Source: Vibrio cholerae
GTDB taxonomy: Bacteria; Actinomycetota; Actinomycetes; Actinomycetales; Micrococcaceae
DNA: 64,000 nucleotides
Reading direction: 5' to 3'
NCBI GenBank assembly: GCA_009728235.1
Contig: WNZI01000012.1
Span: 1-64,000, forward strand
Shown here: in pieces, positions 1 to 64,000 of the stretch
How the letters are laid out: each line of letters opens with the position of its first letter
Position numbering within the stretch: the first letter of the stretch is position 1
Notes under the pieces: model-generated
Database searches by the model: none
What the model was told of the DNA's origin: nothing
What the model saw: the letters and a program-made list of their open reading frames with translations, nothing else
Translations under genes and position numbers: made by a program

Positions 1-110
1 GCCGACCGAGCTGCACGAGCCGCAGCGGCGAGCAGGCCGGCGCAGCGGCACGAGGGGCCGGCGGCCGAGCTGGAGGCGCCGGTGCGAACTGCCCCGTCAC
101 TAGCCTCCAC
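1..110. other. GC-rich low-complexity spacer
   Basis: This stretch has recurring GAGCTG, GCCGGCG and GGCGCCGG words and almost no T on the plus strand. No coding pattern was recognised. It resembles the spacers near 2.73-3.01, 4.98-5.27 and 11.28-11.53 kb. The AT-richer DNA from 111 to 247 shows no gene either. Confidence 0.5.
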
Positions 111-247
111 GTATAGAGACAAGTGGGTTCTCTCGAAAACGAAGAAAAGGAACGCCGATAAAACTAAGGTGCAGAATATCCACCAAAAAAACGTCTAAGA
201 GGGCACCCCGTCCGGTTTTTCATAATGTCTCCTATACAGCAATATGG

Positions 248-1285
248 TTAGAAGGGGGGCACTGAACCCCAATCGTCTTGACTTTTAGGATCTTTGACGG
301 CTGATTCATCTTTAGCTACTTGGATCGCCCTCGACGCTCTTTCTGAAATTTTTTCTTGCTCATTTCTTAACCGTAGCTTCCTAACAGCTTCTATGTTTCG
401 TGGTTCCTCATTAGATAATCGAACCATAAAAGCCCCTGCGATGTGAATCATCAACCACGCGTCGGCACGAGACGTAATATCTGATCTGTTATGATGCGCG
501 TTTCCTCGATTTGACCTATCAGCATTGATCCAACCTGCCACTGCTTTTAGAAGCTCTCGGTCTTCGGGGGCAATAATTTTCTCTTGCACTGCTTTTTCGA
601 GTTGACTTGTGACACTATTTCCTTTATCAACACCTAAAGCTCTGAAGAAATCTTGTACGGCGGAGCTTACTTCGGTTATAGCAACGTCAGGCTCATTGGC
701 CGATAAACGATTAATTGCCTTATTGAAGCCGTCAGACGACAAAGCGAACCTTGGACTTGAATCCAACAATACGGACACTGGTTCAACTATTTCACTGTGC
801 AGGATCGAGTTTCCTCGCTCAACGAACTGGCCATCGACGTAATGCCACTGAACACGAGCCCCAAGGAGTGTGTCATTGACATAACTAACCAACTCATCGA
901 CATCATAATGCGGCAGGTAGGATTCATTATTCCAGCCATCGAAAACTTCTTCAGTATCGGTTTCTTCCAGTTTTACGAATGCAAAGATGACAGCGGCCAC
1001 CGCATCCAACCGGTCGGCATCGCTTCCTTCGCCTTTAAGTAATTCTTCTACTTCGATTTGATCGTATCCCGTGCTACTTCCCGCAGTATGAATGCCTGCT
1101 GCCTCGTACCAAACAAGCTGCATTTTATTCGTCAGCTTAGGTAGGAGATTAGCTATTTTTCGCCCAACCTCTGGTGGGCAGTCATCTCGCCACTGAACAC
1201 CCTCGGTCCGTTCCCTCCGCGCTAGGGCTTGTCTGCGACGGATCTCCGATGGAAGTGCGGGGTATTTTTTGTTCATAGAGACCAT
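248..1285 (-). CDS. Abi_C/HEPN-like protein, possible abortive-infection effector
   Basis: 345 residues. The first 200 or so residues match nothing I recognise. Near the C-terminus (residues 257-290) the motif RSNRGNAHH is followed by a hydrophobic helix, the pattern of the Abi_C family. R260 and H265 fit the R-x4-H spacing of HEPN-type RNases. A nuclease role is therefore possible but inferred. The gene lies 147 bases downstream of the AlbA_2 gene on the same strand and is clearly AT-richer than the plasmid-backbone genes, which suggests acquired cargo. ATG at 1285 is used; ATG at 1276 is an alternative. Confidence 0.6.
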   Translation of the reverse strand: MVSMNKKYPALPSEIRRRQALARRERTEGVQWRDDCPPEVGRKIANLLPKLTNKMQLVWYEAAGIHTAGSSTGYDQIEVEELLKGEGSDADRLDAVAAVIFAFVKLEETDTEEVFDGWNNESYLPHYDVDELVSYVNDTLLGARVQWHYVDGQFVERGNSILHSEIVEPVSVLLDSSPRFALSSDGFNKAINRLSANEPDVAITEVSSAVQDFFRALGVDKGNSVTSQLEKAVQEKIIAPEDRELLKAVAGWINADRSNRGNAHHNRSDITSRADAWLMIHIAGAFMVRLSNEEPRNIEAVRKLRLRNEQEKISERASRAIQVAKDESAVKDPKSQDDWGSVPPF

Positions 1286-1432
1286 GGTTTCGTCCTAAAC
1301 ATTATGTCGATTAGTTGATACGCACCAAAGCGAACGGACTGCGGTGAGAGACGGCTGACGGTCCAGGCCTCGTCGTCGTGGTGGTCGTCCGTTTTGTGCT
1401 CCGTCTTCGTGCCGTGACTGCACATCTCATAG

Positions 1433-2665
1433 TTAGTTCTGGGGTCGGTGCAAATATTGCAGATATAGAGGACTCACCTGTATTATTCCAGCCTGATTTA
1501 GCAAATCTAAAGTGAGGGAATAGACCGCTTCAAGATTTGACTCCGCATCAGTAGTCCCATCGTGAAGAATCCGCGGAGGATGAAAACGATGAATTGCAAG
1601 AGTGCCGTCCCGTGGCACCAATTGTTCATGACGATACGTTCTCACAAACATTGGGCTGGAATTGCTACTCATGTTTAATTCAAGCTCATACGCCCCCTGC
1701 ATCCCAATAGTGGTAGAAACAGCTTCTAGTAATCGCACCACATGGGCGGGGAAAGCATGCACGTCCATCACGTGAATATCTGAACCATCTTCAAAATCTC
1801 TCAACCCAGTGTACTGCGCAAAAGCTAGAGCAAAACTTCCGTCGTCGTAGACTTCAATAGCGCCATGAATGTCTTCACCAATATGAATCACTGACCGCCA
1901 GCGTCGATACCCAATTCTCGGCCCAGACAAATGCTGGAAACGACTTTCCATAGATTGTTCGAGATATGGGTTCCACGCCATTTTGTCCATCACCAATCGC
2001 ATCATGGAACGGTCGAGCCTGCCCAATGACGAGGGACGAGGGGTCGCCGGTATACCCGCAGCCGTCATCCAAATCCAATCCCTATTAGCGCCCGACAGCA
2101 CATCTTCGTGCATATCTTGAAGTGTTTTTTCCCGAGCAATTGTGCCCTGGAATCGCTCTCTGTAGGAAAGCTCGATCTCCCGCTCGGTCATATCCTCCGT
2201 TTTCGCCCCGTACCGTCGAGGAGCACGGAAAAAGTCTCCTTTGATTTGAAAGTGAGGAATTTCCATACTGGAAGGTATGAGAAGGACCACCAGCGTCTTA
2301 TTATCAGCGACGAGAGGCACAAATTCGAGACCTTGGACAACGGGCCTTATATGGGAGTAGATGGCCGTTCTATAGTCGCGCTCTTTTTGGTCGCTCCAGG
2401 GGCCTGTATCAACCAGCTCAGCCGCAGCGGAACGTGCATCTTCCTTTATACCGTAAACAATGACACCACCTCCAATATTTGCCATTGCCGCAATGTCTTT
2501 TGCAAGCTCCTCTCTCCATTTAGGATCCCTTGTATTTGGAGTCTCCGACTTCCAATCCAAGTCTGTCTGCTCGGTAATTTCTTGCTCGACCGCGGATTTC
2601 AGCATTTCGTAAGATAGGGCGGATGGAGGAAGACCCAGAACTCGATGCAGAGACGTGAAAGACAT
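1433..2665 (-). CDS. AlbA_2 (Schlafen AAA_4-type) domain protein
   Basis: 410 residues. Residues about 30-180 show the AlbA_2 pattern: an acidic start (EQTDLDWK), a helix ending in a glycine turn (AMANIGGGVIVYGI), then the FFRAPRRYGA strand and a TEREIELSYRERF helix. Family members bind nucleic acid or nucleotides and often occur in regulators, Schlafen-like proteins and phage-defence loci. The C-terminal 230 residues are not recognised. The start ATG has a good Shine-Dalgarno (AGGGGA) seven bases upstream. Probably co-transcribed with the Abi_C-like gene, so the two may work together. AT-rich compared with the region. Confidence 0.75.
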   Translation of the reverse strand: MSFTSLHRVLGLPPSALSYEMLKSAVEQEITEQTDLDWKSETPNTRDPKWREELAKDIAAMANIGGGVIVYGIKEDARSAAAELVDTGPWSDQKERDYRTAIYSHIRPVVQGLEFVPLVADNKTLVVLLIPSSMEIPHFQIKGDFFRAPRRYGAKTEDMTEREIELSYRERFQGTIAREKTLQDMHEDVLSGANRDWIWMTAAGIPATPRPSSLGRLDRSMMRLVMDKMAWNPYLEQSMESRFQHLSGPRIGYRRWRSVIHIGEDIHGAIEVYDDGSFALAFAQYTGLRDFEDGSDIHVMDVHAFPAHVVRLLEAVSTTIGMQGAYELELNMSSNSSPMFVRTYRHEQLVPRDGTLAIHRFHPPRILHDGTTDAESNLEAVYSLTLDLLNQAGIIQVSPLYLQYLHRPQN

Positions 2666-2687
2666 TTTTAATCCCCTACCTGGAGAG

Positions 2688-2717
2688 CTATTAGATTCCG
2701 CAACAGTACCGATGCAA
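2688..2717 (-). promoter_or_regulatory. candidate promoter of the AlbA_2/Abi_C pair
   Basis: On the minus strand TTGCAT, an 18-base spacer and TAATAG lie just upstream of the ribosome binding site of the AlbA_2 gene. The match to a housekeeping sigma promoter is by eye only. Confidence 0.4.
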
Positions 2718-2725
2718 CCGAAGTT

Positions 2726-3014
2726 TTAGTCCCCTCGACCACAGCAAGCGGTGCGCTGGGGTGTGGGTAGACGATTGGGAGGTTCGTGGGCCGGGAGGTT
2801 CGTGGGCCGGGAGGCCCGACTACCGACCGACGACGAAGAGCCGAGGGCCAGCAACAGGGTGATGAAGCACTCCCAGCGGGTCCACCCCCACACGGAGCAC
2901 CCACCAGCAGCCACAGACACCCACGAGACCCCCTGCAGCGGCCACCAGGAGCCACCAGCAGCGGCAGACCGGCCACCAGGGCACCCCGCAGCGGCCACCC
3001 AGAAAGTAACACCC
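2726..3014. other. GC-rich low-complexity spacer with strand-composition switch
   Basis: Up to about 2,835 the plus strand is G/T-rich; from there to 3,000 it becomes C/A-rich with many CCACCAG and GCAGCGGC words. Open frames run through it on both strands, but their translations are Pro/Arg/Gly-biased and look non-coding. It separates the leftward AlbA_2 gene from a rightward lipoprotein gene. Confidence 0.5.
2777..2814. repeat. 16-bp tandem repeat
   Basis: The unit GGGAGGTTCGTGGGCC occurs twice without interruption (2777-2792 and 2793-2808), followed by the first six bases of a third copy. Confidence 0.85.
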
Positions 3015-3490
3015 ATGATGACCACGCGCGAACCACCGCCCTCAGCTCCGTTTTTCTGACCGGAATCGCTGTCACGGGTTGCACGGCCCAGCCAGCCACG
3101 CAGGAAGCGACAGCGGCACCGACAGAGGCGCTACCGACCCCGATTGAGATTCTTACCCCGGACAGCCGGGAGGACTGCACAACGTCGCTCGAGAAGTCCG
3201 ATGACAGCCTTGAAGACCCAGACCGGGCAACCGTCCGATGCGCCGATAAGACCACCACCGTGGCCAGCACTTTCCGCGATGAGTACACCAACGTCTACGA
3301 TCCGGCGACCGCCTATGACGTAGAGAAGATCATCGTCGTGGGCGGTGAGGTTAGTGCGTGGATCCGCTACGGGGACACCACATGCCTGATCCTGCACGTA
3401 CCAGGGGAACCGGCCACCGCGTGCGAACCCACCCAGCAGCGACAAGCCCCCACCCTGGAGCCGGCCCCAACACCGCCAGTCAAACTGTGA
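3015..3490 (+). pseudogene. secreted lipoprotein, frameshifted at a CG repeat
   Basis: From ATG at 3015 the frame stops after 14 codons. Removing one CG from the CGCGCG run at 3025-3030 joins this start to the long downstream frame. The result is a textbook lipoprotein signal: MMTTR, a hydrophobic stretch (ALSSVFLTGIAV) and the lipobox VTGC. The restored protein would be 157 residues, with a Pro/Thr-rich tail (TLEPAPTPPVKL) and two later cysteines. Function unknown. The alternative is a start further upstream inside the spacer, which would bury the signal peptide and is less likely. Confidence 0.55.
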
Positions 3491-3537
3491 CTGCCGAATC
3501 GACGGAGCAGGAAGCGCCGGCGAGCGGGGGCGGTGGT

Positions 3538-4083
3538 CTAGCTGGGAGTCGATTTCCTCACCTGAACCTTGGTAACCCGGTCGCCAGAATCATTCACTAC
3601 GCGCACTTCCAGCGGGCCGAATTGCCCGTAGGACTTCTTCTTGTTCTGGGCTATCTCGTGTTTGAGCTGGCGCGCTGCGCCGGCGTCTTCGGTGCCGTAG
3701 AGGGCAACAACCACCCACCGGCCCCTGGGCGACTTCCTGAGGTATTCCAGCACGCCTTTCCCCGTGGCCTGGCGCTTGCCAACGATGATCCCCAGCGCGG
3801 CGGAAGTGCGTAAGTCTTCGCGTGGCTGGCTCCGCCGCCGCTGCACGTACAGGCCGCCCGCTCCGCGCTCATCTATGTGCTGCACACCGGCGATGAGGTT
3901 GGGCACCTCATCGGGCGCTACTTCGGTGTAAACGCCCTCTTGCTCCAAGTAGAAATCCGTCTCCAGGTCGGGGGACCGATGCCAAAGCTCTGTGTTGGGC
4001 AGGTAGGAATACAGCTCATCCCCGTCCCTGGCCATGACGCCGTGCGCGCTCGATCCTTCGGCCTGCGTCTTATAGAACTTCAT
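3538..4083 (-). CDS. unknown protein downstream of the RelA-like gene
   Basis: 181 residues, not recognised. The first 70 residues are rich in aromatic and acidic residues (ELWHRSPDLETDFYLEQEG). The C-terminal half (GRWVVVALYGTEDAGAARQL and onward) is basic. A strong Shine-Dalgarno (AGGAGG) sits five bases before the ATG. It starts 43 bases after the RelA/SpoT-like pseudogene on the same strand, so it could be its antitoxin or an accessory protein; that is inference from position only. It ends within 50 bases of the convergent lipoprotein gene. Confidence 0.6.
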   Translation of the reverse strand: MKFYKTQAEGSSAHGVMARDGDELYSYLPNTELWHRSPDLETDFYLEQEGVYTEVAPDEVPNLIAGVQHIDERGAGGLYVQRRRSQPREDLRTSAALGIIVGKRQATGKGVLEYLRKSPRGRWVVVALYGTEDAGAARQLKHEIAQNKKKSYGQFGPLEVRVVNDSGDRVTKVQVRKSTPS

Positions 4084-4126
4084 GGCGTCCTCCTGTTCTC
4101 AGTATGAGTTGCCGGCGTCAGTAAAG

Positions 4127-4918
4127 CTAACGGCGGGGGTATGCCTTTTTCCTGACGGGTAGGCCGTCAATCTCGTCCAATGTGTCGATCCCGTCAGGCA
4201 TGGGGACTCGATCCTGCCGCGTCCTCATTCTGGCGTCAGCGGCAAGCCTCTCCGATGCCGGAGCGTTTAGATCACGGGAAATCTCGTAGTCCAGGTGAGT
4301 GTCTGTCTTCGCGGCCAGTGACAGCTCGGAGTGCACCTGCACCTCTGTCTGTGGCCCGCCCGGCGGCTTGCCGATGATGTGGACGCCTTTGTACGGATTT
4401 CCTGACACGTAAGTGCTTTCGATCTCGGAGATCTCCCATCCAAGCTCCCTGAGCTGGCGGACCGTCGTGCGGGCCGCGTCGGGGATGGTGTCATGGTCGG
4501 TCACCGCCACCGTGTAGCGCAGCGTGTCCCCCAATCCGGCCACCACGCTTTCGGCTGAGATCTCCCTGCCCTGACCGAACGCGGCCGCTTACTTCGTGGT
4601 GATCTTGCGGGCCAGCGAGGCCGGCGACTTCATACGAAACTCGAGGTCGGCCGCTCGGCCTCCAACGTCGGCGGCGAGCACCCGAACGTCACTGGTGGCT
4701 TTGGGCTCGATGTCGCGCACGGTGGTGATGGCTTTGACGGTCGCGCAGGCCACCTCGGGGCCGCTGTCGTCCCATAGGGCGGCTACGTCGGTTGTGGCTA
4801 CCCATTCAATCGGCGGCACGCCCTCGGGGGCCGGTGGTGCCATCTCAGCAGCGGTGAGGGCACGTAGCGCCCGGCTCTCAGGGCAACGTCTTCCACCTTC
4901 ATCCTGAGACCGACACAC
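4127..4918 (-). pseudogene. RelA/SpoT-fold toxin-like gene, interrupted by TAA
   Basis: Two open stretches lie in one frame: 4918-4589 (109 codons, GTG start, CRSQDEGGRRCP opening common in actinobacterial element proteins) and 4588-4127, separated only by the TAA at 4591-4589. Together they give the RelA/SpoT-like toxin pattern: RMKSPASLARKI (basic R-x-K...S...K segment), then DTLRYTV, YKGVHI, the ExQ motif in TEVQVHSELS, and H-x2-YE at the end. Such domains pyrophosphorylate nucleotides or tRNA in toxSAS and polymorphic toxins. A GTG at 4546 could restart translation, but it would lose the first basic segment. Whole gene 263 sense codons. Inactivation is the simplest reading. Confidence 0.7.
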
Positions 4919-4975
4919 CCGTGCGAATCTAGCGCAAGCAAGGCGCGGGACTGCTCATACTTCGCGGCCAACTAG

Positions 4976-5275
4976 GCTGCACAGGCGCCGGCAAGATCCC
5001 GACGAGCACTAGGAACACGAGCCGGAGGCGCCCGGCCGCCGCCGGTGACTAAGGTGCTGGCGACCGGAGGTGCCCGACGCAGAGCTGGAGACGCCGACCA
5101 CCGACGAGCTACATGAGATCCCGACCAAACGCACCAGGGAGACCAGGCGGCTACGAGGTGAGCCGGCCACGAGCTACACCAGAGGGACAAGACAAAAACC
5201 CGCCCGAGCGAACCGCACGAGCAAAAGACAGCGCCGGCCGTGCCAGCCGTGCCGATCACGAGCTGCACCAAAAAC
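4976..5275. other. GC-rich low-complexity spacer
   Basis: A/G/C-biased DNA with many GACGAGC, GAGCTAC and GCCGGC words and few T on the plus strand. No credible gene. It lies between the RelA-like pseudogene and the end of the par-linked operon. Confidence 0.5.
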
Positions 5276-5281
5276 CCATAG

Positions 5282-5312
5282 ACCTGTATTGCTGTAGATA
5301 CAGGTTTACAGG
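5282..5312. promoter_or_regulatory. CCTGTA/TACAGG repeat cluster, site 1
   Basis: Contains ACCTGTA (5282-5288), GCTGTAG (5291-5297), TACAGGT (5299-5305) and TACAGG (5307-5312). The first and third form an interrupted palindrome. The same words recur upstream of parA at 8049-8094, so this is probably a site for the element's partition or repressor protein. It sits two bases beyond the 3' end of the operon that parA begins. Confidence 0.6.
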
Positions 5313-5313
5313 A

Positions 5314-6276
5314 TTATGACTCTTCCTCAGGGCGCAGCGTCCAAATAGGCCATTTCTGGATCTCGGCTAGCTCATCCTCACCTAAACGACTAGTGCAGTA
5401 GGCGAAATCTTCCGCATCACCGAGGAGAATTGCGCAGGAAGTCTCTACAAGAAGCGGCAGCTCGACCTCATGCTTGATCGCTTCGTCCCTCAGAGAACGA
5501 ATTCCAAATCGGTCGGCCTGGGAAAGTTGCTCATTCCTGAAGGCAATTTGCCACCGGTTTATCTGATGTTGCGCGAGATCTCCTTCCTTTGACAGCAACC
5601 ACTGATTGAGTGCAGAAGCTGCATCTAGAAACTCGGTCTTTCGCAGGTTGACGGCATCGGCGGCATGAATGAGATTGAGCACGGTAGCATTAGCACGCGC
5701 ACCAGCGCCGCTATATTCAAACACGTTGCTGTATGCCTCGACTAAACCGTCGAGGTGCAAATTTAGGATGAATGGAAGTTGTTCGGTCTCCATGAAGTCG
5801 TATGGTGTTACCCTTGTGAACTCGGTTTCACCTTCGTCATCCTCGAAACTCAATGCAAATTGATGCTGCAGCTTCGGATCGAACAAGTCGTTGCACATCC
5901 ATTTTTCTCCCTCACCATTTGGCAGGACGATGAGTTGAAGGTGCCATTTTCCCACTGGTTGTGCAACTCGCCCCATTTCATGATGAGCGCTACTGATGTC
6001 TCTTCCCTGGATCATCACGTCGTATAGGCCGACAAGCTGGCGCCGTCGCTTTTCATCCAGGGAATCCATCTCGATCATACTTGAGTTGACCCCCATTCCA
6101 TCAAATAGGGTCACTAAGCTTTTGAGGTATTCAAAGTGTTCTTGTAGATCCTCGAGGCCAGGGTCTGAGTTGACCTCGAATTTGCTTTCAATACCGTTCA
6201 CTTCAAAGACTGCTGTTTCCATGCATGCGAGGTAGAACCCTAGATCATTGAATCGTTCGCGCAGCGTGGGGGCCAT
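5314..6276 (-). CDS. unknown protein, possibly the C-terminal part of the DUF4365 gene
   Basis: About 320 residues from ATG at 6276 (MAPTLRERF). No domain recognised; acidic, with many aromatic residues and no membrane segment. No Shine-Dalgarno precedes this ATG, and the frame stays open upstream to about 6430, reading VDDRTFELQLSEGLN across the end of the preceding gene. Taking out one CG of the CGCG near 6430 would fuse both into one 612-residue protein. I consider a frameshifted single gene at least as likely as two genes. Confidence 0.5.
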   Translation of the reverse strand: MAPTLRERFNDLGFYLACMETAVFEVNGIESKFEVNSDPGLEDLQEHFEYLKSLVTLFDGMGVNSSMIEMDSLDEKRRRQLVGLYDVMIQGRDISSAHHEMGRVAQPVGKWHLQLIVLPNGEGEKWMCNDLFDPKLQHQFALSFEDDEGETEFTRVTPYDFMETEQLPFILNLHLDGLVEAYSNVFEYSGAGARANATVLNLIHAADAVNLRKTEFLDAASALNQWLLSKEGDLAQHQINRWQIAFRNEQLSQADRFGIRSLRDEAIKHEVELPLLVETSCAILLGDAEDFAYCTSRLGEDELAEIQKWPIWTLRPEEES

Positions 6277-6374
6277 GACCAACGAAACAGAGCCAGAGGA
6301 GAGCAAGGCCGCCGCGGGAGAGGCATCGTCGGCCGCCCCAGGATCGGCGTCGTCAGGGCCAGACAGCTGGATAT

Positions 6375-7154
6375 TCAGCCCTTCGCTGAGCTGCAGCTCG
6401 AAAGTTCGATCGTCAACTCGGCGCGACTTGGGTGGGAGAATTCGAAGTCGCCACTAGCGACAATCAGATCGGTCGGCTTACTGACATATTCTTCCGGGAT
6501 AAGTGTAAATACCTGATCGACGTACACCGATGCCCCGCCCGTAGTTTCGAGAACGAGGCTGAAATCGTAGTTTTTATGATCGAGGGTTAGGGGACCGTTT
6601 ATGTTCAGCTCTCCATCGGTGTAGAGCTTGATCCTACTCAGATCGCCTAGCTGGGTATAGTCGATTCGGGTATTCGGATTTTCGTTTCTGGTTTGTAGTG
6701 CGAGCCTGACGATGTTTTCTATCTTAGGTCGATCAGAGGGCAACGGTTTAATCTGTATCGCAACTGATTTCTTGCTACCCATGTCCTTGATGAGCGCCTG
6801 AATCTTGTACGGATTCAGCAGGATATAGGTGGACTTCCTCGTCCCTGTTTTAGGGTTGATGAACACGACAAAGTAGAGAACACCCTGATTCTTCAAATAC
6901 CCATCAAGGTCGATTCTTGAGATCGAATAGGTTCGCGGAAGATCCTTCCACTTCCCCTTAAAACTCAGTCCTTTTACTTGAACGCTGACACGACCCTCGA
7001 AGTTTGCCTTACTATGCACTTCAGATGACGAATGAACGTCGATGTGCCCATCGGTCAATGGAGTCTTATCGTTCGAGTCAATGACAGGTTCCAGATGAGG
7101 GCATGCGGAAACCATGTCACTTATCTTGTTGGTGGCTTGAAGCTCAATGTTCAT
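6375..7154 (-). CDS. DUF4365-like protein, PD-(D/E)XK nuclease-like
   Basis: 259 residues as read. Residues about 33-130 follow the DUF4365 pattern: DGHIDV, then the strand with VSVQVKG (D...QxK as in PD-(D/E)XK nucleases), SRIDLDGYL and LYFVVFINPKTG. Proteins of this kind occur in restriction-like and defence loci. Cleavage activity is inferred. It starts 12 bases after the RHH gene on the same strand, so it appears to ride on the parA operon. AT-richer than parA. The C-terminus may be a frameshift artefact (see the following gene). Confidence 0.6.
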   Translation of the reverse strand: MNIELQATNKISDMVSACPHLEPVIDSNDKTPLTDGHIDVHSSSEVHSKANFEGRVSVQVKGLSFKGKWKDLPRTYSISRIDLDGYLKNQGVLYFVVFINPKTGTRKSTYILLNPYKIQALIKDMGSKKSVAIQIKPLPSDRPKIENIVRLALQTRNENPNTRIDYTQLGDLSRIKLYTDGELNINGPLTLDHKNYDFSLVLETTGGASVYVDQVFTLIPEEYVSKPTDLIVASGDFEFSHPSRAELTIELSSCSSAKG

Positions 7155-7166
7155 ATGGCTCGCCGC

Positions 7167-7394
7167 TTAGCTAGTGGTGCGCTTACGAACAGCTTCCATT
7201 TCACGGCTGATGCCGCGCATGACGAGCTGCTTCATCGATAGGTCAGCCTGGGCGCATAGAGCTTTCAGCTCCGCGTGCATGGATCGGGGAATGGCGACGG
7301 TCAGTAGCTTTTCGGGCTCGGCCGCGGCCTTCGGTCCAGCCTGCTCTCCTGGTGTGCGCCGGCGGGCTGCTCCCTGACTGAGCGCGGCACTCAT
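7167..7394 (-). CDS. ribbon-helix-helix partition partner of ParA
   Basis: 75 residues from ATG 7394, which has GAAAGAGAA upstream; a GTG at 7415 overlapping the parA stop is the longer alternative. A short disordered head is followed by KLLTVAIPRSMHAELKALC and a helix pair ending in REMEAVRKR, the RHH/CopG-like pattern (beta strand, helix, turn, helix). Placed immediately after parA, it is the probable centromere-binding partner and may bind the palindromic cluster at 8049-8094. Confidence 0.65.
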   Translation of the reverse strand: MSAALSQGAARRRTPGEQAGPKAAAEPEKLLTVAIPRSMHAELKALCAQADLSMKQLVMRGISREMEAVRKRTTS

Positions 7395-7414
7395 AGGGTT
7401 CTCTTTCGCTGGCA

Positions 7415-8008
7415 CTACCGAGCACCCCCAGCCAACAGCTCATCGAGTACAGCCGAGTACGGGCCGAGGTGGCTGATCCTCTTGCCGTGCGCGAGGGCCA
7501 GCTCTTGCGACTGGGGCACTTCCGATTCCATGACCGTGAGGCCGGCGTCTACCAGGGCGGCACGTGTCTCCACCTGCGCCCTCATGCGCTTGATAACGCG
7601 GGTCAGCAGGATCATCACCCGCAGGTCAGTGGCTACGGCGATGTCGTCAGCGAGGGAGAGCGTTTCGGCCAGCGAATTGAGGTCAGCCGAGGTCGGCTGA
7701 GCGGGGATGACGAGCGTGTCCACGGCACGCATGGCCGAGGAGACGATGCCGAGATCCCCGGGCGGAGTGTCGATCACGACGTGCTTGCCGGCCCCGAGCT
7801 GGTCGACCTGGCGGTGAATAGTTTTCGTCGGCAGGGACACCGTGAGCCACGGGAAATCGGCCTGCTCTGCCCAGCGCAGCGCCGAACCCTGCGGGTCGGA
7901 GTCGATGAGTACAACCTGCTCACCCCTGTCTGCCAGTCCAGCGGCTATATAGGTGGCGGAAGTGGACTTACCCACCCCACCTTTCAGTCCTCCAAAAGCT
8001 ACGCGCAT
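7415..8008 (-). CDS. parA: ParA-family partition ATPase
   Basis: 197 residues. The deviant Walker A box KGGVGKST is at residues 9-16; VVLIDSDPQGSA and VVIDTPPGDLG give the Walker A' and B segments. The small size, without an N-terminal HTH, fits type Ib plasmid ParA proteins. Shine-Dalgarno AAGGGG lies eight bases before the ATG. Its TAG overlaps the GTG of the RHH gene. It implies active segregation of a low-copy replicon, so this region was, or is, a plasmid or plasmid-derived element. Confidence 0.9.
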   Translation of the reverse strand: MRVAFGGLKGGVGKSTSATYIAAGLADRGEQVVLIDSDPQGSALRWAEQADFPWLTVSLPTKTIHRQVDQLGAGKHVVIDTPPGDLGIVSSAMRAVDTLVIPAQPTSADLNSLAETLSLADDIAVATDLRVMILLTRVIKRMRAQVETRAALVDAGLTVMESEVPQSQELALAHGKRISHLGPYSAVLDELLAGGAR

Positions 8009-8048
8009 GATGCCCCTTCATAGCTGCCGGTCAAGTGCCGCCCACCCT

Positions 8049-8094
8049 ACCTGTAGAACTGTAGACCTGTATATACAGGTCTATAGGTATACAG
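8049..8094. promoter_or_regulatory. perfect 22-bp palindrome and CCTGTA repeats upstream of parA
   Basis: Positions 8062-8083 form a perfect palindrome with half-site TAGACCTGTAT. Extra copies of the core flank it: ACCTGTA at 8049, CTGTAG at 8059 and TATACAGG at 8087-8094. It lies 40-85 bases upstream of parA and shares its words with the cluster at 5282-5312. Likely a partition site or operator. Confidence 0.7.
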
Positions 8095-8242
8095 GCAGCG
8101 GAACCGCCCAGGCGCGGGAGAGTGAGCGCAGCGCCTGGGCGCTTGCGGCGGGGACATGACAATACGCACGGCGGTCGAGCAGGGCGGTGTGAGCGGGGCG
8201 TGGTTGCTCCGTCGAGGCGTTGTCTAGTCCGTACTTGGCGGG

Positions 8243-8267
8243 CTAACTCTAGGGGGGCGAGAGTTAG
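8243..8267 (+). promoter_or_regulatory. inverted repeat CTAACTCT-N9-AGAGTTAG
   Basis: Eight-base arms separated by nine bases, ending five bases before the ATG of the next gene. Seven bases of each arm recur at 11565-11589, again just upstream of an element gene. Could be an operator or an RNA hairpin over the ribosome binding site. Confidence 0.55.
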
Positions 8268-8271
8268 GAAC

Positions 8272-8602
8272 ATGACCTACCAACCAGCCCCGGAAACACC
8301 CACCACGATCATCGAATGGCTGAGCCAGCTCAGCACTTTTCACGTCGATGAGTTCCACGGGTTCCTGATGATCTCGCCGCTCCTGCCGCAGTCGGAAAGG
8401 GCGGCAGCCTGACACGCCCGAGCTGACGGGCACCTGGAGGATGCAGACGAGTTGATCCGGGAGGCCGCGGCTTACCTGGGGGCAGAACCCGGAGATGGCT
8501 CGGGCACTCATGGACGGTGTGCAGATCCGTCTGGCAGCCGCGCAGCAGTGCACCCGCATGGGCCAGTTCCAGGCAGCCATGCACGCCCACCACAGCGAGT
8601 AG
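8272..8602 (+). pseudogene. small element protein gene, stop and frameshift
   Basis: ATG at 8272 gives 46 codons (MTYQPAPETPTTIIEWLSQL...) to a TGA at 8410. The same frame stays open beyond it (DADELIREAAAYLG). Removing one G from the GGGGG run at 8478-8482 continues it as QNPEMARALMDGVQIRLAAA to a TAG at 8600. The continuous helical pattern suggests one gene of about 110 codons that has decayed, or two overlapping small genes. Function unknown. Confidence 0.45.
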
Positions 8603-8708
8603 GGGCACCCGAGGTCCGCATCGACCAAATGCGGACCCCAGCAGACCGTGAGGTGCGCACGGAGCAAGAGCAAAAACAATCGCTAAGCATCGAACGAAAG
8701 GCACGACC

Positions 8709-9104
8709 ATGACTGAATTCTGGGATAACGCGGAAATCATCCACACCTACACCCGCGCGGAGGCAATCACCGATGGCGTGCTCGTGGACGCCGGCACCGT
8801 GGCTCGTGAAGCAGGTTTCGCGTACCCGGTCGCACTGACTATTGCGGCGTGGTCCGAGGCTGTCACCTGGACGCCAGGAAACCAGGCTTACCAGGATGAG
8901 GCCGGCCGACTGTGGGACGTGCTGACGATGGCGGCACACGCGGCCCGCGCTCGCGCTGACAGCGACCGCCGCCGGTTCCGCGTGCTGCGCGTACCCAACC
9001 GCCCCCGCACGACCGCGGCCCGCTTGCTGGAGCTAGAAATGCACATCGGCCCCGGCGACGACGGCGACCCGGTAATCACCATCGGCCTGCCCGGACAGGA
9101 CTGA
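8709..9104 (+). CDS. DUF6573 family protein
   Basis: 131 residues. The start (IIHTYTRAEAITDGVLVDAG, then REAGFAYPVALTIAAW) is the signature of DUF6573, a family seen mainly on actinobacterial plasmids and phages with no known biochemical role. GAAAGG lies seven bases before the ATG. Soluble, with an arginine-rich middle (RARADSDRRRFRVLRV). Supports a plasmid origin for the region. Confidence 0.75.
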   Translation: MTEFWDNAEIIHTYTRAEAITDGVLVDAGTVAREAGFAYPVALTIAAWSEAVTWTPGNQAYQDEAGRLWDVLTMAAHAARARADSDRRRFRVLRVPNRPRTTAARLLELEMHIGPGDDGDPVITIGLPGQD

Positions 9105-9109
9105 GAATA

Positions 9110-9247
9110 ATGTATCTAGCCCACCTCGAGCAGTACGCCGCACCGATCACCGAGGCGGAAGCACCGGCCCCAATGGTTCCCCTAGACCCCTCGGCCCCAT
9201 TGGGGCCTCTGGCCCTACGGGGGACAAGACGCAGGGGCTGGGGGTAG
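9110..9247 (+). CDS. possible small protein
   Basis: 45 codons starting five bases after the DUF6573 stop (MYLAHLEQYAAPITEAEAPA...), ending in a basic tail. Only AGAATA precedes the ATG, so translation is uncertain. The later half overlaps a CCCCATTGGGG-type inverted repeat and may be non-coding. Confidence 0.25.
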   Translation: MYLAHLEQYAAPITEAEAPAPMVPLDPSAPLGPLALRGTRRRGWG

Positions 9248-9278
9248 TCATTAGTCCCAATGGCGCTAGGCTCCAGCA

Positions 9279-9902
9279 ATGACTCAGGACGATGGCAAGA
9301 CACCAGGTGAACCTGAGCCAAAGGGGAGCAGCGCCGAGGAAGAGCGTGACGAGTTATCGGACCCCCCGCGTTCCATGAGGGTCAAACGCTTCAAGGAGCT
9401 GGCCGCTCTGGAGAAGCAAGGGAAGCTCGAAACGGTAGGCGAGCAGGAAGTCCGCCAGTACCAGTCGTTCAAACAATCGTTTTCAGAGATGGCGGCAAAG
9501 GTATTAGCGACGCTGCAAGTCAAGGACAAGGACTTCCATGCAACCGTGGATCAGATTGCCGCCTACCAGAACTTCAAGCCGGAGATGCCGCCGATACCGG
9601 AGGTCGAGCTGACCAACCACAACGAGGGCATGGAGGACAGGCTAGAAGCGGTCATAGGTGCGCTCGCTGAGCAGCGTGAGCAGGACAAGATCAACGCGAA
9701 GTACCTCCAGGTCATGGCTGGCACGCTAACCGAGATCAAGGCATCCCGGGAGCTAGCCACACGCCGGCAGGTTGAGCAGGAAACGGTTCACCGGGAGCAG
9801 GAGAGATTCAACCGCCGAATGTCGTGGACAGCCCTCATCGTCGCGAGCGTCACCCTGGTCTCGGGGATCATCATTCCCCTGGTCACAGCAGCTCAAGGGT
9901 AG
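9279..9902 (+). CDS. coiled-coil protein with one C-terminal membrane helix
   Basis: 207 residues. A charged soluble part (residues 1-175) rich in Glu, Lys and Gln, with likely coiled coil at 105-175, is followed by one hydrophobic helix (WTALIVASVTLVSGIIIPLV, about 181-200) close to the C-terminus. This is a tail-anchored layout. No known domain. Its stop is followed by 350 bases with only a possible tiny ORF. Could be the membrane partner of an element-encoded function. Confidence 0.6.
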   Translation: MTQDDGKTPGEPEPKGSSAEEERDELSDPPRSMRVKRFKELAALEKQGKLETVGEQEVRQYQSFKQSFSEMAAKVLATLQVKDKDFHATVDQIAAYQNFKPEMPPIPEVELTNHNEGMEDRLEAVIGALAEQREQDKINAKYLQVMAGTLTEIKASRELATRRQVEQETVHREQERFNRRMSWTALIVASVTLVSGIIIPLVTAAQG

Positions 9903-9977
9903 GGCGGGATCCAACACACCCACGGACACGAACCAACCCCGGCCTTAAGATCCAGTACCCCTAGAAGGATCAGCGTA

Positions 9978-10118
9978 ATGGGGACAGTGGAGGTATTAGA
10001 AGTGCTTCCGCTGTGCAACCGCTTGGAAGTAGTAGCACCGTTAGGGCCATCAGTGGCAAGGGAAGCATTGCGGGTGCCTGCGAGACCGTCAGGGAGAAAC
10101 CACGAGGGCTTCCACTGA
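9978..10118 (+). CDS. possible small protein
   Basis: 46 codons (MGTVEVLEVLPLCNRLEVV...) with AGAAGGA seven bases before the ATG. No similarity recognised. Its codon use (several GTA and TTA) differs from the GC-rich neighbours. It ends inside the hairpin at 10103-10135. Confidence 0.25.
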   Translation: MGTVEVLEVLPLCNRLEVVAPLGPSVAREALRVPARPSGRNHEGFH

Positions 10119-10135
10119 ATCAACGGGAGCCCTCG
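10103..10135. terminator. hairpin, possible terminator
   Basis: CGAGGGCT (10103-10110) pairs with AGCCCTCG (10128-10135) across a 17-base loop. It lies between a rightward and a leftward gene, but no U-tract follows. Confidence 0.35.
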
Positions 10136-10252
10136 GGCCACTGAGCATCTGGCACAACGCAAGGCGGAAAATCGCGAAAAAAACCCCTCACGCAATGCCC
10201 CAGCATCAGCGGGCGCAAGGCCTGCGACCAAACCGAACTCGCGCAGCTCAGA

Positions 10253-10747
10253 CTATCGGACCCTTTTGCGCGAGACCGACGACTGCCTGCTGCGCCACAG
10301 CGAGCCTGACAACCACCCCAACAGGAAACCCAGCCATGCGCGCGCTCGCAGCAACTCTTGCCCAGGTGGCACCGTGCTCTGGGTAGTAGCAGAGGGAATC
10401 GTTGTCGGCGCTTCAATTGGAGTTGGTTCCGTTGATGAGTCGCTTCCCCATTTTCGCTCCCTCGCCGTAGCAGCAAGCCACACGACCGTTGAGATCATCA
10501 GCGAAGCTCCCGCCAGCATCACAATCATATCTGTCGTGACACTCCGTTCCTCTGTTATCACCAGCATGATGCAGCTCAAAGTGGCGCTAAGAGCCATCAG
10601 CTGGGAGACGTATCGAAACAAATCCATCGCTCGAACAAAACGCTGAGGAAAGAATCCGTTAGAGCTATGACGGCCTTCTACAGCAAGTGCAATAAGGATG
10701 GTCGGAAAAATTTGTGCGAGAAGAGCAGCAGCGGCAGGGGTAATCAT
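10253..10747 (-). CDS. small membrane protein, second of a pair
   Basis: 164 residues with three likely membrane helices: residues 5-25 (ALLAQIFPTILIALAV), 47-65 (SQLMALSATLSCIMLVI) and 74-92 (MIVMLAGASLMISTVVWLA). A soluble Thr/Pro-rich tail and an amphipathic C-terminal helix follow. Its ATG overlaps the stop of the upstream gene (ATGA), so the two are translationally coupled. No domain recognised. AT-richer than the backbone genes. Confidence 0.55.
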   Translation of the reverse strand: MITPAAAALLAQIFPTILIALAVEGRHSSNGFFPQRFVRAMDLFRYVSQLMALSATLSCIMLVITEERSVTTDMIVMLAGASLMISTVVWLAATARERKWGSDSSTEPTPIEAPTTIPSATTQSTVPPGQELLRARAWLGFLLGWLSGSLWRSRQSSVSRKRVR

Positions 10748-11223
10748 AATATTTTTGATTCTATTGTCTTGTCGGGGGAGGTGGAGTCCTCCTTCTTACT
10801 AGGCTTTACCAATGATGGAACTACCAGTATTAGAAGCGTAAATACTATTGTCGCCAAGAAAGCCATTCCAACCGACAACCAAGTGAACCAGCTACCATTG
10901 ATCGCCGCGCCTACGACAGACACGACTAAGCCAGAAATGCCCAATACCAGAGAGCCGAATCGGCGCGTCTTCTCAAAGTCTTGAACTCGTATCAGGTTCA
11001 ATTTCTCAAGGGGAATTAGACTTAGAAGAGTCGCGACTATCGCAAGCGTTGCGCCGAATAGAGACAGAAAGATACCTAGTTGCGCACCTTCAAGGATAGA
11101 CAAACAGATCTCTTGTGCAGCTGAATCCAGCCCTGTTATACCACCATCCTCACTGCCGCTAATTTGCTCGGTGAGTGTACTTTTAGTGTCCGCTAAGCAA
11201 GATGCGACCCATTTTTCGTCCAT
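10744..11223 (-). CDS. membrane protein, first of a pair
   Basis: 159 residues. An N-terminal soluble head (residues 1-45) is followed by three to four membrane helices: IFLSLFGATLAIVATLLSLI, LVLGISGLVVSVVGAAI and a helix pair at WFTWLSVGMAFLATIVFTLL. The charged C-terminal tail is cytoplasmic by the positive-inside rule. No family recognised. It forms an overlapping two-gene unit with the next protein. AT-rich cargo in a GC-rich setting suggests a separate acquisition. Confidence 0.55.
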   Translation of the reverse strand: MDEKWVASCLADTKSTLTEQISGSEDGGITGLDSAAQEICLSILEGAQLGIFLSLFGATLAIVATLLSLIPLEKLNLIRVQDFEKTRRFGSLVLGISGLVVSVVGAAINGSWFTWLSVGMAFLATIVFTLLILVVPSLVKPSKKEDSTSPDKTIESKIL

Positions 11224-11280
11224 TGGTAGATAGTGGCACAGAGATTTACCGCTTAGGTTGCTGAACTGGCCCTACTGAGC

Positions 11281-11530
11281 TTGGTGTTCCTCGGTGCCGG
11301 CGCTGGGGGCCGGCGGGGGAGATCCGCGGCTCGGTGGGTTGTCGTCTTGCCCCCTCGGGCGCCCTGGTCGGCGCCGGCTGGCTGGCTGCACCTCGGTGCC
11401 GGCGCGGCCGGCTGGAGCCTAGTGGATCCATGGCCGGCGGTTGTCCCGGTCGCCGGCGTGAGCTGGTGTGCCTGGTGGTTCCGTGGGCGGCGAGCTGGGC
11501 CAGTCTGGGGAAGCTGGTGGTCGGCGTTGG
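11281..11530. other. GC-rich low-complexity spacer
   Basis: G/T/C-biased on the plus strand, with repeated GGTGCCGGCG, GCCGGCTGG and GAGCTGG words. Open frames here give Gly/Trp/Ala/Val-biased translations and are not credible. It separates the leftward membrane-protein pair from rightward element genes. Confidence 0.5.
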
Positions 11531-11564
11531 CGCGTCGAACGTGTATCTAGCTGTACTAGACCAA

Positions 11565-11589
11565 CTAACTCAACGCTGGCTAGAGTTAG
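11565..11589 (+). promoter_or_regulatory. inverted repeat CTAACTC-N11-GAGTTAG
   Basis: Same seven-base arms as the repeat at 8243-8267, spacer two bases longer, 38 bases before the next ATG. The repetition before two unrelated small genes suggests a shared regulator or promoter element. Confidence 0.5.
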
Positions 11590-11626
11590 GTTATTAGACC
11601 AGCCGTCCCGCCGTAGGAGAATCGCT

Positions 11627-12132
11627 ATGACCATCGAAGTAACTACCACCACCGCCCAGGCCGCAAAGCACGCCACCCGCGCTTTCGCCCAGGCAATCTC
11701 CCTGGACGAGGCAGACCTCAGCGCCGAGCAGGTAAAGCGCTCGCCAGCGACCTGCGCGAGATCCTAGTCAGCGCACGGCAGGCCCTCCGCGTGATCGAGT
11801 ACGCGGCGCCCGACGACACCACAGCATCCGATCTGCGCGACGCCAAGTACTCCGCAGCAGCCGCCGTCCGCAGCCTCTTCCACGCCTACCAGGCGCCCCT
11901 GTCGGCCACCACCGCAGTCACGCCCGCCGATGGCATCACCGTCATCACGAAGGCCACGGAGATCGAAGCCCTCGCCCACGGCCGGGAGCTGATCGTGGAC
12001 GGAACCGTGTTCAAGGTCAGCCGCACGGACGGATGCCAGACCTACGTGCGCGACCTGCCCGGCATCGACTTCATGCACCCGGCCCAGTTCATCGAAATGT
12101 TCCGCGAGGCCGGCATCCTGATCCGCAGCTAA
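11627..12132 (+). pseudogene. element protein of unknown function, frameshifted
   Basis: ATG 11627 has GTAGGAGA nine bases upstream. It reads MTIEVTTTTAQAAKHATRAF and onward, but runs to a stop at 11765-11767. A second frame carries on without break from 11740 (LASDLREILVSARQALRVIE...) to 12132. One added base, or loss of one GC in the GCGC at 11737-11740, restores about 167 residues. The C-terminal half (HGRELIVDGTVFKV, PGIDFMHPAQFIEMF) looks like an intact small domain. Function unknown. Confidence 0.5.
11722..11740 (+). repeat. 19-bp direct repeat shared with 12634-12652
   Basis: An identical 19-base segment (core GAGCAGGTAAAGCGC) occurs at both places. Both copies are read as AEQVKR near the end of an open frame. 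This may reflect recombination between two element genes or a conserved peptide motif. Confidence 0.7.
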
Positions 12133-12254
12133 TCCCCCGGGCGGCGCTGCAACGAGCCGCCCGGTGACCAACCCAACCGACGAACCACAACCGGCCCTTG
12201 TTTCATTTGCGCAAGCGCCCATTGTGAAAGTGACTACTCAGAAAGGCTCAACCT

Positions 12255-12676
12255 ATGCCCACCGCAGCAGAAACACGCCAAGCAGAAATCGACCTGCACC
12301 CGAGCATCAAAGACACCATCGACTACATCAACGAATACGCCTGGCGGGCCACGAAGATCGCCAGAGGCCCAGAGGCCCAGAGGCTCGTGCGAGCGTCGTA
12401 GGCACTAACGAAGATGACGCCGAACAAGCGAGCCGGCAACATTCCGAACTGGTTGCACTCGCCCAGGCCCAGGCCACACTGGCGCTCGCAGAGGAGACCA
12501 GGACCGCCGCGCTCGTGGCATACCTGGCAACGCTCGGCAGGGGAAACCGCCATAGGGCGGCAGTGGAGCGGGAGGTGCAGATCAGGCTGAGACTCATCGA
12601 CCCCAAACCGGCCCGCACGCGCCCCATAGCGACCGCCGAGCAGGTAAAGCGCGAACCAGTAAACGGCACCTCCTAG
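12255..12676 (+). pseudogene. element protein, out of frame through an 8-bp repeat
   Basis: ATG at 12255, with AGAAAGG upstream, gives 48 residues (MPTAAETRQAEIDLHPSIKD...) to TAG 12399. Deleting one of the three CCAGAGGC units at 12361-12384 makes the frame continuous to 12676, giving 137 residues (...KIARGPEARASVVGTNED...). The body then has a long Ala/Gln/Glu helix (ALAQAQATLALAEETRTAAL) and a basic tail. Function unknown. With three repeat units the gene is off or truncated; with two it would be on. Confidence 0.55.
12361..12384 (+). repeat. 8-bp tandem repeat, three units
   Basis: CCAGAGGC occurs three times head to tail inside the coding frame of the preceding entry. Eight is not a multiple of three, so each gain or loss of a unit changes the frame. 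Confidence 0.9.
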
Positions 12677-12689
12677 AAAGAAAACTCCC

Positions 12690-13340
12690 ATGACGAAGAC
12701 CAGCCCCGCTTATGAGAACGTGCCGGCCGAGATCCCCATCGCGTTCAGCCTGAACGAAGCCGCGCAGCGCGTCGGCATGAACCCCGCCTACTTCCGCACC
12801 ACCATGACCAAGCTCAACGCCGGCGGCCGCGACCTCCGCACCCTCGCCCAACCAGGAGAACGCGCCCGCAAGTACGACGTGGACAAGCTCGACGCCTGGA
12901 AGGCCGAAGGGCTCCCCGTACCCAAGGACTCCCTCCGCGTCCCCCAGGCCAAGCCTGGAGCCCGCGAGATCGCCGCCACCGCCACCCGCAAGGGCTCTCA
13001 CTGGATCGTGGACCTTCCCGAAATCGGTCAAGGCACCCAAACCGAGAACCTGCGCAACGCCCACCGGGTCTCCCACGCGCTCGCCGTCGAAAATCTGGGC
13101 GTCTCCTCTGACGAAGTAACCGTGAACCTCACCATTGCCCTACCCGCGGACGCCGCCCAGAAGTGGGACGAAGCGAAGTCGCGGGAGCGAGAGGCCCGGG
13201 AAGCCGCCGCACTGGCCTCCAACCTCAGCCGTGAGGTCGTCCGAGATCTCAAAGCGCAGGGATTCACCTTCCAGGACATCGGTGAGGTGCTGGGCATCAG
13301 CATGCAACGAGCGCAGCAGCTCGGCCAGGACGCCCGCTAA
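12690..13340 (+). CDS. HicB-like protein with N-terminal and C-terminal DNA-binding helices
   Basis: 216 residues. Residues 15-75 resemble an excisionase-type helix-turn-helix (FSLNEAAQRVGMNPAYFRTT... KYDVDKLDAWK). Residues about 100-155 have the HicB antitoxin pattern (GSHWIVDLPEIGQGTQ... ALAVENLGVSSDEV). The C-terminus is a sigma-region-4-like HTH (LSREVVRDLKAQGFTFQDIG, then GISMQRAQQL). A DNA-binding regulator is likely; no HicA partner is visible. AGAAAGAAAAC precedes the ATG. Intact, unlike its neighbours on both sides. Confidence 0.65.
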   Translation: MTKTSPAYENVPAEIPIAFSLNEAAQRVGMNPAYFRTTMTKLNAGGRDLRTLAQPGERARKYDVDKLDAWKAEGLPVPKDSLRVPQAKPGAREIAATATRKGSHWIVDLPEIGQGTQTENLRNAHRVSHALAVENLGVSSDEVTVNLTIALPADAAQKWDEAKSREREAREAAALASNLSREVVRDLKAQGFTFQDIGEVLGISMQRAQQLGQDAR

Positions 13341-13341
13341 G
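13317..13341 (+). repeat. 25-bp direct repeat, left copy
   Basis: Identical to 13897-13921 over 25 bases (ends in CGCCCGCTAAG). This copy is the last codons and stop of the HicB-like gene (QLGQDAR). Confidence 0.85.
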
Positions 13342-13394
13342 TACCTCATCGCTTTGCCGTGGGCAACCGAACGCCACCAGACAGGGAGAACGGG

Positions 13395-13873
13395 TTGAGC
13401 TACGTAGTAGATCTGGCAGAGCAAGTGGCCCGCGCAACGCACAAAGGACAAGTGGACAAGACCGGGCACCCCTACATCGAGCATCCGGCCCGCGTCGCCC
13501 AAGCTGCCGCCGCAGCAGCTCCTGAGGGCATCAGGGACGCGGTATGCGCCGTCGGGTGGCTGCATGACGTAGTGGAGGACACGGGGACCGGCATCGGTGA
13601 CTTACGCACCCTCGGTTTCTCCGAGGAGATCCTGGCAGGAGTGGAGGCGATGACCAAAAAATCAGGGGAAGCTCCCGAAACCTACTTCGCTTAGAGTGCG
13701 CGCCGATCAGCTAGCTCGCCTGGTCAAAGCCGCCGACATCGAGGACAACACCAACCCCGAACGGGTCGCGCTGCTAGATGCTGGCCCGCGAACGTCTGGC
13801 CGTGAAGTATCAGCGGTCGCGTGAACTTCTCCATGCCGCCGACGATGCTCCCGGGCAAGCTCACCAGGGCTAA
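13395..13873 (+). pseudogene. HD-domain (p)ppGpp hydrolase-like gene, two frameshifts
   Basis: TTG at 13395 has GGGAG about seven bases upstream; GTG 13359 is an alternative. The frame reads a MESH1/SpoT-type HD domain: ATHKGQVDKTGHPYIEHP, WLHDVVEDT, MTKKSGEAPETYF. It stops at 13692. One base out at the TT restores RVRADQLARLVKAADIEDN (the later metal-site Asp), and a second shift near 13780 restores LARERLAVKYQRSRELL to TAA 13871. Family members remove the 3' pyrophosphate of alarmones. The metal-binding H...HD...D set is present in the DNA but split among three frames. Confidence 0.65.
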
Positions 13874-13896
13874 ACCGCAGGGCCGTCGAGCCTCAA

Positions 13897-13921
13897 CAGC
13901 TCGGCCAGGACGCCCGCTAAG
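13897..13921 (+). repeat. 25-bp direct repeat, right copy
   Basis: Second copy of the 13317-13341 sequence, not in a gene here. It looks like the remains of the 3' end of a duplicated HicB-like gene. The two copies bracket the HD pseudogene. Confidence 0.85.
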
Positions 13922-13981
13922 CGCCTTCCCACCCCCAAGACACACCTACAGCCCGGAAAGCCTCCCAGGCCCTCCAGCGGC

Positions 13982-14230
13982 CTACCGCCGCCGTTCAGCT
14001 TGTGATTCTTCGAGCGGACGGCGGCGTACTTTGTCCGGCCGCAGCCACTTGTACGCCGGCAGGCTCCGCTCGACGTACTGCACGTACACCGCGTGCGGCG
14101 TCCATTTTTGCGCGAACGCCTTCACCGTCCACCCCACACCATCCGGGTACACCAGGGCCGCCCACACCGCGATTCCCGCCTCCGGCTCCGTGATCTTTTC
14201 GGGGTCGATCTCAGCCGGATCCACGCTCAC
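13982..14230 (-). CDS. small element protein of unknown function
   Basis: 82 residues from GTG 14230 (VSVDPAEIDPEKITEPEAGI...). The core AVWAALVYPDGVGWTVKAFA and a very basic tail (RPDKVRRRPLEESQAERRR) suggest a real nucleic-acid-associated protein. It overlaps the end of the next small ORF, which is upstream on the same strand. The two may once have been a single gene. Confidence 0.45.
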   Translation of the reverse strand: MSVDPAEIDPEKITEPEAGIAVWAALVYPDGVGWTVKAFAQKWTPHAVYVQYVERSLPAYKWLRPDKVRRRPLEESQAERRR

Positions 14231-14309
14231 CGCCGCGCCGCGCCAACGCCTCCAGCCGCTCCCTCGCGGCAATGAACCCGTACTCATTCGTGTATCTACC
14301 CGTAGGCAT
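14211..14309 (-). CDS. possible 32-residue protein or 5' part of the following gene
   Basis: MPTGRYTNEYGFIAARERLE... from ATG 14309 to TGA 14211. The peptide looks protein-like, and its stop overlaps the GTG start region of the downstream gene by 20 bases in another frame. That is compatible with coupling or with a frameshift in one larger gene. Confidence 0.3.
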   Translation of the reverse strand: MPTGRYTNEYGFIAARERLEALARRGGERGSG

Positions 14310-14418
14310 CACCGAAACCCCGGCATCCATCGCGGGAACTGGGTACGACTCGCAGCCGCAGCCCAAGCACTAATTAGCGGGACTCGACCACCGCGCAGAA
14401 GCGGATAGCCCTGATGAT

Positions 14419-14769
14419 TCAGAATCCCCCCAAGTCGTCAAGAAATTTTTGAATTAACATCTCGTTCTCGACGGTATTTCCACTTGCGACCTCATAAAGC
14501 TGTTGCAACTCTTCTTTTATAGCCTCTGATTCTGAGATAGACCCGAGATCCGAGTCACCGTTAAGGAAACCAATTTCCTTACCGTCGGAATTTAATAGAG
14601 ACAGTTCCGTATTTCGAGTTCGAGCGGTTTGGCTCACCACAGCGCTTACTTGCGTAGAAGAAAACATATAACGATTCTTACCGGCCCTCTTCCATTCTAT
14701 TCTATCCATTTTACTGCGGTGCAACAATCTCTGTAAAACCAGGCGCAGCGCCCTATTATTTTCACTCAT
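14419..14769 (-). CDS. unknown protein, second of a pair
   Basis: 116 residues, soluble, basic N-terminus (LQRLLHRSKMDRIEWKRAGK) and acidic C-terminal half (SISESEAIKEELQQLYE). No domain recognised. It overlaps the end of the upstream membrane protein gene by 8 bases. Strongly AT-rich codon use compared with the chromosome. Likely works with the membrane protein. Confidence 0.5.
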   Translation of the reverse strand: MSENNRALRLVLQRLLHRSKMDRIEWKRAGKNRYMFSSTQVSAVVSQTARTRNTELSLLNSDGKEIGFLNGDSDLGSISESEAIKEELQQLYEVASGNTVENEMLIQKFLDDLGGF

Positions 14770-15286
14770 TCGTCAATATCCCTTCAACCACGTTTTGACC
14801 GAGACTGCCGAACGACCCGGTCACATCCTGAACAACTTTCATGAAATACGAACCCTCTGAACGTAGATCAACATCACTGCCGTTTGTAACTATAGAGTTA
14901 CTAGCAATACCTGCAGTGGCAATTGAGTCTTGAAGCTTTCGCATCAATTCCTTGTACTCATCACCATCCCTTGCTGATAGAACTTGCTTCAACTGACCTG
15001 CGTTTGCCTTCCATTGGCTACAGAGGTTAACAAAAAGAGCCGTCTCTCCATTTACTGTTGCATTAATTAATTCGCTTTCAAGTGCCGTCATTTTTATCGT
15101 CAACGTCAAAGACGATGCTTGTTGTAAACTTCGGACAGCCTTTGCGGCAGTATCTGAAACGGCTTCAGTAGCATGCCGAGTTTTCTTTAGCTGACCAAGC
15201 GCAATGATGAAACCGACTAACGCAAAAGGAATTGCGAAGAGCCCATTAAACCGATCTATAAAAATCCACAACTCAACCTCACTCAT
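14762..15286 (-). CDS. membrane-anchored protein, first of a pair
   Basis: 174 residues. One N-terminal membrane helix (residues 13-31, NGLFAIPFALVGFIIALGQL) is followed by a long helical soluble part (KKTRHATEAVSDTAAKAV...) in the cytoplasm. AGGAG precedes the ATG (AAGGAGTGTAG). No family recognised. With the next gene it forms a compact AT-rich unit, a layout common among small cargo modules. Any defence role is a guess. Confidence 0.55.
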   Translation of the reverse strand: MSEVELWIFIDRFNGLFAIPFALVGFIIALGQLKKTRHATEAVSDTAAKAVRSLQQASSLTLTIKMTALESELINATVNGETALFVNLCSQWKANAGQLKQVLSARDGDEYKELMRKLQDSIATAGIASNSIVTNGSDVDLRSEGSYFMKVVQDVTGSFGSLGQNVVEGILTNE

Positions 15287-15354
15287 CTACACTCCTTCTC
15301 AGCTACACCCTGGGATAAGAGCGTTCATGCCCATCAAATCTTGCATCGAGACCC

Positions 15355-15624
15355 TCACACTCCTGATTCTCCAACCTTGTGAGCCGCACGGTTGGCGCGC
15401 GCCCGGTCCGTCCTGGAGGCCGCGTAGCCACGAAACCATGCGGTCTGCCGTTCAAGGCTCTCGGCACTCTCGCGTGTGTAAGGGTTACCCCTGAATGACT
15501 CGCCTGCGAGGTAGGCGCGGTATCCGGCCCGCTGAATCTCCATCGTCTCGTTGCGACCGATCAGACTCTCGGTCGGTCGCTGAGTGGGTTCGTCGGTGGG
15601 TTCGTCAGTAGTTTCGGTTGGCAT
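15355..15624 (-). CDS. ribosome modulation factor (RMF)-like small protein
   Basis: 89 residues from ATG 15624, with AAGGA eight bases upstream. After a Thr/Glu/Pro-rich head, the core AGYRAYLAGESFRGNPY... AESLERQTAWFRGYAASR has the RMF/CrpP arrangement: G-x2-A-x2-A/S-G, an N/C-P-Y turn, then W-x2-G-[YW]. RMF proteins bind ribosomes in stationary phase; phage and plasmid relatives exist. The ribosomal role here is inferred. It starts 10 bases after the chimeric AraC gene. Confidence 0.5.
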   Translation of the reverse strand: MPTETTDEPTDEPTQRPTESLIGRNETMEIQRAGYRAYLAGESFRGNPYTRESAESLERQTAWFRGYAASRTDRARANRAAHKVGESGV

Positions 15625-15634
15625 GTTCCCATCC

Positions 15635-17014
15635 TTACGTGCGGTTGCGGTAGGACGCCTTAAAGTCGGAATCCCAGCCGAACATTCCATAACGGAACGA
15701 TGCCAGGGACTGCCGCCCGTTGACGGCGAACCATGCGTTCAGCTCCTCGGAGCCGTACTTTTTCACCCGTGACACCGGCCCGGTGAACAGGCTGTCCATG
15801 CTGATCCCGGCGGCCCTGCCCTTCTCGTTGAGATGGAAGGACAGCTCCGACTCGCATTTGGAGATCTGGCTGTAGACGTAACTGTCGTACTCCTCGCGGG
15901 CCACCTCGTGCGGGGTCAGTTTCCGGGTAGCGCGCAGCGTGGGATTGCTGACGTGATCGCCCTCACCGTAGGGCGGTTCGGCCTCCTGCCACGCGGAAGA
16001 ATCGTTGTCCTCCCCACCCTCCTCGGCCTCGCGGGCGTCCACGAGCTCCTCGAGTCTTTCCATCGCCTCGGGGTCGTCCGCGTGCCGTTCGTACAGGTCG
16101 GAAACCTCGTCCCAGGACAGCTCCCGGATGGACTCGGCCGTGAGGCTGTCCGCTGCGCTCGGGCGCGGTGCCGGCAGGGCTTGGTGCTCGGTCGGCTCGT
16201 GTCCGCCGGCACTGTCCAGGGCGCTCTCCGGCAGTTTCGCTCCGGCCCGTCCGATGTCGGGGATGGCGTGCTGCTCGCGTTCTCCCAGCCGCTCGCACGC
16301 CTGAAAGTAGTTGCCCATCGTCCGGGCCATTTTCGCGTCGGATGCGCCCTGGTGTTCGAGCCTGTCCAGCCTCTGCTCGAATCGGCGCACCGAAGTCTTT
16401 GCCACTGCCACGGCCGCCACGGCGCAGAGCTGTGCGACCGTGACCAGGTCGGTGCGTGCTTCGACGAGAGCCACGATGCGCTCGATGAGCTCACCCTCCG
16501 GGTCGACGGGCAGCAGCGGACGAAGAGCGTCGCCGAACGCATCCATCACGGCCCGGTGCGCCCCCGGCAGCTGCGGGTCCTCGGACATCGCTGCCCGGAC
16601 CCGGTCGGTCAACTCCTCACCCGACCGGCCGAGCACGTCGGACACGTCGACGTGGCGGTCGGTGAACCGGGCCATCGGACCCCGAGCGATGAGCGAGCCG
16701 GCGGCCGCGGTGCACATGACGCCTGCTGCCCACCCCTTGCCGGTCAGTACGGTCTGCGACAGCCCGGTCGCGACGCCGTAGAAGCGGGCGTAGTCCGGAG
16801 CGATGACAAGCAACGACACCGGGTACTGCATGACCCGCTGCACGGACTGCTCGCCGGCAGGGACGGACCAGACAGGTATCCAGAACCGCTGCACGAGGCT
16901 CGCGATCGCGGCCGGAGCCGGATACCGGAACATGACGTGGGAGACGTCGTCGGCGGCCTTGAGGTGAGCCCGCTCGATCTCGTCCAGAACACGCGGTGCT
17001 GTGTCGGGTTCCAT
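15635..17014 (-). CDS. chimeric gene: AraC-type sensor domain fused to element protein
   Basis: 459 residues from ATG 17014. Residues 1-198 are the sensor part of an actinobacterial AraC-family regulator: FRYPAPAAIASLVQRFW, VQRVMQYPVSLLVIAPDYAR, AAAGSLIARGPM and LLPVDPEGELIERIVALVE, ending at VAQLCA, where the AraC helix-turn-helix should begin. Instead the frame continues into sequence unlike AraC: a coiled segment (SVRRFEQRLDRLEHQG), an acidic linker and a compact end domain (SELSFHLNEKGRAAGISM... RYGMFGWDSDFK) of unknown function. The promoter and sensor are chromosomal, the tail comes from the element. It cannot bind DNA as AraC proteins do. Confidence 0.7.
   Translation of the reverse strand: MEPDTAPRVLDEIERAHLKAADDVSHVMFRYPAPAAIASLVQRFWIPVWSVPAGEQSVQRVMQYPVSLLVIAPDYARFYGVATGLSQTVLTGKGWAAGVMCTAAAGSLIARGPMARFTDRHVDVSDVLGRSGEELTDRVRAAMSEDPQLPGAHRAVMDAFGDALRPLLPVDPEGELIERIVALVEARTDLVTVAQLCAVAAVAVAKTSVRRFEQRLDRLEHQGASDAKMARTMGNYFQACERLGEREQHAIPDIGRAGAKLPESALDSAGGHEPTEHQALPAPRPSAADSLTAESIRELSWDEVSDLYERHADDPEAMERLEELVDAREAEEGGEDNDSSAWQEAEPPYGEGDHVSNPTLRATRKLTPHEVAREEYDSYVYSQISKCESELSFHLNEKGRAAGISMDSLFTGPVSRVKKYGSEELNAWFAVNGRQSLASFRYGMFGWDSDFKASYRNRT
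16390..16430. other. junction between accessory DNA and chromosome
   Basis: Codon by codon, AraC similarity ends at about 16,421. The right boundary of the accessory region is placed here from the protein pattern alone; no attachment-site repeat could be identified because the other end is outside the window. Confidence 0.6.
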
Positions 17015-17051
17015 CAAGACCCAGCATGCCGCATCTGGAACCCTCGAGCAC

Positions 17052-17600
17052 ATGAACACCACAGCCATCGCCTATCGGACCGCTCTCCGCCCCCTCTCCC
17101 TCGTTCTCGACGCGGTTCCTGCCGAGGCATGGGCCAACCCTTCGCCCTGCACCGGATGGACCGCACGTCACGTCGTCGCACACATGATCGACACGCAGCG
17201 GGACCTGCTCACCGATCACGACCTCGACCTCGGGCCTGCCCTCGACCTGACCGATCCTGCTGCGGCGTTCCAGGCCCACGCCGAACGAGTGTCGGAGCTG
17301 GTGGGCCGTGACGACGTCACGGGCGTCACCTATGACGGCTTCTTCGGACCGACGACCGTGGGGGCGACCCTGGAGCAGTTCTACGTCTGGGACATGCTCG
17401 TCCACAGGTGGGACATCGCCCGAGCCACAGGTGGGAACGAGGCCATGTCCTCGGACGAGCTGGACCGCATCGAGACCGGGGCCGACAGCTTCGGCAGCGC
17501 GCTGCACATGGACGGTATCTGCGGACCGGCCCTGCCCGTCCCGTCCGACGCCGATCGGCAGACCCGGCTCCTGGGCCGGCTCGGCCGGCGCGCCCCGTGA
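17052..17600 (+). CDS. TIGR03086-family DinB-like metal protein
   Basis: 182 residues. N-terminal ALRPLSLVLDAVPAEAWANP and CTGWTARHVVAHMIDTQRDL (with the first metal-binding His) are typical of the TIGR03086 branch of the mycothiol-dependent maleylpyruvate isomerase/DinB superfamily; YVWDMLVHRWDIARATG supplies the second His-containing helix. Such proteins are thought to use mycothiol, but the substrate is unknown. It is divergent from the broken AraC gene, an arrangement often seen between these two families, so the lost regulator may have controlled it. Confidence 0.75.
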   Translation: MNTTAIAYRTALRPLSLVLDAVPAEAWANPSPCTGWTARHVVAHMIDTQRDLLTDHDLDLGPALDLTDPAAAFQAHAERVSELVGRDDVTGVTYDGFFGPTTVGATLEQFYVWDMLVHRWDIARATGGNEAMSSDELDRIETGADSFGSALHMDGICGPALPVPSDADRQTRLLGRLGRRAP

Positions 17601-17711
17601 TCGAAGTGCACCGACGCGTCACCGTTCGTCCCCAGGACGGTCGAAGGACGCAACGACGGAAACGGCCCCTGGTTCGGACAACCACCACGACACACGGTTA
17701 GGCTTCGGAGG

Positions 17712-18155
17712 GTGCGCCGATCCGAGATCCTGTCCATCGTCTATCTGAGCAGCGCTTCGAGCCCCTTCAGCGGCGATGATCTGTCCGCGCTGCTGGAGAG
17801 CAGCCGCCGGAACAACATGCTGACCAACCTGACAGGGATGCTGCTCCACCGCGAAGGACGCTTCCTGCAGGTGCTCGAAGGCCCCGAGGTGTTCGTGCGC
17901 GCACGGATGGCCGTCATCGCTGCTGACCCGCGCCATACCGGCATCCGGATGCTGCACGAGGAGAAGCTGCCGCTGCGCCGGTTCCCGCACTGGACCATGC
18001 ACTTCGAGTCCGTCACCCCGGCCCGCGCCGGTGATGTCCCGGGGCTCAGGAGGATGTTCGCCGACGTCGGCCGGGATGACGGTTCGGGCGATCAGCTCCG
18101 AACCCTCGAAGGGCTGCTCCGCTGGTTCCAGGAGCGAGCAGTCCCGGCCACGTGA
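17712..18155 (+). CDS. BLUF-domain blue-light sensor
   Basis: 147 residues, a single BLUF domain. Key residues are visible: Tyr in SIVYLSSAS, Asn in SRRNN, Gln in FLQVLEGP and the HWTMHF segment that carries the switching Trp/Met. These residues form the FAD hydrogen-bond network. No output domain is attached, so signalling must go through protein partners. The GTG start gives MRRSEILSIVYL; an ATG is lacking. Its neighbours do not point to a pathway. Confidence 0.85.
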   Translation: MRRSEILSIVYLSSASSPFSGDDLSALLESSRRNNMLTNLTGMLLHREGRFLQVLEGPEVFVRARMAVIAADPRHTGIRMLHEEKLPLRRFPHWTMHFESVTPARAGDVPGLRRMFADVGRDDGSGDQLRTLEGLLRWFQERAVPAT

Positions 18156-18212
18156 CCCCTCACGTCTCCGGGCAGCCCCGCGCCGGGGTCCCGACCACGG
18201 GCCGCTCGGCTG

Positions 18213-19037
18213 TCAGGGCCGGAAGCGCGGGGACCGCTTCTCCCTGAACGCCTCGAGGCCCTCGCGGTAATCCTCCGAGGCTCCGAGCACCCCCTGCACG
18301 TCGTTCTCGCCGCGGATGGCGTCCCACAGACCGAGGCGCTCCTCGCGGATCCGGGCCACCAGCTGCTTGGATGCGACGAGGGACTGCAGCGGACCGCCCG
18401 CAGCACGCGCTGCCTTCTCCCGCACGAGGTCGAGCAGCCCAGCGGCCGGGACGGCGCGGCTGAACAGTCCACCCGCCACGGCTTCGGCGCCCGTCATGAG
18501 GTCCCCCGTATACATGAGGTCGAGAGCGCGGTGCGGGCCGAGCCGCTCCGTGAACAGCCAGTGCCCGCCCGAGTCGAGGACCAGCCCAAGGTTGGCGAAC
18601 GGCGAACCGATCTTCGCATCCTCTGCGACATACACGACGTCCGTCGCGATCAGCAGACCGAGCCCGACGCCGAGGCACGCTCCCTGCGCGGCGGCAAAGG
18701 TCGGCGCCGGGAAGTCGGCAATCTTCCGGAGCAGGGGCGTCAGCGTGGTGTCGAGGAACTCGTATGCGTCGTCGTCCTCGAACGTGATGGCACCGAGGTT
18801 CCGTCCAGCACAGAACGCGCGTCCCTCACCCCGCAGGATCAGCGCCCGCACGGTGCCCGCGCGCACGCCGGCCGCGGCGTCGTCGTACGCGGCCGAGAGG
18901 TCCTCGAGCGCCGGCCCGTCGACGGCGTTGAGCCGGTAGGGCGCCGTGAGCACCACCTCCGCGATACCGTCCGCGATCGTCAGGCCGACCATGCTGTGGG
19001 CACCGCTGTCCGGGGCCGCTGTGAGTCCGGTGTTCAT
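18213..19037 (-). CDS. paaG: enoyl-CoA hydratase/isomerase family, probable PaaG
   Basis: 274 residues of crotonase fold: AFCAGRNLGAI (CoA/oxyanion segment) and AQGACLGVGLGLLIATD. The usual hydratase Glu motif is replaced by FANLGLVLDSGGHW, in which an Asp follows the loop, as in PaaG isomerases that convert ring-1,2-epoxyphenylacetyl-CoA to the oxepin. It follows paaE by seven bases as the last gene of the paaABCDE operon, which agrees with this role. Assignment to PaaG rather than a generic hydratase is fairly but not fully certain. Confidence 0.75.
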   Translation of the reverse strand: MNTGLTAAPDSGAHSMVGLTIADGIAEVVLTAPYRLNAVDGPALEDLSAAYDDAAAGVRAGTVRALILRGEGRAFCAGRNLGAITFEDDDAYEFLDTTLTPLLRKIADFPAPTFAAAQGACLGVGLGLLIATDVVYVAEDAKIGSPFANLGLVLDSGGHWLFTERLGPHRALDLMYTGDLMTGAEAVAGGLFSRAVPAAGLLDLVREKAARAAGGPLQSLVASKQLVARIREERLGLWDAIRGENDVQGVLGASEDYREGLEAFREKRSPRFRP

Positions 19038-19044
19038 CGTGCTC

Positions 19045-20175
19045 CTAGGAGTCGTAGTCGACCGTGACGGCCTTGCTGGTGGGATGGGCCTGGCAGGTCA
19101 GGACATAGCCCTTCGCCAGCTCGTCGGGTTCGAGGGCGTAGTTCTCCACCATCTGGACGGTACCCTCGACGACCTTCGCACGGCAGGTGCCACAGACTCC
19201 GCCTGCGCAGGCGAAAGGCACGTCCGGACGCATCCGGAGAGCCGCATTGAGGATTGATTCCCGCGCATGGGTGGGGCTCTGCACAGAGCCCTGGAGACCG
19301 TCGAGGTTGAAGGAGATCGTGTAGTTCTCACCACCGTCGGCGGGGGCCACCGGTCGCCCGACGCTCCCCTCGGGGCGGGCCGGCTCGCCCGTGGTGAACA
19401 GCTCGAACCGGATCTTCTCCGCCGGGACACCGCGCTTCGCGAGGGTGTCGCGGCACAGCTGGACGAGGTCGAAGGGTCCGCAGAGGAACCACTCGTCGAC
19501 ACGGTCGGCCGCGAGAACGGTCCCGAGCAACTTCTCCAGCTTCTCGGCGTCGATCCGCCCGGACAGCAGCGGCGAGATGCGCTGCTCCCGGGACAGGACG
19601 TGGTGCAGCGCGAACCGCGAGGGGTATCGGTCCTTCAGGTCGGCGAGCTCCTCGAGGAACATCACGTCCATCGCCGCACGGTTCGCGTACACGAGGTCGA
19701 AACGGACCTTCGGCCCGCTCGCCAGCATGGACCGGGCGATGGAGATCACCGGGGTGATGCCGGACCCGGCAGCGACGGCGACGAGCGAGACCGCCTGCTG
19801 ACCCGGCGTCGTCCGCGGCGTGAACTGTCCGAGCGGACTCATGACGTCGAGGGTGTCCCCCGCCGCGAGCGACTCGTTGGCCCAGCTCGAGAAGACGCCG
19901 CCGAGATCGCGCTTCACGGCGACCCGCAGCTCGCCCGGGCGTGGGTCCGCGCAGATCGAATAGCTCCTGCGGACCTCCTTCGGTTCGCCGTCGACGTCGA
20001 GCGTGGTGCGGAGCGCCACGTACTGGCCGGGCAGGTAGTCGTACTTCTCCTGCAGGTCGGCAGGGACATCGAGGACGATCTCGACGGCGTCCCCGGTGAG
20101 CCGGCGGACCTCACGGACGGTGAGGCGGTTGAAGGCGCTCCTCCGCTTGGTGGAGGGAGCGAGGACGACGGCCAT
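19045..20175 (-). CDS. paaE: phenylacetyl-CoA epoxidase reductase subunit
   Basis: 376 residues. A ferredoxin-NADP reductase-type module comes first: RSYSICADPRPGELRV binds FAD, GSGITPVISIARSML begins the NAD(P)H site, FLCGPFDLV closes it. A C-terminal plant-type 2Fe-2S domain follows, with cysteines in CAGGVCGTCRAKV and VLTCQAHP. It passes electrons from NADPH to the PaaA di-iron site. The start ATG overlaps the paaD stop by one base (TGATG). A longer upstream reading lies inside paaD and is rejected. Confidence 0.93.
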   Translation of the reverse strand: MAVVLAPSTKRRSAFNRLTVREVRRLTGDAVEIVLDVPADLQEKYDYLPGQYVALRTTLDVDGEPKEVRRSYSICADPRPGELRVAVKRDLGGVFSSWANESLAAGDTLDVMSPLGQFTPRTTPGQQAVSLVAVAAGSGITPVISIARSMLASGPKVRFDLVYANRAAMDVMFLEELADLKDRYPSRFALHHVLSREQRISPLLSGRIDAEKLEKLLGTVLAADRVDEWFLCGPFDLVQLCRDTLAKRGVPAEKIRFELFTTGEPARPEGSVGRPVAPADGGENYTISFNLDGLQGSVQSPTHARESILNAALRMRPDVPFACAGGVCGTCRAKVVEGTVQMVENYALEPDELAKGYVLTCQAHPTSKAVTVDYDS

Positions 20176-20684
20176 CAGTGCACCTTGAAGTAGTCGAAGG
20201 GTTCCCGGCAGTCGTTGCAGACGTACAGGGCCTTGCAGGAGGTGGAGCCGAAGCGGGTCATCTCCCGGGTGTTCAGCGAGGCGCACTGCGGACACTTCAC
20301 GCTCAGACCGATGCGCACGGTACCGGCAGCGGCCTGTCCCGTGGGCGGAGCGATGCCGTACCGGGCGAGCTTCTCCTTGCCGGCGGCGCTCATCCAGTCC
20401 GTGGTCCACGCCGGCGCGAGGACCAGCCGCACGGCGACGTCGCTGTACCCGGCGCTCATGAGCGCTGCGGTGACGTCGTCGCGGATGGCGTCCATCGCGG
20501 GGCAGCCCGAATAGGTCGGCGTGATGGTCACGAGGACCTGACCCGTCCCGGAGACCGCCGCAGCACGGAGGATCCCGAGATCCTCGATGGTGAGGACGGG
20601 GATCTCCGGATCACACACCGTGGCCGCGATGTCCCACGCGGCGGCGTCCACTGCAGCGGCAGGGCGCAGCTCGGTGACGGTCAC
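20175..20684 (-). CDS. paaD: phenylacetyl-CoA epoxidase maturation protein (MIP18-type)
   Basis: 169 residues. An N-terminal DUF59/MIP18 domain (VCDPEIPVLTIEDLGILR, TPTYSGCPAMDAI) is followed by a C-terminal zinc-ribbon-like segment with four cysteines (CPQCASLNT... CKALYVCNDC). PaaD is needed for Fe-S cluster or metal-site assembly in the epoxidase. The GTG start overlaps the paaC stop (GTGA), indicating translational coupling. Confidence 0.93.
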   Translation of the reverse strand: MTVTELRPAAAVDAAAWDIAATVCDPEIPVLTIEDLGILRAAAVSGTGQVLVTITPTYSGCPAMDAIRDDVTAALMSAGYSDVAVRLVLAPAWTTDWMSAAGKEKLARYGIAPPTGQAAAGTVRIGLSVKCPQCASLNTREMTRFGSTSCKALYVCNDCREPFDYFKVH

Positions 20685-21505
20685 CAGGAGGCTCCGGGGT
20701 ACTCCCTCGCGAGCACCTGCAGCTCGGCGATGATGTACCCGAGGTGCTCGCTGTGGCGGCCCAACCTGCCGCCACCGACGGATCCGGGGACCTGCGGCAC
20801 CTCGAGGTCGGCCTCGTCGAGGACGGCCCGCACGGCTGCGTCGAAGGGCTCGCGGAGGCTGCTCGGTCGGACACCGGCGTCGCCCAGCTCGTCGATGAGC
20901 GGGTAGTCCGTGAAGAGCTCCTCGACGTACGGCCAGGTGAGCCTGAGGCCGGCGATCATCCTGCGGCGCGACTCCTCGGTGCCCTGGGCGAGTCGGAGGA
21001 TCCACTGGATGCTGTGGTCACGGTGGTAGTCCACCTCCTTGACGGCCTTCGCCGCGATCGCGGCCATGGTCTCGTCGGTGGAACGCGTCAGCCGCGAGTA
21101 GAGCTCCCACTGGTACAGCGCGACGACGAACTGCCGTGCGATGGTGCGGGCGAAGTCCCCGTTGGGCTGCTCGACGAGATGTGCCGAGCGGAACTCGGGT
21201 TCCCGGCGGAAGTAGGCGAGATCGTCCTCGGTCCTGTCCCAGGCCCGCCCGGCGTAGGTCAGGAAGGACCTGGCATGACCGATCTGGTCGAGTGCGATGT
21301 TGGCGAGGGCCACATCCTCTTCGAGCTCGGGGGCGCGGGAGATCCACCAGCCGAGCCGCTGGGCGAGGATCAGGGCGTCATCGCCCAGCCAGAGCGCGTA
21401 CCGGGCGACGGCGTCGGACGGCCTCGCCTCCAGCAGGGCGATGTCCTCGGGGCGCAGCGCGTTCCCGGGAGTGATGCGGGTGGCGCTCGCGTTCGCCTCG
21501 CTCAC
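20681..21505 (-). CDS. paaC: phenylacetyl-CoA epoxidase structural subunit
   Basis: 274 residues, ferritin-like helical protein: YALWLGDDALILAQRLGWW, ALANIALDQIGHARSFL, VKEVDYHRDHSIQWIL. PaaC pairs with PaaA in the epoxidase core and keeps ferritin-like helices without the full di-iron ligand set. Length matches the family. Its ATG overlaps the paaB stop by four bases. Confidence 0.93.
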   Translation of the reverse strand: MSEANASATRITPGNALRPEDIALLEARPSDAVARYALWLGDDALILAQRLGWWISRAPELEEDVALANIALDQIGHARSFLTYAGRAWDRTEDDLAYFRREPEFRSAHLVEQPNGDFARTIARQFVVALYQWELYSRLTRSTDETMAAIAAKAVKEVDYHRDHSIQWILRLAQGTEESRRRMIAGLRLTWPYVEELFTDYPLIDELGDAGVRPSSLREPFDAAVRAVLDEADLEVPQVPGSVGGGRLGRHSEHLGYIIAELQVLAREYPGASW

Positions 21506-21849
21506 AGGTGCTTCACTCCCTCACTCTTGGTGTAGTACGTCGCATGGCGGTAGTCCTTGCCCTGCGGTGACTCGAAGAACTGTCCCTTCGCGTCGGGATC
21601 GCTCGTGATGATCGACGCCGCAGGAACCACCCAGAGGCTCACGCCCTCGTTGCGCCGGGTGTAGAGATCCCGCGCATTACGCAGGGCCATCTGGGCGTCG
21701 GGCGCGTGCAACGACCCGGCGTGGACGTGCGAGAGTCCTCGGGACGATCGCACGAACACCTCCCAGAGGGGCCACGGTGCGCGCGCTTCCCGGGGGCCCG
21801 ACGACGGTGCCGTGGCGCCGTCGTCGCCCGTGGTCGATCCGCCGGTCAC
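21502..21849 (-). CDS. paaB: phenylacetyl-CoA epoxidase subunit PaaB
   Basis: 115 residues. After a 25-residue low-complexity head the conserved core runs WPLWEVFVRSSRGLSHVHAG, ALRNARDLYTRRNEGVSLWV and ends with a YYTKSEGVKHL tail. PaaB bridges PaaAC dimers in the complex. GTG start directly adjoining the paaA stop codon (TAGGTG). Confidence 0.93.
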   Translation of the reverse strand: MTGGSTTGDDGATAPSSGPREARAPWPLWEVFVRSSRGLSHVHAGSLHAPDAQMALRNARDLYTRRNEGVSLWVVPAASIITSDPDAKGQFFESPQGKDYRHATYYTKSEGVKHL

Positions 21850-22830
21850 CTAGGCCGCCTGCGCGAGCTTGAGGGCCTGCTTCTCGGCGTAGGCGGCAGC
21901 CGCCTCACGGACCCAGGCGCCCTCCTCATGGGCTTCACGGCGTCGTTCCATCCGCTGCGCGTTGCAGGGGCCGCGGCCCGCGAGGACTTCCTTGAACTCG
22001 TTCCAGTCGAGGGGCCCGTGCTGCCACCGGCCGGTCTCCTCGTCGAAGCGGACATCCTTGTCCGGCAGGTCGAGGCCGAGGACCCTGACCTGTTCGACCA
22101 TCATGCCGACGAAGCGCGAGCGCAGTTCGTCGTTCGAGAAGCGCTTGATGTTCCACAGCATCGATTGCTGCGAGTTCGGCGAGTCATCGTCGGGTGGGCC
22201 GAACATCATCAGCGACGGCGCGTACCAGCGGTCGACGGCGTCCTGCGCCATGGCGCGCTGCTCGGGGGTGCCGTTCGCCAGTTCGAGCAGGATCTCGAAA
22301 CCCTGGCGCTGATGGAAGGACTCCTCCTTGCAGATGCGCACCATCGCACGGCCGTACGGACCGTAGGAGGCGCGGCAGAGCGGTACCTGGTTGCAGATGG
22401 CCGCTCCGTCGACGAGCCAGCCGATCGCACCGATGTCGGCCCAGGTCAGGACGGGGTAGTTGAAGATGCTCGAGTAGCGCGCCTTGCCGGCGATGAGGTC
22501 CTCGGTCATGGTGTCGCGGGACGTGCCGAGAGTCTCGGCTGCCGAGTAGAGGTAGAGCCCGTGGCCGGCCTCGTCCTGCACCTTGGCCATGAGGACGGCC
22601 TTGCGCTTGAGCGAGGGCGCGCGCGTGATCCAGTTCGCCTCGGGCTGCATGCCGATGATCTCCGAGTGCGCGTGCTGCGAGATCTGGCGCGTCAGGGCTT
22701 TGCGGTAGTCCACCGGCATCCAGTCCCGCGGCTCGATGCGGGAGTCCTGAGCGATCAGTTCGTCGAACAATCGCTCGCCGGCGGCGTCGTGGTCCACGCG
22801 GATCTGCGCGTCAACAGCTGTAGTCGTCAT
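21850..22830 (-). CDS. paaA: phenylacetyl-CoA epoxidase catalytic subunit
   Basis: 326 residues. Di-iron ligands lie in [32 protein letters not shown] (E-x2-H) and [15 protein letters not shown] (E-x3-H). The C-terminal [15 protein letters not shown] is typical of PaaA. The complex epoxidises phenylacetyl-CoA with O2 and NADPH. First gene of paaABCDE-paaG; a PaaR-type palindrome lies 38 bases upstream of its start. Confidence 0.95.
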
Positions 22831-22867
22831 TGTGCCTACCTCGCTCGTGCGGACGTCGACGGCCTAT

Positions 22868-22889
22868 TTACCGACCGTTCGTTCAGTAT
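22868..22889. promoter_or_regulatory. PaaR operator between paaA and paaR
   Basis: TTACCGACCGTTCGTTCAGT is an imperfect palindrome of the ACCGACCG/CGGTCGGT TetR type described for paa genes. It is located between the divergent paaA and paaR genes and is related to the site at 28654-28675. Confidence 0.8.
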
Positions 22890-22951
22890 AGGGAGGCGGT
22901 GCAGGGGCAGTCAACGCCGGGCCGACCGGACGTTCGTGCAAAAATGACCCC

Positions 22952-23566
22952 ATGACCGCCGCCGGATCCGCCGCACCGCCGTCCGCCCGTCGCGGACGGC
23001 CGGGATACGACCAGCAGGCCGTGCTCACCGTCGCCGTCGCGGTGTTCAACCGCTACGGATACGAGGCGACGTCCATGGGGATGCTGGCCGAGGAGCTCGG
23101 GATCAGCAAGTCGGCCATCTACCACCACGTGCCCTCCAAGGGTGAACTCCTGCGACTGGCCCTGGACCACGCCCTGAGCGGCCTGGAATCGGTGCTGACC
23201 CGACCGGCAGCGACGGAAGGGGCTTCGGATGCGCGCCTGGAATTCGTCCTGCGCGGGACGATCGCCATGCTGACCGAGCGTCTGCCCTTCGTCACCCTCC
23301 TGCTGCGGCTGCGCGGCAACACGGACATCGAGAGGGAAGCCCTCGAGCGCCGTCGCGCCTTCGACCGGGAGGTGGCCGCCCTGGTCGATGCAGCCCGCCG
23401 CGAGGGTTCGATCCGCAGCGACATCGACCCCCGCACCACGACGCGGCTCATCTTCGGCACCATCAACTCGATCGTCGAGTGGTACCGACCCGGCGGGCCC
23501 CTGACCGCCGACAAGCTGGCCGACGACGTCATCCTCATGGTGTTCGACGGTCTGCACCTGCGCTAG
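22952..23566 (+). CDS. paaR: TetR-family repressor of phenylacetate genes
   Basis: 204 residues. The N-terminal HTH (VFNRYGYEATSMGMLAEELG, ISKSAIYHHVPSKGELL) and a C-terminal ligand domain match actinobacterial PaaR/TetR proteins, which release DNA on binding phenylacetyl-CoA. Divergent from paaA with the operator between them, so it probably represses both paa operons and itself. Confidence 0.85.
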   Translation: MTAAGSAAPPSARRGRPGYDQQAVLTVAVAVFNRYGYEATSMGMLAEELGISKSAIYHHVPSKGELLRLALDHALSGLESVLTRPAATEGASDARLEFVLRGTIAMLTERLPFVTLLLRLRGNTDIEREALERRRAFDREVAALVDAARREGSIRSDIDPRTTTRLIFGTINSIVEWYRPGGPLTADKLADDVILMVFDGLHLR

Positions 23567-23640
23567 CAGCCCTTCGGGGCGTCGTCGTCCGGGCGTGCGC
23601 CCCGCCGGGGCAGCCGCCCACCGGGAGCAGCGGCAGCGGA

Positions 23641-25727
23641 CTACTTCTGCACGAGGGTGAGCACGTCGTAGGTGGCCACGATCTCGTCGTCCTGGTTGTG
23701 CAGCACCGCGTCCCAGGCCACCTCGCCGTACTCGTCGGTCTCCCGCGGCGTGATGCGCTTCGCTGTCAACGTCACGCGGATGGAGTCGCCCGCTGCGACC
23801 GGCGTGATGAAGCGGAGGTTCTCCAGGCCGTAGTTCGCCAGGACGGGCCCCGGCTCCGGCTCCACGAACAGGCCCGCACCCCAGGACAGCAGCAGGTAGC
23901 CGTGCGCCACGATCCCGGGGAAGAAGGGATTGGCGGCCGCAGCCTCCTCGTTGGTGTGCGCGTAGAACGTGTCACCCGTGGTCTCCGCGAAGGCGCCGAT
24001 GTCCTCCAGGGTGACCTGCCGTAACTCCGACCGCACACTGTCACCGATGCGGAGCGTCGCGAGGTCCTTGCGGAACGGGTGGGCGCCGTCGAACCGGCGG
24101 TCCGCCCCGGTGTGCCACTCCCCCGTGATGCTGGTCAGCATGTTCGGCGATCCCTGCACGGCCGTGCGCTGCATGTGGTGCAGCACCGAGCGCATGCCGC
24201 CCAGCTCCTCCCCGCCGCCGGCACGGCCGGGGCCGCCGTGCACGAGGTGCGGGACAGGCGAACCATGACCGGTCGACGATCGCGCGTCCTCCCGGTTGAG
24301 GATGAGGACGCGGCCATGATGGGCGGCGATGCCGAGGACGAGTTCCTGCGCCACGGCGGGATCATCGGTGCAGACGGTCGCCACGAGGGAGCCCGAGCCG
24401 AGGGCTGCAAGGCGGATGGCATGGGCGAGGTCGTCGTACCCGATCACGGACGCGACGGGCCCGAAGGCCTCCACGGAGTGCAGGGCTCCGGCCTCGACGT
24501 CCTTCCAGGTCAGCAGGACGGGTTCCATGAACGCGCCGTCGGGAGCCTTGCCGGACGTGTTGTCCGCGAGCACGACGTCGGGCGCGTCCAGCGATCCGAA
24601 GGCCACCGACGCCCCGCCGGCGATCAGCTCGCGCACGGCGTCCTGGACGCCTTCGAGTTGGGCGAGGGAGGCGAGCGCGCCCATGGTGACCCCCTCGGCC
24701 CGCGGGTCCCCGAGCGTCACCCTCGAGCGGATCCGCTCGCCGGTGGCCCGGACGACGTCGTCGACCAGGGCGTCGGGCACGATGGACCGGCGGATGCTCG
24801 TGCACTTCTGGCCGGCCTTGACGGTCATCTCGGTGACCAGGGACTTCACGAAGGCGTCGAACTCGGGCGTTCCGGGTACGGCATCGGGGCCGAGGATCGC
24901 CGCGTTCAGCGAGTCGGTCTCACAGGTGAAGCGGACCCCGCCCCGGGCGATGGCCTCGTGGGACTTCAGGTGGTTCGCGGTCGACGCCGACCCGGTGAAG
25001 GACACGAGGTCGCGGTAGTCGAGGTGGTCGAGGACGTCGCGCGCCGGACCGGAGATCAGCTGCAGCGCCCCCTCGGGCAGGATCGCCGACCCGACGATCA
25101 GCTTCACGACGGCCGCCGTGAGGAACCCGGTGGGCGTGGCCGGCTTGACGATCGTCGCACGCCGGCGAGGAACGAGGGCGCGAGCTTCTCGAGCATGCCC
25201 CACACCGGGAAGTTGAACGCGTTGATCTGCACCGCGACGCCGGGGATGCGGGTGTGGATGTGCGTGCCGAGGAAGGAGCCGTCCTTCGAGAGCACCTCGG
25301 GCGGGCCGTCGACGATCACGTGCGAGTTCGGCAGTTCGCGCCGACCCTTGGACCCGAAGGTGAAGAGCACGCCGATGCCGCCGTCGATGTCGACCATCGA
25401 GTCCACCTTGGTGGCGCCGGTCTTCGCCGACAGCTCGTACAGCGGCTCGCGGTGCGCGTTGAGGTACTGCGCGAGCTCCTTGAGCTTCAGGGCGCGTTCG
25501 TGGAAGGTGAGCCGGCCGAGTGCGGCCTGCCCCGTGCTCCTGGCGAAGCGGACGGCGGCGGCCGTGTCGATGCCGGCCGTGCTGACGATCGCGAGCTCCT
25601 CGCCGGTGCTCGCGTCGCGCACCACGGTGCCGTCGTCGTCCGCGGCCTGCTGTTCGGGCGTCCACCAGGCGTCCTCGAGGAAACTGGGGACGACATCGAT
25701 CTGAACTCGTACCGGGGCGGTTGTCAT
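23641..25727 (-). pseudogene. paaZ: oxepin-CoA hydrolase / 3-oxo-5,6-dehydrosuberyl-CoA semialdehyde dehydrogenase, frameshifted
   Basis: ATG 25727 opens an aldehyde dehydrogenase that reads well to LEKLAPSFLAGV, then leaves frame near 25,158. The next frame resumes at ATIVKPATPTGF and runs to the stop. One missing C (GTG-CGACG, expected GTG-CCGACG) restores 695 residues, the normal PaaZ size. The dehydrogenase Cys (KAGQKCTSIRR) and Glu (RFTCETDSLN) and the C-terminal MaoC hydratase dyad (DTFYAHTNEE, GIVAHGYLLL) are intact. PaaZ opens the oxepin ring and oxidises the aldehyde. A true mutation would block the pathway; a sequencing error is quite possible. Confidence 0.9.
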
Positions 25728-25779
25728 GATCCGCTCGCCTTTCACTGGTGCTGCTGGGATGAGTGCGGAGGTGGCTGTG

Positions 25780-26658
25780 TCAGGGGGCCGCGGGTGGCGG
25801 CGGGGTGTCGTCCCACGCGAAGAACCCGCGTCCGCTCTTGCGACCGAGTTCTCCGTCCGCCACCTTCTCGCGGAGGATCGTCGGCGGGGTGAAGCGCGCT
25901 CCGAGGGTCGATTCGAGGTACTCGGCGATACCGAGACGGACGTCGAGCCCCACGATGTCCGTGGTGCGCAGCGGACCCACCGGATGCCGGTAGCCGAGGA
26001 CCATCGCTGCGTCGATGTCCTCGGCCGTCGCCACCCCCTCCTCGAGCATGCGCATGGCTTCGAGCGCGAGGGCCACACCCAGGCGGGAGCTCGCGAAGCC
26101 GGGGGTGTCGCGGACGACGACGGGCGTCTTGCCGAGCGCCGCCACCCAGGTCCGCGCGGCGGTCTCGAGCCCGGAGGACGTCTGCGCGCCGAGGACGACC
26201 TCGATCAGGGCCGATGCCGGCACCGGATTGAAGAAGTGCAGGCCGCAGAACCGCTCCGGGCGCTGCAACGCCCCGGCCAGTGCGTCCACGGACAGCGACG
26301 ACGTGTTCGTCGCGAGCCAGGCGTCGTCGTCGAGCACGTCCTCGACCGCCCGCAGTGCCTGCCGCTTCAGGGACAGGTCCTCGGGGACCGCCTCGACGAC
26401 GAGTCCGCAGGACGCGAAGGAGGCGTAGTCCGTCGATACCGACACCCGCCCGGAGAGGTCCACCAGGGTGTCGGTCGTCGTTCCGCGCTCGACGCTGCGA
26501 CCGAGGGCCTGCGTGATCCGGGCAAGCCCTGCGTCGGCAGCGGCGTCGTCGCGCTCGACGATGACGACGCCGGACCCGGCGAGGCAGAACGCGTGCGCGA
26601 TGCCTGCACCCATCCGGCCACCGCCGAGGACACCCACGCGCCCGGGGACCGTGCTCAC
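25780..26658 (-). CDS. paaH: 3-hydroxyadipyl-CoA dehydrogenase
   Basis: 292 residues. NAD-binding Rossmann segment GVLGGGRMGAGIAHAF at residues 9-24; active-site region TNTSSLS and HFFNPVP; C-terminal 3HCDH domain (DTPGFASSRLGVALALEAM... GRKSGRGFF). One copy of the C-terminal domain, as in PaaH/HbdA types. The GTG start overlaps the paaF stop by four bases. Oxidises 3-hydroxyadipyl-CoA in the lower phenylacetate route. Confidence 0.9.
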   Translation of the reverse strand: MSTVPGRVGVLGGGRMGAGIAHAFCLAGSGVVIVERDDAAADAGLARITQALGRSVERGTTTDTLVDLSGRVSVSTDYASFASCGLVVEAVPEDLSLKRQALRAVEDVLDDDAWLATNTSSLSVDALAGALQRPERFCGLHFFNPVPASALIEVVLGAQTSSGLETAARTWVAALGKTPVVVRDTPGFASSRLGVALALEAMRMLEEGVATAEDIDAAMVLGYRHPVGPLRTTDIVGLDVRLGIAEYLESTLGARFTPPTILREKVADGELGRKSGRGFFAWDDTPPPPAAP

Positions 26659-27395
26659 GAGCCCTTCTTCCGGTCCAGGAACTGCTGCATGCGGTCGAAC
26701 TTGGCGTCCGATTCGAAGAGGATGGCCTGGGCCAGCTGGTCGATCATGGGGTGTGCCTCCCGTGGCGCATGGAACACGCTCTTGGTGATGCGCACGGCCA
26801 GGGGGTCCTGCCGGGCGATGCGGTCGGCGAGATCATGGGCTGCCTGCAGGAGATCCCCGGGCTCGTGGACGGCCGTGATCAGCCGCGCTTCGAGAGCTTC
26901 CTCCGCCGTGAGGATGCGTCCGGCCAGGAGGATCTCCTTGGCCAGTGGCTCGCCCACGAGTTCCTTCAGCCGCCAGGTGGCACCGGCGGCGGGCAGGATC
27001 CCGAGGCCCGTCTCGGGGTTGCCGATCCTCAGGCGCGGCGTGCCGAGGCGGAAGTCCGCGGCGAGGGCGAGCTCCGCCCCACCGCCGAGGGCATAGCCGT
27101 CCAGGGCGGCGATGACGGGCAAGGGGAGGGCTGCCATGCGTGCGAAGAGTGTCGAGTTGATGCCCGCGAGGGCGTCGTCACGCCTGCGCTCCCGCAGTTC
27201 GGCGATGTCCGCCCCGGAGGCGAAGACGCCGTCGGAGCCGGCGAGGATGAGCGTGCGGGGCTCACGCTCCAGGTCCTCGCAGACCGCATGCAGTTCGTCG
27301 ACCATCTGCCGGTCGATCGCGTTGCGGACCTCCGGGCGGTGCAGTTCGACGACGACGCGACCGGCGCCGCCGGTGATCCTCAGTGCGGAGTCCAT
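26655..27395 (-). CDS. paaF: enoyl-CoA hydratase, probable 2,3-dehydroadipyl-CoA hydratase
   Basis: 246 residues, crotonase fold with HRPEVRNAIDRQMVDEL, VFASGADIAEL and ALDGYALGGGAELALAAD. Unlike the paaG product it keeps the hydratase Glu in RIGNPETGLGILPAAG. The ATG overlaps the stop of the thiolase gene (TAATG). Location between paaJ and paaH supports PaaF. Confidence 0.85.
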   Translation of the reverse strand: MDSALRITGGAGRVVVELHRPEVRNAIDRQMVDELHAVCEDLEREPRTLILAGSDGVFASGADIAELRERRRDDALAGINSTLFARMAALPLPVIAALDGYALGGGAELALAADFRLGTPRLRIGNPETGLGILPAAGATWRLKELVGEPLAKEILLAGRILTAEEALEARLITAVHEPGDLLQAAHDLADRIARQDPLAVRITKSVFHAPREAHPMIDQLAQAILFESDAKFDRMQQFLDRKKGS

Positions 27396-28603
27396 TAGAC
27401 GGCCTCGACCAGCATCGCCGTGCCCTGCCCGACACCCACGCACATGGTCGCGAGACCGAGGCGCCGTGACGGCCCGGAGAGTTCCCGCTCCATCCTGCCC
27501 AGCAAGGTGACGGCGATACGGGCTCCAGAGGAACCGAGCGGGTGCCCGAGGGCGATGGCTCCGCCGTCGCGGTTGACGATCTCCTCGTCGAGGCCGAGGC
27601 GGCGCATGCACGCGAGCGCCTGCGTGGCGAAGGCCTCGTTGAGCTCGACGGCGCCGAGGTCCCCGACCGACAGTCCCGTGCGCTCGAGGACCTTCCGTGT
27701 GGCCGGCACCGGTCCGATGCCCATGATCTCGGGAGGAACGCCCGCCGATGCCCCGTCGAGGATGCGGGCCCGCGGGGTCAGCCCGTACCGCTGCAGGGCT
27801 GCCTCCGAAGCGACGATGACCGCGGAGGCGCCGTCGTTCAGGGAACTCGAGTTGCCGGCGGTGACGATCCCGTCCGTCCGCACGACGGGACGCAGTTTTC
27901 CGAGCACGTCGAGGGTGGTGTCCGCCCGGGGTCCCTCGTCGGTGTCGACGGAGAAGGACGTCCGCCCCCGGTTGACCTGGACGGCCACGATCTCGTCGTC
28001 GAACCGTCCCGCCTCGATGGCTGCCAGTGCTCGCTGGTGGGAGCGGAGCGCGAAGGCGTCGGCGGCGTCGCGCGTGATGCCGTCGCGACCAGCCAGTTCC
28101 TCCGCCGTCTCGGGCATGGAGTAGGTGGTCTTGTCCTGGGCGGCGAGCAGCGGGTTGGTGAACCGCCACCCGATGGAGGTGTCGAACACCGCCCCCGGCC
28201 TGGCGAAGGCCCTGTCCGGCTTCTCCATGACCCAGGGCGCACGGCTCATCGACTCGACGCCGCCCGCTATCACGATGTCCGCGGCTCCCGCCTTCACCAT
28301 GTGCGAGGCCATGATGATGGCCGAGAGGCCGGAGGCGCACAGCCGGTTGACGGTGATGCCGGGAACGGTGTCGGGGAAGCCCGCGAGCAGGGAGGCGAGG
28401 CGCGCGACGTTGCGGTTCTCCTCGCCGGCGCCGTTGGCGTTGCCGAGGATCACCTCGTCGACCGTTGCCGGATCGACGCCGGCTCGCTGGACGACGGCGG
28501 AGAGCACGAGCGCCGCGAGATCGTCCGGGCGGACACTCGAGAGAGCCCCGCCGTAGCGACCCACCGGGGTGCGGACACCGCCTACCAGGAAAGCCTCGGC
28601 CAT
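27395..28603 (-). CDS. paaJ: 3-oxoadipyl-CoA/3-oxo-5,6-dehydrosuberyl-CoA thiolase
   Basis: 402 residues. Thiolase catalytic residues are visible: Cys in VNRLCASGLSAI (about residue 90), NEAFATQAL, His in GGAIALGHPLGSSG and the second Cys in CVGVGQGTA. It splits the oxo-acyl-CoA intermediates to acetyl-CoA and succinyl-CoA. First gene of the paaJ-F-H-Z operon, with AGGGG before the ATG and a PaaR box 50 bases further upstream. Confidence 0.9.
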   Translation of the reverse strand: MAEAFLVGGVRTPVGRYGGALSSVRPDDLAALVLSAVVQRAGVDPATVDEVILGNANGAGEENRNVARLASLLAGFPDTVPGITVNRLCASGLSAIIMASHMVKAGAADIVIAGGVESMSRAPWVMEKPDRAFARPGAVFDTSIGWRFTNPLLAAQDKTTYSMPETAEELAGRDGITRDAADAFALRSHQRALAAIEAGRFDDEIVAVQVNRGRTSFSVDTDEGPRADTTLDVLGKLRPVVRTDGIVTAGNSSSLNDGASAVIVASEAALQRYGLTPRARILDGASAGVPPEIMGIGPVPATRKVLERTGLSVGDLGAVELNEAFATQALACMRRLGLDEEIVNRDGGAIALGHPLGSSGARIAVTLLGRMERELSGPSRRLGLATMCVGVGQGTAMLVEAV

Positions 28604-28653
28604 GGTCGTTCCCCTCGTCGTCGTGGTCCTGCCGCTGCCTTCACCCGAACGAA

Positions 28654-28675
28654 TTACCGAACGCTCGTTCTGTAA
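28654..28675. promoter_or_regulatory. PaaR operator upstream of paaJ
   Basis: The 22-bp imperfect palindrome from TTACCGAACG to CGTTCTGTAA has the same layout as the paaA-paaR site. It implies that both catabolic operons answer to one repressor. Confidence 0.8.
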
Positions 28676-28789
28676 AGGCCTGCTCCAGAATTGCATGCCC
28701 GTCCGGCACGGTCAACCGGCCGGCAGGGACCCGGGCGGAGCCGCCCCGAGGTCCTGGGACGCCGGAGCACCAATGGCAAGATGGGAACC

Positions 28790-30985
28790 ATGACCGCTGA
28801 TGCCACCGCTCGTGTTGTCCCCCTTCCGCCGCCGGCCCGGAAGGTGCCCCATCTCCGCACTCACCACGGCGACGCCTTCACCGACAACTACGAGTGGATG
28901 CGCGACAAGAAGAGCCCCGAGCTCATCGACTACCTCGAGCGCGAGAACCGCTACGCGGAGGCGGTGACGAGCCACCAGGAACCACTGCGTGAGGCCATCT
29001 TCGCCGAGATCAAGGACCGGACGCAGGAGACCGACCTGTCCGTTCCTGCCCGGAAGAAGGGCTGGTGGTACTACTCGCGGACGGAGGAAGGGAAGCAGTA
29101 CGGCATCCAGTGCCGCGTGGCGGCCTCGGACACCGGTGACCTCGGACGTGACTGGACGCCCCCCGAGGTGGTCGCCGGGCAGCCCGTCCCGGGTGAGCAG
29201 ATCATGCTGGACGGCAACGACCTCGCGGAGGGCAAGCCCTTCTTCTCCCTCGGTGGCCTGTCCGTCACCGAGGACGGCTCCCTGCTCGCCTACTGCGAGG
29301 ACAATGCCGGCGACGAGCGCTTCACGCTGCGCATCAAGAACCTCGAGACCGGTGAGCTGCTCCCCGACGAGGTGCCCGACATCTTCTACGGGCTGTCCTT
29401 CTCCCCCGACGGCGAGCGCATCTACTACACCGTCGTCGACGACTCGTGGCGCCCCTACCAGGTGCGCTCCCACGCGCTCGGCACCCCCGTCGCGGACGAC
29501 ACCGTCGTCTACCAGGAGGACGACGTCGCCATGTGGACGGGCTTCGAGGTCTCCGCCGACCGCTCGCAGCTCCTCATCAGCATCGGCTGCTCCGAGTACA
29601 GCGAGTACCGCGTCCTCGACCTCGCTCGTCCGGCGGACGGCCTGAGGACACTCATCCCGCGCGACGAGCGGATCCTGTACGACGCCGAGCCCCTCACCAT
29701 CGACGGCGCACCGCACTATCTCCTCACGCACGACCGCGGGGCCAGGAACTCGATGGTGAGCCTCGTCGCCTCGGCCGAGTTCTCCAGGCCCCTGGACGAG
29801 CAGCAGTGGGTGACGGTCATCGAGCACGACGACGACGTCCGCGTCAACGGCATCGCGGTCACGCGGACCCACCTGGTCCTCTCCGTACGCAAGGACACCA
29901 TCGAACGTGTGCAGGTCCTCCCGCTGGCCGGCCTAGGGACGCCCGATCAGGGACTGCCGACCGAACCGGACTTCGACGAAGAGCTGTTCACGAGCAACCT
30001 GGCGAACGCGGAATTCGATTCCCCGATCATCCGTCTCTCCTACGCCTCCTACCTCACGCCTCCGCGCGTCTACGACTACGTGCTGGAGGACGGCGCGCTG
30101 GAACTGCGCAAGGAGACCGAGGTGCGCGGCGGCTACGATCCCGCGAACTACGTCGCCGAACGCCACTGGGCGCCGGCCACCGACGGCACCCTGATCCCAC
30201 TGTCCGTGGTCCGCCGGGCGGAACTGCTCCAAGACGGCACCAACCCCGCTGTCATCTATGCGTACGGCAGCTACGAGGCCAGCATGGATCCGGCATTCTC
30301 CATCGCGCGGCTCTCGCTGCTGGACCGCGGGATCATCTTCGTGACCGCGCACATCCGTGGTGGCGGCGAGATGGGCCGCAGCTGGTACGAGCAGGGCAAG
30401 AAGCTCGCGAAGAAGAACACCTTCACGGACTTCGTCGACGCGACGACCTACCTCGCCACGTCCGGCTGGGCGGACGCCGGCAGGATCGCCGCCATGGGAG
30501 GCTCCGCGGGCGGCCTGCTCATGGGCGCCGTCGCCAATCTCGCCCCCGAGAAGTACCGTGCGATCGTGGCGCAGGTGCCCTTCGTCGATGCCCTCACGAC
30601 GATCCTCGACCCCGAACTGCCTCTGTCCGCGCTCGAGTGGGAGGAGTGGGGCAACCCCATCACCGACCCCGAGGTGTACCGGTACATGAAGCAGTACACG
30701 CCCTACGAGAACGTGCGATCCGTCGCCTACCCTCGGATCGCCGCCGTCACGAGCTACAACGACACGCGCGTGCTGTACGTGGAGCCGGCGAAATGGGTCG
30801 CCGAGCTACGGGAGACGACGACGGGCACGGAACCGATCGTTCTCAAGACCGAGATGGACGGCGGCCATGGCGGAGCGAGCGGTCGCTACTCACGCTGGCG
30901 CGACGTCGCCTGGGACTACGCGTTCGCTGCGGATGCGGTGGGCGCCACGGAGGTGCTCGCGCGCTCCACGAGTTCCGTCGAGTAG
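28790..30985 (+). CDS. ptrB: oligopeptidase B-type S9 prolyl oligopeptidase family
   Basis: 731 residues. N-terminal beta-propeller (HGDAFTDNYEWMRDKKSPEL near the start is typical of S9A peptidases). C-terminal alpha/beta hydrolase with Ser in MGGSAGGLLMGA (about 572), Asp in SYNDTRVLYVEPAKW (about 657) and His in DGGHGGASGR (about 691). Cleaves oligopeptides after basic residues in family members; cytoplasmic, no signal peptide. Start chosen at MTADATARV. Its 3' end overlaps the convergent lacI gene by 70 bases. Confidence 0.9.
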   Translation: MTADATARVVPLPPPARKVPHLRTHHGDAFTDNYEWMRDKKSPELIDYLERENRYAEAVTSHQEPLREAIFAEIKDRTQETDLSVPARKKGWWYYSRTEEGKQYGIQCRVAASDTGDLGRDWTPPEVVAGQPVPGEQIMLDGNDLAEGKPFFSLGGLSVTEDGSLLAYCEDNAGDERFTLRIKNLETGELLPDEVPDIFYGLSFSPDGERIYYTVVDDSWRPYQVRSHALGTPVADDTVVYQEDDVAMWTGFEVSADRSQLLISIGCSEYSEYRVLDLARPADGLRTLIPRDERILYDAEPLTIDGAPHYLLTHDRGARNSMVSLVASAEFSRPLDEQQWVTVIEHDDDVRVNGIAVTRTHLVLSVRKDTIERVQVLPLAGLGTPDQGLPTEPDFDEELFTSNLANAEFDSPIIRLSYASYLTPPRVYDYVLEDGALELRKETEVRGGYDPANYVAERHWAPATDGTLIPLSVVRRAELLQDGTNPAVIYAYGSYEASMDPAFSIARLSLLDRGIIFVTAHIRGGGEMGRSWYEQGKKLAKKNTFTDFVDATTYLATSGWADAGRIAAMGGSAGGLLMGAVANLAPEKYRAIVAQVPFVDALTTILDPELPLSALEWEEWGNPITDPEVYRYMKQYTPYENVRSVAYPRIAAVTSYNDTRVLYVEPAKWVAELRETTTGTEPIVLKTEMDGGHGGASGRYSRWRDVAWDYAFAADAVGATEVLARSTSSVE

Positions 30986-31993
30986 ATGACGGGCTCCGGG
31001 TGCGAACCCGGAGCCTCGATCTCCTCGAGCAGCATGGAGCCCGCCTTCACGGCCATCTCGACCATGGGCTGCGTGATGGTGGTCAGCGGTGTGGGCGCCG
31101 TCTCCGCCACCGCGTGGTTGTCGTAGCCCATCAGCGCGATGTCCCCCGGCACGGTCTTGCCTGCTGCGTGGATGGCCTCCATGACGCCGAGCGCCATGAG
31201 GTCGGAGGCCGCGAAGATGCCGTCGATGTCCGGATGCTCCGCGAGCAGCGTGCGGGCCGCGGCCGCCGCACCGTCCGTGGTGAAGTCCGCGTGGACCACG
31301 GGACCCTCGGGAAGTCCCGCCTCCGCGAGGCCCGCCTTCCAGCCGCGGAGCCGGTCGACGGCGGCGGTCATGTCCGCCGGTCCGGCTACGGTGGCGAGGC
31401 GCCGGCGGCCGATGCCGGCCAGATGCCGCGCGGCGAGGTGCCCCCCGCCCTCGTTGTCGGTATCCACATACGTCACGTCGAACGTCATGTCCCACGCCGG
31501 CCGATGAAGATGGTGGGAAGCCCGGTCTCGGCGAGGGACCTCGCCCAGGAATCGGCCTTGTGGTGCGAGACCACGATGGCCCCGTCGACGTGCCCACCCC
31601 GCAGGTAACGCAGGGTGCGGGTGGAGTCGTCGTCGGTCCTGGACATCAGCAGCACCAGCTGGACGTCGGTCTCCCGGAGAGCCTCGGTGATGCCGGTGAT
31701 CACGACGGCGAAGAAGGGATCCATCATGACGCGGACGTCCGGCTCCGGTATGACCAGGGCGATCGAGGACGTCCGGCGTGTCACCAGGCTGCGGGCCGCC
31801 CGGTTGGGGATGTACCCGAGGGCCAGGACAGCACGGTCCACCGCCGCCTGCGCTTCAGGGCTGACACGGTCCCCGCCGTTGATGGCGCGCGACGCGGTGG
31901 AGCGCGACACCCCGGCGGCCACGGCAAGGTCCTCGAGCGTAGGGCTCGGGCGTGCTGCTACGTGCCGCAGCGACCGGGGCGGGGAGGTGTTCA

Positions 31994-31994
<1 letters not shown>
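30916..31994 (-). pseudogene. LacI-family regulator of the beta-glucoside operon, frameshifted
   Basis: ATG 31994 gives the LacI head (TLEDLAVAAGVSRSTASRAI, LGYIPNRAARSL hinge) and the first sugar-binding subdomain as far as LPTIFIGR. A missing base near 31,495 (GGCCGG-CGTGG, probably one G short) moves the rest, WDMTFDVTYVDTDNEGGGHL to ELVERASTS, into another frame. Restored length is 359 residues. As sequenced, the effector domain is cut. Its start overlaps the GH1 stop by one base, and LacI-type operators precede the operon. It may be a real null mutation (constitutive operon) or a read error. Confidence 0.85.
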
Positions 31995-33459
<1,465 letters not shown>

Positions 33460-33463
<4 letters not shown>

Positions 33464-34374
33464 CCTTTGACTGCTCCTTGCATGATTCCTGAAACGAGTT
33501 GACGACCCGCCACTGCGAAGAGGAGCAGCAGGGGGATGGTGGAGAGCACGGCACCGGCGAGCACGATCGAGTAATCGACGAAGTGCGCGGCCTGGAGCAG
33601 CTGCAGCGCCACCGGAAGGGTGGGGTTGGACGGATCCAGCACGATGAACGGCCAGAAGAAGTTCGTCCACGTCGCGACGAACGTGAACAGGGCCAGCATG
33701 GCGGCGGCCGGTCGGGCTGCCGGCAGGCCGACGTACCAGAACGCCTGGATCATCGACGCCCCGTCGATGCGCACCGCCTCGATCAGCTCGTCCGGGAGAG
33801 CATCCCGGAGGTACTGCGTCATCCAGAAGACCCCGAAAGCCGTGACGACGCCGGGCACGATGACTGCCCAGAGCGAGCCGGTCCACCCCAGCTTCGCCAT
33901 GACGATGAACAGGGGAACCACACCGAGCTGCGTGGGTACCGCCATGGTGGCGATCACGAAGACCAGCAGTGCCTTGCTGCCCCGGAAGCGGAGCTTGGCG
34001 AAGGCGAAACCTGCGAGGGTCGAGAACAGCACCACGGACGCCGCAGTCACCGTGGAGACGATGATGCTGTTGCTGAGTGCCTTCCAGAAGGGGATGCTGT
34101 CCAGCACGGTGGACGCGTTGGCGAAGAAGTTGCCCCCCGGGACGAGGGGGACGCCCTTGCTGATGACCGAGCTGTCGTGGCTACCCACGAGGAAGGACCA
34201 CCACAGGGGGAACACCGACCCGAGGATGACCGCGCCCAGGAAACCGTAGGTCAGGAAGCCGGGACGCCGCATGGTTCCACCGGGCGCCCCCCGGCGCTTG
34301 GCGCCGAGGCCCCGCTGTGCGGCACGGGCTGCGCCCTTGCCGGCGGTCTGCTCGATCATGGGGATGGAGCTCAT
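33460..34374 (-). CDS. ABC sugar permease, MalG type
   Basis: 304 residues. About six membrane helices, preceded by a basic cytoplasmic head. The EAA loop that contacts the ATPase is seen as DELIEAVRIDGASMIQAFWY. ATG overlaps the preceding permease stop. No ATPase gene is in the operon; sugar importers of actinobacteria commonly share an MsiK-type ATPase encoded elsewhere, which is likely here. Confidence 0.88.
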
Positions 34375-35360
34375 CGACGGCCTCCCTGGGTTGCGATGCG
34401 GCGCGTGATGAGGAAGTTCGCCATCGCGATGATGATGATGATCAGGAACAGGAGCCACGCCACCGCGGAGGCCCTGCCGAAGTTGCGCTGCCCCCAGCCG
34501 AGCTCCCAGATGTACATCGTGAGCGTCTGCCACTGGCGATCGGCTCCACCGAGGCCCGCCTGGTCGAAGACCCTGGCCTCGTCGAAGATCTGGAGTCCAC
34601 CGATGGTGGCCGTGATGACCACGAAGATGATGGTCGGCCGCAGCATCGGCACGGTGACGGAGAAGAACTGCCGGAGGCGTCCGGCGCCGTCGATGGTCGC
34701 CGCCTCGTAGACGTCCCTGGGGATGGCCTGCATGGCGGCGAGGAAGATCAGTGCGTTGTATCCGGTCCAGCGGAAGTTGACCATCGTCGCGATGGCCGCG
34801 TGACTCGCGAGGGAGTCGGAGTGCCAGCGGACCGGGTCCAGTCCGACCCCCGTCAACATCTCGTTGAACAGGCCGGCCTGGTCAGCGAAGAGGTTGTTGA
34901 AGATCAGCCCGACGGCCACGGGGGCCACCACGAAGGGAACGAGGACGCCCATCCGCCAGAACGTCCTGGCCCTCAGGTTGGCGTCGAGCACTGCCGCAAT
35001 GGCGATGGCGAGGACGACCTGCGGGACGGACGAGAGGAGGAAGATGCTGAACGTATTACCTACGGCGTTCCAGAAGAACGGCTGCGAGAGCACGAACTGG
35101 AAGTTCTCGAGTCCTGTGAAGGCGCCCTGGCCACCGATGAGGTTCCAGTTGTGGAGCGAGACCCATGCCGTGTACAGCAGGGGGAACAGGCCCGTGATGG
35201 CGAACAGCAGGAAGAACGGCGAGATGTAGATGTACGGGGACAGCTTGACGTCCCACTTCGATACCTTCTGGGAGAACGCCAGCCGCTTCACGCTCTTGTC
35301 GCGCGAAGTCCGCTGGTTCGTGTCGGGGGGTTGGGATTGGACCCGGTCCGTGACTGCCAT
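34371..35360 (-). CDS. ABC sugar permease, MalF type
   Basis: 329 residues. A 30-residue basic head, then YIYISPFFLLFAITGLFPLL and five further membrane helices; EAA loop RDVYEAATIDGAGRLRQFF. Partner of the MalG-type permease. Begins three bases after the binding-protein stop. Confidence 0.88.
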   Translation of the reverse strand: MAVTDRVQSQPPDTNQRTSRDKSVKRLAFSQKVSKWDVKLSPYIYISPFFLLFAITGLFPLLYTAWVSLHNWNLIGGQGAFTGLENFQFVLSQPFFWNAVGNTFSIFLLSSVPQVVLAIAIAAVLDANLRARTFWRMGVLVPFVVAPVAVGLIFNNLFADQAGLFNEMLTGVGLDPVRWHSDSLASHAAIATMVNFRWTGYNALIFLAAMQAIPRDVYEAATIDGAGRLRQFFSVTVPMLRPTIIFVVITATIGGLQIFDEARVFDQAGLGGADRQWQTLTMYIWELGWGQRNFGRASAVAWLLFLIIIIIAMANFLITRRIATQGGRR

Positions 35361-35363
35361 GCG

Positions 35364-36659
35364 TTACAGAGCGCCTACAGCGGTGACGAACTTCTCCCAG
35401 GAAGAGGCGGGATCATCGGTCTGGTCGACGTCGACACGGGTCAGCGCCTGCTGCATCGCGTCGTTGATCGCGAAGTACTTGGGGCCCTTGAACGGGGTGA
35501 CCTCGATGGCCGCTGCGCGGTTCGCGAGGATCTCACCGGTCGGTGCGTCGTTGAAGAACGGATCGACCTGACCCTGGAGTACGTCGCTCTCCAGCGCCTC
35601 GACCTGGCTCGGGAACGTGCCCTTCGACTCGAAGGCCTTGATCTGCTGCTCGGGAGCGGTGAGCCACTCGGCGAGCTTCTTGGCCTCGGCCTGGTTCTCA
35701 CCCTGCGTGGGAACGGTCAGGTACGAACCGCCCCAGTTGCCGCCACCACCGGGGAAGACATCAGCGATGTCCCAGCCCTCGACGCCCGCGGCGTTACCCT
35801 CGATGACACCGAGCATCCACCCCGGGCAGAGCTTCGTGGCGAAGGCATCCGACTGGAAGCTCGCCACCCAGTCGTCCTCCCACTGCGTCAGGTGCGCGGA
35901 GAGCCCGTCCTCGACGGATGCCTGGAGGACCTGCTCGTAGATGTCCTTGACCTCGGGGTTGTCCGTGGCCATGACCGTGCCGTCGTTCTCCTCGTAGGCA
36001 TTCTGGACCTGGTTGATCATGCCCTGGTAGGTGGCTCCGGCGGAATCGAACCAGGCCACTCCGTCGCTCGCGGCGACGAACTTCTTGCCGGCGTCGAAGT
36101 AGGTCTGCCAGTCTCCGTCGAGCATCTCCGCGACGGACTCGCGATCGCTGGGCAGCCCGGCCTTCTCGAAGAGGTCGGCGCGGTAGCAGACGCCCTGGGG
36201 TCCGGCGTCGGTGCCGTAGCCGATGAGCTGTCCGTCCTCGGTGGTCGCGGCAGCGGTCTTCCAGTCGAGCCAGCGACCTTCGACGGCGGGGTCGGTGAGG
36301 TCGGCGAACTGGTCCGGGTACTCGAGGAGCTCGGGCAGCCAGTCGACCTCGATGCCCTCGATGTCGGACAGGCCCGACCCTGCGGCGAGCCTCGTGGTGA
36401 GGTTGTCGCGCGCCTCGTTCGACGTCGCGGCCTTCTTGTGTTCGATCGTGACGTTCGGGTTGAGTTCCTCGTACTCCGTGAAGAGTTCCTCGTAACCGAA
36501 TTCGTTGAACGTCCCTACGGAGAGTGTGACGTCCTCGCTACCGGTTTCGCCTTCTACGCCGGCGTTCTCCGTTCCGGACCCCGACCCGCAGGCCGTCATG
36601 GTCAGTGCCATGAGCGCGGCGGCGGCGGAAAGTGCGGTGAAACGTGCTTTAGTGCGCAC
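35364..36659 (-). CDS. sugar-binding lipoprotein of the ABC importer
   Basis: 431 residues from GTG 36659, with AAAGGAG seven bases upstream. The signal peptide ends in the lipobox MTAC (Cys24). The mature part matches family-1 sugar-binding proteins (FEKAGLPSDRESVAEML, WEDDWVASFQSDAFATKLCP, FPSQVEALES). Tethered outside the membrane, it delivers a sugar, probably a beta-glucoside judging by the GH1 neighbour. First gene of the operon; a longer upstream reading lacks the signal and is rejected. Confidence 0.9.
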   Translation of the reverse strand: MRTKARFTALSAAAALMALTMTACGSGSGTENAGVEGETGSEDVTLSVGTFNEFGYEELFTEYEELNPNVTIEHKKAATSNEARDNLTTRLAAGSGLSDIEGIEVDWLPELLEYPDQFADLTDPAVEGRWLDWKTAAATTEDGQLIGYGTDAGPQGVCYRADLFEKAGLPSDRESVAEMLDGDWQTYFDAGKKFVAASDGVAWFDSAGATYQGMINQVQNAYEENDGTVMATDNPEVKDIYEQVLQASVEDGLSAHLTQWEDDWVASFQSDAFATKLCPGWMLGVIEGNAAGVEGWDIADVFPGGGGNWGGSYLTVPTQGENQAEAKKLAEWLTAPEQQIKAFESKGTFPSQVEALESDVLQGQVDPFFNDAPTGEILANRAAAIEVTPFKGPKYFAINDAMQQALTRVDVDQTDDPASSWEKFVTAVGAL

Positions 36660-36796
36660 GGTTGACTCCTTTGTCAGCTCGGATTCCACTGCCGAGTGCA
36701 GCGGACTCTGGGGTGGAACTTCCTGGTGGCACTGCGTCCGGACGGGACACGGGCCGATGGCCGGTCGATGAGGGCTTGCTCCAGGACGGTGGTGGC

Positions 36797-36832
36797 GGCG
36801 GTGGGTAGCGGGAGCACCCGGAACCCACCGCC
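36797..36832 (-). promoter_or_regulatory. hairpin in the 5' leader of the sugar operon
   Basis: GGCGGTGGGT and ACCCACCGCC can form a 10-bp stem with a 16-base loop, inside the roughly 230-base leader between promoter and GTG. Could affect mRNA stability or translation; no known riboswitch recognised. Confidence 0.4.
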
Positions 36833-36889
36833 GGAGCGAGTAGTGGCAGCAGCGCGATCGACGTGCCCGGCCCGGGAGATCAATTCCGG

Positions 36890-36903
36890 TGGGAGCGCTC
36901 TCA
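36890..36903. promoter_or_regulatory. LacI-type operator, downstream site
   Basis: TGGGAGCGCTCTCA is a palindrome with the CGCT core usual for LacI-family operators. It lies just after the -10 box of the sugar operon promoter. Confidence 0.75.
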
Positions 36904-36915
36904 CACTGTTGACCC

Positions 36916-36944
36916 ATCCTGACTGTGACGTACGGCACTGTCAA
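36916..36944 (-). promoter_or_regulatory. promoter of the sugar uptake operon
   Basis: Minus strand: TTGACA, 17 bases, CAGGAT. It is framed exactly by the two LacI-type operators, which supports the assignment. Confidence 0.65.
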
Positions 36945-36960
36945 GTGGGAGCGCTTCCAC
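36945..36960. promoter_or_regulatory. LacI-type operator, upstream site
   Basis: GTGGGAGCGCTTCCAC, a near-perfect 16-bp palindrome abutting the -35 box. With the other site it would allow looping or double occupancy by the operon's own LacI protein. Confidence 0.78.
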
Positions 36961-37124
36961 CGACCCGGCCCGCTGGTTCGACGCGCTATCGCCGCAGGTC
37001 AGACACCGGCTCCACCCCTGTCCGTGACGAGATCGTTATCCGCCGTTCGGGCCCTGGAGGCTTTCCTGCGGACGATAGAGTGACCGTCATCCCACCCGAT
37101 AGCAGAACCAGGAGCAGTATCGCG

Positions 37125-37556
37125 ATGACGCACGAGCCCCTTCCTCCATGGACCATCACCCTCGGCGAACTCGACGAGAAGATGGGCGTCGTGATCGTCG
37201 AACAGTCGGTGGAACGTGTCGTCGCGACGATGCCCGTCGAGGGCAACCGGCAGTCTTTCGGCCTCCTGCACGGCGGGGCGTCGCTCGCCGTGGGTGAGGC
37301 CGTAGGGTCCTGGGCCGCCGTGATCCATGCCTCGACCCTCGGCAAGACAGCCGTCGGCGTCGACGTCTCGGCGACGCACCACCGGGGCGCGCGCGCGGGA
37401 CTCATCACGATCACCGCGACTCCGCTCCACCTGGGCCGGACCCTCACCACCCATGAAGTGCTGATCACCGATGAAGCAGATCGACGCCTGTGCACCGTGC
37501 GCATCAGCAATCTGCTTCTGGACAAGCCGATTCCCGGGAGTAGCGTTGCATCATGA
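37125..37556 (+). CDS. PaaI-type hotdog thioesterase
   Basis: 143 residues. Hotdog fold with SFGLLHGGASLAVGEAVGSW (catalytic Gly/Glu helix), GVDVSATHHRGARAG and a TVRISNLLL end strand. Hydrolyses aromatic or acyl-CoA thioesters in family members. It sits next to an esterase gene and upstream of menB; a DHNA-CoA thioesterase role in menaquinone synthesis is possible (inference). Confidence 0.8.
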   Translation: MTHEPLPPWTITLGELDEKMGVVIVEQSVERVVATMPVEGNRQSFGLLHGGASLAVGEAVGSWAAVIHASTLGKTAVGVDVSATHHRGARAGLITITATPLHLGRTLTTHEVLITDEADRRLCTVRISNLLLDKPIPGSSVAS

Positions 37557-38419
37557 CCGCACCGAAGCACGCCCTCCGGGCCCGCACCACCAGACTCGTC
37601 GCCCTTGCCGCAGCCGCCGCCGCTGCACTGATCGGCGGCGCCGCAGGGCCCGCCACAGCCGCCCCGAAGGCACCTGCCTCCTACGTCGCTCTCGGTGACT
37701 CCTACGCCTCGGGATTCGGAGCAGGGTCCTACGTCAACGCCTGCGGTCAGACACCGCTCGGGCTGCCGGGGATCATCGACTCGAAGAAGCAGGTCGACCT
37801 GGTGGCGGACGCGACGTGCGCCGGCGCGAAGGTGGCCACGGAAGCATCCGGCGCGATCGATCTCCCGGAGCAGGTGACACAGGTCGTGGCAGCGGGAGCG
37901 CTCTCCCGCGAGACCGATCTCGTCACCATCTCAGCGGGCGGCAACGACGCCGGTTTCGCCGAGATCGCCGCGGTGTGCAGCGCAAGCCCCACCGAGGTCT
38001 GCGCCCAGGCCATCACGCGCAAGAACGCCACGGCCCTGCCCGTGCTCGACCGGAACCTCGATGCCCTGTACGACTCGATCGAGTCCGCCGCACCCAACGC
38101 CACCGTGGTGGTGATGGGCTACCCGCACCTGTTCTCACCCGAGTTCGGCACCCCCGTCATCCCGGTGGCGTCGCAGACCGTCTTCAACGCGGGAACGGAC
38201 AGCCTCAACAGTGTGATCAGGGAGCAGGCGGACGCACACGGCTTCACCTTCGTGGACCTCGTGCAGAAGTTCGAGGGCCATGGTCTCGGCTCGCCGTCGC
38301 CCTGGATCACCTTCCGGGCGGGCGCCCCGGACAACCTGCACCCCACAGCCGAGGGGTACAAGTCCGGGTACTTCCCCGCGGTGCGCAGCGCGGTCAACTT
38401 CGCGCAGCTCCAGCGCTGA
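37553..38419 (+). CDS. secreted SGNH/GDSL esterase
   Basis: 288 residues. Signal peptide with Ala-rich core and cleavage after PATAAPKA. SGNH blocks: ALGDSYASG (Ser), ISAGGNDAG (Gly, Asn) and PDNLHPTAEGY (Asp and His). Cysteines near residues 63, 93, 142 and 153 may form disulfides as in extracellular actinobacterial lipases. Start overlaps the thioesterase stop (ATGA). Confidence 0.88.
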   Translation: MTAPKHALRARTTRLVALAAAAAAALIGGAAGPATAAPKAPASYVALGDSYASGFGAGSYVNACGQTPLGLPGIIDSKKQVDLVADATCAGAKVATEASGAIDLPEQVTQVVAAGALSRETDLVTISAGGNDAGFAEIAAVCSASPTEVCAQAITRKNATALPVLDRNLDALYDSIESAAPNATVVVMGYPHLFSPEFGTPVIPVASQTVFNAGTDSLNSVIREQADAHGFTFVDLVQKFEGHGLGSPSPWITFRAGAPDNLHPTAEGYKSGYFPAVRSAVNFAQLQR

Positions 38420-38498
38420 CCACCGTCCCCTCGGGGGTGCCTCGGTGTCGGAGCCGTCCGCCGGAGCCGCGCCCGCGACGCGCGGCTACACTCGACGG

Positions 38499-39452
38499 GT
38501 GACTTCCGAGCTCCCCGCCAAGGTTTCCGACATCTTCGACCCCACCCGGTGGCGCCTCGTCTCGGGTTTCGAGGACCTCACCGATCTGACGTACCACCGG
38601 CAGGTGGAGCGTGATGCCCAGGGCGCCGTCGTGCGCGATCTCCCGACCGTCCGCATCGCCTTCGACCGTCCCGACGTTCGCAACGCATTTCGTCCCGGCA
38701 CCGTCGACGAGTTGTATCGCGCCCTCGACCACGCCCGCATGACGCCGGACGTCGCCACCGTGCTGCTCACCGGCAACGGACCGAGCCCCCGGGACGGTGG
38801 CCACTCGTTCTGCTCCGGCGGCGACCAGCGCATCCGGGGCCGAGACGGATACCGGTACGCCGAGGGCGAGACGAGGGAGACCATCGACCCGGCACGTGCG
38901 GGCCGGCTCCACATCCTCGAGGTCCAGCGTCTGATCCGGACGATGCCCAAAGTGGTGATCGCCGTCGTCAACGGGTGGGCCGCCGGTGGTGGCCACAGCC
39001 TGCACGTGGTGGCGGACCTGACGATCGCCTCGGCCCAGCATGGCAAGTTCAAGCAGACCGACGCCACGGTGGGCAGTTTCGATGCGGGCTACGGTTCCGC
39101 CCTGCTCGCCCGCCAGATCGGCCAGAAGAAGGCACGCGAGATCTTCTTCCTCGCCCGCGAATATTCCGCGCAGGACATGGTGGAGATGGGTGCCGTGAAC
39201 GAGGCCGTCGACCACGACCGACTGGAGAGCACCGCGCTGGCCTATGCTGCCGACATCGCTCGCCAGAGCCCCCAGGCCATCCGCATGCTGAAGTTCGCCT
39301 TCAACCTCGCCGACGACGGCCTCGCGGGCCAGCAGGTCTTCGCGGGCGAGGCGACCCGTCTCGCGTACATGACGGACGAGGCGGTCGAGGGCAAGGAGGC
39401 GTTCCTCGAGAAACGCGACCCCGATTGGTCCTCGTTCCCCTACTACTTCTAG
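38499..39452 (+). CDS. menB: 1,4-dihydroxy-2-naphthoyl-CoA synthase
   Basis: 317 residues from GTG 38499. Crotonase fold with FDRPDVRNAFRPGTVDELY, SFCSGGDQRIRGRDGY, NGWAAGGGHSLHVVADL, GSFDAGYGSALLAR and the C-terminal PDWSSFPYYF tail diagnostic of MenB. Cyclises O-succinylbenzoyl-CoA. Start of the menB-menE-menA cluster. Confidence 0.95.
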   Translation: MTSELPAKVSDIFDPTRWRLVSGFEDLTDLTYHRQVERDAQGAVVRDLPTVRIAFDRPDVRNAFRPGTVDELYRALDHARMTPDVATVLLTGNGPSPRDGGHSFCSGGDQRIRGRDGYRYAEGETRETIDPARAGRLHILEVQRLIRTMPKVVIAVVNGWAAGGGHSLHVVADLTIASAQHGKFKQTDATVGSFDAGYGSALLARQIGQKKAREIFFLAREYSAQDMVEMGAVNEAVDHDRLESTALAYAADIARQSPQAIRMLKFAFNLADDGLAGQQVFAGEATRLAYMTDEAVEGKEAFLEKRDPDWSSFPYYF

Positions 39453-39459
39453 GAGCCGC

Positions 39460-40605
39460 GTGGAACTCCTGCCCGTCCACACGCCCGAGGGTTTCGACGC
39501 CCTCACCCTGCTCAAACCCCTGGCCGCGGCACTCGCGGGCGAAGGACCCGCCGTCGCACCCCACGTCCGGCCGGACCAGACCTTCGACGGCGTCCTCCCC
39601 AACGACGAGATCGCAGCCGTCATCAGCACGTCCGGCTCCACGGGCACGCCCAAGCAGACCATGCTCAGCGTCGACGCCCTCGCCGCGTCCGCCGTCGGGA
39701 CCGCCTTCGCCCTGAAGGCGGAGGGTCAGTGGCTCCTCACCCTGCCCGTGCACTACGTGGCGGGTTTCCAGGTGCTCGTCCGCTCCCTCTTCGCCGGGAC
39801 CCGGCCGTGGGTCATGGACTCGTCGTCCGGCTTCACGGCCGGTGCGTTCGTGGAGGCTGCAGCCGAGCTGACCGACCGCGTCCGCTTCACCTCCCTGGTT
39901 CCGACGCAGCTCCACCGGCTGCTGACGGACCCGTCCCCGGAGACCCTGCGGGTGCTGCGGCGCTTCGACGCGATCCTCCTCGGCGGCGCGCCGGCGGGTG
40001 CCTCGCTGCGGTCCCTGGCACGCAGTCAGGACCTGAAGATCGTGGAGACCTACGGCATGAGCGAGACGTGCGGGGGGTGCGTCTACGACGGGAAACCCCT
40101 CGACGGCGTCGAGCTCCGCTCGGTGGACGGACGCCTCCGCATCGGCGGCGCCGTTCTTGCCGACGGCTACCTGAATGCACCCGATCTCACCACAGAGCGA
40201 TTCGTCTTCAACTCGGGGCAGCGCTGGTTCATGACCGACGACGCCGGTGACGTGGCCCTCGACGGTACCGTCGCCGTGCACGGCCGGGTCGACGACGTCA
40301 TCATCACGGGAGCCCTCAAGGTCTCCGCTGCGGCAGTGGCCGACATCATCGACGGCTTGCCCGGCGTGGAACAGGTCATGGTGCTCGGCATCAGCAGCGC
40401 CGAGTGGGGCACAGCCGTAGCCGCCGCCGTCGTCGGGGACGTGGACGCCGACGTCATCCGGCAGGCCGTGCACGTCGAACTGGGAGCACACGCCGTGCCG
40501 AAGTCCATCGTCACCCTGGATGCCTTTCCCCTGCTGCCGGGGGGCAAGCCGGACCGGCAGACCATCCGCTCGCTGCTGGAACGCGCCCAGGCGGAGCCCG
40601 CATGA
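39460..40605 (+). CDS. menE: O-succinylbenzoate-CoA ligase
   Basis: 381 residues, short ANL enzyme. AMP-binding motif STSGSTGTPKQTM, ETYGMSETCGG, and the hinge region GRVDDVIITGALKVSAAAV; the final catalytic Lys is in LPGGKPDRQTI. GTG start seven bases after menB with GGAG upstream. Forms OSB-CoA for MenB. Confidence 0.93.
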   Translation: MELLPVHTPEGFDALTLLKPLAAALAGEGPAVAPHVRPDQTFDGVLPNDEIAAVISTSGSTGTPKQTMLSVDALAASAVGTAFALKAEGQWLLTLPVHYVAGFQVLVRSLFAGTRPWVMDSSSGFTAGAFVEAAAELTDRVRFTSLVPTQLHRLLTDPSPETLRVLRRFDAILLGGAPAGASLRSLARSQDLKIVETYGMSETCGGCVYDGKPLDGVELRSVDGRLRIGGAVLADGYLNAPDLTTERFVFNSGQRWFMTDDAGDVALDGTVAVHGRVDDVIITGALKVSAAAVADIIDGLPGVEQVMVLGISSAEWGTAVAAAVVGDVDADVIRQAVHVELGAHAVPKSIVTLDAFPLLPGGKPDRQTIRSLLERAQAEPA

Positions 40606-41522
40606 CACGACCGACCACCGATCAGAAGGAACACCACGTGGCGACTGCCGCTCAATGGCTCGAGGGAGCCCGACCGAGGACGCTCCCGATGGCCTTCGCA
40701 CCCGTGATCATCGGGAGCGCAGCCGCCTTCGGCCTCGGCTCGTTCAAGCCCCTCAACGCCCTGCTCGCGGCAGCGGTCTCGGTCCTGCTCCAGGTCGGGG
40801 TCAACTACGCGAACGACTACTCGGACGGCATCCGGGGAACCGACGACGAACGGGTGGGTCCGCTGCGACTGACGGGCTCCGGCGTCGCTCGTCCGCAGCA
40901 CGTCAAGGCAGCTGCCTTCGCCTGCTTCGGCCTCGCGATGCTCGCGGGGCTGGCGCTGATCCTCCTGTCGCAGGCCTGGATCCTGCTCCTGGTCGGGGTG
41001 GGCTGCATCGCCGCCGCCTGGGGCTACACGGGCGGGAAGAATCCGTACGGCTACCTGGGGCTCGGCGACGTCTTCGTGTTCGTGTTCTTCGGGCTCGTCG
41101 CCACCCTCGGCACCACCTTCACCCAGGCCGACCGCCTCAGCGGGGCGGCCTGGATCGGGGCCGTGTGCACCGGCCTGATCGCGACGGCACTCCTGATGGC
41201 CAACAACGTGCGGGACATCCCGACGGACAGCGTGGTGGGAAAGAAGACGCTCGCGGTGCGCCTCGGCGACCCCGCCGCCCGCATCACCTACGTCATGATG
41301 CTCGCGGCCGCCGTGCTGCTGCCCCTGCTCCTGAGCTCCGAGTACCCGTGGATCCTGCTGGTGCTGCTGCTCATACCCGCGTGCCTCATGCCGAGCTGGC
41401 TCATGCTCACGGGCAAGAAGCGCAAGAGCCTCATCCCGGTCCTGAAACAGACGGGGCTGATCAACCTGGCCTTCAGCGTGCTCTTCGCGGCCGGGATCGT
41501 GATCACGACGCTCGTCGCCTAG
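40602..41522 (+). CDS. menA: 1,4-dihydroxy-2-naphthoate polyprenyltransferase
   Basis: 306 residues, UbiA family, about eight to nine membrane helices. Prenyl-diphosphate sites: VNYANDYSDGIRGTDD (N-D-x3-D) and NNVRDIPTDSVVGKKTLAVR. Attaches the isoprenoid chain to DHNA in menaquinone synthesis. ATG overlaps the menE stop (ATGA). Confidence 0.95.
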   Translation: MTRPTTDQKEHHVATAAQWLEGARPRTLPMAFAPVIIGSAAAFGLGSFKPLNALLAAAVSVLLQVGVNYANDYSDGIRGTDDERVGPLRLTGSGVARPQHVKAAAFACFGLAMLAGLALILLSQAWILLLVGVGCIAAAWGYTGGKNPYGYLGLGDVFVFVFFGLVATLGTTFTQADRLSGAAWIGAVCTGLIATALLMANNVRDIPTDSVVGKKTLAVRLGDPAARITYVMMLAAAVLLPLLLSSEYPWILLVLLLIPACLMPSWLMLTGKKRKSLIPVLKQTGLINLAFSVLFAAGIVITTLVA

Positions 41523-41552
41523 GCTCCGTTTCCTGCCGGACCGGACGCCGGC

Positions 41553-41858
41553 TCAGGCCGCGTTCCCACGGGGCCTGCGGTCCGAGTTGACCGGGGTGTT
41601 GGGGTCCAGTGCGTCCTCTGCAGCGGCGTCGTCGAGCTCCACCGCGGTGCGGACCGGAGGCGCTCCCGGCGTGAACCGGCGCTGCAGGGTCGACGCCGCG
41701 GCGTCACGAAGATCGCGGAAGAAGAGGTAGGTCACGCACCAGGCCAGAATCGCAGCCACCACGGCCGACAGGAACAGGCCCAGACCCAGCAGCACGCACG
41801 CGACATAGAACACGATGATCAGGAGCAGGCGCAGGGCGGTGAATTTGAGGAAGGGCAC
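41553..41858 (-). CDS. DUF4229 membrane protein
   Basis: 101 residues. Two membrane helices in residues 5-45 (LRLLLIIVFYVACVLLGLGL and FLSAVVAAILAWCVTYLFF), then FRDLRDAAASTLQRRF as in DUF4229, and an acidic tail. Found next to men genes in related actinobacteria; role unknown. Convergent with menA. Confidence 0.75.
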   Translation of the reverse strand: MPFLKFTALRLLLIIVFYVACVLLGLGLFLSAVVAAILAWCVTYLFFRDLRDAAASTLQRRFTPGAPPVRTAVELDDAAAEDALDPNTPVNSDRRPRGNAA

Positions 41859-41888
41859 ACTCCAAGTTTACTCGCCTACAATTGGCGC

Positions 41889-42326
41889 ATGCCCCGCCTT
41901 CTGCTCTTCGCCGCGATCCTCGGGGTCGCTGTTGTCATCTATGCACTGATCGACTGCGTCATGAGCCGGAAACACGACGTACGAAGCATCTCGAAGACGG
42001 CCTGGTTCATCACCATCCTGGTCCTGCCCCTCATCGGGGCAGGCATGTGGTTCCTGTTCGGCCGTCCTCGCAGCGAGGGACCATCCGGACCCCGGCGCCC
42101 GGCGCCCCGCAAGCCCACCGCCCCCGATGACGATCCCGCCTTCCTCCAGAACCTCGAGACCCAGCGCCGGCAGCAGGCACGCGAGCAGGAGAGGCGCCGC
42201 CGGGAGCAGGAGCAGAAGGACCGCGAGACGAAGGCCGGCGAGGACAAGCCGTCAGCCGGTGACGAGCAGGACGGCGAGGGCAACGACGATGCCGGTTCAG
42301 GACCCACGGGCGCCCACCGGCCCTGA
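41889..42326 (+). CDS. PLDc_N-domain membrane protein
   Basis: 145 residues. Residues 1-60 are the phospholipase D nuclease N-terminal domain: two helices with LIDCVMSRKHDVRSISKTAW and LVLPLIGAGMWFLFGRPR between and after. The rest is a charged disordered tail (QQAREQERRRREQEQKDRE). No catalytic HKD motif, so not an enzyme by itself. Confidence 0.8.
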   Translation: MPRLLLFAAILGVAVVIYALIDCVMSRKHDVRSISKTAWFITILVLPLIGAGMWFLFGRPRSEGPSGPRRPAPRKPTAPDDDPAFLQNLETQRRQQAREQERRRREQEQKDRETKAGEDKPSAGDEQDGEGNDDAGSGPTGAHRP

Positions 42327-42466
42327 CCGCTCGTATCGAGCACACTCCTGCCTCCGGCGGGCGTTCGCCGAGGCAGGACCGTCCGGACCCCGCAGTCACG
42401 GGGTTCCCCGGCCGCTCCCGCGCTTCGTCGGTGCCGAGGCCGCCTCCCGGGGCTTCCGCGCCAGGA

Positions 42467-42508
42467 CATGAGAAAGCCCCACGGCTCCTGCCGCGGGGCT
42501 TTCTCATG
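42467..42508. terminator. bidirectional hairpin terminator
   Basis: A 14-bp perfect stem (CATGAGAAAGCCCC pairing with GGGGCTTTCTCATG) with a 14-base loop lies between the convergent PLDc_N and ccsB genes. Confidence 0.85.
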
Positions 42509-42535
42509 TGTTGCCTGCCGGAGTGGCCGCGCAGG

Positions 42536-43564
42536 CTAGACGCCGGAGTAGCTGTGCAGTCCCGAGAAGTAGATGTTCACGATGGTGAAGTTGAAGACGA
42601 TGCAGAGGTATCCGACGATCGACAGCCAGGCCGCCCGGGTTCCCGTCCAACCACGCGTTGCGCGTGCGTGCAGGTAACCGGCGTAGACGGTCCAGATCAC
42701 GAAGGTCCAGACCTCCTTGGTGTCCCAGCCCCAGTAGCGGCCCCAGGCCTGCTCGGCCCAGATGGCCCCGGCCATCAGGGTGAAGGTCCACCCGACGAAG
42801 GCGACGGCGTTGAGTCGGTAGGACAGGTTCTCCAGGCTCAGGGCCGACGGTACGAGGCGGAGGAACCTGGCGGTGTCCGCCTTGCCCGCGAGCAGCTTCG
42901 CCTCGCGGCTGGTCTGCAGTAACTGCAGGACCGACATGGCGAACGTGATGGTGAACAGCGCCGAGGAGGCGACGGCGATGGACACGTGCACGATCAGCCA
43001 GTAGCTCTGCAGGGCCGGGATCAGGCGTGCGACGGGCGTCGGGAAACCGACGGTGGCGGCGCACAGCATGATGACCACGAGCCCCACCACGAAGGACCCG
43101 ACGAAGCGCAGGTCCTTGCGGGTGAGCGTGACCAGGAAGATCACGGCGACGAAGAAGGCACCGGTGGTGCAGAACTCGTACATGTTGCCCCACGGCACGC
43201 GGCCCGCGGCGATGCCGCGCGTGATGACGGCGGCACCATGGATCACTGCTGCGAGGACCGTCAGTGACACGGCGACCCGTGCGATCCCGCGCCGCGGCCC
43301 CGTGCCGTAGTCCATGGAGTCGTCGGCGGTCGTCGGGTGTGCAGCGGCGGATCCGGACGACGACGCGTCGCCGCGTCCACCGACTCCCGCGAGTACGGGG
43401 GACGCCTTCTCACTGGCCAGCCGCGACTCGAGGGACCCGATGGTCGTACTGGACCTCACGAGGTCCAGGACGAAGAAGATGAGGGCCACCACGTAGGCGA
43501 TGGAGGCCAGGAGCATGAAGAGCTCACTGATCTGCCCGAGCTCCTCGTTGATCGATTGCGGCAT
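42536..43564 (-). CDS. ccsB: cytochrome c biogenesis protein CcsB (CcsA/ResC type)
   Basis: 342 residues, about eight membrane helices. The WWD-type haem motif is seen as WAEQAWGRYWGWDTKEVW. Conserved histidines in VIHGAAV and VHVSIA are candidate haem ligands. With ResB it moves haem across the membrane and ligates it to apocytochrome c. The start overlaps the resB stop (TGATG). Confidence 0.93.
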   Translation of the reverse strand: MPQSINEELGQISELFMLLASIAYVVALIFFVLDLVRSSTTIGSLESRLASEKASPVLAGVGGRGDASSSGSAAAHPTTADDSMDYGTGPRRGIARVAVSLTVLAAVIHGAAVITRGIAAGRVPWGNMYEFCTTGAFFVAVIFLVTLTRKDLRFVGSFVVGLVVIMLCAATVGFPTPVARLIPALQSYWLIVHVSIAVASSALFTITFAMSVLQLLQTSREAKLLAGKADTARFLRLVPSALSLENLSYRLNAVAFVGWTFTLMAGAIWAEQAWGRYWGWDTKEVWTFVIWTVYAGYLHARATRGWTGTRAAWLSIVGYLCIVFNFTIVNIYFSGLHSYSGV

Positions 43565-45291
43565 CAATTGTCCTTTGCGTTGTGGTGCGACTGCCCCGTG
43601 CCGGCCACAGTGGCCGCACCGACGTCCTGTCTGGTATTTTCCTCCTGCGGGCCGCCCGGGGCCAACCAGAGATCCGCGAGCAGCTTCTCGACGGCCTTGC
43701 CCTCGGCGGGAAGCCGGTGGTCCTCGCCGCGTGCCAGCAGGCCGTACTCGACCAGGATGCTCCCGTCGGGGTCCTCACCGGTACGGACCCACAGTCTGCG
43801 GCGGCCGATGAACAGCGACGCCGAGAGGCCCAGCAGCGCGAGGGTCGAGAACACGAGTGCCCCGACCTCGCCGGGATCGTGATGGATGTCGAGCGCCACG
43901 TAGCGCTTCAGCCCGTCGAAGGTGATCGACCCCTTGCCCTCGGGCAGATCGTAGCTCTGTCCGACGCCGAGCGTGATGCCGCCGTCGTCGTTGGTGCGGC
44001 TGTTGAGCTCCGTCAGGCTCTCCGTGTCCAGCACGTACACGTTCTCGGGGGTGCCGTCGTCGAGTCCGAGGTCGCCGTAGTAGGAGTTCAGGTTGAGCTG
44101 CGGGTTGAACGGATCGGGATCGCGTGAGAAGGACACGCCCTGCTCGTCCACGAACGCGGTGGGCAGGAAGAAGCCCACGAATCCCAGCTGGTCCGGCTTG
44201 GCGTCCGGTGCCTTGATCACGATCAGCGAAGTGTAGAGGCCGTCCGAGGGCACCGAGACGACGGGGCCCTCCGAGGCGATGTTGCCGTCGCCGTCACGCA
44301 CGGTGACCATGGGTGCGTAGCCGTTGCCGACGAGGTAGACGTTGGTCCCGCCGATCGTGACGGGCGCGTTGACCTTGAGGACCTGCTGCTCCTCGTCCTC
44401 GCCGGGGCCGTCCTGGGTGGTCAGGTTGGCGGTGAAGTCGAGCGGCTGGCCGTAATGGCTCTCCTGCTCGCGGTCGAAGCGGACGTCGAACGAGTCCAGG
44501 CGGATCGAGTAGGGCTCGAGCTGGTCGTCGGAGAAGTTCGATCCGGGGTTGAAGCTGTCGTAACCGATCAGGGTGTTGACGAAGCTGTCGCCCTCGACGA
44601 TGACCTTCTGTCCGTTGTAGCCGAACAGCCCACCGACCGCGACCGACACGAGCACCCCGATGAGCGAGGTGTGGAAGACGAGGTTGCCGAACTCCTTGGC
44701 CAGCCCCCGCTCGGCGCCGACCGACGGCCTGTCCGTCCCGGCGTCGCGCACGTCCACGCGGTAGCCGCGCTTCCGGAGCACCGCCGCAGCCTGTTCGGCC
44801 GCAGCCGACGGCGTGAGACCGGTAACGCCGGCCCGTCCCGCGGGCACCTCGACCGTCCCGTGGACCGGAAGGCGCGAGAGCCGTTTCGGCGTCCGTGGCG
44901 GCTTCGACCGCACCGCCCGGAAGTGGGCGAGCGCCCGTGGGATCACGCAGCCGATGAGGGAGATGAAGAGCAGGAGATAGATCGCCGAGAACCAGACCGA
45001 CGAGTAGACGTCGAACAGCTGGAACCAGTCGAGAATCGGGCCGCTCTCCGGATTGTCCTGGAGGTACTGCGTGACGACGGCGGGATTGGCCGGGCGCTGG
45101 GGGAACAGCGACCCAGGAACGGCGGCGACGGCGAGCAGGAGGAGCAGGAACAGTGCGGTGCGCATGCTGGTGAGCTGCGTCCACGCCCATCGGAGGGTGC
45201 CGAGGAACCCGAGAGAGGGCAGCACGACGTCGGGCGCGGCGCCCTGTGCGCAGTCCCTCGCCCCCTTGCCCTGTGTGACGTCCTGCTTCAC
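43564..45291 (-). CDS. resB: cytochrome c biogenesis protein ResB
   Basis: 575 residues. Helices near 44-65 (MRTALFLLLLLAVAAVPGSL), 95-115, 210-230 and 500-520 enclose a large extracytoplasmic domain, the ResB layout. FGNLVFHTSLIGVLVSVAVG and DIHHDPGEVGALVFSTLALL are conserved stretches, the latter with paired His. Partner of CcsB in System II maturation. Confidence 0.93.
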   Translation of the reverse strand: MKQDVTQGKGARDCAQGAAPDVVLPSLGFLGTLRWAWTQLTSMRTALFLLLLLAVAAVPGSLFPQRPANPAVVTQYLQDNPESGPILDWFQLFDVYSSVWFSAIYLLLFISLIGCVIPRALAHFRAVRSKPPRTPKRLSRLPVHGTVEVPAGRAGVTGLTPSAAAEQAAAVLRKRGYRVDVRDAGTDRPSVGAERGLAKEFGNLVFHTSLIGVLVSVAVGGLFGYNGQKVIVEGDSFVNTLIGYDSFNPGSNFSDDQLEPYSIRLDSFDVRFDREQESHYGQPLDFTANLTTQDGPGEDEEQQVLKVNAPVTIGGTNVYLVGNGYAPMVTVRDGDGNIASEGPVVSVPSDGLYTSLIVIKAPDAKPDQLGFVGFFLPTAFVDEQGVSFSRDPDPFNPQLNLNSYYGDLGLDDGTPENVYVLDTESLTELNSRTNDDGGITLGVGQSYDLPEGKGSITFDGLKRYVALDIHHDPGEVGALVFSTLALLGLSASLFIGRRRLWVRTGEDPDGSILVEYGLLARGEDHRLPAEGKAVEKLLADLWLAPGGPQEENTRQDVGAATVAGTGQSHHNAKDN

Positions 45292-45348
45292 TGTGCCCTC
45301 TCCATCGGATGTCCTTCGTCGTATGTGCCGCGCCCTGCGTCCCGTCGG

Positions 45349-46152
45349 TCAGATCGGCAGGACGACGTTCCCGATCAGCAGGTCCTGCAGTTGCGTGATC
45401 CAGAGATTCCACACGCCCGTCACCATGAGCACTCCGACGAGCACGAGGAGTCCTCCCCCTGATCGCTGCAACAGGAGCCGGTGCTTCCGGAAGAAGGCCA
45501 GGGCACCCATGCCGCGGCGCACACCGAGTGCGATGAACAGGAACGGCAATCCCAGTCCCAGGCAGTAGACGAAGGTCAGGACGGCGCCCTTCAGCGCCGT
45601 CGCGTCATCACCGGAGATGGCGAGCAGCTGCACGGCTCCGAGGGTGGGTCCGATGCACGGCGCCCACCCCAACCCGAAGGTCAACCCCAGCAGGGGCGCC
45701 CCGAGGAGCCCTGCGGGAACCCTCGCATGCACCCGGCTCTCCCGCTGGAACCAGGAGAAACCGCCCATGAAGACGATGCCCAGGAGGATCACGATCACCC
45801 CGAAGACCTGGATGAGCCACCCCTGCGATACCCGCAGGAAGGCTCCCAGCTGTCCGAACAGCGTGCCGTAGGCCATGAACACCACGGAGAAACCGAGGAC
45901 GAAGAGGCCGATCCCCGCGACCATGCGGCCCTTCTGCTGCTTCTCGAGGTCGACGCCGGTCAGACCCGTCACGTAGCCGAGGTACCCGGGAACCAGCGGA
46001 AGGACGCAGGGGGACGCGAACGAGACGAGCCCGGCCAGCAGTGCGACCGGCAGGGCGAGGAGCATCGAGCCGTTGAGGACGGCGTCCGCGAACGCGTTCC
46101 CCGCGACGAGGGGAACGGACGCGGCCAGCGGACCCGCCATCTGCGCCGTCAT
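45349..46152 (-). CDS. ccdA: thiol-disulfide transporter CcdA
   Basis: 267 residues, six membrane helices. Redox cysteines in SFASPCVLPLVPGYLGYVTG and GLGWAPCIGPTLGAVQ. Carries reducing power from cytoplasmic thioredoxin to ResA. Lies between resA and resB in one operon. Confidence 0.95.
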   Translation of the reverse strand: MTAQMAGPLAASVPLVAGNAFADAVLNGSMLLALPVALLAGLVSFASPCVLPLVPGYLGYVTGLTGVDLEKQQKGRMVAGIGLFVLGFSVVFMAYGTLFGQLGAFLRVSQGWLIQVFGVIVILLGIVFMGGFSWFQRESRVHARVPAGLLGAPLLGLTFGLGWAPCIGPTLGAVQLLAISGDDATALKGAVLTFVYCLGLGLPFLFIALGVRRGMGALAFFRKHRLLLQRSGGGLLVLVGVLMVTGVWNLWITQLQDLLIGNVVLPI

Positions 46153-46164
46153 CGGCGGGACGCG

Positions 46165-46782
46165 CTACTCGGCGAGGGCATCGCTGATCAGCGCCTTGAG
46201 CGTGCTGCGGTCCGCGAGCCCGAGGATCCGGGAGGAGACCCGCCCTTCGCGGTCCAGCACGATGGTGGTGGGGACGGCCTGCGGTGGCACGTACTGTGTC
46301 ATGTCCAGCAGCACCCCGCCGTCCTTGTCGGCGAAACTGTCGTACGGGATCTCGAAGCTGCGCTCGAAGGCCTCTGCTGTCGCCTGCTCGTCGCGGATGT
46401 TCACTCCGTAGAAGGCGGCACCCTGCGGCTCGTACTCGTCATGGAGGGCCACGAGGTCCGGCGCCTCCTTGCGGCAGGGGGCGCAGGACGCGTACCAGAA
46501 GTTGAGGACCGTGACCTGTCCCATCCAGTCCTCGCTCGATACCTGCGTCCCGTCGAACAGCGCGCCGGACACCTCGACCGGTTCGCCCCGGTCCGTCTCC
46601 GCGTACTCCGTGACCGAACCGTCGCCCGCGATGTAGTTCTTCCCGTCGCCCGCCGCGGCCTGCTGCGCGAGGGGATCATCGGCGGAGCAGGAGCTCAGCA
46701 CGAGCGCGACCGGCACGCCGAGGGCCAGGACCGCACGCAGCAGGGACGTGCGGCGCCGGGTGGAGCGGGCGGTTGAGGTCAC
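46165..46782 (-). CDS. resA: ResA/TlpA-like thiol-disulfide lipoprotein
   Basis: 205 residues. Twin-basic head, hydrophobic stretch and lipobox VLSSC (Cys32). Thioredoxin fold with active site ASCAPCRKEAPDLV and the cis-Pro loop in AVPTTIVLD. Reduces apocytochrome c haem-binding cysteines before ligation. First of the resA-ccdA-resB-ccsB genes. Confidence 0.93.
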   Translation of the reverse strand: MTSTARSTRRRTSLLRAVLALGVPVALVLSSCSADDPLAQQAAAGDGKNYIAGDGSVTEYAETDRGEPVEVSGALFDGTQVSSEDWMGQVTVLNFWYASCAPCRKEAPDLVALHDEYEPQGAAFYGVNIRDEQATAEAFERSFEIPYDSFADKDGGVLLDMTQYVPPQAVPTTIVLDREGRVSSRILGLADRSTLKALISDALAE

Positions 46783-46822
46783 GGCTTCTTCCGTTTAATT
46801 TCTACGACGTGTAGTAATTCTA

Positions 46823-47494
46823 TTACGCCCCGGGGACATTCGCCGCACCCGGCAGCAGGTCGGCACAGGGCTCCGCATAGCGCACACGACGGATGGTGTC
46901 GCCGTCGAAATCGAGGGATGTCACGGAGGTCAGGGTGCACTCGCGCTGGCGTGGGTCGTGCCACAACCGTCGATGTTCGGCTGCGAGCCTCGTGACCCAG
47001 ATCGGGAGCTGGTGGCTGACGAGGATGGCCTCGGCGGGCCCGTCCCCCGCCGCTGCGAGGTCGAGGGCCCGACGCCGGGCGTCCTGGACTCCGCTCATGA
47101 CGCGCTCGGCCTGGCTGGTGTAGGGCTCGCCCCAGGACGGGCGGAACGGGTTCACCAGGAGCGGCCAGTAGCGCGGCTGCCGCAGCCTGCTCTTGATCCT
47201 GGACATGCCCTCGAAGCGGTTCCCGGCCTCGATGATGCGCTCGTCGGTGGTGATCTCGAGCCCGAGTGCCAGCGCGAGCGGCTGCGCCGTCTCCTGCGCG
47301 CGGACGAGCGGCGATGCGACGAGGTGCACGATGTTCGCGCCGTCGTTCCGACGCTCGGCGAAGTACCCGGTCATCTGGACGGCCATCTGCCGGCCGAGCT
47401 CCGAGAGGTGGAACTCGGGAAGCCTGCCGTAGAGGATGCCCTCGGGGTTGTGGACCTCACCGTGGCGGACCAGGTGGACGGTTGATCGCTGCAT
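46823..47494 (-). CDS. histidine phosphatase (phosphoglycerate mutase-like)
   Basis: 223 residues. Catalytic VHLVRHGEVHNPEGILYGRL at residues 6-25, ASPLVRAQETA and the second His in AILVSHQLPIWV. Substrate unknown. It lies 40 bases before resA on the same strand and is often found upstream of the cytochrome c maturation genes in actinobacteria. Start ATG 47494 chosen over a longer option. Confidence 0.88.
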   Translation of the reverse strand: MQRSTVHLVRHGEVHNPEGILYGRLPEFHLSELGRQMAVQMTGYFAERRNDGANIVHLVASPLVRAQETAQPLALALGLEITTDERIIEAGNRFEGMSRIKSRLRQPRYWPLLVNPFRPSWGEPYTSQAERVMSGVQDARRRALDLAAAGDGPAEAILVSHQLPIWVTRLAAEHRRLWHDPRQRECTLTSVTSLDFDGDTIRRVRYAEPCADLLPGAANVPGA

Positions 47495-47573
47495 GGGTCC
47501 AGTTTCCCGCATGGCACTGCACCTCGGCCAATCGGTCCGTCCTCCGTCATCCGGACGTCCCGCGACTCATTAG

Positions 47574-47602
47574 TTGAACATTCTACTGAAGTGTGGAATA
47601 AA
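47574..47602 (+). promoter_or_regulatory. promoter of yceI-like gene
   Basis: TTGAAC, 17 bases, AATAAA in a locally AT-rich stretch, 60 bases before the ATG of the YceI gene. Confidence 0.55.
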
Positions 47603-47620
47603 GCATGCATACGCATGCTT
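47601..47620. promoter_or_regulatory. inverted repeat downstream of the yceI promoter
   Basis: AAGCATGC and GCATGCTT with a four-base spacer, at the expected transcription start. Good candidate operator for an unknown regulator. Confidence 0.55.
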
Positions 47621-47661
47621 CTTCATCATGTAAGCACTGCCCTTTCTTTCAGGAGTTCATC

Positions 47662-48219
47662 ATGACTGTCCCCTCAGGCCTCACCTCCGGCACCTGGTCC
47701 TTCGATCCGTCCCACAGCGAGGTCGGATTCAGCGTCCGCCACGCCGGCATCAGCAAGGTGCGTGGCTCCTTCAAGGACGTCGACGCCACGCTCACCGTCG
47801 GCTCCTCCCTCGAGGACTCGAGCATCTCCGCGACCATCAAGGCTGCTTCGTTCACCTCGGGTGACGAGAACCGCGACGGGCACGTCCGCGGCGAGGACTT
47901 CTTCGACGTCGAGAAGTTTCCCGAACTGACCTTCGTGTCCACCTCGCACGAGGGCTCGGGCGAGACCTACAAGATCCACGGCGACCTCACCATCCGCGGC
48001 ATCACCAAGTCCGTGGTCCTCGACGCCGAGTTCAACGGCGTAGCCGTCGACCCCTTCGGCGCCACCCGCGCCGGGGTCTCCGCATCCACCTCGATCTCGC
48101 GCAAGGACTTCGGGCTCACCTGGAACGCCGCGCTCGAAGCCGGCGGAGTCCTGGTCGGCGACAAGGTGACCATCACCATCGACGCCGCCTTCGTCGCCCC
48201 CGCCGTCGCGACCGTCTAG
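47662..48219 (+). CDS. YceI family protein
   Basis: 185 residues from ATG 47662, with AGGAG nine bases upstream. YceI lipocalin-like fold: TWSFDPSHSEVGFSVRHAGI, VRGSFKDVDATLTV, GHVRGEDFFDVEKFPELTF, GDLTIRGITKSV. Binds polyisoprenoids in characterised members; no signal peptide here, so probably cytoplasmic. Confidence 0.92.
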   Translation: MTVPSGLTSGTWSFDPSHSEVGFSVRHAGISKVRGSFKDVDATLTVGSSLEDSSISATIKAASFTSGDENRDGHVRGEDFFDVEKFPELTFVSTSHEGSGETYKIHGDLTIRGITKSVVLDAEFNGVAVDPFGATRAGVSASTSISRKDFGLTWNAALEAGGVLVGDKVTITIDAAFVAPAVATV

Positions 48220-48420
48220 TCCCACCGACGGTCCTGACGGACCGCGCACCACCGCATCCGCCGGCCGGCGTCGTCACCCGACGACGCGGCGTCTGCGTGG
48301 GGCACTGTTCCGGTGAGGACGGAACGAACTAGGCTGGCAGGACAACATCCACGCTGGGCACGTCCATGGGGGCACCACGCGCTGGATGACCGAGTTCCAT
48401 CGCACACGGAGGACGCCGAG

Positions 48421-49071
48421 ATGAGCACGCCACAGGACAACCCGAACGGCCAGGGGAACAACCAGGCCTGGAACCCGCCGGGCGGGAGCGGTCAGGGCCA
48501 GACCGGCCAGCAGGGACAGCCGGGCCGAGGGCCCGAAGGTGGACCGTACGGCTACCAGGCCGCCCAGCCGTCAGGCTATGCCTACCCCACCCCCGGCGGC
48601 GACGTCGGCGTCACCGACAAGGGACCTGCTCCCAAGGAGGTGCAGCGCGCCTACTACCTGATCCTCGCCGCCGGCGTCGTCTACCTCCTGTCCGCGATCC
48701 TCTCGACGCTGACCACGGAGGTACCGGACGTGGAGGGGGCATCGATCGGCATCGTGATCGGCCTCGTCTTCTCGGCGATCATCGCCGCGGTGTACGTCCT
48801 CCTCGCGATCTTCATCCGGAAGGGCGCCAACTGGGCCCGCATCACGGCCACGGTGCTCACGGCACTCAACGTGCTGTTCACCCTCGTCGGGCTCGTCCTG
48901 CTGCCCCTCGCCGCCGAGGCCGCCGAGTCGAGCGGTCAGACCGTCGTCGCACCGTCCGGTCTCTCGACCGCGCTCGGCGTGGTCGTCATGCTGCTTGCCG
49001 TCGCCGGCGTCGTCATGACCTACCTGAAGCCGTCACGCCCCTACTTCGCCCCGAAGAAGCTCGGGTACTGA
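48421..49071 (+). CDS. membrane protein with Gly/Gln/Pro-rich head
   Basis: 216 residues from ATG 48421. The first 65 residues are a disordered Gly/Gln/Pro head; four membrane helices follow (YYLILAAGVVYLLSAIL, IGIVIGLVFSAIIAAVYVLL, ITATVLTALNVLFTLVGLVL, VVVMLLAVAGVVMTYL). Common layout in actinobacteria, function unknown. Confidence 0.75.
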   Translation: MSTPQDNPNGQGNNQAWNPPGGSGQGQTGQQGQPGRGPEGGPYGYQAAQPSGYAYPTPGGDVGVTDKGPAPKEVQRAYYLILAAGVVYLLSAILSTLTTEVPDVEGASIGIVIGLVFSAIIAAVYVLLAIFIRKGANWARITATVLTALNVLFTLVGLVLLPLAAEAAESSGQTVVAPSGLSTALGVVVMLLAVAGVVMTYLKPSRPYFAPKKLGY

Positions 49072-49083
49072 CGCATCGCTCTG

Positions 49084-49791
49084 CTACTGGGCGCGGGAGA
49101 TCGGACCGAGGTCCGGCTCCTGCGCCCTTTGCGCGTGGTAGGCCAGGATCTGCAGTTCGGTGGACATGTCCACCTTCCGGAGCTGGACGTGTGGCGGTAC
49201 CTGGAGGACGACCGGCGCGAAACTGAGGATGCTCGAGATCCCCGCGGCCACGAGTCGGTCGCACAGCTCCTGCGCCACCGCCGCCGGAACGGACAGGACG
49301 GCCATGTTGGTCCGGGTCCGGGCGAGGACCACCTCCAGGTCGTCGACGTCGCTCACCCGGAGATAGCCCACCTCGGAGCCGACCACGAGCTGGTCGGCGT
49401 CGAGGAGAGCCACGATCTCGAAGCCGCGGGACACGAATCCGGAGTAGCCGGCGAGTGCCCGGCCCAGGTTGCCCGCTCCGATGATGGCGACACGCCAGTC
49501 CAGTGTCAGTCCGAGGGCGACGGAGATCTGACGGTTGAGGTACTGCACGTCGTAGCCGACCCCGCGGGTCCCGTAGGACCCCAGGTAGGAGAGATCCTTC
49601 CGCAGCATGGGCGAATTGACGCCGGCGGCATCGGCGAGTTCGTCCGAGGACACGCGATCCGTCCCCTCGGCGATGAGCGCGTTGAGCTCGCGCAGGTAGA
49701 TGGTGAGGCGGGCCACGGATGCGGGCGGGATGTGGCGCGCGGCATCCTGCACGGGATGAAGGCCTGGCATGTCCGGCGTCGTCACTGTCAT
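49084..49791 (-). CDS. rex: redox-sensing transcriptional repressor Rex
   Basis: 235 residues from ATG 49791. N-terminal winged HTH (ARLTIYLRELNALIAEGTDR, SSDELADAAGVNSPMLRKDL, SYLGSYGTRGVGY) and Rossmann domain (VAIIGAGNLGRALAGY) that senses NADH/NAD. Represses respiratory genes in relatives. No clear TTGTGAA-type Rex box was seen in its own upstream region. Confidence 0.93.
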   Translation of the reverse strand: MTVTTPDMPGLHPVQDAARHIPPASVARLTIYLRELNALIAEGTDRVSSDELADAAGVNSPMLRKDLSYLGSYGTRGVGYDVQYLNRQISVALGLTLDWRVAIIGAGNLGRALAGYSGFVSRGFEIVALLDADQLVVGSEVGYLRVSDVDDLEVVLARTRTNMAVLSVPAAVAQELCDRLVAAGISSILSFAPVVLQVPPHVQLRKVDMSTELQILAYHAQRAQEPDLGPISRAQ

Positions 49792-49963
49792 CTGCTCCGT
49801 AGCTAGCACCGCCGGACCCTGGCAGGAGCCGGTGGGTCCGGATCCCTCGGCGTCGGGTGCGGAAGTATCACCACTTTATGCCGCCGGGCCGGGCCTACCA
49901 AGCCGGACGTCCTGCTGTCGAACCGCGGGCCGGAACCGCTCGCGTCCCAGCGGAGCGGGGCTG

Positions 49964-50227
49964 TCAGGCCGTCGCCAGCAGGCGGCGCAGCCTCGCCTCG
50001 TCGATCGCCCAGAAGTCGCGCTGCACACCGTCGATGAAGAGGACGGGCAACTCCTCGGCGAACCGCTCGCCCAGCCCGGGAGCCTCCGACACGGTGAGTT
50101 CCCGCCAGCCCATCCCGAACTCGGCGGTGACCTTCCCGACGACGGTTCTCGCGTCCTGGCACAGGTGGCATCCGGGGCGCGTGAGGAGGACGACGCCGGT
50201 ACCCGGCAGTTCTACGGGAGTCTCCAT
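49964..50227 (-). CDS. glutaredoxin-like protein
   Basis: 87 residues. LLTRPGCHLCQDARTVV carries the CxxC redox pair, and ELPVLFIDGVQRDFWAID the cis-Pro loop. Thioredoxin-fold small redox protein; partner unknown. Divergent from the HAD gene, near rex as in many actinobacteria. Confidence 0.85.
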   Translation of the reverse strand: METPVELPGTGVVLLTRPGCHLCQDARTVVGKVTAEFGMGWRELTVSEAPGLGERFAEELPVLFIDGVQRDFWAIDEARLRRLLATA

Positions 50228-50297
50228 GGACCCACCGTACTGCCCGGACGGGAGGGCCGAAGGGGCGGGAGGAGGGGCGGGTGACTAGACTCGGGTC

Positions 50298-51110
50298 ATG
50301 CCGGATGCCAGCCGGGGCCTACAGCCCTCCATAGAGCCTCCGGAGCCGGTTAAGGGCGAGGCGGCGTTCTTCGACGTGGACAACACGCTCATGCGCGGCG
50401 CCAGCCTGTTCCACGTAGCGCGCAAGATGTACCAGCGGAAGGCGTTCACCCTCCGCTTCGCCGCCGGACTGGCCTGGAAGCAGCTCCGCTTCATCATGCG
50501 CGGCGAGACCATGACCGACGTCAACTCGGTGCGCGACGCCGCGCTCGCGTTCGCCATCGGCATCGCCCACGAGGACATCCTCGCCCTCGGTGAGGAGGTC
50601 TACGACGAGATGATCGCCTCCAAGATCTGGCCCGGGGCGAGGGCCCTCGCGGACCAGCACCTCTCCTCGAACCGACAGGTCTGGCTCGTGACGGGGACAC
50701 CCGTGGAGGTGGCCGGTGTCATCGCGAGTCGGTTGGGCCTGACCGGCGCACTCGGCACCGTGGGCGAGGTCGCCGACGGCCTCTACACCGGCAGGCTGGT
50801 CGGGGACTTCCTGCACGGACCGGCCAAGGCGGCCGCGGTCCTCGACCTCGCCGAGCGCCAGCACTTCGACCTGGCCCGCTGCTGGGGCTACAGCGACTCC
50901 TACAACGACATACCCCTGCTGAGCGTCGTCGGGCATCCCGTGGCGATCAACCCCGACAGCAGACTGCGCAAGCACGCCCGGGCCAACAACTGGCCCGTCT
51001 ACGACTTCCGCAGCGGACGCCGGGCGGCCACCTTCGGCCTGCAGGCCGCCACCGTCGTCGGGTCGGTCTACGGCCTCTGGCGGGGATTCTCCCGCTTCAG
51101 AGGCCGCTGA
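50298..51110 (+). CDS. HAD-IB family hydrolase (SerB-like)
   Basis: 270 residues. HAD motifs: AAFFDVDNTLMRG (nucleophile Asp and acid/base Asp), WLVTGTPVEVAG, and GYSDSYNDIPLLSVVGHPV. A hydrophobic C-terminal segment (FGLQAATVVGSVYGLW) could anchor it to the membrane. Phosphatase activity is expected; the substrate is unknown. Confidence 0.9.
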   Translation: MPDASRGLQPSIEPPEPVKGEAAFFDVDNTLMRGASLFHVARKMYQRKAFTLRFAAGLAWKQLRFIMRGETMTDVNSVRDAALAFAIGIAHEDILALGEEVYDEMIASKIWPGARALADQHLSSNRQVWLVTGTPVEVAGVIASRLGLTGALGTVGEVADGLYTGRLVGDFLHGPAKAAAVLDLAERQHFDLARCWGYSDSYNDIPLLSVVGHPVAINPDSRLRKHARANNWPVYDFRSGRRAATFGLQAATVVGSVYGLWRGFSRFRGR

Positions 51111-51177
51111 CCCTTCCGGCGGGGCCGTGGTGGTTCTCGCGGGTGTCGGATCCGTCGTCGTGGGGCGCGAACGACGA

Positions 51178-51217
51178 CGGCCCGGCTTCCATGCCGCGAG
51201 GGCTGGAATCCGGGCCG
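51178..51217. terminator. hairpin terminator
   Basis: CGGCCCGG-N-TTCCA pairs with TGGAA-N-CCGGGCCG, a long GC-rich stem between the convergent HAD gene and the bS22 gene. No U-tract, as usual in high-GC actinobacteria. Confidence 0.65.
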
Positions 51218-51250
51218 GTCCGAACGCTCCGGCTCCTGGCCGGGCTCCTG

Positions 51251-51349
51251 CTACTTCTTGTTGCGGCGCTGGTGACGCGTCTTGCGAAGCAGCTTGCGGT
51301 GCTTCTTCTTCGCCATACGCTTGCGGCGCTTCTTGATTACTGAACCCAT
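51251..51349 (-). CDS. 30S ribosomal protein bS22 (AURKAIP1/COX24 type)
   Basis: 32 residues, almost only Lys and Arg: MGSVIKKRRKRMAKKKHRKL, then LRKTRHQRRNKK. This is the actinobacterial small-subunit protein bS22 found near the decoding centre. GAGGA lies six bases before the ATG. Too short for most gene finders, but unmistakable. Confidence 0.93.
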   Translation of the reverse strand: MGSVIKKRRKRMAKKKHRKLLRKTRHQRRNKK

Positions 51350-51544
51350 AGAGTCCTCACAAACTGTTGTGTACCGGCGTGGACCCGAGCCGAAGCCCGG
51401 AGCCGGTGCCGGTGGTGACGAAAGGCGCGTGCCTGCTGGCAGTTGCCCGGATGATGTACAAAGATGAGCGGGCAGTAACCCGCCCAAAACGCTCCTTAAC
51501 AGGGTACATCCGTTTGGAGAACGACCCTGACGGCGGCGGGAGGC

Positions 51545-51757
51545 TCAGGCGCTCTCCGTCTGCCCGTCCACCTGCGCCTGCTGCAGGAACTCCTCGACCG
51601 CCGACCCCGGCACGCGATAGGACCGGCCGAACTGGACGGCGGGAAGATCTCCCGCGTGGACGAGCCGGTACACCGTCATCTTCGACACCCGCATGAGGTC
51701 GGCCACTTCGGCGACCGTCAAGAACTGCACATCCGAGAAGTTATTCCCGTCTGCCAT
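51545..51757 (-). CDS. BldC-like helix-turn-helix protein
   Basis: 70 residues from ATG 51757 (MADGNNFSDV); ATG 51778 is a longer option. MerR/excisionase-type HTH: FLTVAEVADLMRVSKMTVYR, LVHAGDLPAVQFGRSYRVP. Small DNA-binding protein, conserved in actinobacteria. The intergenic stretch to bS22 (about 195 bases) holds its terminator and the bS22 promoter region but no gene. Confidence 0.85.
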   Translation of the reverse strand: MADGNNFSDVQFLTVAEVADLMRVSKMTVYRLVHAGDLPAVQFGRSYRVPGSAVEEFLQQAQVDGQTESA

Positions 51758-51954
51758 CTCACCACTATTCCTTTGCATGGAGCTGAATATTCACCCTGAG
51801 ACCGGCATCGATGAAAATACCCCGGAGCGACCGATCGGCGTGTCGCCTTGAAGCAGAAGGATTAACCGCCTAAGGGAACACCTTAGTGGCTGTTGTGACC
51901 AAAGTGAAAGGGCGCCCTCGCGCAGGCGGGCTGCCCGTCCTCCGACGGAGGGGC

Positions 51955-52479
51955 CTAGGCCGAGGGATCGCGGCGACGGCGCAGCTGGGACAACAGATCG
52001 GCGGCGCGTTCGGCCGCCCGCCCCATCGTCCGTCCGATCGGACGCGGCGAATCCAGGACCGTCCCGGGCTCGGGTCCGGCCAGCACCGCTGCGGCCAGCA
52101 CGCCCGGTTCAGCCGCCTCCGTACCCGAGTCTGCAACCGGCTCGGGAACGATCGGCGAAGCGTCCCCGGCCCCGTTCGGGGTGCTGCCGGAGGCGGCCGC
52201 GGCGGCAGGTACATCCGCGGCGGACCCGAAGCCGGCCAACCACTCGATCACCTGGTTGAGCGGCGCCGTGTCGAGCGAATAGTAGCGTTTCTGGCCCTGC
52301 GCCCTCATGGACACCAGGCCCGCTTCCCGCAGGACCTTCAGGTGCTTCGAGACGGTCGGCTGGCTGACCTGCAGCTCGACGACGAGCTCCCCCACTGCTT
52401 TGTCGCCGTCGCGAAGGTGCTCGAGGATCTGCCTCCGCGTTCCTTCGGCGATGACGGCGAACACATCATCGATTCCCAT
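51955..52479 (-). CDS. ArsR-family transcriptional regulator
   Basis: 174 residues. Winged HTH in residues 1-75: VFAVIAEGTRRQILEHLRDG, ELQVSQPTVSKHLKVLREAG, LVSMRAQGQKRYYSLD. A long Ala/Pro/Ser-rich tail follows, with AERAADLLSQLRRRRD at the end. No Cys metal site is visible, so metal sensing is unlikely. Confidence 0.85.
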   Translation of the reverse strand: MGIDDVFAVIAEGTRRQILEHLRDGDKAVGELVVELQVSQPTVSKHLKVLREAGLVSMRAQGQKRYYSLDTAPLNQVIEWLAGFGSAADVPAAAAASGSTPNGAGDASPIVPEPVADSGTEAAEPGVLAAAVLAGPEPGTVLDSPRPIGRTMGRAAERAADLLSQLRRRRDPSA

Positions 52480-52526
52480 TCGCCCACACTAGCGATATAT
52501 GCGTCGGGAGGCATCATGTCGGGCGA

Positions 52527-53729
52527 TCAGTCGAACCAGGGGTCGAGCCCGTGCAGCGGGAAGACGGCCTTCCGGGTAGCCATGACGGTGCGGTCCAGAT
52601 CGTCGCTGGGGTCGTAGCCGATCTCCCAGGAGCGCCACCAGGTGTCCGCTCCGTCTCCCATCAGGGACGGGGCGTCGACGCCGTGCCGCTCGAGGACGTA
52701 GTCGCGCCACGCCGCAGGCACTGGAGTCCTCGGCCCCACGGAGGCGCCCGCTGCTACGGCGACCAGCAACGCCCAGGACCGGGGAACGACGCTCGCCAGC
52801 GCGTAACCCCCTCCCCCGGTGGCGATCCAGCGACCCTCGCACAACCTGTCCGCGAGATCCCGCACGGCGACCATCAGGGCGTGCTGGGCATCGACGCTGA
52901 CGCGCAGGTTGGTCAGGGGGTCCTCGCGGTGGGAATCACACCCGTGCTGGCTGACGATGGCGTCGGGCGCGAAGGCTCCCGCCAGTTGGGGAACGACAGC
53001 ATGGAAGGCCCTCAGCACCGCTGCATCACCGGCGACCGTCGGGAGCGCCACGTTCACGGCGTACCCCTCCGCCCCGCGTCCGCCGGTCTCACTCGCGAAG
53101 CCCGTCCCGGGGAACAGGCTCATGCCCGTCTCGTGGAGGGATACCGTCATGACCCGGGGATCGTCCCAGAAGATGCTCTCGGTACCGTCGCCGTGGTGCG
53201 CGTCGACGTCGACGTACAGGACGCGTCGGGCACCGCGGTCGAGCAGGCGCTGGATGGACGCGGCGGCGTCGTTGTAGATGCAGAAGCCGCTGGCCCGCGA
53301 TCTGGCAGCGTGGTGCATGCCTCCACCGAAGTTCACCGCGCGGATGGCGCGACCGTCCATGACGGCGTCCGCCGCCCCGATCGATCCACCGGCCAGCCGG
53401 GCACTGGCCTCGTGCATGCCTGCGAAGCCGGGGTTGTCCTCCGTGCCGAGGCCGTGCGGCGCGTCCGTGCGGTCCGGGTCGGCACTGACGGCACGGACGG
53501 CACGGATGTAGTCGGGGTCGTGCACGGAGGCGAGGTCCTGGTCCGAGGCGACGGAGGGCGCTGCCACACCGACGCCGGGGAGGTCGAGGAGCCCGCAGTC
53601 GCGGGCCAACCTCGCCGTCAGGTGCAACCGCTCGGGGTTCATCGGGTGCTGCCCACCGAAGTCGTAGGCCAGCATGGAGTCGTCCCAGACGACCTGGAGG
53701 GGTACCGCCGGCCCGCTTCGCGTAGACAT
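52527..53729 (-). CDS. acuC: AcuC-type histone deacetylase family protein
   Basis: 400 residues. Zinc deacetylase motifs: GGGMHHAARSRASGFCIYND and VDVDAHHGDGTESIF, HETGMSLFPGTG and ATGGGGYAL. AcuC removes acetyl groups from lysines, for example in acetyl-CoA synthetase, in relatives. ATG 53729 starts at MSTRSGPAVPL; the longer upstream reading is basic and unlikely. Confidence 0.9.
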   Translation of the reverse strand: MSTRSGPAVPLQVVWDDSMLAYDFGGQHPMNPERLHLTARLARDCGLLDLPGVGVAAPSVASDQDLASVHDPDYIRAVRAVSADPDRTDAPHGLGTEDNPGFAGMHEASARLAGGSIGAADAVMDGRAIRAVNFGGGMHHAARSRASGFCIYNDAAASIQRLLDRGARRVLYVDVDAHHGDGTESIFWDDPRVMTVSLHETGMSLFPGTGFASETGGRGAEGYAVNVALPTVAGDAAVLRAFHAVVPQLAGAFAPDAIVSQHGCDSHREDPLTNLRVSVDAQHALMVAVRDLADRLCEGRWIATGGGGYALASVVPRSWALLVAVAAGASVGPRTPVPAAWRDYVLERHGVDAPSLMGDGADTWWRSWEIGYDPSDDLDRTVMATRKAVFPLHGLDPWFD

Positions 53730-53886
53730 CCCTGCAAGGCTACGCGATGGACGATTGTCCGACGACGGCGCCCGGATGGGTGCTTTACTACTGCAGGGGA
53801 CAAACAGGCACGGGCCGGGCACGGCGGGGCATCGTCATGGCGCCGCTTCGGCGGACGGATCAGCGGAGGGGACAGAGCGGACGTCG

Positions 53887-55299
53887 ATGGTAAGTCAACA
53901 GCCACGGTGGCTGAAGGACGATCGGAACGGATACCTCAGGCTGCTCGCCTCGATCCGTGACTTCGTCGACTCCTTCGCCAACAGCTCGCCCGCACGGCTG
54001 GCCCTGTTCATCTTCACCGCCGTCATCCTGGTGTTCACCGCGCTGCTGAGCCTGCCGATGTCCGCCAGCAGCGGCACCGTCACTCCCCTGCACGATGCCT
54101 TCTTCACCGCGGTGTCCGCCGTCTGCGTCACGGGGCTCACCGTCGTCTCCACGGCAGCGCACTGGTCCTTCTTCGGGCAGCTCGTCATCCTCCTCGGAAT
54201 CTTCATCGGCGGCCTCGGTACCCTGACGCTCGCATCCCTCCTGGCCCTGATCGTGAGCAAGCGTCTGGGGGTGCGCGGCAAGCTGCTGGCCGCGGAGGCC
54301 CTCAACAACGCGAGCCGGCTCGGCGAGATCGGCACGCTCCTGCGGATCGTCATCACCACCTCGGTGGTGATCGAGATCGTCCTCGCCCTCGTGCTGATCC
54401 CCCGTTTCATGATCCTCGGCGAGCCCTGGTGGCAGGCGCTCTGGCACGGCCTCTTCTATTCCATCTCCGCCTTCAACAACGCCGGGTTCACGCCACACAG
54501 CGACGGGCTGGTCCCGTACGAGACCGACCTCTGGATCCTCACTCCACTCATGGTGGGTGTGTTCCTCGGAAGTCTCGGTTTCCCCGTGATCATGGTGCTC
54601 GTGCAGGTCCGGCACCGCTTCCGCAAGTGGACGCTGCACGCGAAACTCACCGTGTCCGTCTCGCTGATCCTCCTCGTCGCCGGCGCCATCGCGTGGGGGT
54701 TCCTCGAGTGGGAGAACGACGGGACGATCTCGAACCTCACCGTCGTCGACAAGGCCATCCACGCCCTCTTCGCCTCGGTCATGACGCGCAGCGGCGGGTT
54801 CAACCTCGTGGACCAGACGGACATGACCACCACGACGATGCTCCTCACGGACGCCCTCATGTTCGCGGGCGGCGGCTCCGCATCCACGGCGGGCGGCATC
54901 AAGGTCACCACCATCGCCGTGATGTTCCTCGCCATCGTCGCCGAGGCGCGCGGCGACGCCGACGTCCGGGCCTGGGGCCGCACCATCCCGCACGGTGCCA
55001 TGCGTGTCGCCATCTCGGTGATCTTCATGGGTGCCACCCTGGTGCTGGTCGGGAGCGGACTCATCCTCGCGATGACGGACGAACCGCTCGACAAAGTGGT
55101 GTTCGAGGTCATCTCGGCCTTCGCCACCTGCGGGCTCAGCACCAACCTCAGCGCCGAGCTGCCGCCCGAGGGCAAGTACGTGCTGTCCGCGCTCATGTTC
55201 GCCGGCCGCATGGGAACCATCACGCTCGCCTCCGCCCTGGCGCTGAGGCAACGCAGTACGCTCTACCACTACCCCGACGAGAGGCCGATCATTGGCTGA
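53887..55299 (+). CDS. KtrB/TrkH-type potassium channel subunit
   Basis: 470 residues. Four pore loops: SAVCVTGLTVVST, SISAFNNAGFTPHSDG, VMTRSGGFNLVD and ISAFATCGLSTNLS, each with the filter Gly. Eight outer helices as in KtrB/TrkH. Takes up K+ together with the RCK protein encoded next. Start MVSQQPRWLKD at 53887. Confidence 0.92.
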   Translation: MVSQQPRWLKDDRNGYLRLLASIRDFVDSFANSSPARLALFIFTAVILVFTALLSLPMSASSGTVTPLHDAFFTAVSAVCVTGLTVVSTAAHWSFFGQLVILLGIFIGGLGTLTLASLLALIVSKRLGVRGKLLAAEALNNASRLGEIGTLLRIVITTSVVIEIVLALVLIPRFMILGEPWWQALWHGLFYSISAFNNAGFTPHSDGLVPYETDLWILTPLMVGVFLGSLGFPVIMVLVQVRHRFRKWTLHAKLTVSVSLILLVAGAIAWGFLEWENDGTISNLTVVDKAIHALFASVMTRSGGFNLVDQTDMTTTTMLLTDALMFAGGGSASTAGGIKVTTIAVMFLAIVAEARGDADVRAWGRTIPHGAMRVAISVIFMGATLVLVGSGLILAMTDEPLDKVVFEVISAFATCGLSTNLSAELPPEGKYVLSALMFAGRMGTITLASALALRQRSTLYHYPDERPIIG

Positions 55300-55960
55300 A
55301 AGACCCGCCCACAACGCACCCGTCCTCGTGATCGGCCTCGGCCGCTTCGGTGCCGCGACAGCCGAGCAGCTGGTCCGGCAGGGCCGCGAGGTCCTCGCCA
55401 TCGAGAGGGACCCGCAGCTCGTCCAGAAGTTCGCGAGCATCCTCACCCACGTGGTCGAGGCGGACGCCACGAACCTCGACGCGCTCCGACAGCTCGGCGC
55501 GCAGGAATTCTCCGCCGCCGTGGTGGGGGTCGGGACCTCGATCGAGTCGAGCGTCCTGATCACCGCCAACCTGGTGGACCTCGGCATCGATCATCTGTGG
55601 GTCAAGGCCATCACGCCGTCGCACGGCAAGATCCTCAAGCGCATCGGCGCCAACCACGTCATCTACCCCGAGGCCGATGCGGGCCAGCGCGCCGCCCACC
55701 TGGTCGGTGGTCGGATGCTCGATTTCATCGAGTTCGACGACGGCTTCGCGATCGTGAAGATGTATCCGCCGAAGGAGACGCAGGGGTTCACGCTCTCGGA
55801 GTCCGCTGTCCGCTCCAAGTACGGAGTCACCGTCGTCGGCGTGAAATCGCCGGGCGAGGACTTCACCTATGCGCGCCCGGACACGAAGGTGTCGGGGCGG
55901 GACATGCTGATCGTGTCGGGTCACGTGGACCTCCTCGAGCGCTTCGCCGGCCGGCCCTGA
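55292..55960 (+). CDS. KtrA/TrkA potassium uptake regulator
   Basis: 222 residues. RCK_N Rossmann fold (VLVIGLGRFGAATAEQLVRQ) that binds NAD(H) or ATP/ADP, and a C-terminal TrkA_C segment (GRDMLIVSGHVDLLERF). A single RCK unit, as in KtrA. TTG start inside the end of the channel gene, overlapping by eight bases. Confidence 0.92.
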   Translation: MAERPAHNAPVLVIGLGRFGAATAEQLVRQGREVLAIERDPQLVQKFASILTHVVEADATNLDALRQLGAQEFSAAVVGVGTSIESSVLITANLVDLGIDHLWVKAITPSHGKILKRIGANHVIYPEADAGQRAAHLVGGRMLDFIEFDDGFAIVKMYPPKETQGFTLSESAVRSKYGVTVVGVKSPGEDFTYARPDTKVSGRDMLIVSGHVDLLERFAGRP

Positions 55961-57261
55961 CCCGGTCGGAGGGAGCCCACCCCGCGCGGCGCGCACGCAC
56001 CCCTGCCGGGTCCCGTCGTCGGGCGTCCGATCGGCCAGCGCCCTTCGGACGGCCCCTGGCGTGGCTGACCGGCGCAGCCGGAGCCCTCGTGCTCGTCGTC
56101 GTCGTCCTCGCCGCGCAGATCCACGGCCTCGACCTCTCCGTCTACCGCGAGGGCGCGCTCGCCCTCCTCGGGCGTGCGGGCGACAAGGAGCTGTACGACG
56201 ACGCCCTGGTCCAGACCGACACGCGAGGGTTGCCGTTCACCTATCCCCCCTTCGCCGCGATCCTCTTCGTTCCGCTCACCCTCGTACCGGAGGCCGTCGC
56301 CCTGCGGATCGTGACCGCTCTCTCCTGCGCCTGCCTCGTCGGCGTGTCCGTCGTCGTCGCCCGATACCTTCGCGCCGCCGGTGAGGCGCAGCCACGCCCG
56401 GCGTGGCAGCTACCCGCTGCGGTCCTGGCCGGCATGCTCCTCATCGGCATCAGCGGGCCGTGGCGCGAGGGGCTCGGCTTCGGGCAGGTCAACGCCCTCC
56501 TGATGGTCCTGGTCCTCGCCGACCTGCTGCGTTCGACGAGGCTGCCCTCGGGCGTCCTCGTCGGGATGGCAGCGGGTATCAAGCTCACCCCGCTGGCGTT
56601 CGGACTGGTGTTCCTCGCGCGGAGGGACTGGCGCTCGCTCGCCTGGATGGCCGGCTCCTTCGCATCCACCGTGGCGATCGGCTGGGTCCTCGTTCCGCGC
56701 GAGTCGGCCGCCTTCTGGCTGGAGGCGCTCTTCGACTCCTCCCGGGTGGGGGCGACCGCCGATCTCTACAACGTGTCCCTGAACTCCATCGTGGCGCAGT
56801 CGGGCCTCGCCGAGGACCTCCAGCGACCGGTCTGGGCGGTCGCCTGCCTGGCGGTGGTCGCCGTGGGATACGTCGCCATCCGTCGTGCTGACGACGACGG
56901 CGACACGCTCCGGATGATCACGGCCAACGCCGTCGTCATGCTGGCGATCTCACCGATCTCGTGGTTCCACCACTGGGTCTGGATCGCACTGCTCTTCCCC
57001 GTCGGCTACGTCTTCGCAAGACGGGTATCGGGCGTACGGCGCACCACGAGCCGGCTGCTGCTGGCGGCGCTCGTGCCCGTCATGATGTTCTCGTCCATCA
57101 CGATCACCCTGATGCTCACCGGCACGGTCTCGGGAGAGGGCCCGCTGCCGCTGCGGCTCTTCACCGGCCTCGGCGTCGTTCTGCCGATCGCCCTGCTGGT
57201 CGTCTGGGCTGCGCGCCCCCGGTTCACGGCATCGCCTCCGGCCCTGCCAGCTCGCGTGTGA
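55957..57261 (+). CDS. GT87 (DUF2029) membrane glycosyltransferase, start uncertain
   Basis: About 400-435 residues. Ten or so membrane helices; GLDLSVYREGALALLGRAG and LPFTYPPFAAILFVPLTLVP are the GT87 marks near the first loop, with WFHHWVWIALLFPVGYVF later. GT87 enzymes add mannose or arabinose from polyprenyl phosphate. No ATG, GTG or TTG in frame precedes the first conserved block; CTG 55957, overlapping the ktrA stop, is the nearest guess. Its 3' end overlaps the convergent proC by 38 bases. Confidence 0.75.
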   Translation: MTRSEGAHPARRARTPAGSRRRASDRPAPFGRPLAWLTGAAGALVLVVVVLAAQIHGLDLSVYREGALALLGRAGDKELYDDALVQTDTRGLPFTYPPFAAILFVPLTLVPEAVALRIVTALSCACLVGVSVVVARYLRAAGEAQPRPAWQLPAAVLAGMLLIGISGPWREGLGFGQVNALLMVLVLADLLRSTRLPSGVLVGMAAGIKLTPLAFGLVFLARRDWRSLAWMAGSFASTVAIGWVLVPRESAAFWLEALFDSSRVGATADLYNVSLNSIVAQSGLAEDLQRPVWAVACLAVVAVGYVAIRRADDDGDTLRMITANAVVMLAISPISWFHHWVWIALLFPVGYVFARRVSGVRRTTSRLLLAALVPVMMFSSITITLMLTGTVSGEGPLPLRLFTGLGVVLPIALLVVWAARPRFTASPPALPARV

Positions 57262-58084
57262 TCTCCGCAGCGCGCGCCGTCGCAGCACGGGCCCCCGCGG
57301 CGATGACACCCGGCAGACCCAGCTTCTCGAAGGTCTCGATGGCGCTCTGCGTGGTCCCCTTGGGGCTCGTGACGGCGCGGCGCAGGACCGCGGCGTCGGC
57401 GGAGGGCTCTGCGAGCATGAACCCGGCCCCCGCGACGGTCTCCCGGGCGATGAGCGCGGAAAGGTCTGCATCGAGGCCCAGTTCCACGCCCGCGGCGGCC
57501 ATCGTCTCCGCGAGGTAGAACGCGTAGGCCGGGCCCGAACCGCTCACCGCGGAGAGCGCGTCCACCTGGTCCTCGGGGATCTCCACGACAGTTCCTGCCG
57601 GCCGCAGGAGATCACGCGCCCGTTCCATCAGCTCCGGGTCCACCGATGTGCCGGCCGAGATCGACAGCACCCCCCTGCCGAGCCGGGAAGGCGTGTTGGG
57701 CATCGACCGGATGACGGGCTGGCCAGCCGGCAGCACGGCCTCGATCATCGCGATGGACACGGCTGCTGCGACGCTGAGCACGACGGCCGACGGCTTGAGC
57801 GCCGACGAGATCTCCCGCGCCAGCGGCACGATGCCCACGGGCTTCACGCCCAGGACGACGACGTCGGCGTCCCGTACCGCTGCGACGTTCGCGCCGTCGT
57901 CGTCCGCGGTGGCGAGGGCATCGACGCCGTGGCGCTCCCTGAGTTCGCCGGCGCGCTCGGCCCGGCGTACCGTCGCCGTCACCACCGAGGGGTCCAGTCC
58001 GGCGGCCAGCAGCCCGGCCAGGATGGATTCGTTCATCGATCCGCAGCCGAGGAAGGCGATGCGCTGGGTGGCTTCCGAAGTCAT
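57224..58084 (-). CDS. proC: pyrroline-5-carboxylate reductase
   Basis: 286 residues. N-terminal RIAFLGCGSMNESILAGLL NAD(P)H fold, VVVLGVKPVGI, SMPNTPSRLGRG and the dimer domain with AVSGSGPAYAFYLAETM and VTSPKGTTQSAI. Last step of proline synthesis. Start ATG 58084 (MTSEATQR). Confidence 0.93.
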   Translation of the reverse strand: MTSEATQRIAFLGCGSMNESILAGLLAAGLDPSVVTATVRRAERAGELRERHGVDALATADDDGANVAAVRDADVVVLGVKPVGIVPLAREISSALKPSAVVLSVAAAVSIAMIEAVLPAGQPVIRSMPNTPSRLGRGVLSISAGTSVDPELMERARDLLRPAGTVVEIPEDQVDALSAVSGSGPAYAFYLAETMAAAGVELGLDADLSALIARETVAGAGFMLAEPSADAAVLRRAVTSPKGTTQSAIETFEKLGLPGVIAAGARAATARAAEITRELAGPEAMP

Positions 58085-58193
58085 GGCTTCATCCTGCCAC
58101 GAGCCGCTCACAGGCTACTCCCAGCGTCCTTGGTGTTGCAGCACAATGAGGGCGCCTAATGTTCTAACTACCTCATAAAGGTGCGAGTGATGA

Positions 58194-58217
58194 GGACCGG
58201 AATTCCTGATCCGGTCC
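58194..58217. other. hairpin in the proC/epimerase intergenic region
   Basis: GGACCGGA and TCCGGTCC pair across eight bases. The 269-base gap between the two leftward genes otherwise shows no gene. It may end the upstream transcript. Confidence 0.35.
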
Positions 58218-58353
58218 GGCGTCGATGGCTACAGATGATTCCCCCAACATCTGCCGGTCCATCGGCGCCATCGCTCCTTAACCACCGGCCATCGCTCTTC
58301 GACCATCGTTCGTGGCAACCACCCGGCGTGCTGGTGGACTCGACCTCCGGCGG

Positions 58354-59154
58354 TCAGTGCCGGAGGTGCGTCCGAGCGAAGCGCAGGGTCTCCGCGAGCC
58401 ATTCCTCGCGCTCACCCGCACCCCTCGCGCGGCGGGTGCTCACCTCGACCGCCACCACGCCGTCCCACTCCGATGCCGCGAGGTGCTCGAGAGCCTCGGC
58501 GCATCGCTGCTGGCCCTGTCCCGGCAGCAGGTGCTCGTCCTTGCCGTTCGGCGTCCCGTCCGTCAGGTGCACGTGCGCCAGCCTGCTCCCCAGTGCCCGG
58601 ATCTCCTCGTAGGAGTCCATTCCCGCGATCGCCGCGTGCGAGAAGTCCCACGTGATGCGCTCGTACGGTTCCGGGACCGGGTTCCAGTGCGGCAGGTAGG
58701 CCTTCGCCTCACGGCCCCGGACCTTCCACGGGTACATGTTCTCGACGGCGATCTCGACGCCGTACTCCCTCGCGACCCGGGTGATTCCCTCGGCGAACTC
58801 CTCCGCGTACCCCGTCTGCCAGCGGAACGGGGGGTGGGTCACGACGGTCCGGGCGCCCACCTCGGCGGCCATGGCGGCCGACAGTTCGATCTTCGTCCAG
58901 GCCTTTCCCCACACCTGCTGTGTCAGGAGCAGTGTCGGGGCGTGGATGGCGAGAATGGGCATCCCGTAGCGCTCGCTCAGGACGTTGAGCTGATCGGGGT
59001 CCTGGCTCACCGAGTTGTTGGTGACCATCACCTCGACGCCGTCGTACCCGAGGTCCTGTGCGAGTGCGAAGGCGTCGTGGACCGCCAGCGGGTACACGGA
59101 CGCGCTCGAGAGGGCGACCGGGATGGCGGGCGAACCGTTGCTGTCGGCAGCCAC
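58354..59154 (-). CDS. sugar phosphate isomerase/epimerase family (AP2Ec TIM barrel)
   Basis: 266 residues from GTG 59154. TIM-barrel AP endonuclease 2-like fold: AQDLGYDGVEVMVTNN, ILAIHAPTLLL, VVTHPPFRWQ, IAVENMYPWK, WDFSHAAIAGMD and HVHLTDG provide the metal-binding His, Glu and Asp set. Substrate unknown. GTG begins one base after the ppx stop, so the pair is coupled. Confidence 0.85.
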   Translation of the reverse strand: MAADSNGSPAIPVALSSASVYPLAVHDAFALAQDLGYDGVEVMVTNNSVSQDPDQLNVLSERYGMPILAIHAPTLLLTQQVWGKAWTKIELSAAMAAEVGARTVVTHPPFRWQTGYAEEFAEGITRVAREYGVEIAVENMYPWKVRGREAKAYLPHWNPVPEPYERITWDFSHAAIAGMDSYEEIRALGSRLAHVHLTDGTPNGKDEHLLPGQGQQRCAEALEHLAASEWDGVVAVEVSTRRARGAGEREEWLAETLRFARTHLRH

Positions 59155-59155
59155 G

Positions 59156-60169
59156 TCAGACTCCACCGGCCACGGGCAGGCGGCGTGTGGAGTCGAGCTG
59201 TGCGTGCCCCACCCCGGCCCCCGGCAGCGGCTCGTCGGCGTCGAACATCTTGGCATCGAAGCGCCGGAGGAGCAGTCCCTCGCGCAGCGCCCAGGGGCAG
59301 ATCTCCATCGACGCCACACCGAACAGCTCGAGGGCGGACTCTGCGACGAGGGCTCCTGCGAGCACCTGCGGCGCGCGGAGATCGGAGACCCCGTCGAGGC
59401 TTGCCCGGTCCTTGATGCTCATCGCGGCCAGCCGCTTGGTCCACAGCCTGAGGTCCTCCAGGCGCAGGTCCCGCCGGACGAAGGGACCGGCGACCGAGGG
59501 GGCCGCGCCCGCCAGACGTGCGAGCGAGCGGAAGGTCTTCGAGGTGCCTGCGACGAGGTGCGGCGTACCGAGGTGGGCGAACTGCGGCACGGCGTCGCGC
59601 AGCGTCTCCCGGATGTAGCGGCGCAGGTCCTTGACGCTCTTCGCGGTGGGCGGGTCCTGGTGCAGCCAATCGCGCGTCAGCCGGCCGGCGCCGAGGGGCA
59701 CCGACAACGCCACCTCCGGCAGCTCGTCGGTCCCCATCGCCATCTCGAAGGACCCTCCGCCGATGTCGAGGTTGAGGATCGAGTGGGCTCCCCATCCGTA
59801 CCAGCGCCGGACGGCCTGGAAGGTCACCGCAGCCTCCTGGTCACCGGACAGCTCCTGGAGGTCGACGCCGGTCTCCTGCCGCACGCGCGCGAGGACCTCC
59901 CTTCCATTCCCGGCCTCACGGATCGCCGACGTGCAGAACGCCAGGAAGTCCTCGGCGTCGTGGCCTGCAGCGAACTCCCTCGCCTCACGGACGAAACCGA
60001 CGAGCTCGTCCTGGCCCTTCCGCGAGATGCGGCCGCGCTCGTCGAGGTAGGACACCAGTTGCAGCGGCCTCTTGTGGGAGGCGAAAGGCACCGGCCGCCC
60101 GCCCGGATGGGCATCCACGAGCAGCAGATGGACCGTGTTCGATCCGATGTCCAGCACACCTAGGCGCAT
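59156..60169 (-). CDS. Ppx/GppA phosphatase family protein
   Basis: 337 residues. ASKHA fold: VLDIGSNTVHLLLVDAHPGG (phosphate 1), CTSAIREAGN, and LNLDIGGGSFEMAMG (phosphate 2). Exopolyphosphatase or pppGpp phosphatase in family members; the short size resembles the actinobacterial Ppx1 type. First of a two-gene unit with the epimerase-like gene. Confidence 0.9.
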   Translation of the reverse strand: MRLGVLDIGSNTVHLLLVDAHPGGRPVPFASHKRPLQLVSYLDERGRISRKGQDELVGFVREAREFAAGHDAEDFLAFCTSAIREAGNGREVLARVRQETGVDLQELSGDQEAAVTFQAVRRWYGWGAHSILNLDIGGGSFEMAMGTDELPEVALSVPLGAGRLTRDWLHQDPPTAKSVKDLRRYIRETLRDAVPQFAHLGTPHLVAGTSKTFRSLARLAGAAPSVAGPFVRRDLRLEDLRLWTKRLAAMSIKDRASLDGVSDLRAPQVLAGALVAESALELFGVASMEICPWALREGLLLRRFDAKMFDADEPLPGAGVGHAQLDSTRRLPVAGGV

Positions 60170-60229
60170 CGTTCCTGTGCCTTCCAGCTTCCGTCCGCCA
60201 TCGTCTGATTCCCTGCGCAGCGCGCCGGG

Positions 60230-62977
60230 CTACTTGCCTGCCGCGACCTTGCGCTTGGCAGGCGCCCTGCGGGTGGTCTTCTTCGGCGCCGGGCCCTTGG
60301 CACGCTTGTCGGCGAGCATCTCGATAGCCTGCTCACGCGTGAGTTCCTCGATCGCCATGGAGCCGGGCACCGTGATGTTCGTGACGCCGTCGGTGATGTA
60401 CGCGCCGAAGCGGCCGTCCTTCACCACGATGGGCTTCTCGCTCACGGGGTCGTCGCCGAACTCGGCCAGCGGGGGCGTCACCGCCCGTCCACCGCGCTGC
60501 TTGGGCTGCTTGTAGATCTCCAGCGCCTGCTCGAGGGTGATCGTGAAGATCTCCTCCTCCGAACCGATCGACCGCGAGTCGCTGCCCTTCTTCAGGTACG
60601 GACCGAAGCGGCCGTTCTGCACCGTGATCTCCTTGCCGTCCTCGTCCGTCCCGAGGACGCGCGGCAGGTTCATGAGCTTGAGTGCGTCCTCCAGCGTCAC
60701 GGTGTCCACGGACATGGATGTGAAGAGCGAGCCGGTGCGCGGCTTGACCTTCGCCGGCTTCTTCGGGGGCTTGGGTTTGCCGTTCTTGTAGTACTCGACC
60801 GGCTGGTTCGCGAGGTCCTCCGCTGTGACCTCGGGAATGAGTTCGATCACGTACGGCCCGTAACGGCCGTCGCGGGCGACGATCGTGCGTCCCGTCTCGG
60901 GATCGGTGCCCAGCGCACGTTCCTGGGACGTCGGCGCCTCCATCAGTTCGATGGCCTTCTCAGCCGTCAGCTCGTCCGGCGCGAGGTCCTCCGGGACGTT
61001 GGCGCGCTGCGGCTCCGTGCCCTCCGGCGCATCGGCGGGCAGGGGCTTCTCCAGATAGGGGCCGAACTTCCCGACCCGCAGGGTGATGCCCTCGGCGATC
61101 TCGACGGAGTTGATGCGGCGCGCATCGATCTCCCCGAGGTCGTTGACGATGGTGTGCAGGCCCGTCTCCTTGCGGTCACCGTAGTAGAACCGGTTCAGCC
61201 ACTCCACACGCCCCGCCTCGCCGCGCGAGATGCGGTCCAGGTCCTCCTCGAGCTCCGCGGTGAAGTCGTAATCCACGTAGTCGTTGAAGTGCTCCTCGAG
61301 CAGGCGGACCACCGAGAAGGCGATCCAGCTCGGCACCAGGGCCTGTCCGCGGGTGCGGACATAGCCGCGATCCATGATGGTGGACATCGTGGCGGCATAG
61401 GTCGACGGACGGCCGATCCCACGCTCGTCGAGCACCTTCACGAGGGACGCCTCGGTATAGCGCGGAGGCGGCGAGGTCTCGTGGCCGATCGCCTCGATGG
61501 CCGTCGCGCCCAGACCGTCGCCCTTGGCGACGTTCGGCAGACGCGTGCCCTGTGCGTCGTCCTCGCGGCCGTCCTCGTTGCGGTCGGCGTCCCGGCCCTC
61601 CTCGTACGCGGCCATGAAGCCGCGGAAGGTGATGACGGTACCCGATGCGGCGAACTCGGCGTCGCGACCGTCGGCACTCCTCGCGCCGAGGCGCAAGGAC
61701 GCCGTCGAGCCCTTGGCATCCGCCATCTGGGAGGCGACGGTGCGCTTCCAGATGAGCTCGTACAGTCGGAACTCGTCACCGCGCAGCGACTGGGCGACCT
61801 GCGCAGGGGTGCGGAAGGAGTCACCGGCGGGACGGATCGCCTCGTGCGCTTCCTGCGCGTTCTTCGCCTTGCCCTTGTAGACGCGAGGCGACTCGGGGAC
61901 GTACTCGGGGCCGTACAGCTCGGACGCCTGGCGGCGTGCTGCGTTGATGGCCTGGTCCGAGAGCGCAGACGAGTCCGTACGCATGTAGGTGATGTAGCCG
62001 TTCTCGTACAGCCGCTGCGCCACCTGCATGGTGACCTTGGAGCTGAAACGCAGCTTGCGAGCGGCCTCCTGCTGCAGCGTCGACGTCGTGAACGGCGCAG
62101 CAGGGCGCCGGGTGTAGGGCTTGGTCTCGAGGGAGCGTACCGCGAAGGCCGCACTCTCCAGGCCGGTGGCGAGGGAGCGCGCGGAGTCCTCGTCGAGGCG
62201 GACGGCGTTCGCGGCCTTCAGTTCGCCGCGGTCGGAGAAGTCCTTGCCTGTCGCGATGCGGCTGCCGTCCACGGCGACGAGCTTCGCCGGGAAGGTGCTG
62301 CCCTTGCTGGTGTCCTCGGGCGTGAAGGTCCCGGTCAGGTCCCAGTACGACGCCGTCCGGAACGCCATGCGCTCGCGCTCGCGCTCGACGACCAGGCGGG
62401 TGGCGACGGACTGCACACGACCGGCGGACAGGCCCCGGGCCACCTTGCGCCAGAGCACGGGGGAGATCTCGTAGCCGTACAGGCGGTCCAGGATGCGCCG
62501 GGTCTCCTGGGCGTCGACCATCGGGATGTCGACGTCGCGGAGCTCACCCATCGCGCGGGTGACGGCCTCCTTGGTGATCTCCCCGAACGTCAGCCGGTAG
62601 ACGGGGACCTTCGGCTTCAGGACCTGGAGCAGGTGCCATGCGATGGCTTCGCCCTCGCGGTCGTTATCAGTGGCGAGGTAGAGCTCGTCGGCGTCCTTCA
62701 GGGCGGCCTTCAGCTCGGCGACCGTCTTCCGCTTCTCCGGGGAGACGACGTAGTACGGTTCGAAATCGTTGTCGAGGTCGACGGCGAACTTCCCCACCGA
62801 CGACTTCTTGAGCTCAGCAGGGAGGTCGGAGGGCTGCGGGAGGTCCCGGATGTGCCCCATGGACGCCGCGACCTGGAAACCCTCGCCGAGATAGCCCGAG
62901 ATGCTCTTGATCTTGCTCGGGGACTCTACGATGACGAGTTTCTTGCCGTGCTTCTTGTCCGTGGCCTTGGTCGGCAC
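60230..62977 (-). CDS. topA: DNA topoisomerase I
   Basis: 915 residues from GTG 62977. TOPRIM: KKLVIVESPSKIKSISGYLG and LYLATDNDREGEAIAWHLL. Cap and gate domains: GYEISPVLWRKVARGLSAGR and the active-site Tyr in GYITYMRTDSSALS (about residue 330). Repeated actinobacterial C-terminal modules (GRFGPYLKKG, GRYGPYVIEL, DGRFGAYITDG) and a Lys/Arg tail replace zinc fingers. AGGAG lies only two bases before the GTG, an unusually short spacing. Confidence 0.95.
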   Translation of the reverse strand: MPTKATDKKHGKKLVIVESPSKIKSISGYLGEGFQVAASMGHIRDLPQPSDLPAELKKSSVGKFAVDLDNDFEPYYVVSPEKRKTVAELKAALKDADELYLATDNDREGEAIAWHLLQVLKPKVPVYRLTFGEITKEAVTRAMGELRDVDIPMVDAQETRRILDRLYGYEISPVLWRKVARGLSAGRVQSVATRLVVERERERMAFRTASYWDLTGTFTPEDTSKGSTFPAKLVAVDGSRIATGKDFSDRGELKAANAVRLDEDSARSLATGLESAAFAVRSLETKPYTRRPAAPFTTSTLQQEAARKLRFSSKVTMQVAQRLYENGYITYMRTDSSALSDQAINAARRQASELYGPEYVPESPRVYKGKAKNAQEAHEAIRPAGDSFRTPAQVAQSLRGDEFRLYELIWKRTVASQMADAKGSTASLRLGARSADGRDAEFAASGTVITFRGFMAAYEEGRDADRNEDGREDDAQGTRLPNVAKGDGLGATAIEAIGHETSPPPRYTEASLVKVLDERGIGRPSTYAATMSTIMDRGYVRTRGQALVPSWIAFSVVRLLEEHFNDYVDYDFTAELEEDLDRISRGEAGRVEWLNRFYYGDRKETGLHTIVNDLGEIDARRINSVEIAEGITLRVGKFGPYLEKPLPADAPEGTEPQRANVPEDLAPDELTAEKAIELMEAPTSQERALGTDPETGRTIVARDGRYGPYVIELIPEVTAEDLANQPVEYYKNGKPKPPKKPAKVKPRTGSLFTSMSVDTVTLEDALKLMNLPRVLGTDEDGKEITVQNGRFGPYLKKGSDSRSIGSEEEIFTITLEQALEIYKQPKQRGGRAVTPPLAEFGDDPVSEKPIVVKDGRFGAYITDGVTNITVPGSMAIEELTREQAIEMLADKRAKGPAPKKTTRRAPAKRKVAAGK

Positions 62978-63098
62978 TTCTCTCCTATATATACGGGTGC
63001 GATGCCGTGGCAGGTCCTGGTGTCCGGTCCGGATCCCCAGCTGCTCAGGCTTCACCCAGTATGCGTCATGCGTACCGACACAAGGGTAACCGCTGGTT

Positions 63099-64000
63099 TC
63101 AGGGGGCCGGAATCAGGAAACCGTCGCGGACGAGCTGCTCGACGTCGAGCAATAGTTCCGAGGTGAACGCCGCATCCGGCCTTTCCAGCAACATCGCCAG
63201 GGCTCCTGCGATCTGGCCCGCGGTCAGGTCGCCGTCGCACGCCGAGACGAAACCGGCCAGTTCCGTGGTCAGCAGGCTGGTGCGCCGCAGGCCCGCTCCC
63301 TGACGCAGGAGGATCACGCCGGGGTGCTCCGCGCCGGGCCTCTGGTGGCGTTCCTCGGTGACGTCGTCCGCGACCAGCAGGAACTCGTCCGCGATGCCGA
63401 CGCCGGAGGACGCCTGTTCGGTGTGCGCCGCGAGCCAGTCCCCGCGCTCGACGGCGGCGGCGAGGTGCGGACCCACGGGCTGCTCGATCTCGTGGGTGAT
63501 CTCCTCGAGCGTCACGCGGACGAGGTCGCTCGGATTCGAGGGGCGCCGCAGCCAGACCGACCCGAACCCGATGCCCTCGACGCTGCGCGAGGCGAAGTCG
63601 GCGAGGTAGGCCGCGAAACTCCGCAGATAGGCGTCCCGGTCCCGGTTCTCCGCCGCGTCACGCAGCCAGGTCTCGGCGTACTGCACGGGAGGCAGCTGCT
63701 CGCGTTGGATGACCCAGGCATCGACACCCGGCGGCACGAAGCCCCGGATGCGGCGATCCCACGAGGTGCCGTCGGTGATCTCCCAGTTGCCGAGAAGCTG
63801 CACGGCACCGCCCGGCGCGAGGAGCCGGGGCAGCGTCCGGACCAGCGTCTCGACGATGGCATCACCCGCCAGTCCCCCGTCGCGGTAGGTGTAGGCCTCC
63901 TCGTGCACGCCCGTGCGCGGCGTGATCACGAAGGGCGGATTGGACACCACGAGATCGAACCGTTCGCCGTCGACGGGCTCGAGCAGGTTGCCGAGACGAA
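63099..64000 (-). CDS. class I SAM methyltransferase, 5' end beyond the window
   Basis: Partial: about 300 codons, continuing past the right edge. The NPPF catalytic motif (VVSNPPFVITPRTG) shows an N-methyltransferase of the HemK/N6-adenine type fold; LLAPGGAVQLLGNWEITDG follows. The C-terminal part (from about SVEGIGFGSVWLRRP) is an extra domain found in actinobacterial DUF7059/DUF7782-type methyltransferases near topA. The target (protein glutamine or nucleic acid) cannot be told. Confidence 0.8.
   Translation of the reverse strand, partial: RLGNLLEPVDGERFDLVVSNPPFVITPRTGVHEEAYTYRDGGLAGDAIVETLVRTLPRLLAPGGAVQLLGNWEITDGTSWDRRIRGFVPPGVDAWVIQREQLPPVQYAETWLRDAAENRDRDAYLRSFAAYLADFASRSVEGIGFGSVWLRRPSNPSDLVRVTLEEITHEIEQPVGPHLAAAVERGDWLAAHTEQASSGVGIADEFLLVADDVTEERHQRPGAEHPGVILLRQGAGLRRTSLLTTELAGFVSACDGDLTAGQIAGALAMLLERPDAAFTSELLLDVEQLVRDGFLIPAP

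Follow-up and report, generated by a model that had tools for sequence, protein, structure and literature searches.

How does the gene of an AraC-type regulator come to run on without a stop into plasmid-like coding sequence at the point where its DNA-binding domain should begin, and what has become of the rest of it? The question arises in the window, by which we mean the whole 64,000-nucleotide stretch that was analysed. A sequence-only reading of it had proposed that an accessory element ends inside araC, that 198 residues of sensor domain stop where the HTH should start, and that the same frame carries on for about 260 codons of element-type protein. As judged from the sequence, the araC gene of an Arthrobacter is split by a 17.65-kb piece of plasmid DNA. 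The features around the break are the following.

15355..15624, minus strand: small Rmf/CrpP-like gene, next after the tail gene (weak Pfam RMF match, below the cut-off; tblastn matches to L013 and L014)
15635..16420, minus strand: plasmid-type gene fused in frame, 261 codons, here called the tail (tblastn to plasmid records, alignment, annotation)
16418..16423, no strand: junction between chromosome and element (blastn boundaries against L003, L004 and L017; both junction sequences)
16421..17014, minus strand: N-terminal sensor half of the AraC-type regulator, DUF6597, 198 aa, start ATG 17014 (Pfam PF20240; three intact relatives at 74-76% identity)
17052..17600, plus strand: divergent gene of the TIGR03086 (mycothiol-dependent isomerase) type (TIGR03086 match at the cut-off; divergent neighbour in 29/32 loci)

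The hybrid frame (window 15635-17068, minus strand) encodes 477 aa, or 459 aa when counted from the ATG at 17014, with 198 of these derived from AraC. Pfam placed DUF6597 (PF20240; E = 6e-12) in its N-terminal half and found no AraC HTH (HTH_18, the C-terminal double HTH) in the hybrid, although this domain is present in the intact orthologues and on C43, a second contig of the same genome. HTH_18 of an intact orthologue starts three residues ahead of the cut, so that the proposed end of the sensor domain was right to within 3 aa. DNA similarity to the intact araC genes of three relatives (L003, L004 and L017; blastn) ends at position 16420, in agreement with an element that ends inside araC and in frame with it. 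The protein matches of L002 (78% identity) and L003 (76%) stop at residue 216 counted from the ATG at 17068, which is residue 198 from the ATG at 17014; the best protein segment of L004 continues past the junction at lower identity, and its DNA similarity nonetheless ends at 16420.

With the whole hybrid as query, matches were obtained in 8/38 genomes of the genus, the source genome included. Of the other seven, three were close intact orthologues, 74-76% identical and with open frames 289-314 codons long; the remaining four were distant (35-40%). No match among the seven extended beyond residue 233 of the hybrid. Close relatives therefore carry the uninterrupted araC whose presence had been suggested as a check, with homology breaking at 16420. 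The fusion itself was not detected in the other 37 genus genomes or, at full length, in the other 395 genomes of a sample of the order.

The missing half was located past the other end of the element, where the sequence-only reading had advised looking for it. When the C-terminal half of an orthologue was used as the query, it matched C43:1249-1515 at 81% identity in a frame open to 1536, while the remaining three matches in the genome were only 31-36% identical. Bases 1-1246 of C43 do not belong to araC. An intact araC was not detected in the genome, the N-terminal half occurring only in the window and the C-terminal half once at high identity, on C43; the claim that the hybrid was cut off from its DNA-binding domain thus holds both in the Pfam result and in the position of the missing half. 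In all 32 intact orthologues compared, the two halves are colinear with no residue missing between them; these came from a scan of named genomes in which 32 of 70 pattern stretches encode a relative, and the absence of a gap was read by eye from the coordinates. The two junctions have at most 3 bp (CCG) in common, and no araC base has been lost.

The two contigs meet as follows.

1..21, minus strand: end of the window contig, the reverse complement of which equals the first 21 bases of C43 (exact 21-base overlap)

This 21-mer occurs at only these two places in the genome, even when two mismatches are allowed. Given this unique and exact match between the contig ends, we take the whole insert to be assembled. 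The order is then the araC N-terminal half, the window from 16420 down to 1, C43 from 22 to about 1246, and the araC C-terminal half, giving an insert of about 17.65 kb (16,420 bp on the window contig and about 1,225 bp on C43). Beyond the araC C-terminal half, no match to the gene at C43:1533-2159 or to TerC was obtained in the 33 loci examined; gene order 3' of araC is not conserved across these loci and gives no support to the insertion.

All three frames leaving the junction are open, for 151, 167 and 261 codons, and since each stays open for at least 151 codons, an in-frame join is about a one-in-three event. The stop-free length is weak evidence for anything, and the in-frame fusion is probably a chance product. 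A selected, functional fusion is not supported, as all three frames are open and none of the relatives searched has it.

We found full-length relatives of the tail in three plasmid records (tblastn), two from Paenarthrobacter (51.7% identity) and one from Glutamicibacter, pGnB68 (45.1%), which bears out the 260 or so codons of element-type protein: there are 261, with plasmid homologues along their whole length. The Paenarthrobacter homologue has 19 extra N-terminal residues that carry the motif CRxxxxGxRRCPxHxN (alignment). pGnB68 also encodes this motif in frame, just ahead of the start annotated for its homologue, and that start falls at the tail's first residue. The tail gene has likely lost its first 19-20 or so codons, going by the Paenarthrobacter start and the upstream in-frame motif of pGnB68. 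The motif is not encoded in C43:1-1248. On both plasmid records that were opened (Paenarthrobacter and pGnB68), the tail homologue is followed by the Rmf-like gene in the same order as here.

More distant relatives of the tail were also recovered. The Paenarthrobacter homologue as query found partial relatives, MuF-type and other proteins, in 58 phage records. In the order sample the tail matched 5/396 genomes, including the source; the other four matches were partial (residues 168-249, E = 6e-11 to 2e-5). A search of the tail against a collection of genome contigs gave 49 pattern matches, none of which was confirmed. Elsewhere in the window (4127-4918, minus strand), two adjacent ORFs match consecutive parts of phrog_7625 (phage head morphogenesis) and probably represent a broken gene, whose start carries CRxxxxGGRRCP, resembling the motif of the tail homologues. 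A motif of this type may mark an N-terminal module common to mobile elements of actinobacteria.

Further features of the element are listed here.

1..16420, no strand: element body on the window contig (composition; Pfam and other libraries on subsets of ORFs)
7415..8008, minus strand: ParA-like partition ATPase (phrog_164; 65% identical to a Frigoribacterium plasmid ParA)
8709..9104, plus strand: DUF6573 protein (a counterpart on the Paenarthrobacter plasmid has 46% identity)
12690..13340, plus strand: HTH-like protein (Pfam matches below the cut-off; a counterpart on the Paenarthrobacter plasmid has 44% identity)

The GC content of the element body is 58%, against 68.5% in the chromosomal part. 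The Pfam scan covered 28 element ORFs, namely 25 of the 42 window-side ORFs of at least 100 aa and three on C43, and PHROGs, NCBIfam and PADLOC were each given subsets of the element ORFs. None of the ORFs scanned was recognised as an integrase, transposase, relaxase or Rep. The hallmarks of an element moved by a site-specific recombinase were not seen, there being no integrase or transposase in the scanned ORFs and at most 3 bp in common between the junctions. The FtsK-like transfer gene of the relative plasmids, used as a query, gave only a weak match in the element; megablast of window 1-16600 against plasmids yielded no lead, and neither did pattern and profile searches of viral contigs (30 pattern matches in the profile search, none confirmed). 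Within the element, two ORFs at window 5314-7154 (minus strand) match positions 8-163 and 276-578 of the 584 of phrog_9827, a family without known function, which points to a split or frameshifted gene.

At the far end of the insert, on C43, bases 1-1230 are 73% GC without codon periodicity, and degenerate repeats run along much of C43:1-1100. The last 110 nt before a run of C can form four hairpins with 48 paired bases, a combination matched by 0/426 chromosomal windows, 0/149 element windows and 0/2,000 shuffled sequences. When the background was enlarged to 438 kb (7,921 windows, each overlapping the next by half), six windows equalled the array, 24 had at least four hairpins, and two combined four hairpins with a GCTNCGC-type apex. 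The DNA folding of the array has a z-score of -3.4 relative to shuffles. Its outermost hairpin, read inwards, is GGTGC-TCC-GCACC with a GCTNCGC centre, and the palindrome that carries the motif at its apex, GGTGCTCCGCACC, was compared with the left end of pAL1 and both ends of pRHL3; the three further hairpins have 4-base loops. Ten bases separate the array from the C-run and 26 from araC DNA. The run itself, 16 C at C43:1233-1248, falls exactly at the second junction and is the sole run of at least 14 C in the 3.75-Mb genome. Up to two of its 16 C may belong to araC; the run may in part be native, may have expanded, or may reflect a sequencing or assembly error at this join.

One study describes GCTXCGC as typical of actinobacterial invertrons, while its abstract and methods print CGTXCGC (PMC7276702). 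Streptomycete telomere hairpins usually have loops of three or four bases, GAA, GGA and GTA being the commonest, according to another (PMC8743542), and the outer loop of the C43 array is GGA in the 3'-end orientation. The far end, the only one of its kind in the insert, resembles a linear-plasmid (invertron) telomere, a likeness of structure and of a 6-base motif that was picked after the sequence had been seen. Of the five real telomeres that we compared, each starts with CC and four carry the motif at 20-22, whereas the C43 end would begin with a G-run; a run of 16 C such as the one here was seen in none of them. Under a strict test (four hairpins plus the apex motif) only the left end of pAL1 passes, the right end of pAL1 and the left end of pGnB68 failing on the apex, and none of the five reaches 48 paired bases.

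Searches for DNA homologues of the far end gave no convincing match, only short or weak ones, and Rfam found nothing on C43:1-6000. In searches run without a positive control, a pAL1-type Tap gene was found neither in this genome nor, when the pGnB68 homologue served as query, in the 38 genus genomes; a captured fragment would not need Tap. Telomeres of the SCP1 type may begin with a G-run. We suggest tentatively, with rather more doubt than belief, that a linear-plasmid telomere was joined end-first into the interior of a Micrococcaceae chromosome and has been kept there as an interstitial telomere. Were this the case, protein-capped ends could be stripped and ligated by bacterial end joining. 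The homopolymer would then either represent a G-run native to telomeres of a new class or have been added without a template, at unusual length.

How, then, did the insert arrive? The account we favour, and to which we would give close to an even chance, is that Ku/LigD end joining captured the arm of a linear plasmid at a break in the chromosome; here we infer both the end joining and the identity of the telomere. A double-strand break would have arisen in araC and been healed by Ku/LigD, with a broken linear-plasmid arm captured in the process. The broken side of the arm, lying in a plasmid gene probably left without its first 20 or so codons, would have been joined to the sensor half, and the telomere, stripped of its terminal protein, would have been joined through the C-run to the DNA-binding half. 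With the first join in frame by chance, the araC promoter would express a sensor-plasmid hybrid devoid of a DNA-binding domain, and the AraC HTH half would have been left 17.65 kb away, behind element DNA.

End joining fits better than enzymatic integration because the plasmid gene is probably broken, the far end is telomere-like, no recombinase was recognised among the ORFs scanned, the junctions have no more than 3 bp in common and araC has lost no sequence. The genome has a Ku match (C3:143430-143957) and, 745 bp away, a LigD polymerase match (C3:144702-145457); given that Ku occurs in 36/38 genomes of the genus, its presence here is ordinary. In Streptomyces ambofaciens, healed breaks had acquired inserted DNA in five cases, from 30 bp to 18.8 kb long, and 40% of scars showed added nucleotides, either one untemplated base or a fill-in of 1 to 4 (PMC5869714). 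The run of 16 C is far longer than the additions given there, which counts against end joining.

We weighed this account against three others. A circular plasmid or other mobile element may have been integrated by site-specific recombination or transposition, through a recombinase that acted in trans, was lost or went unrecognised, in which case the hairpins would be an attachment site, an origin or a terminal structure. The insertion is indeed clean, with araC complete and 3 bp or fewer common to the junctions; ParA and several small genes are plasmid-like, the relative plasmid of Paenarthrobacter is recorded as circular, and the tail gene may be untruncated if, as annotated in pGnB68, it starts at the first residue of the tail. 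We nevertheless regard such an integration as unlikely, as no recombinase was found among the scanned ORFs and the two ends, compared by eye as printed, have no obvious terminal inverted repeat. Integration of a circle cut within its own gene also predicts that the N-terminal motif of the tail homologues should turn up at the other end of the insert; we sought it there without success, the frame at that end (..AEHRRSCPPPPP) being only loosely similar.

A circular plasmid may equally have supplied a fragment that was captured illegitimately, the hairpin array being an internal feature, such as an origin or a partition site, that happened to lie at the break. The evidence for plasmid origin and for end joining applies to this explanation just as well, and an origin or a partition region could likewise contain the degenerate repeats seen in much of C43:1-1100. 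It would leave to chance, however, both the closeness of the array to the C-run (10 bases) and to araC (26) and the telomere motif on its outermost hairpin, and we think it improbable to a similar degree. As for the misassembly of plasmid and chromosome that the sequence-only reading had allowed for, the draft is in 117 contigs (3.75 Mb), the unique C16 at one junction is suspicious, and the gene order 3' of araC on C43, absent from the 33 compared loci, gives no independent support to the join. An artefact would nevertheless require contigs to have been misjoined twice, independently, at one and the same araC base, in a genome where each half of the gene was found once, the C-terminal one on C43, with the halves colinear and no intact copy detected, and where the two parts of the element meet at a unique 21-mer; we consider it highly improbable.

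Capture of a linear-plasmid arm has several partial precedents. The NHEJ scars of S. ambofaciens resemble this one in that blocks of 30 bp to 18.8 kb were inserted at healing sites, and Ku and LigD are present here too; there, the inserted DNA was derived from the genome itself, large deletions were present in some survivors, and additions were single untemplated bases or fill-in of 1-4, whereas here the DNA is of plasmid type, araC loses nothing, and there is a run of 16 C together with one telomere-like end (PMC5869714).

Paenarthrobacter ureafaciens plasmid unnamed3 and Glutamicibacter nicotianae pGnB68 both have the tail homologue and then the Rmf-like gene, as here, and unnamed3 has DUF6573 and HTH homologues in common with the element; on both plasmids, unlike here, the gene is unfused and retains the N-terminal CRxxxxGxRRCPxHxN segment, and transfer genes are annotated. 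pGnB68 (NZ_CP142605.1) encodes a Tap/terminal-protein pair 39-40% identical to that of the linear plasmid pAL1, and its left end looks like a real telomere. It could not serve as a fully closed linear record, since its right end stops inside an integron integrase, without hairpins, and is therefore not a telomere; sequence is probably missing from the record there.

Linear plasmids pAL1 (Arthrobacter) and pRHL3 (Rhodococcus) have in common with C43 hairpins near the end and a GCTNCGC-centred outer hairpin, in pAL1 at the left end only (18-32) and in pRHL3 at both ends. They differ in having no recognisable identity with C43 over the end sequences compared, and C43 carries a G-run where they have a CC end; the pAL1-type Tap gene was not found in this genome. 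The linear plasmids SCP1 and pPZG101 have reportedly integrated into, or exchanged ends with, Streptomyces chromosomes. The likeness lies in linear-plasmid DNA being joined to, or exchanged with, a chromosome; the difference is that those chromosomes belong to Streptomyces, whereas here a 17.65-kb arm lies within a Micrococcaceae gene, with an apparent telomere in the interior. Integration of linear-plasmid DNA into chromosomes is known for Streptomyces, and one feature is unusual here. The locus has the look of an accident of DNA repair, and not of a novel type of system. Among open-licence papers on integrated linear plasmids and interstitial telomeres, to the extent of their available text, we found no case like this one, Micrococcaceae included. 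If the proposed origin is true, the locus would be a sequenced scar of linear-plasmid DNA entering a chromosome without homology or integrase, with the telomere identifiable at the join, and would offer a testable case for gene capture driven by Ku/LigD and for the fate of protein-capped ends. When genes are called across a scar of this sort, the fusion proteins that result are convincing and yet accidental.

The break also touches the gene next to araC. The ATG of the TIGR03086 gene lies 37 bp from that of araC, and the divergent pair occurs in 29/32 orthologous loci, or 29/31 of those in which the neighbour is visible; the three without a TIGR03086 match are L051, which has only 174 bases upstream and is unjudgeable, L064 and L066. 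This pairing of an AraC protein (DUF6597) with TIGR03086 is conserved from Arthrobacter to relatives in Geodermatophilus, Tsukamurella and Mycolicibacterium. Because the pair has been kept in 29/32 loci of several actinobacterial genera, AraC probably controls the TIGR03086 gene, which is its likely target. That this gene had lost its regulator, as proposed earlier, is accordingly plausible, and we infer from the interrupted frame that AraC control has probably been lost here; the conserved pair is marked out as one whose regulation is testable. A scan for promoters and terminators across window 15300-17300 gave nothing. The hybrid may be translated from its predicted frame. On C43 the HTH half likewise continues an element frame, from an ATG at 1048 (162 aa; HTH_18 at E = 2e-21), and it is conceivable, as speculation, that a free DNA-binding half is made from it.

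Two further observations concern the genes near the ends of the contigs. At window 248-2665 (minus strand), a Schlafen/AlbA_2 protein adjoins a protein weakly similar to the STM4504/CBY_0614 family and to a PADLOC candidate, and the two are possibly a defence pair close to the telomere-like end. On C43, the gene at 1533-2159 resembles those of membrane proteins and overlaps the end of araC by ATGA; it was maybe once co-translated with araC and would now be severed from the araC promoter.
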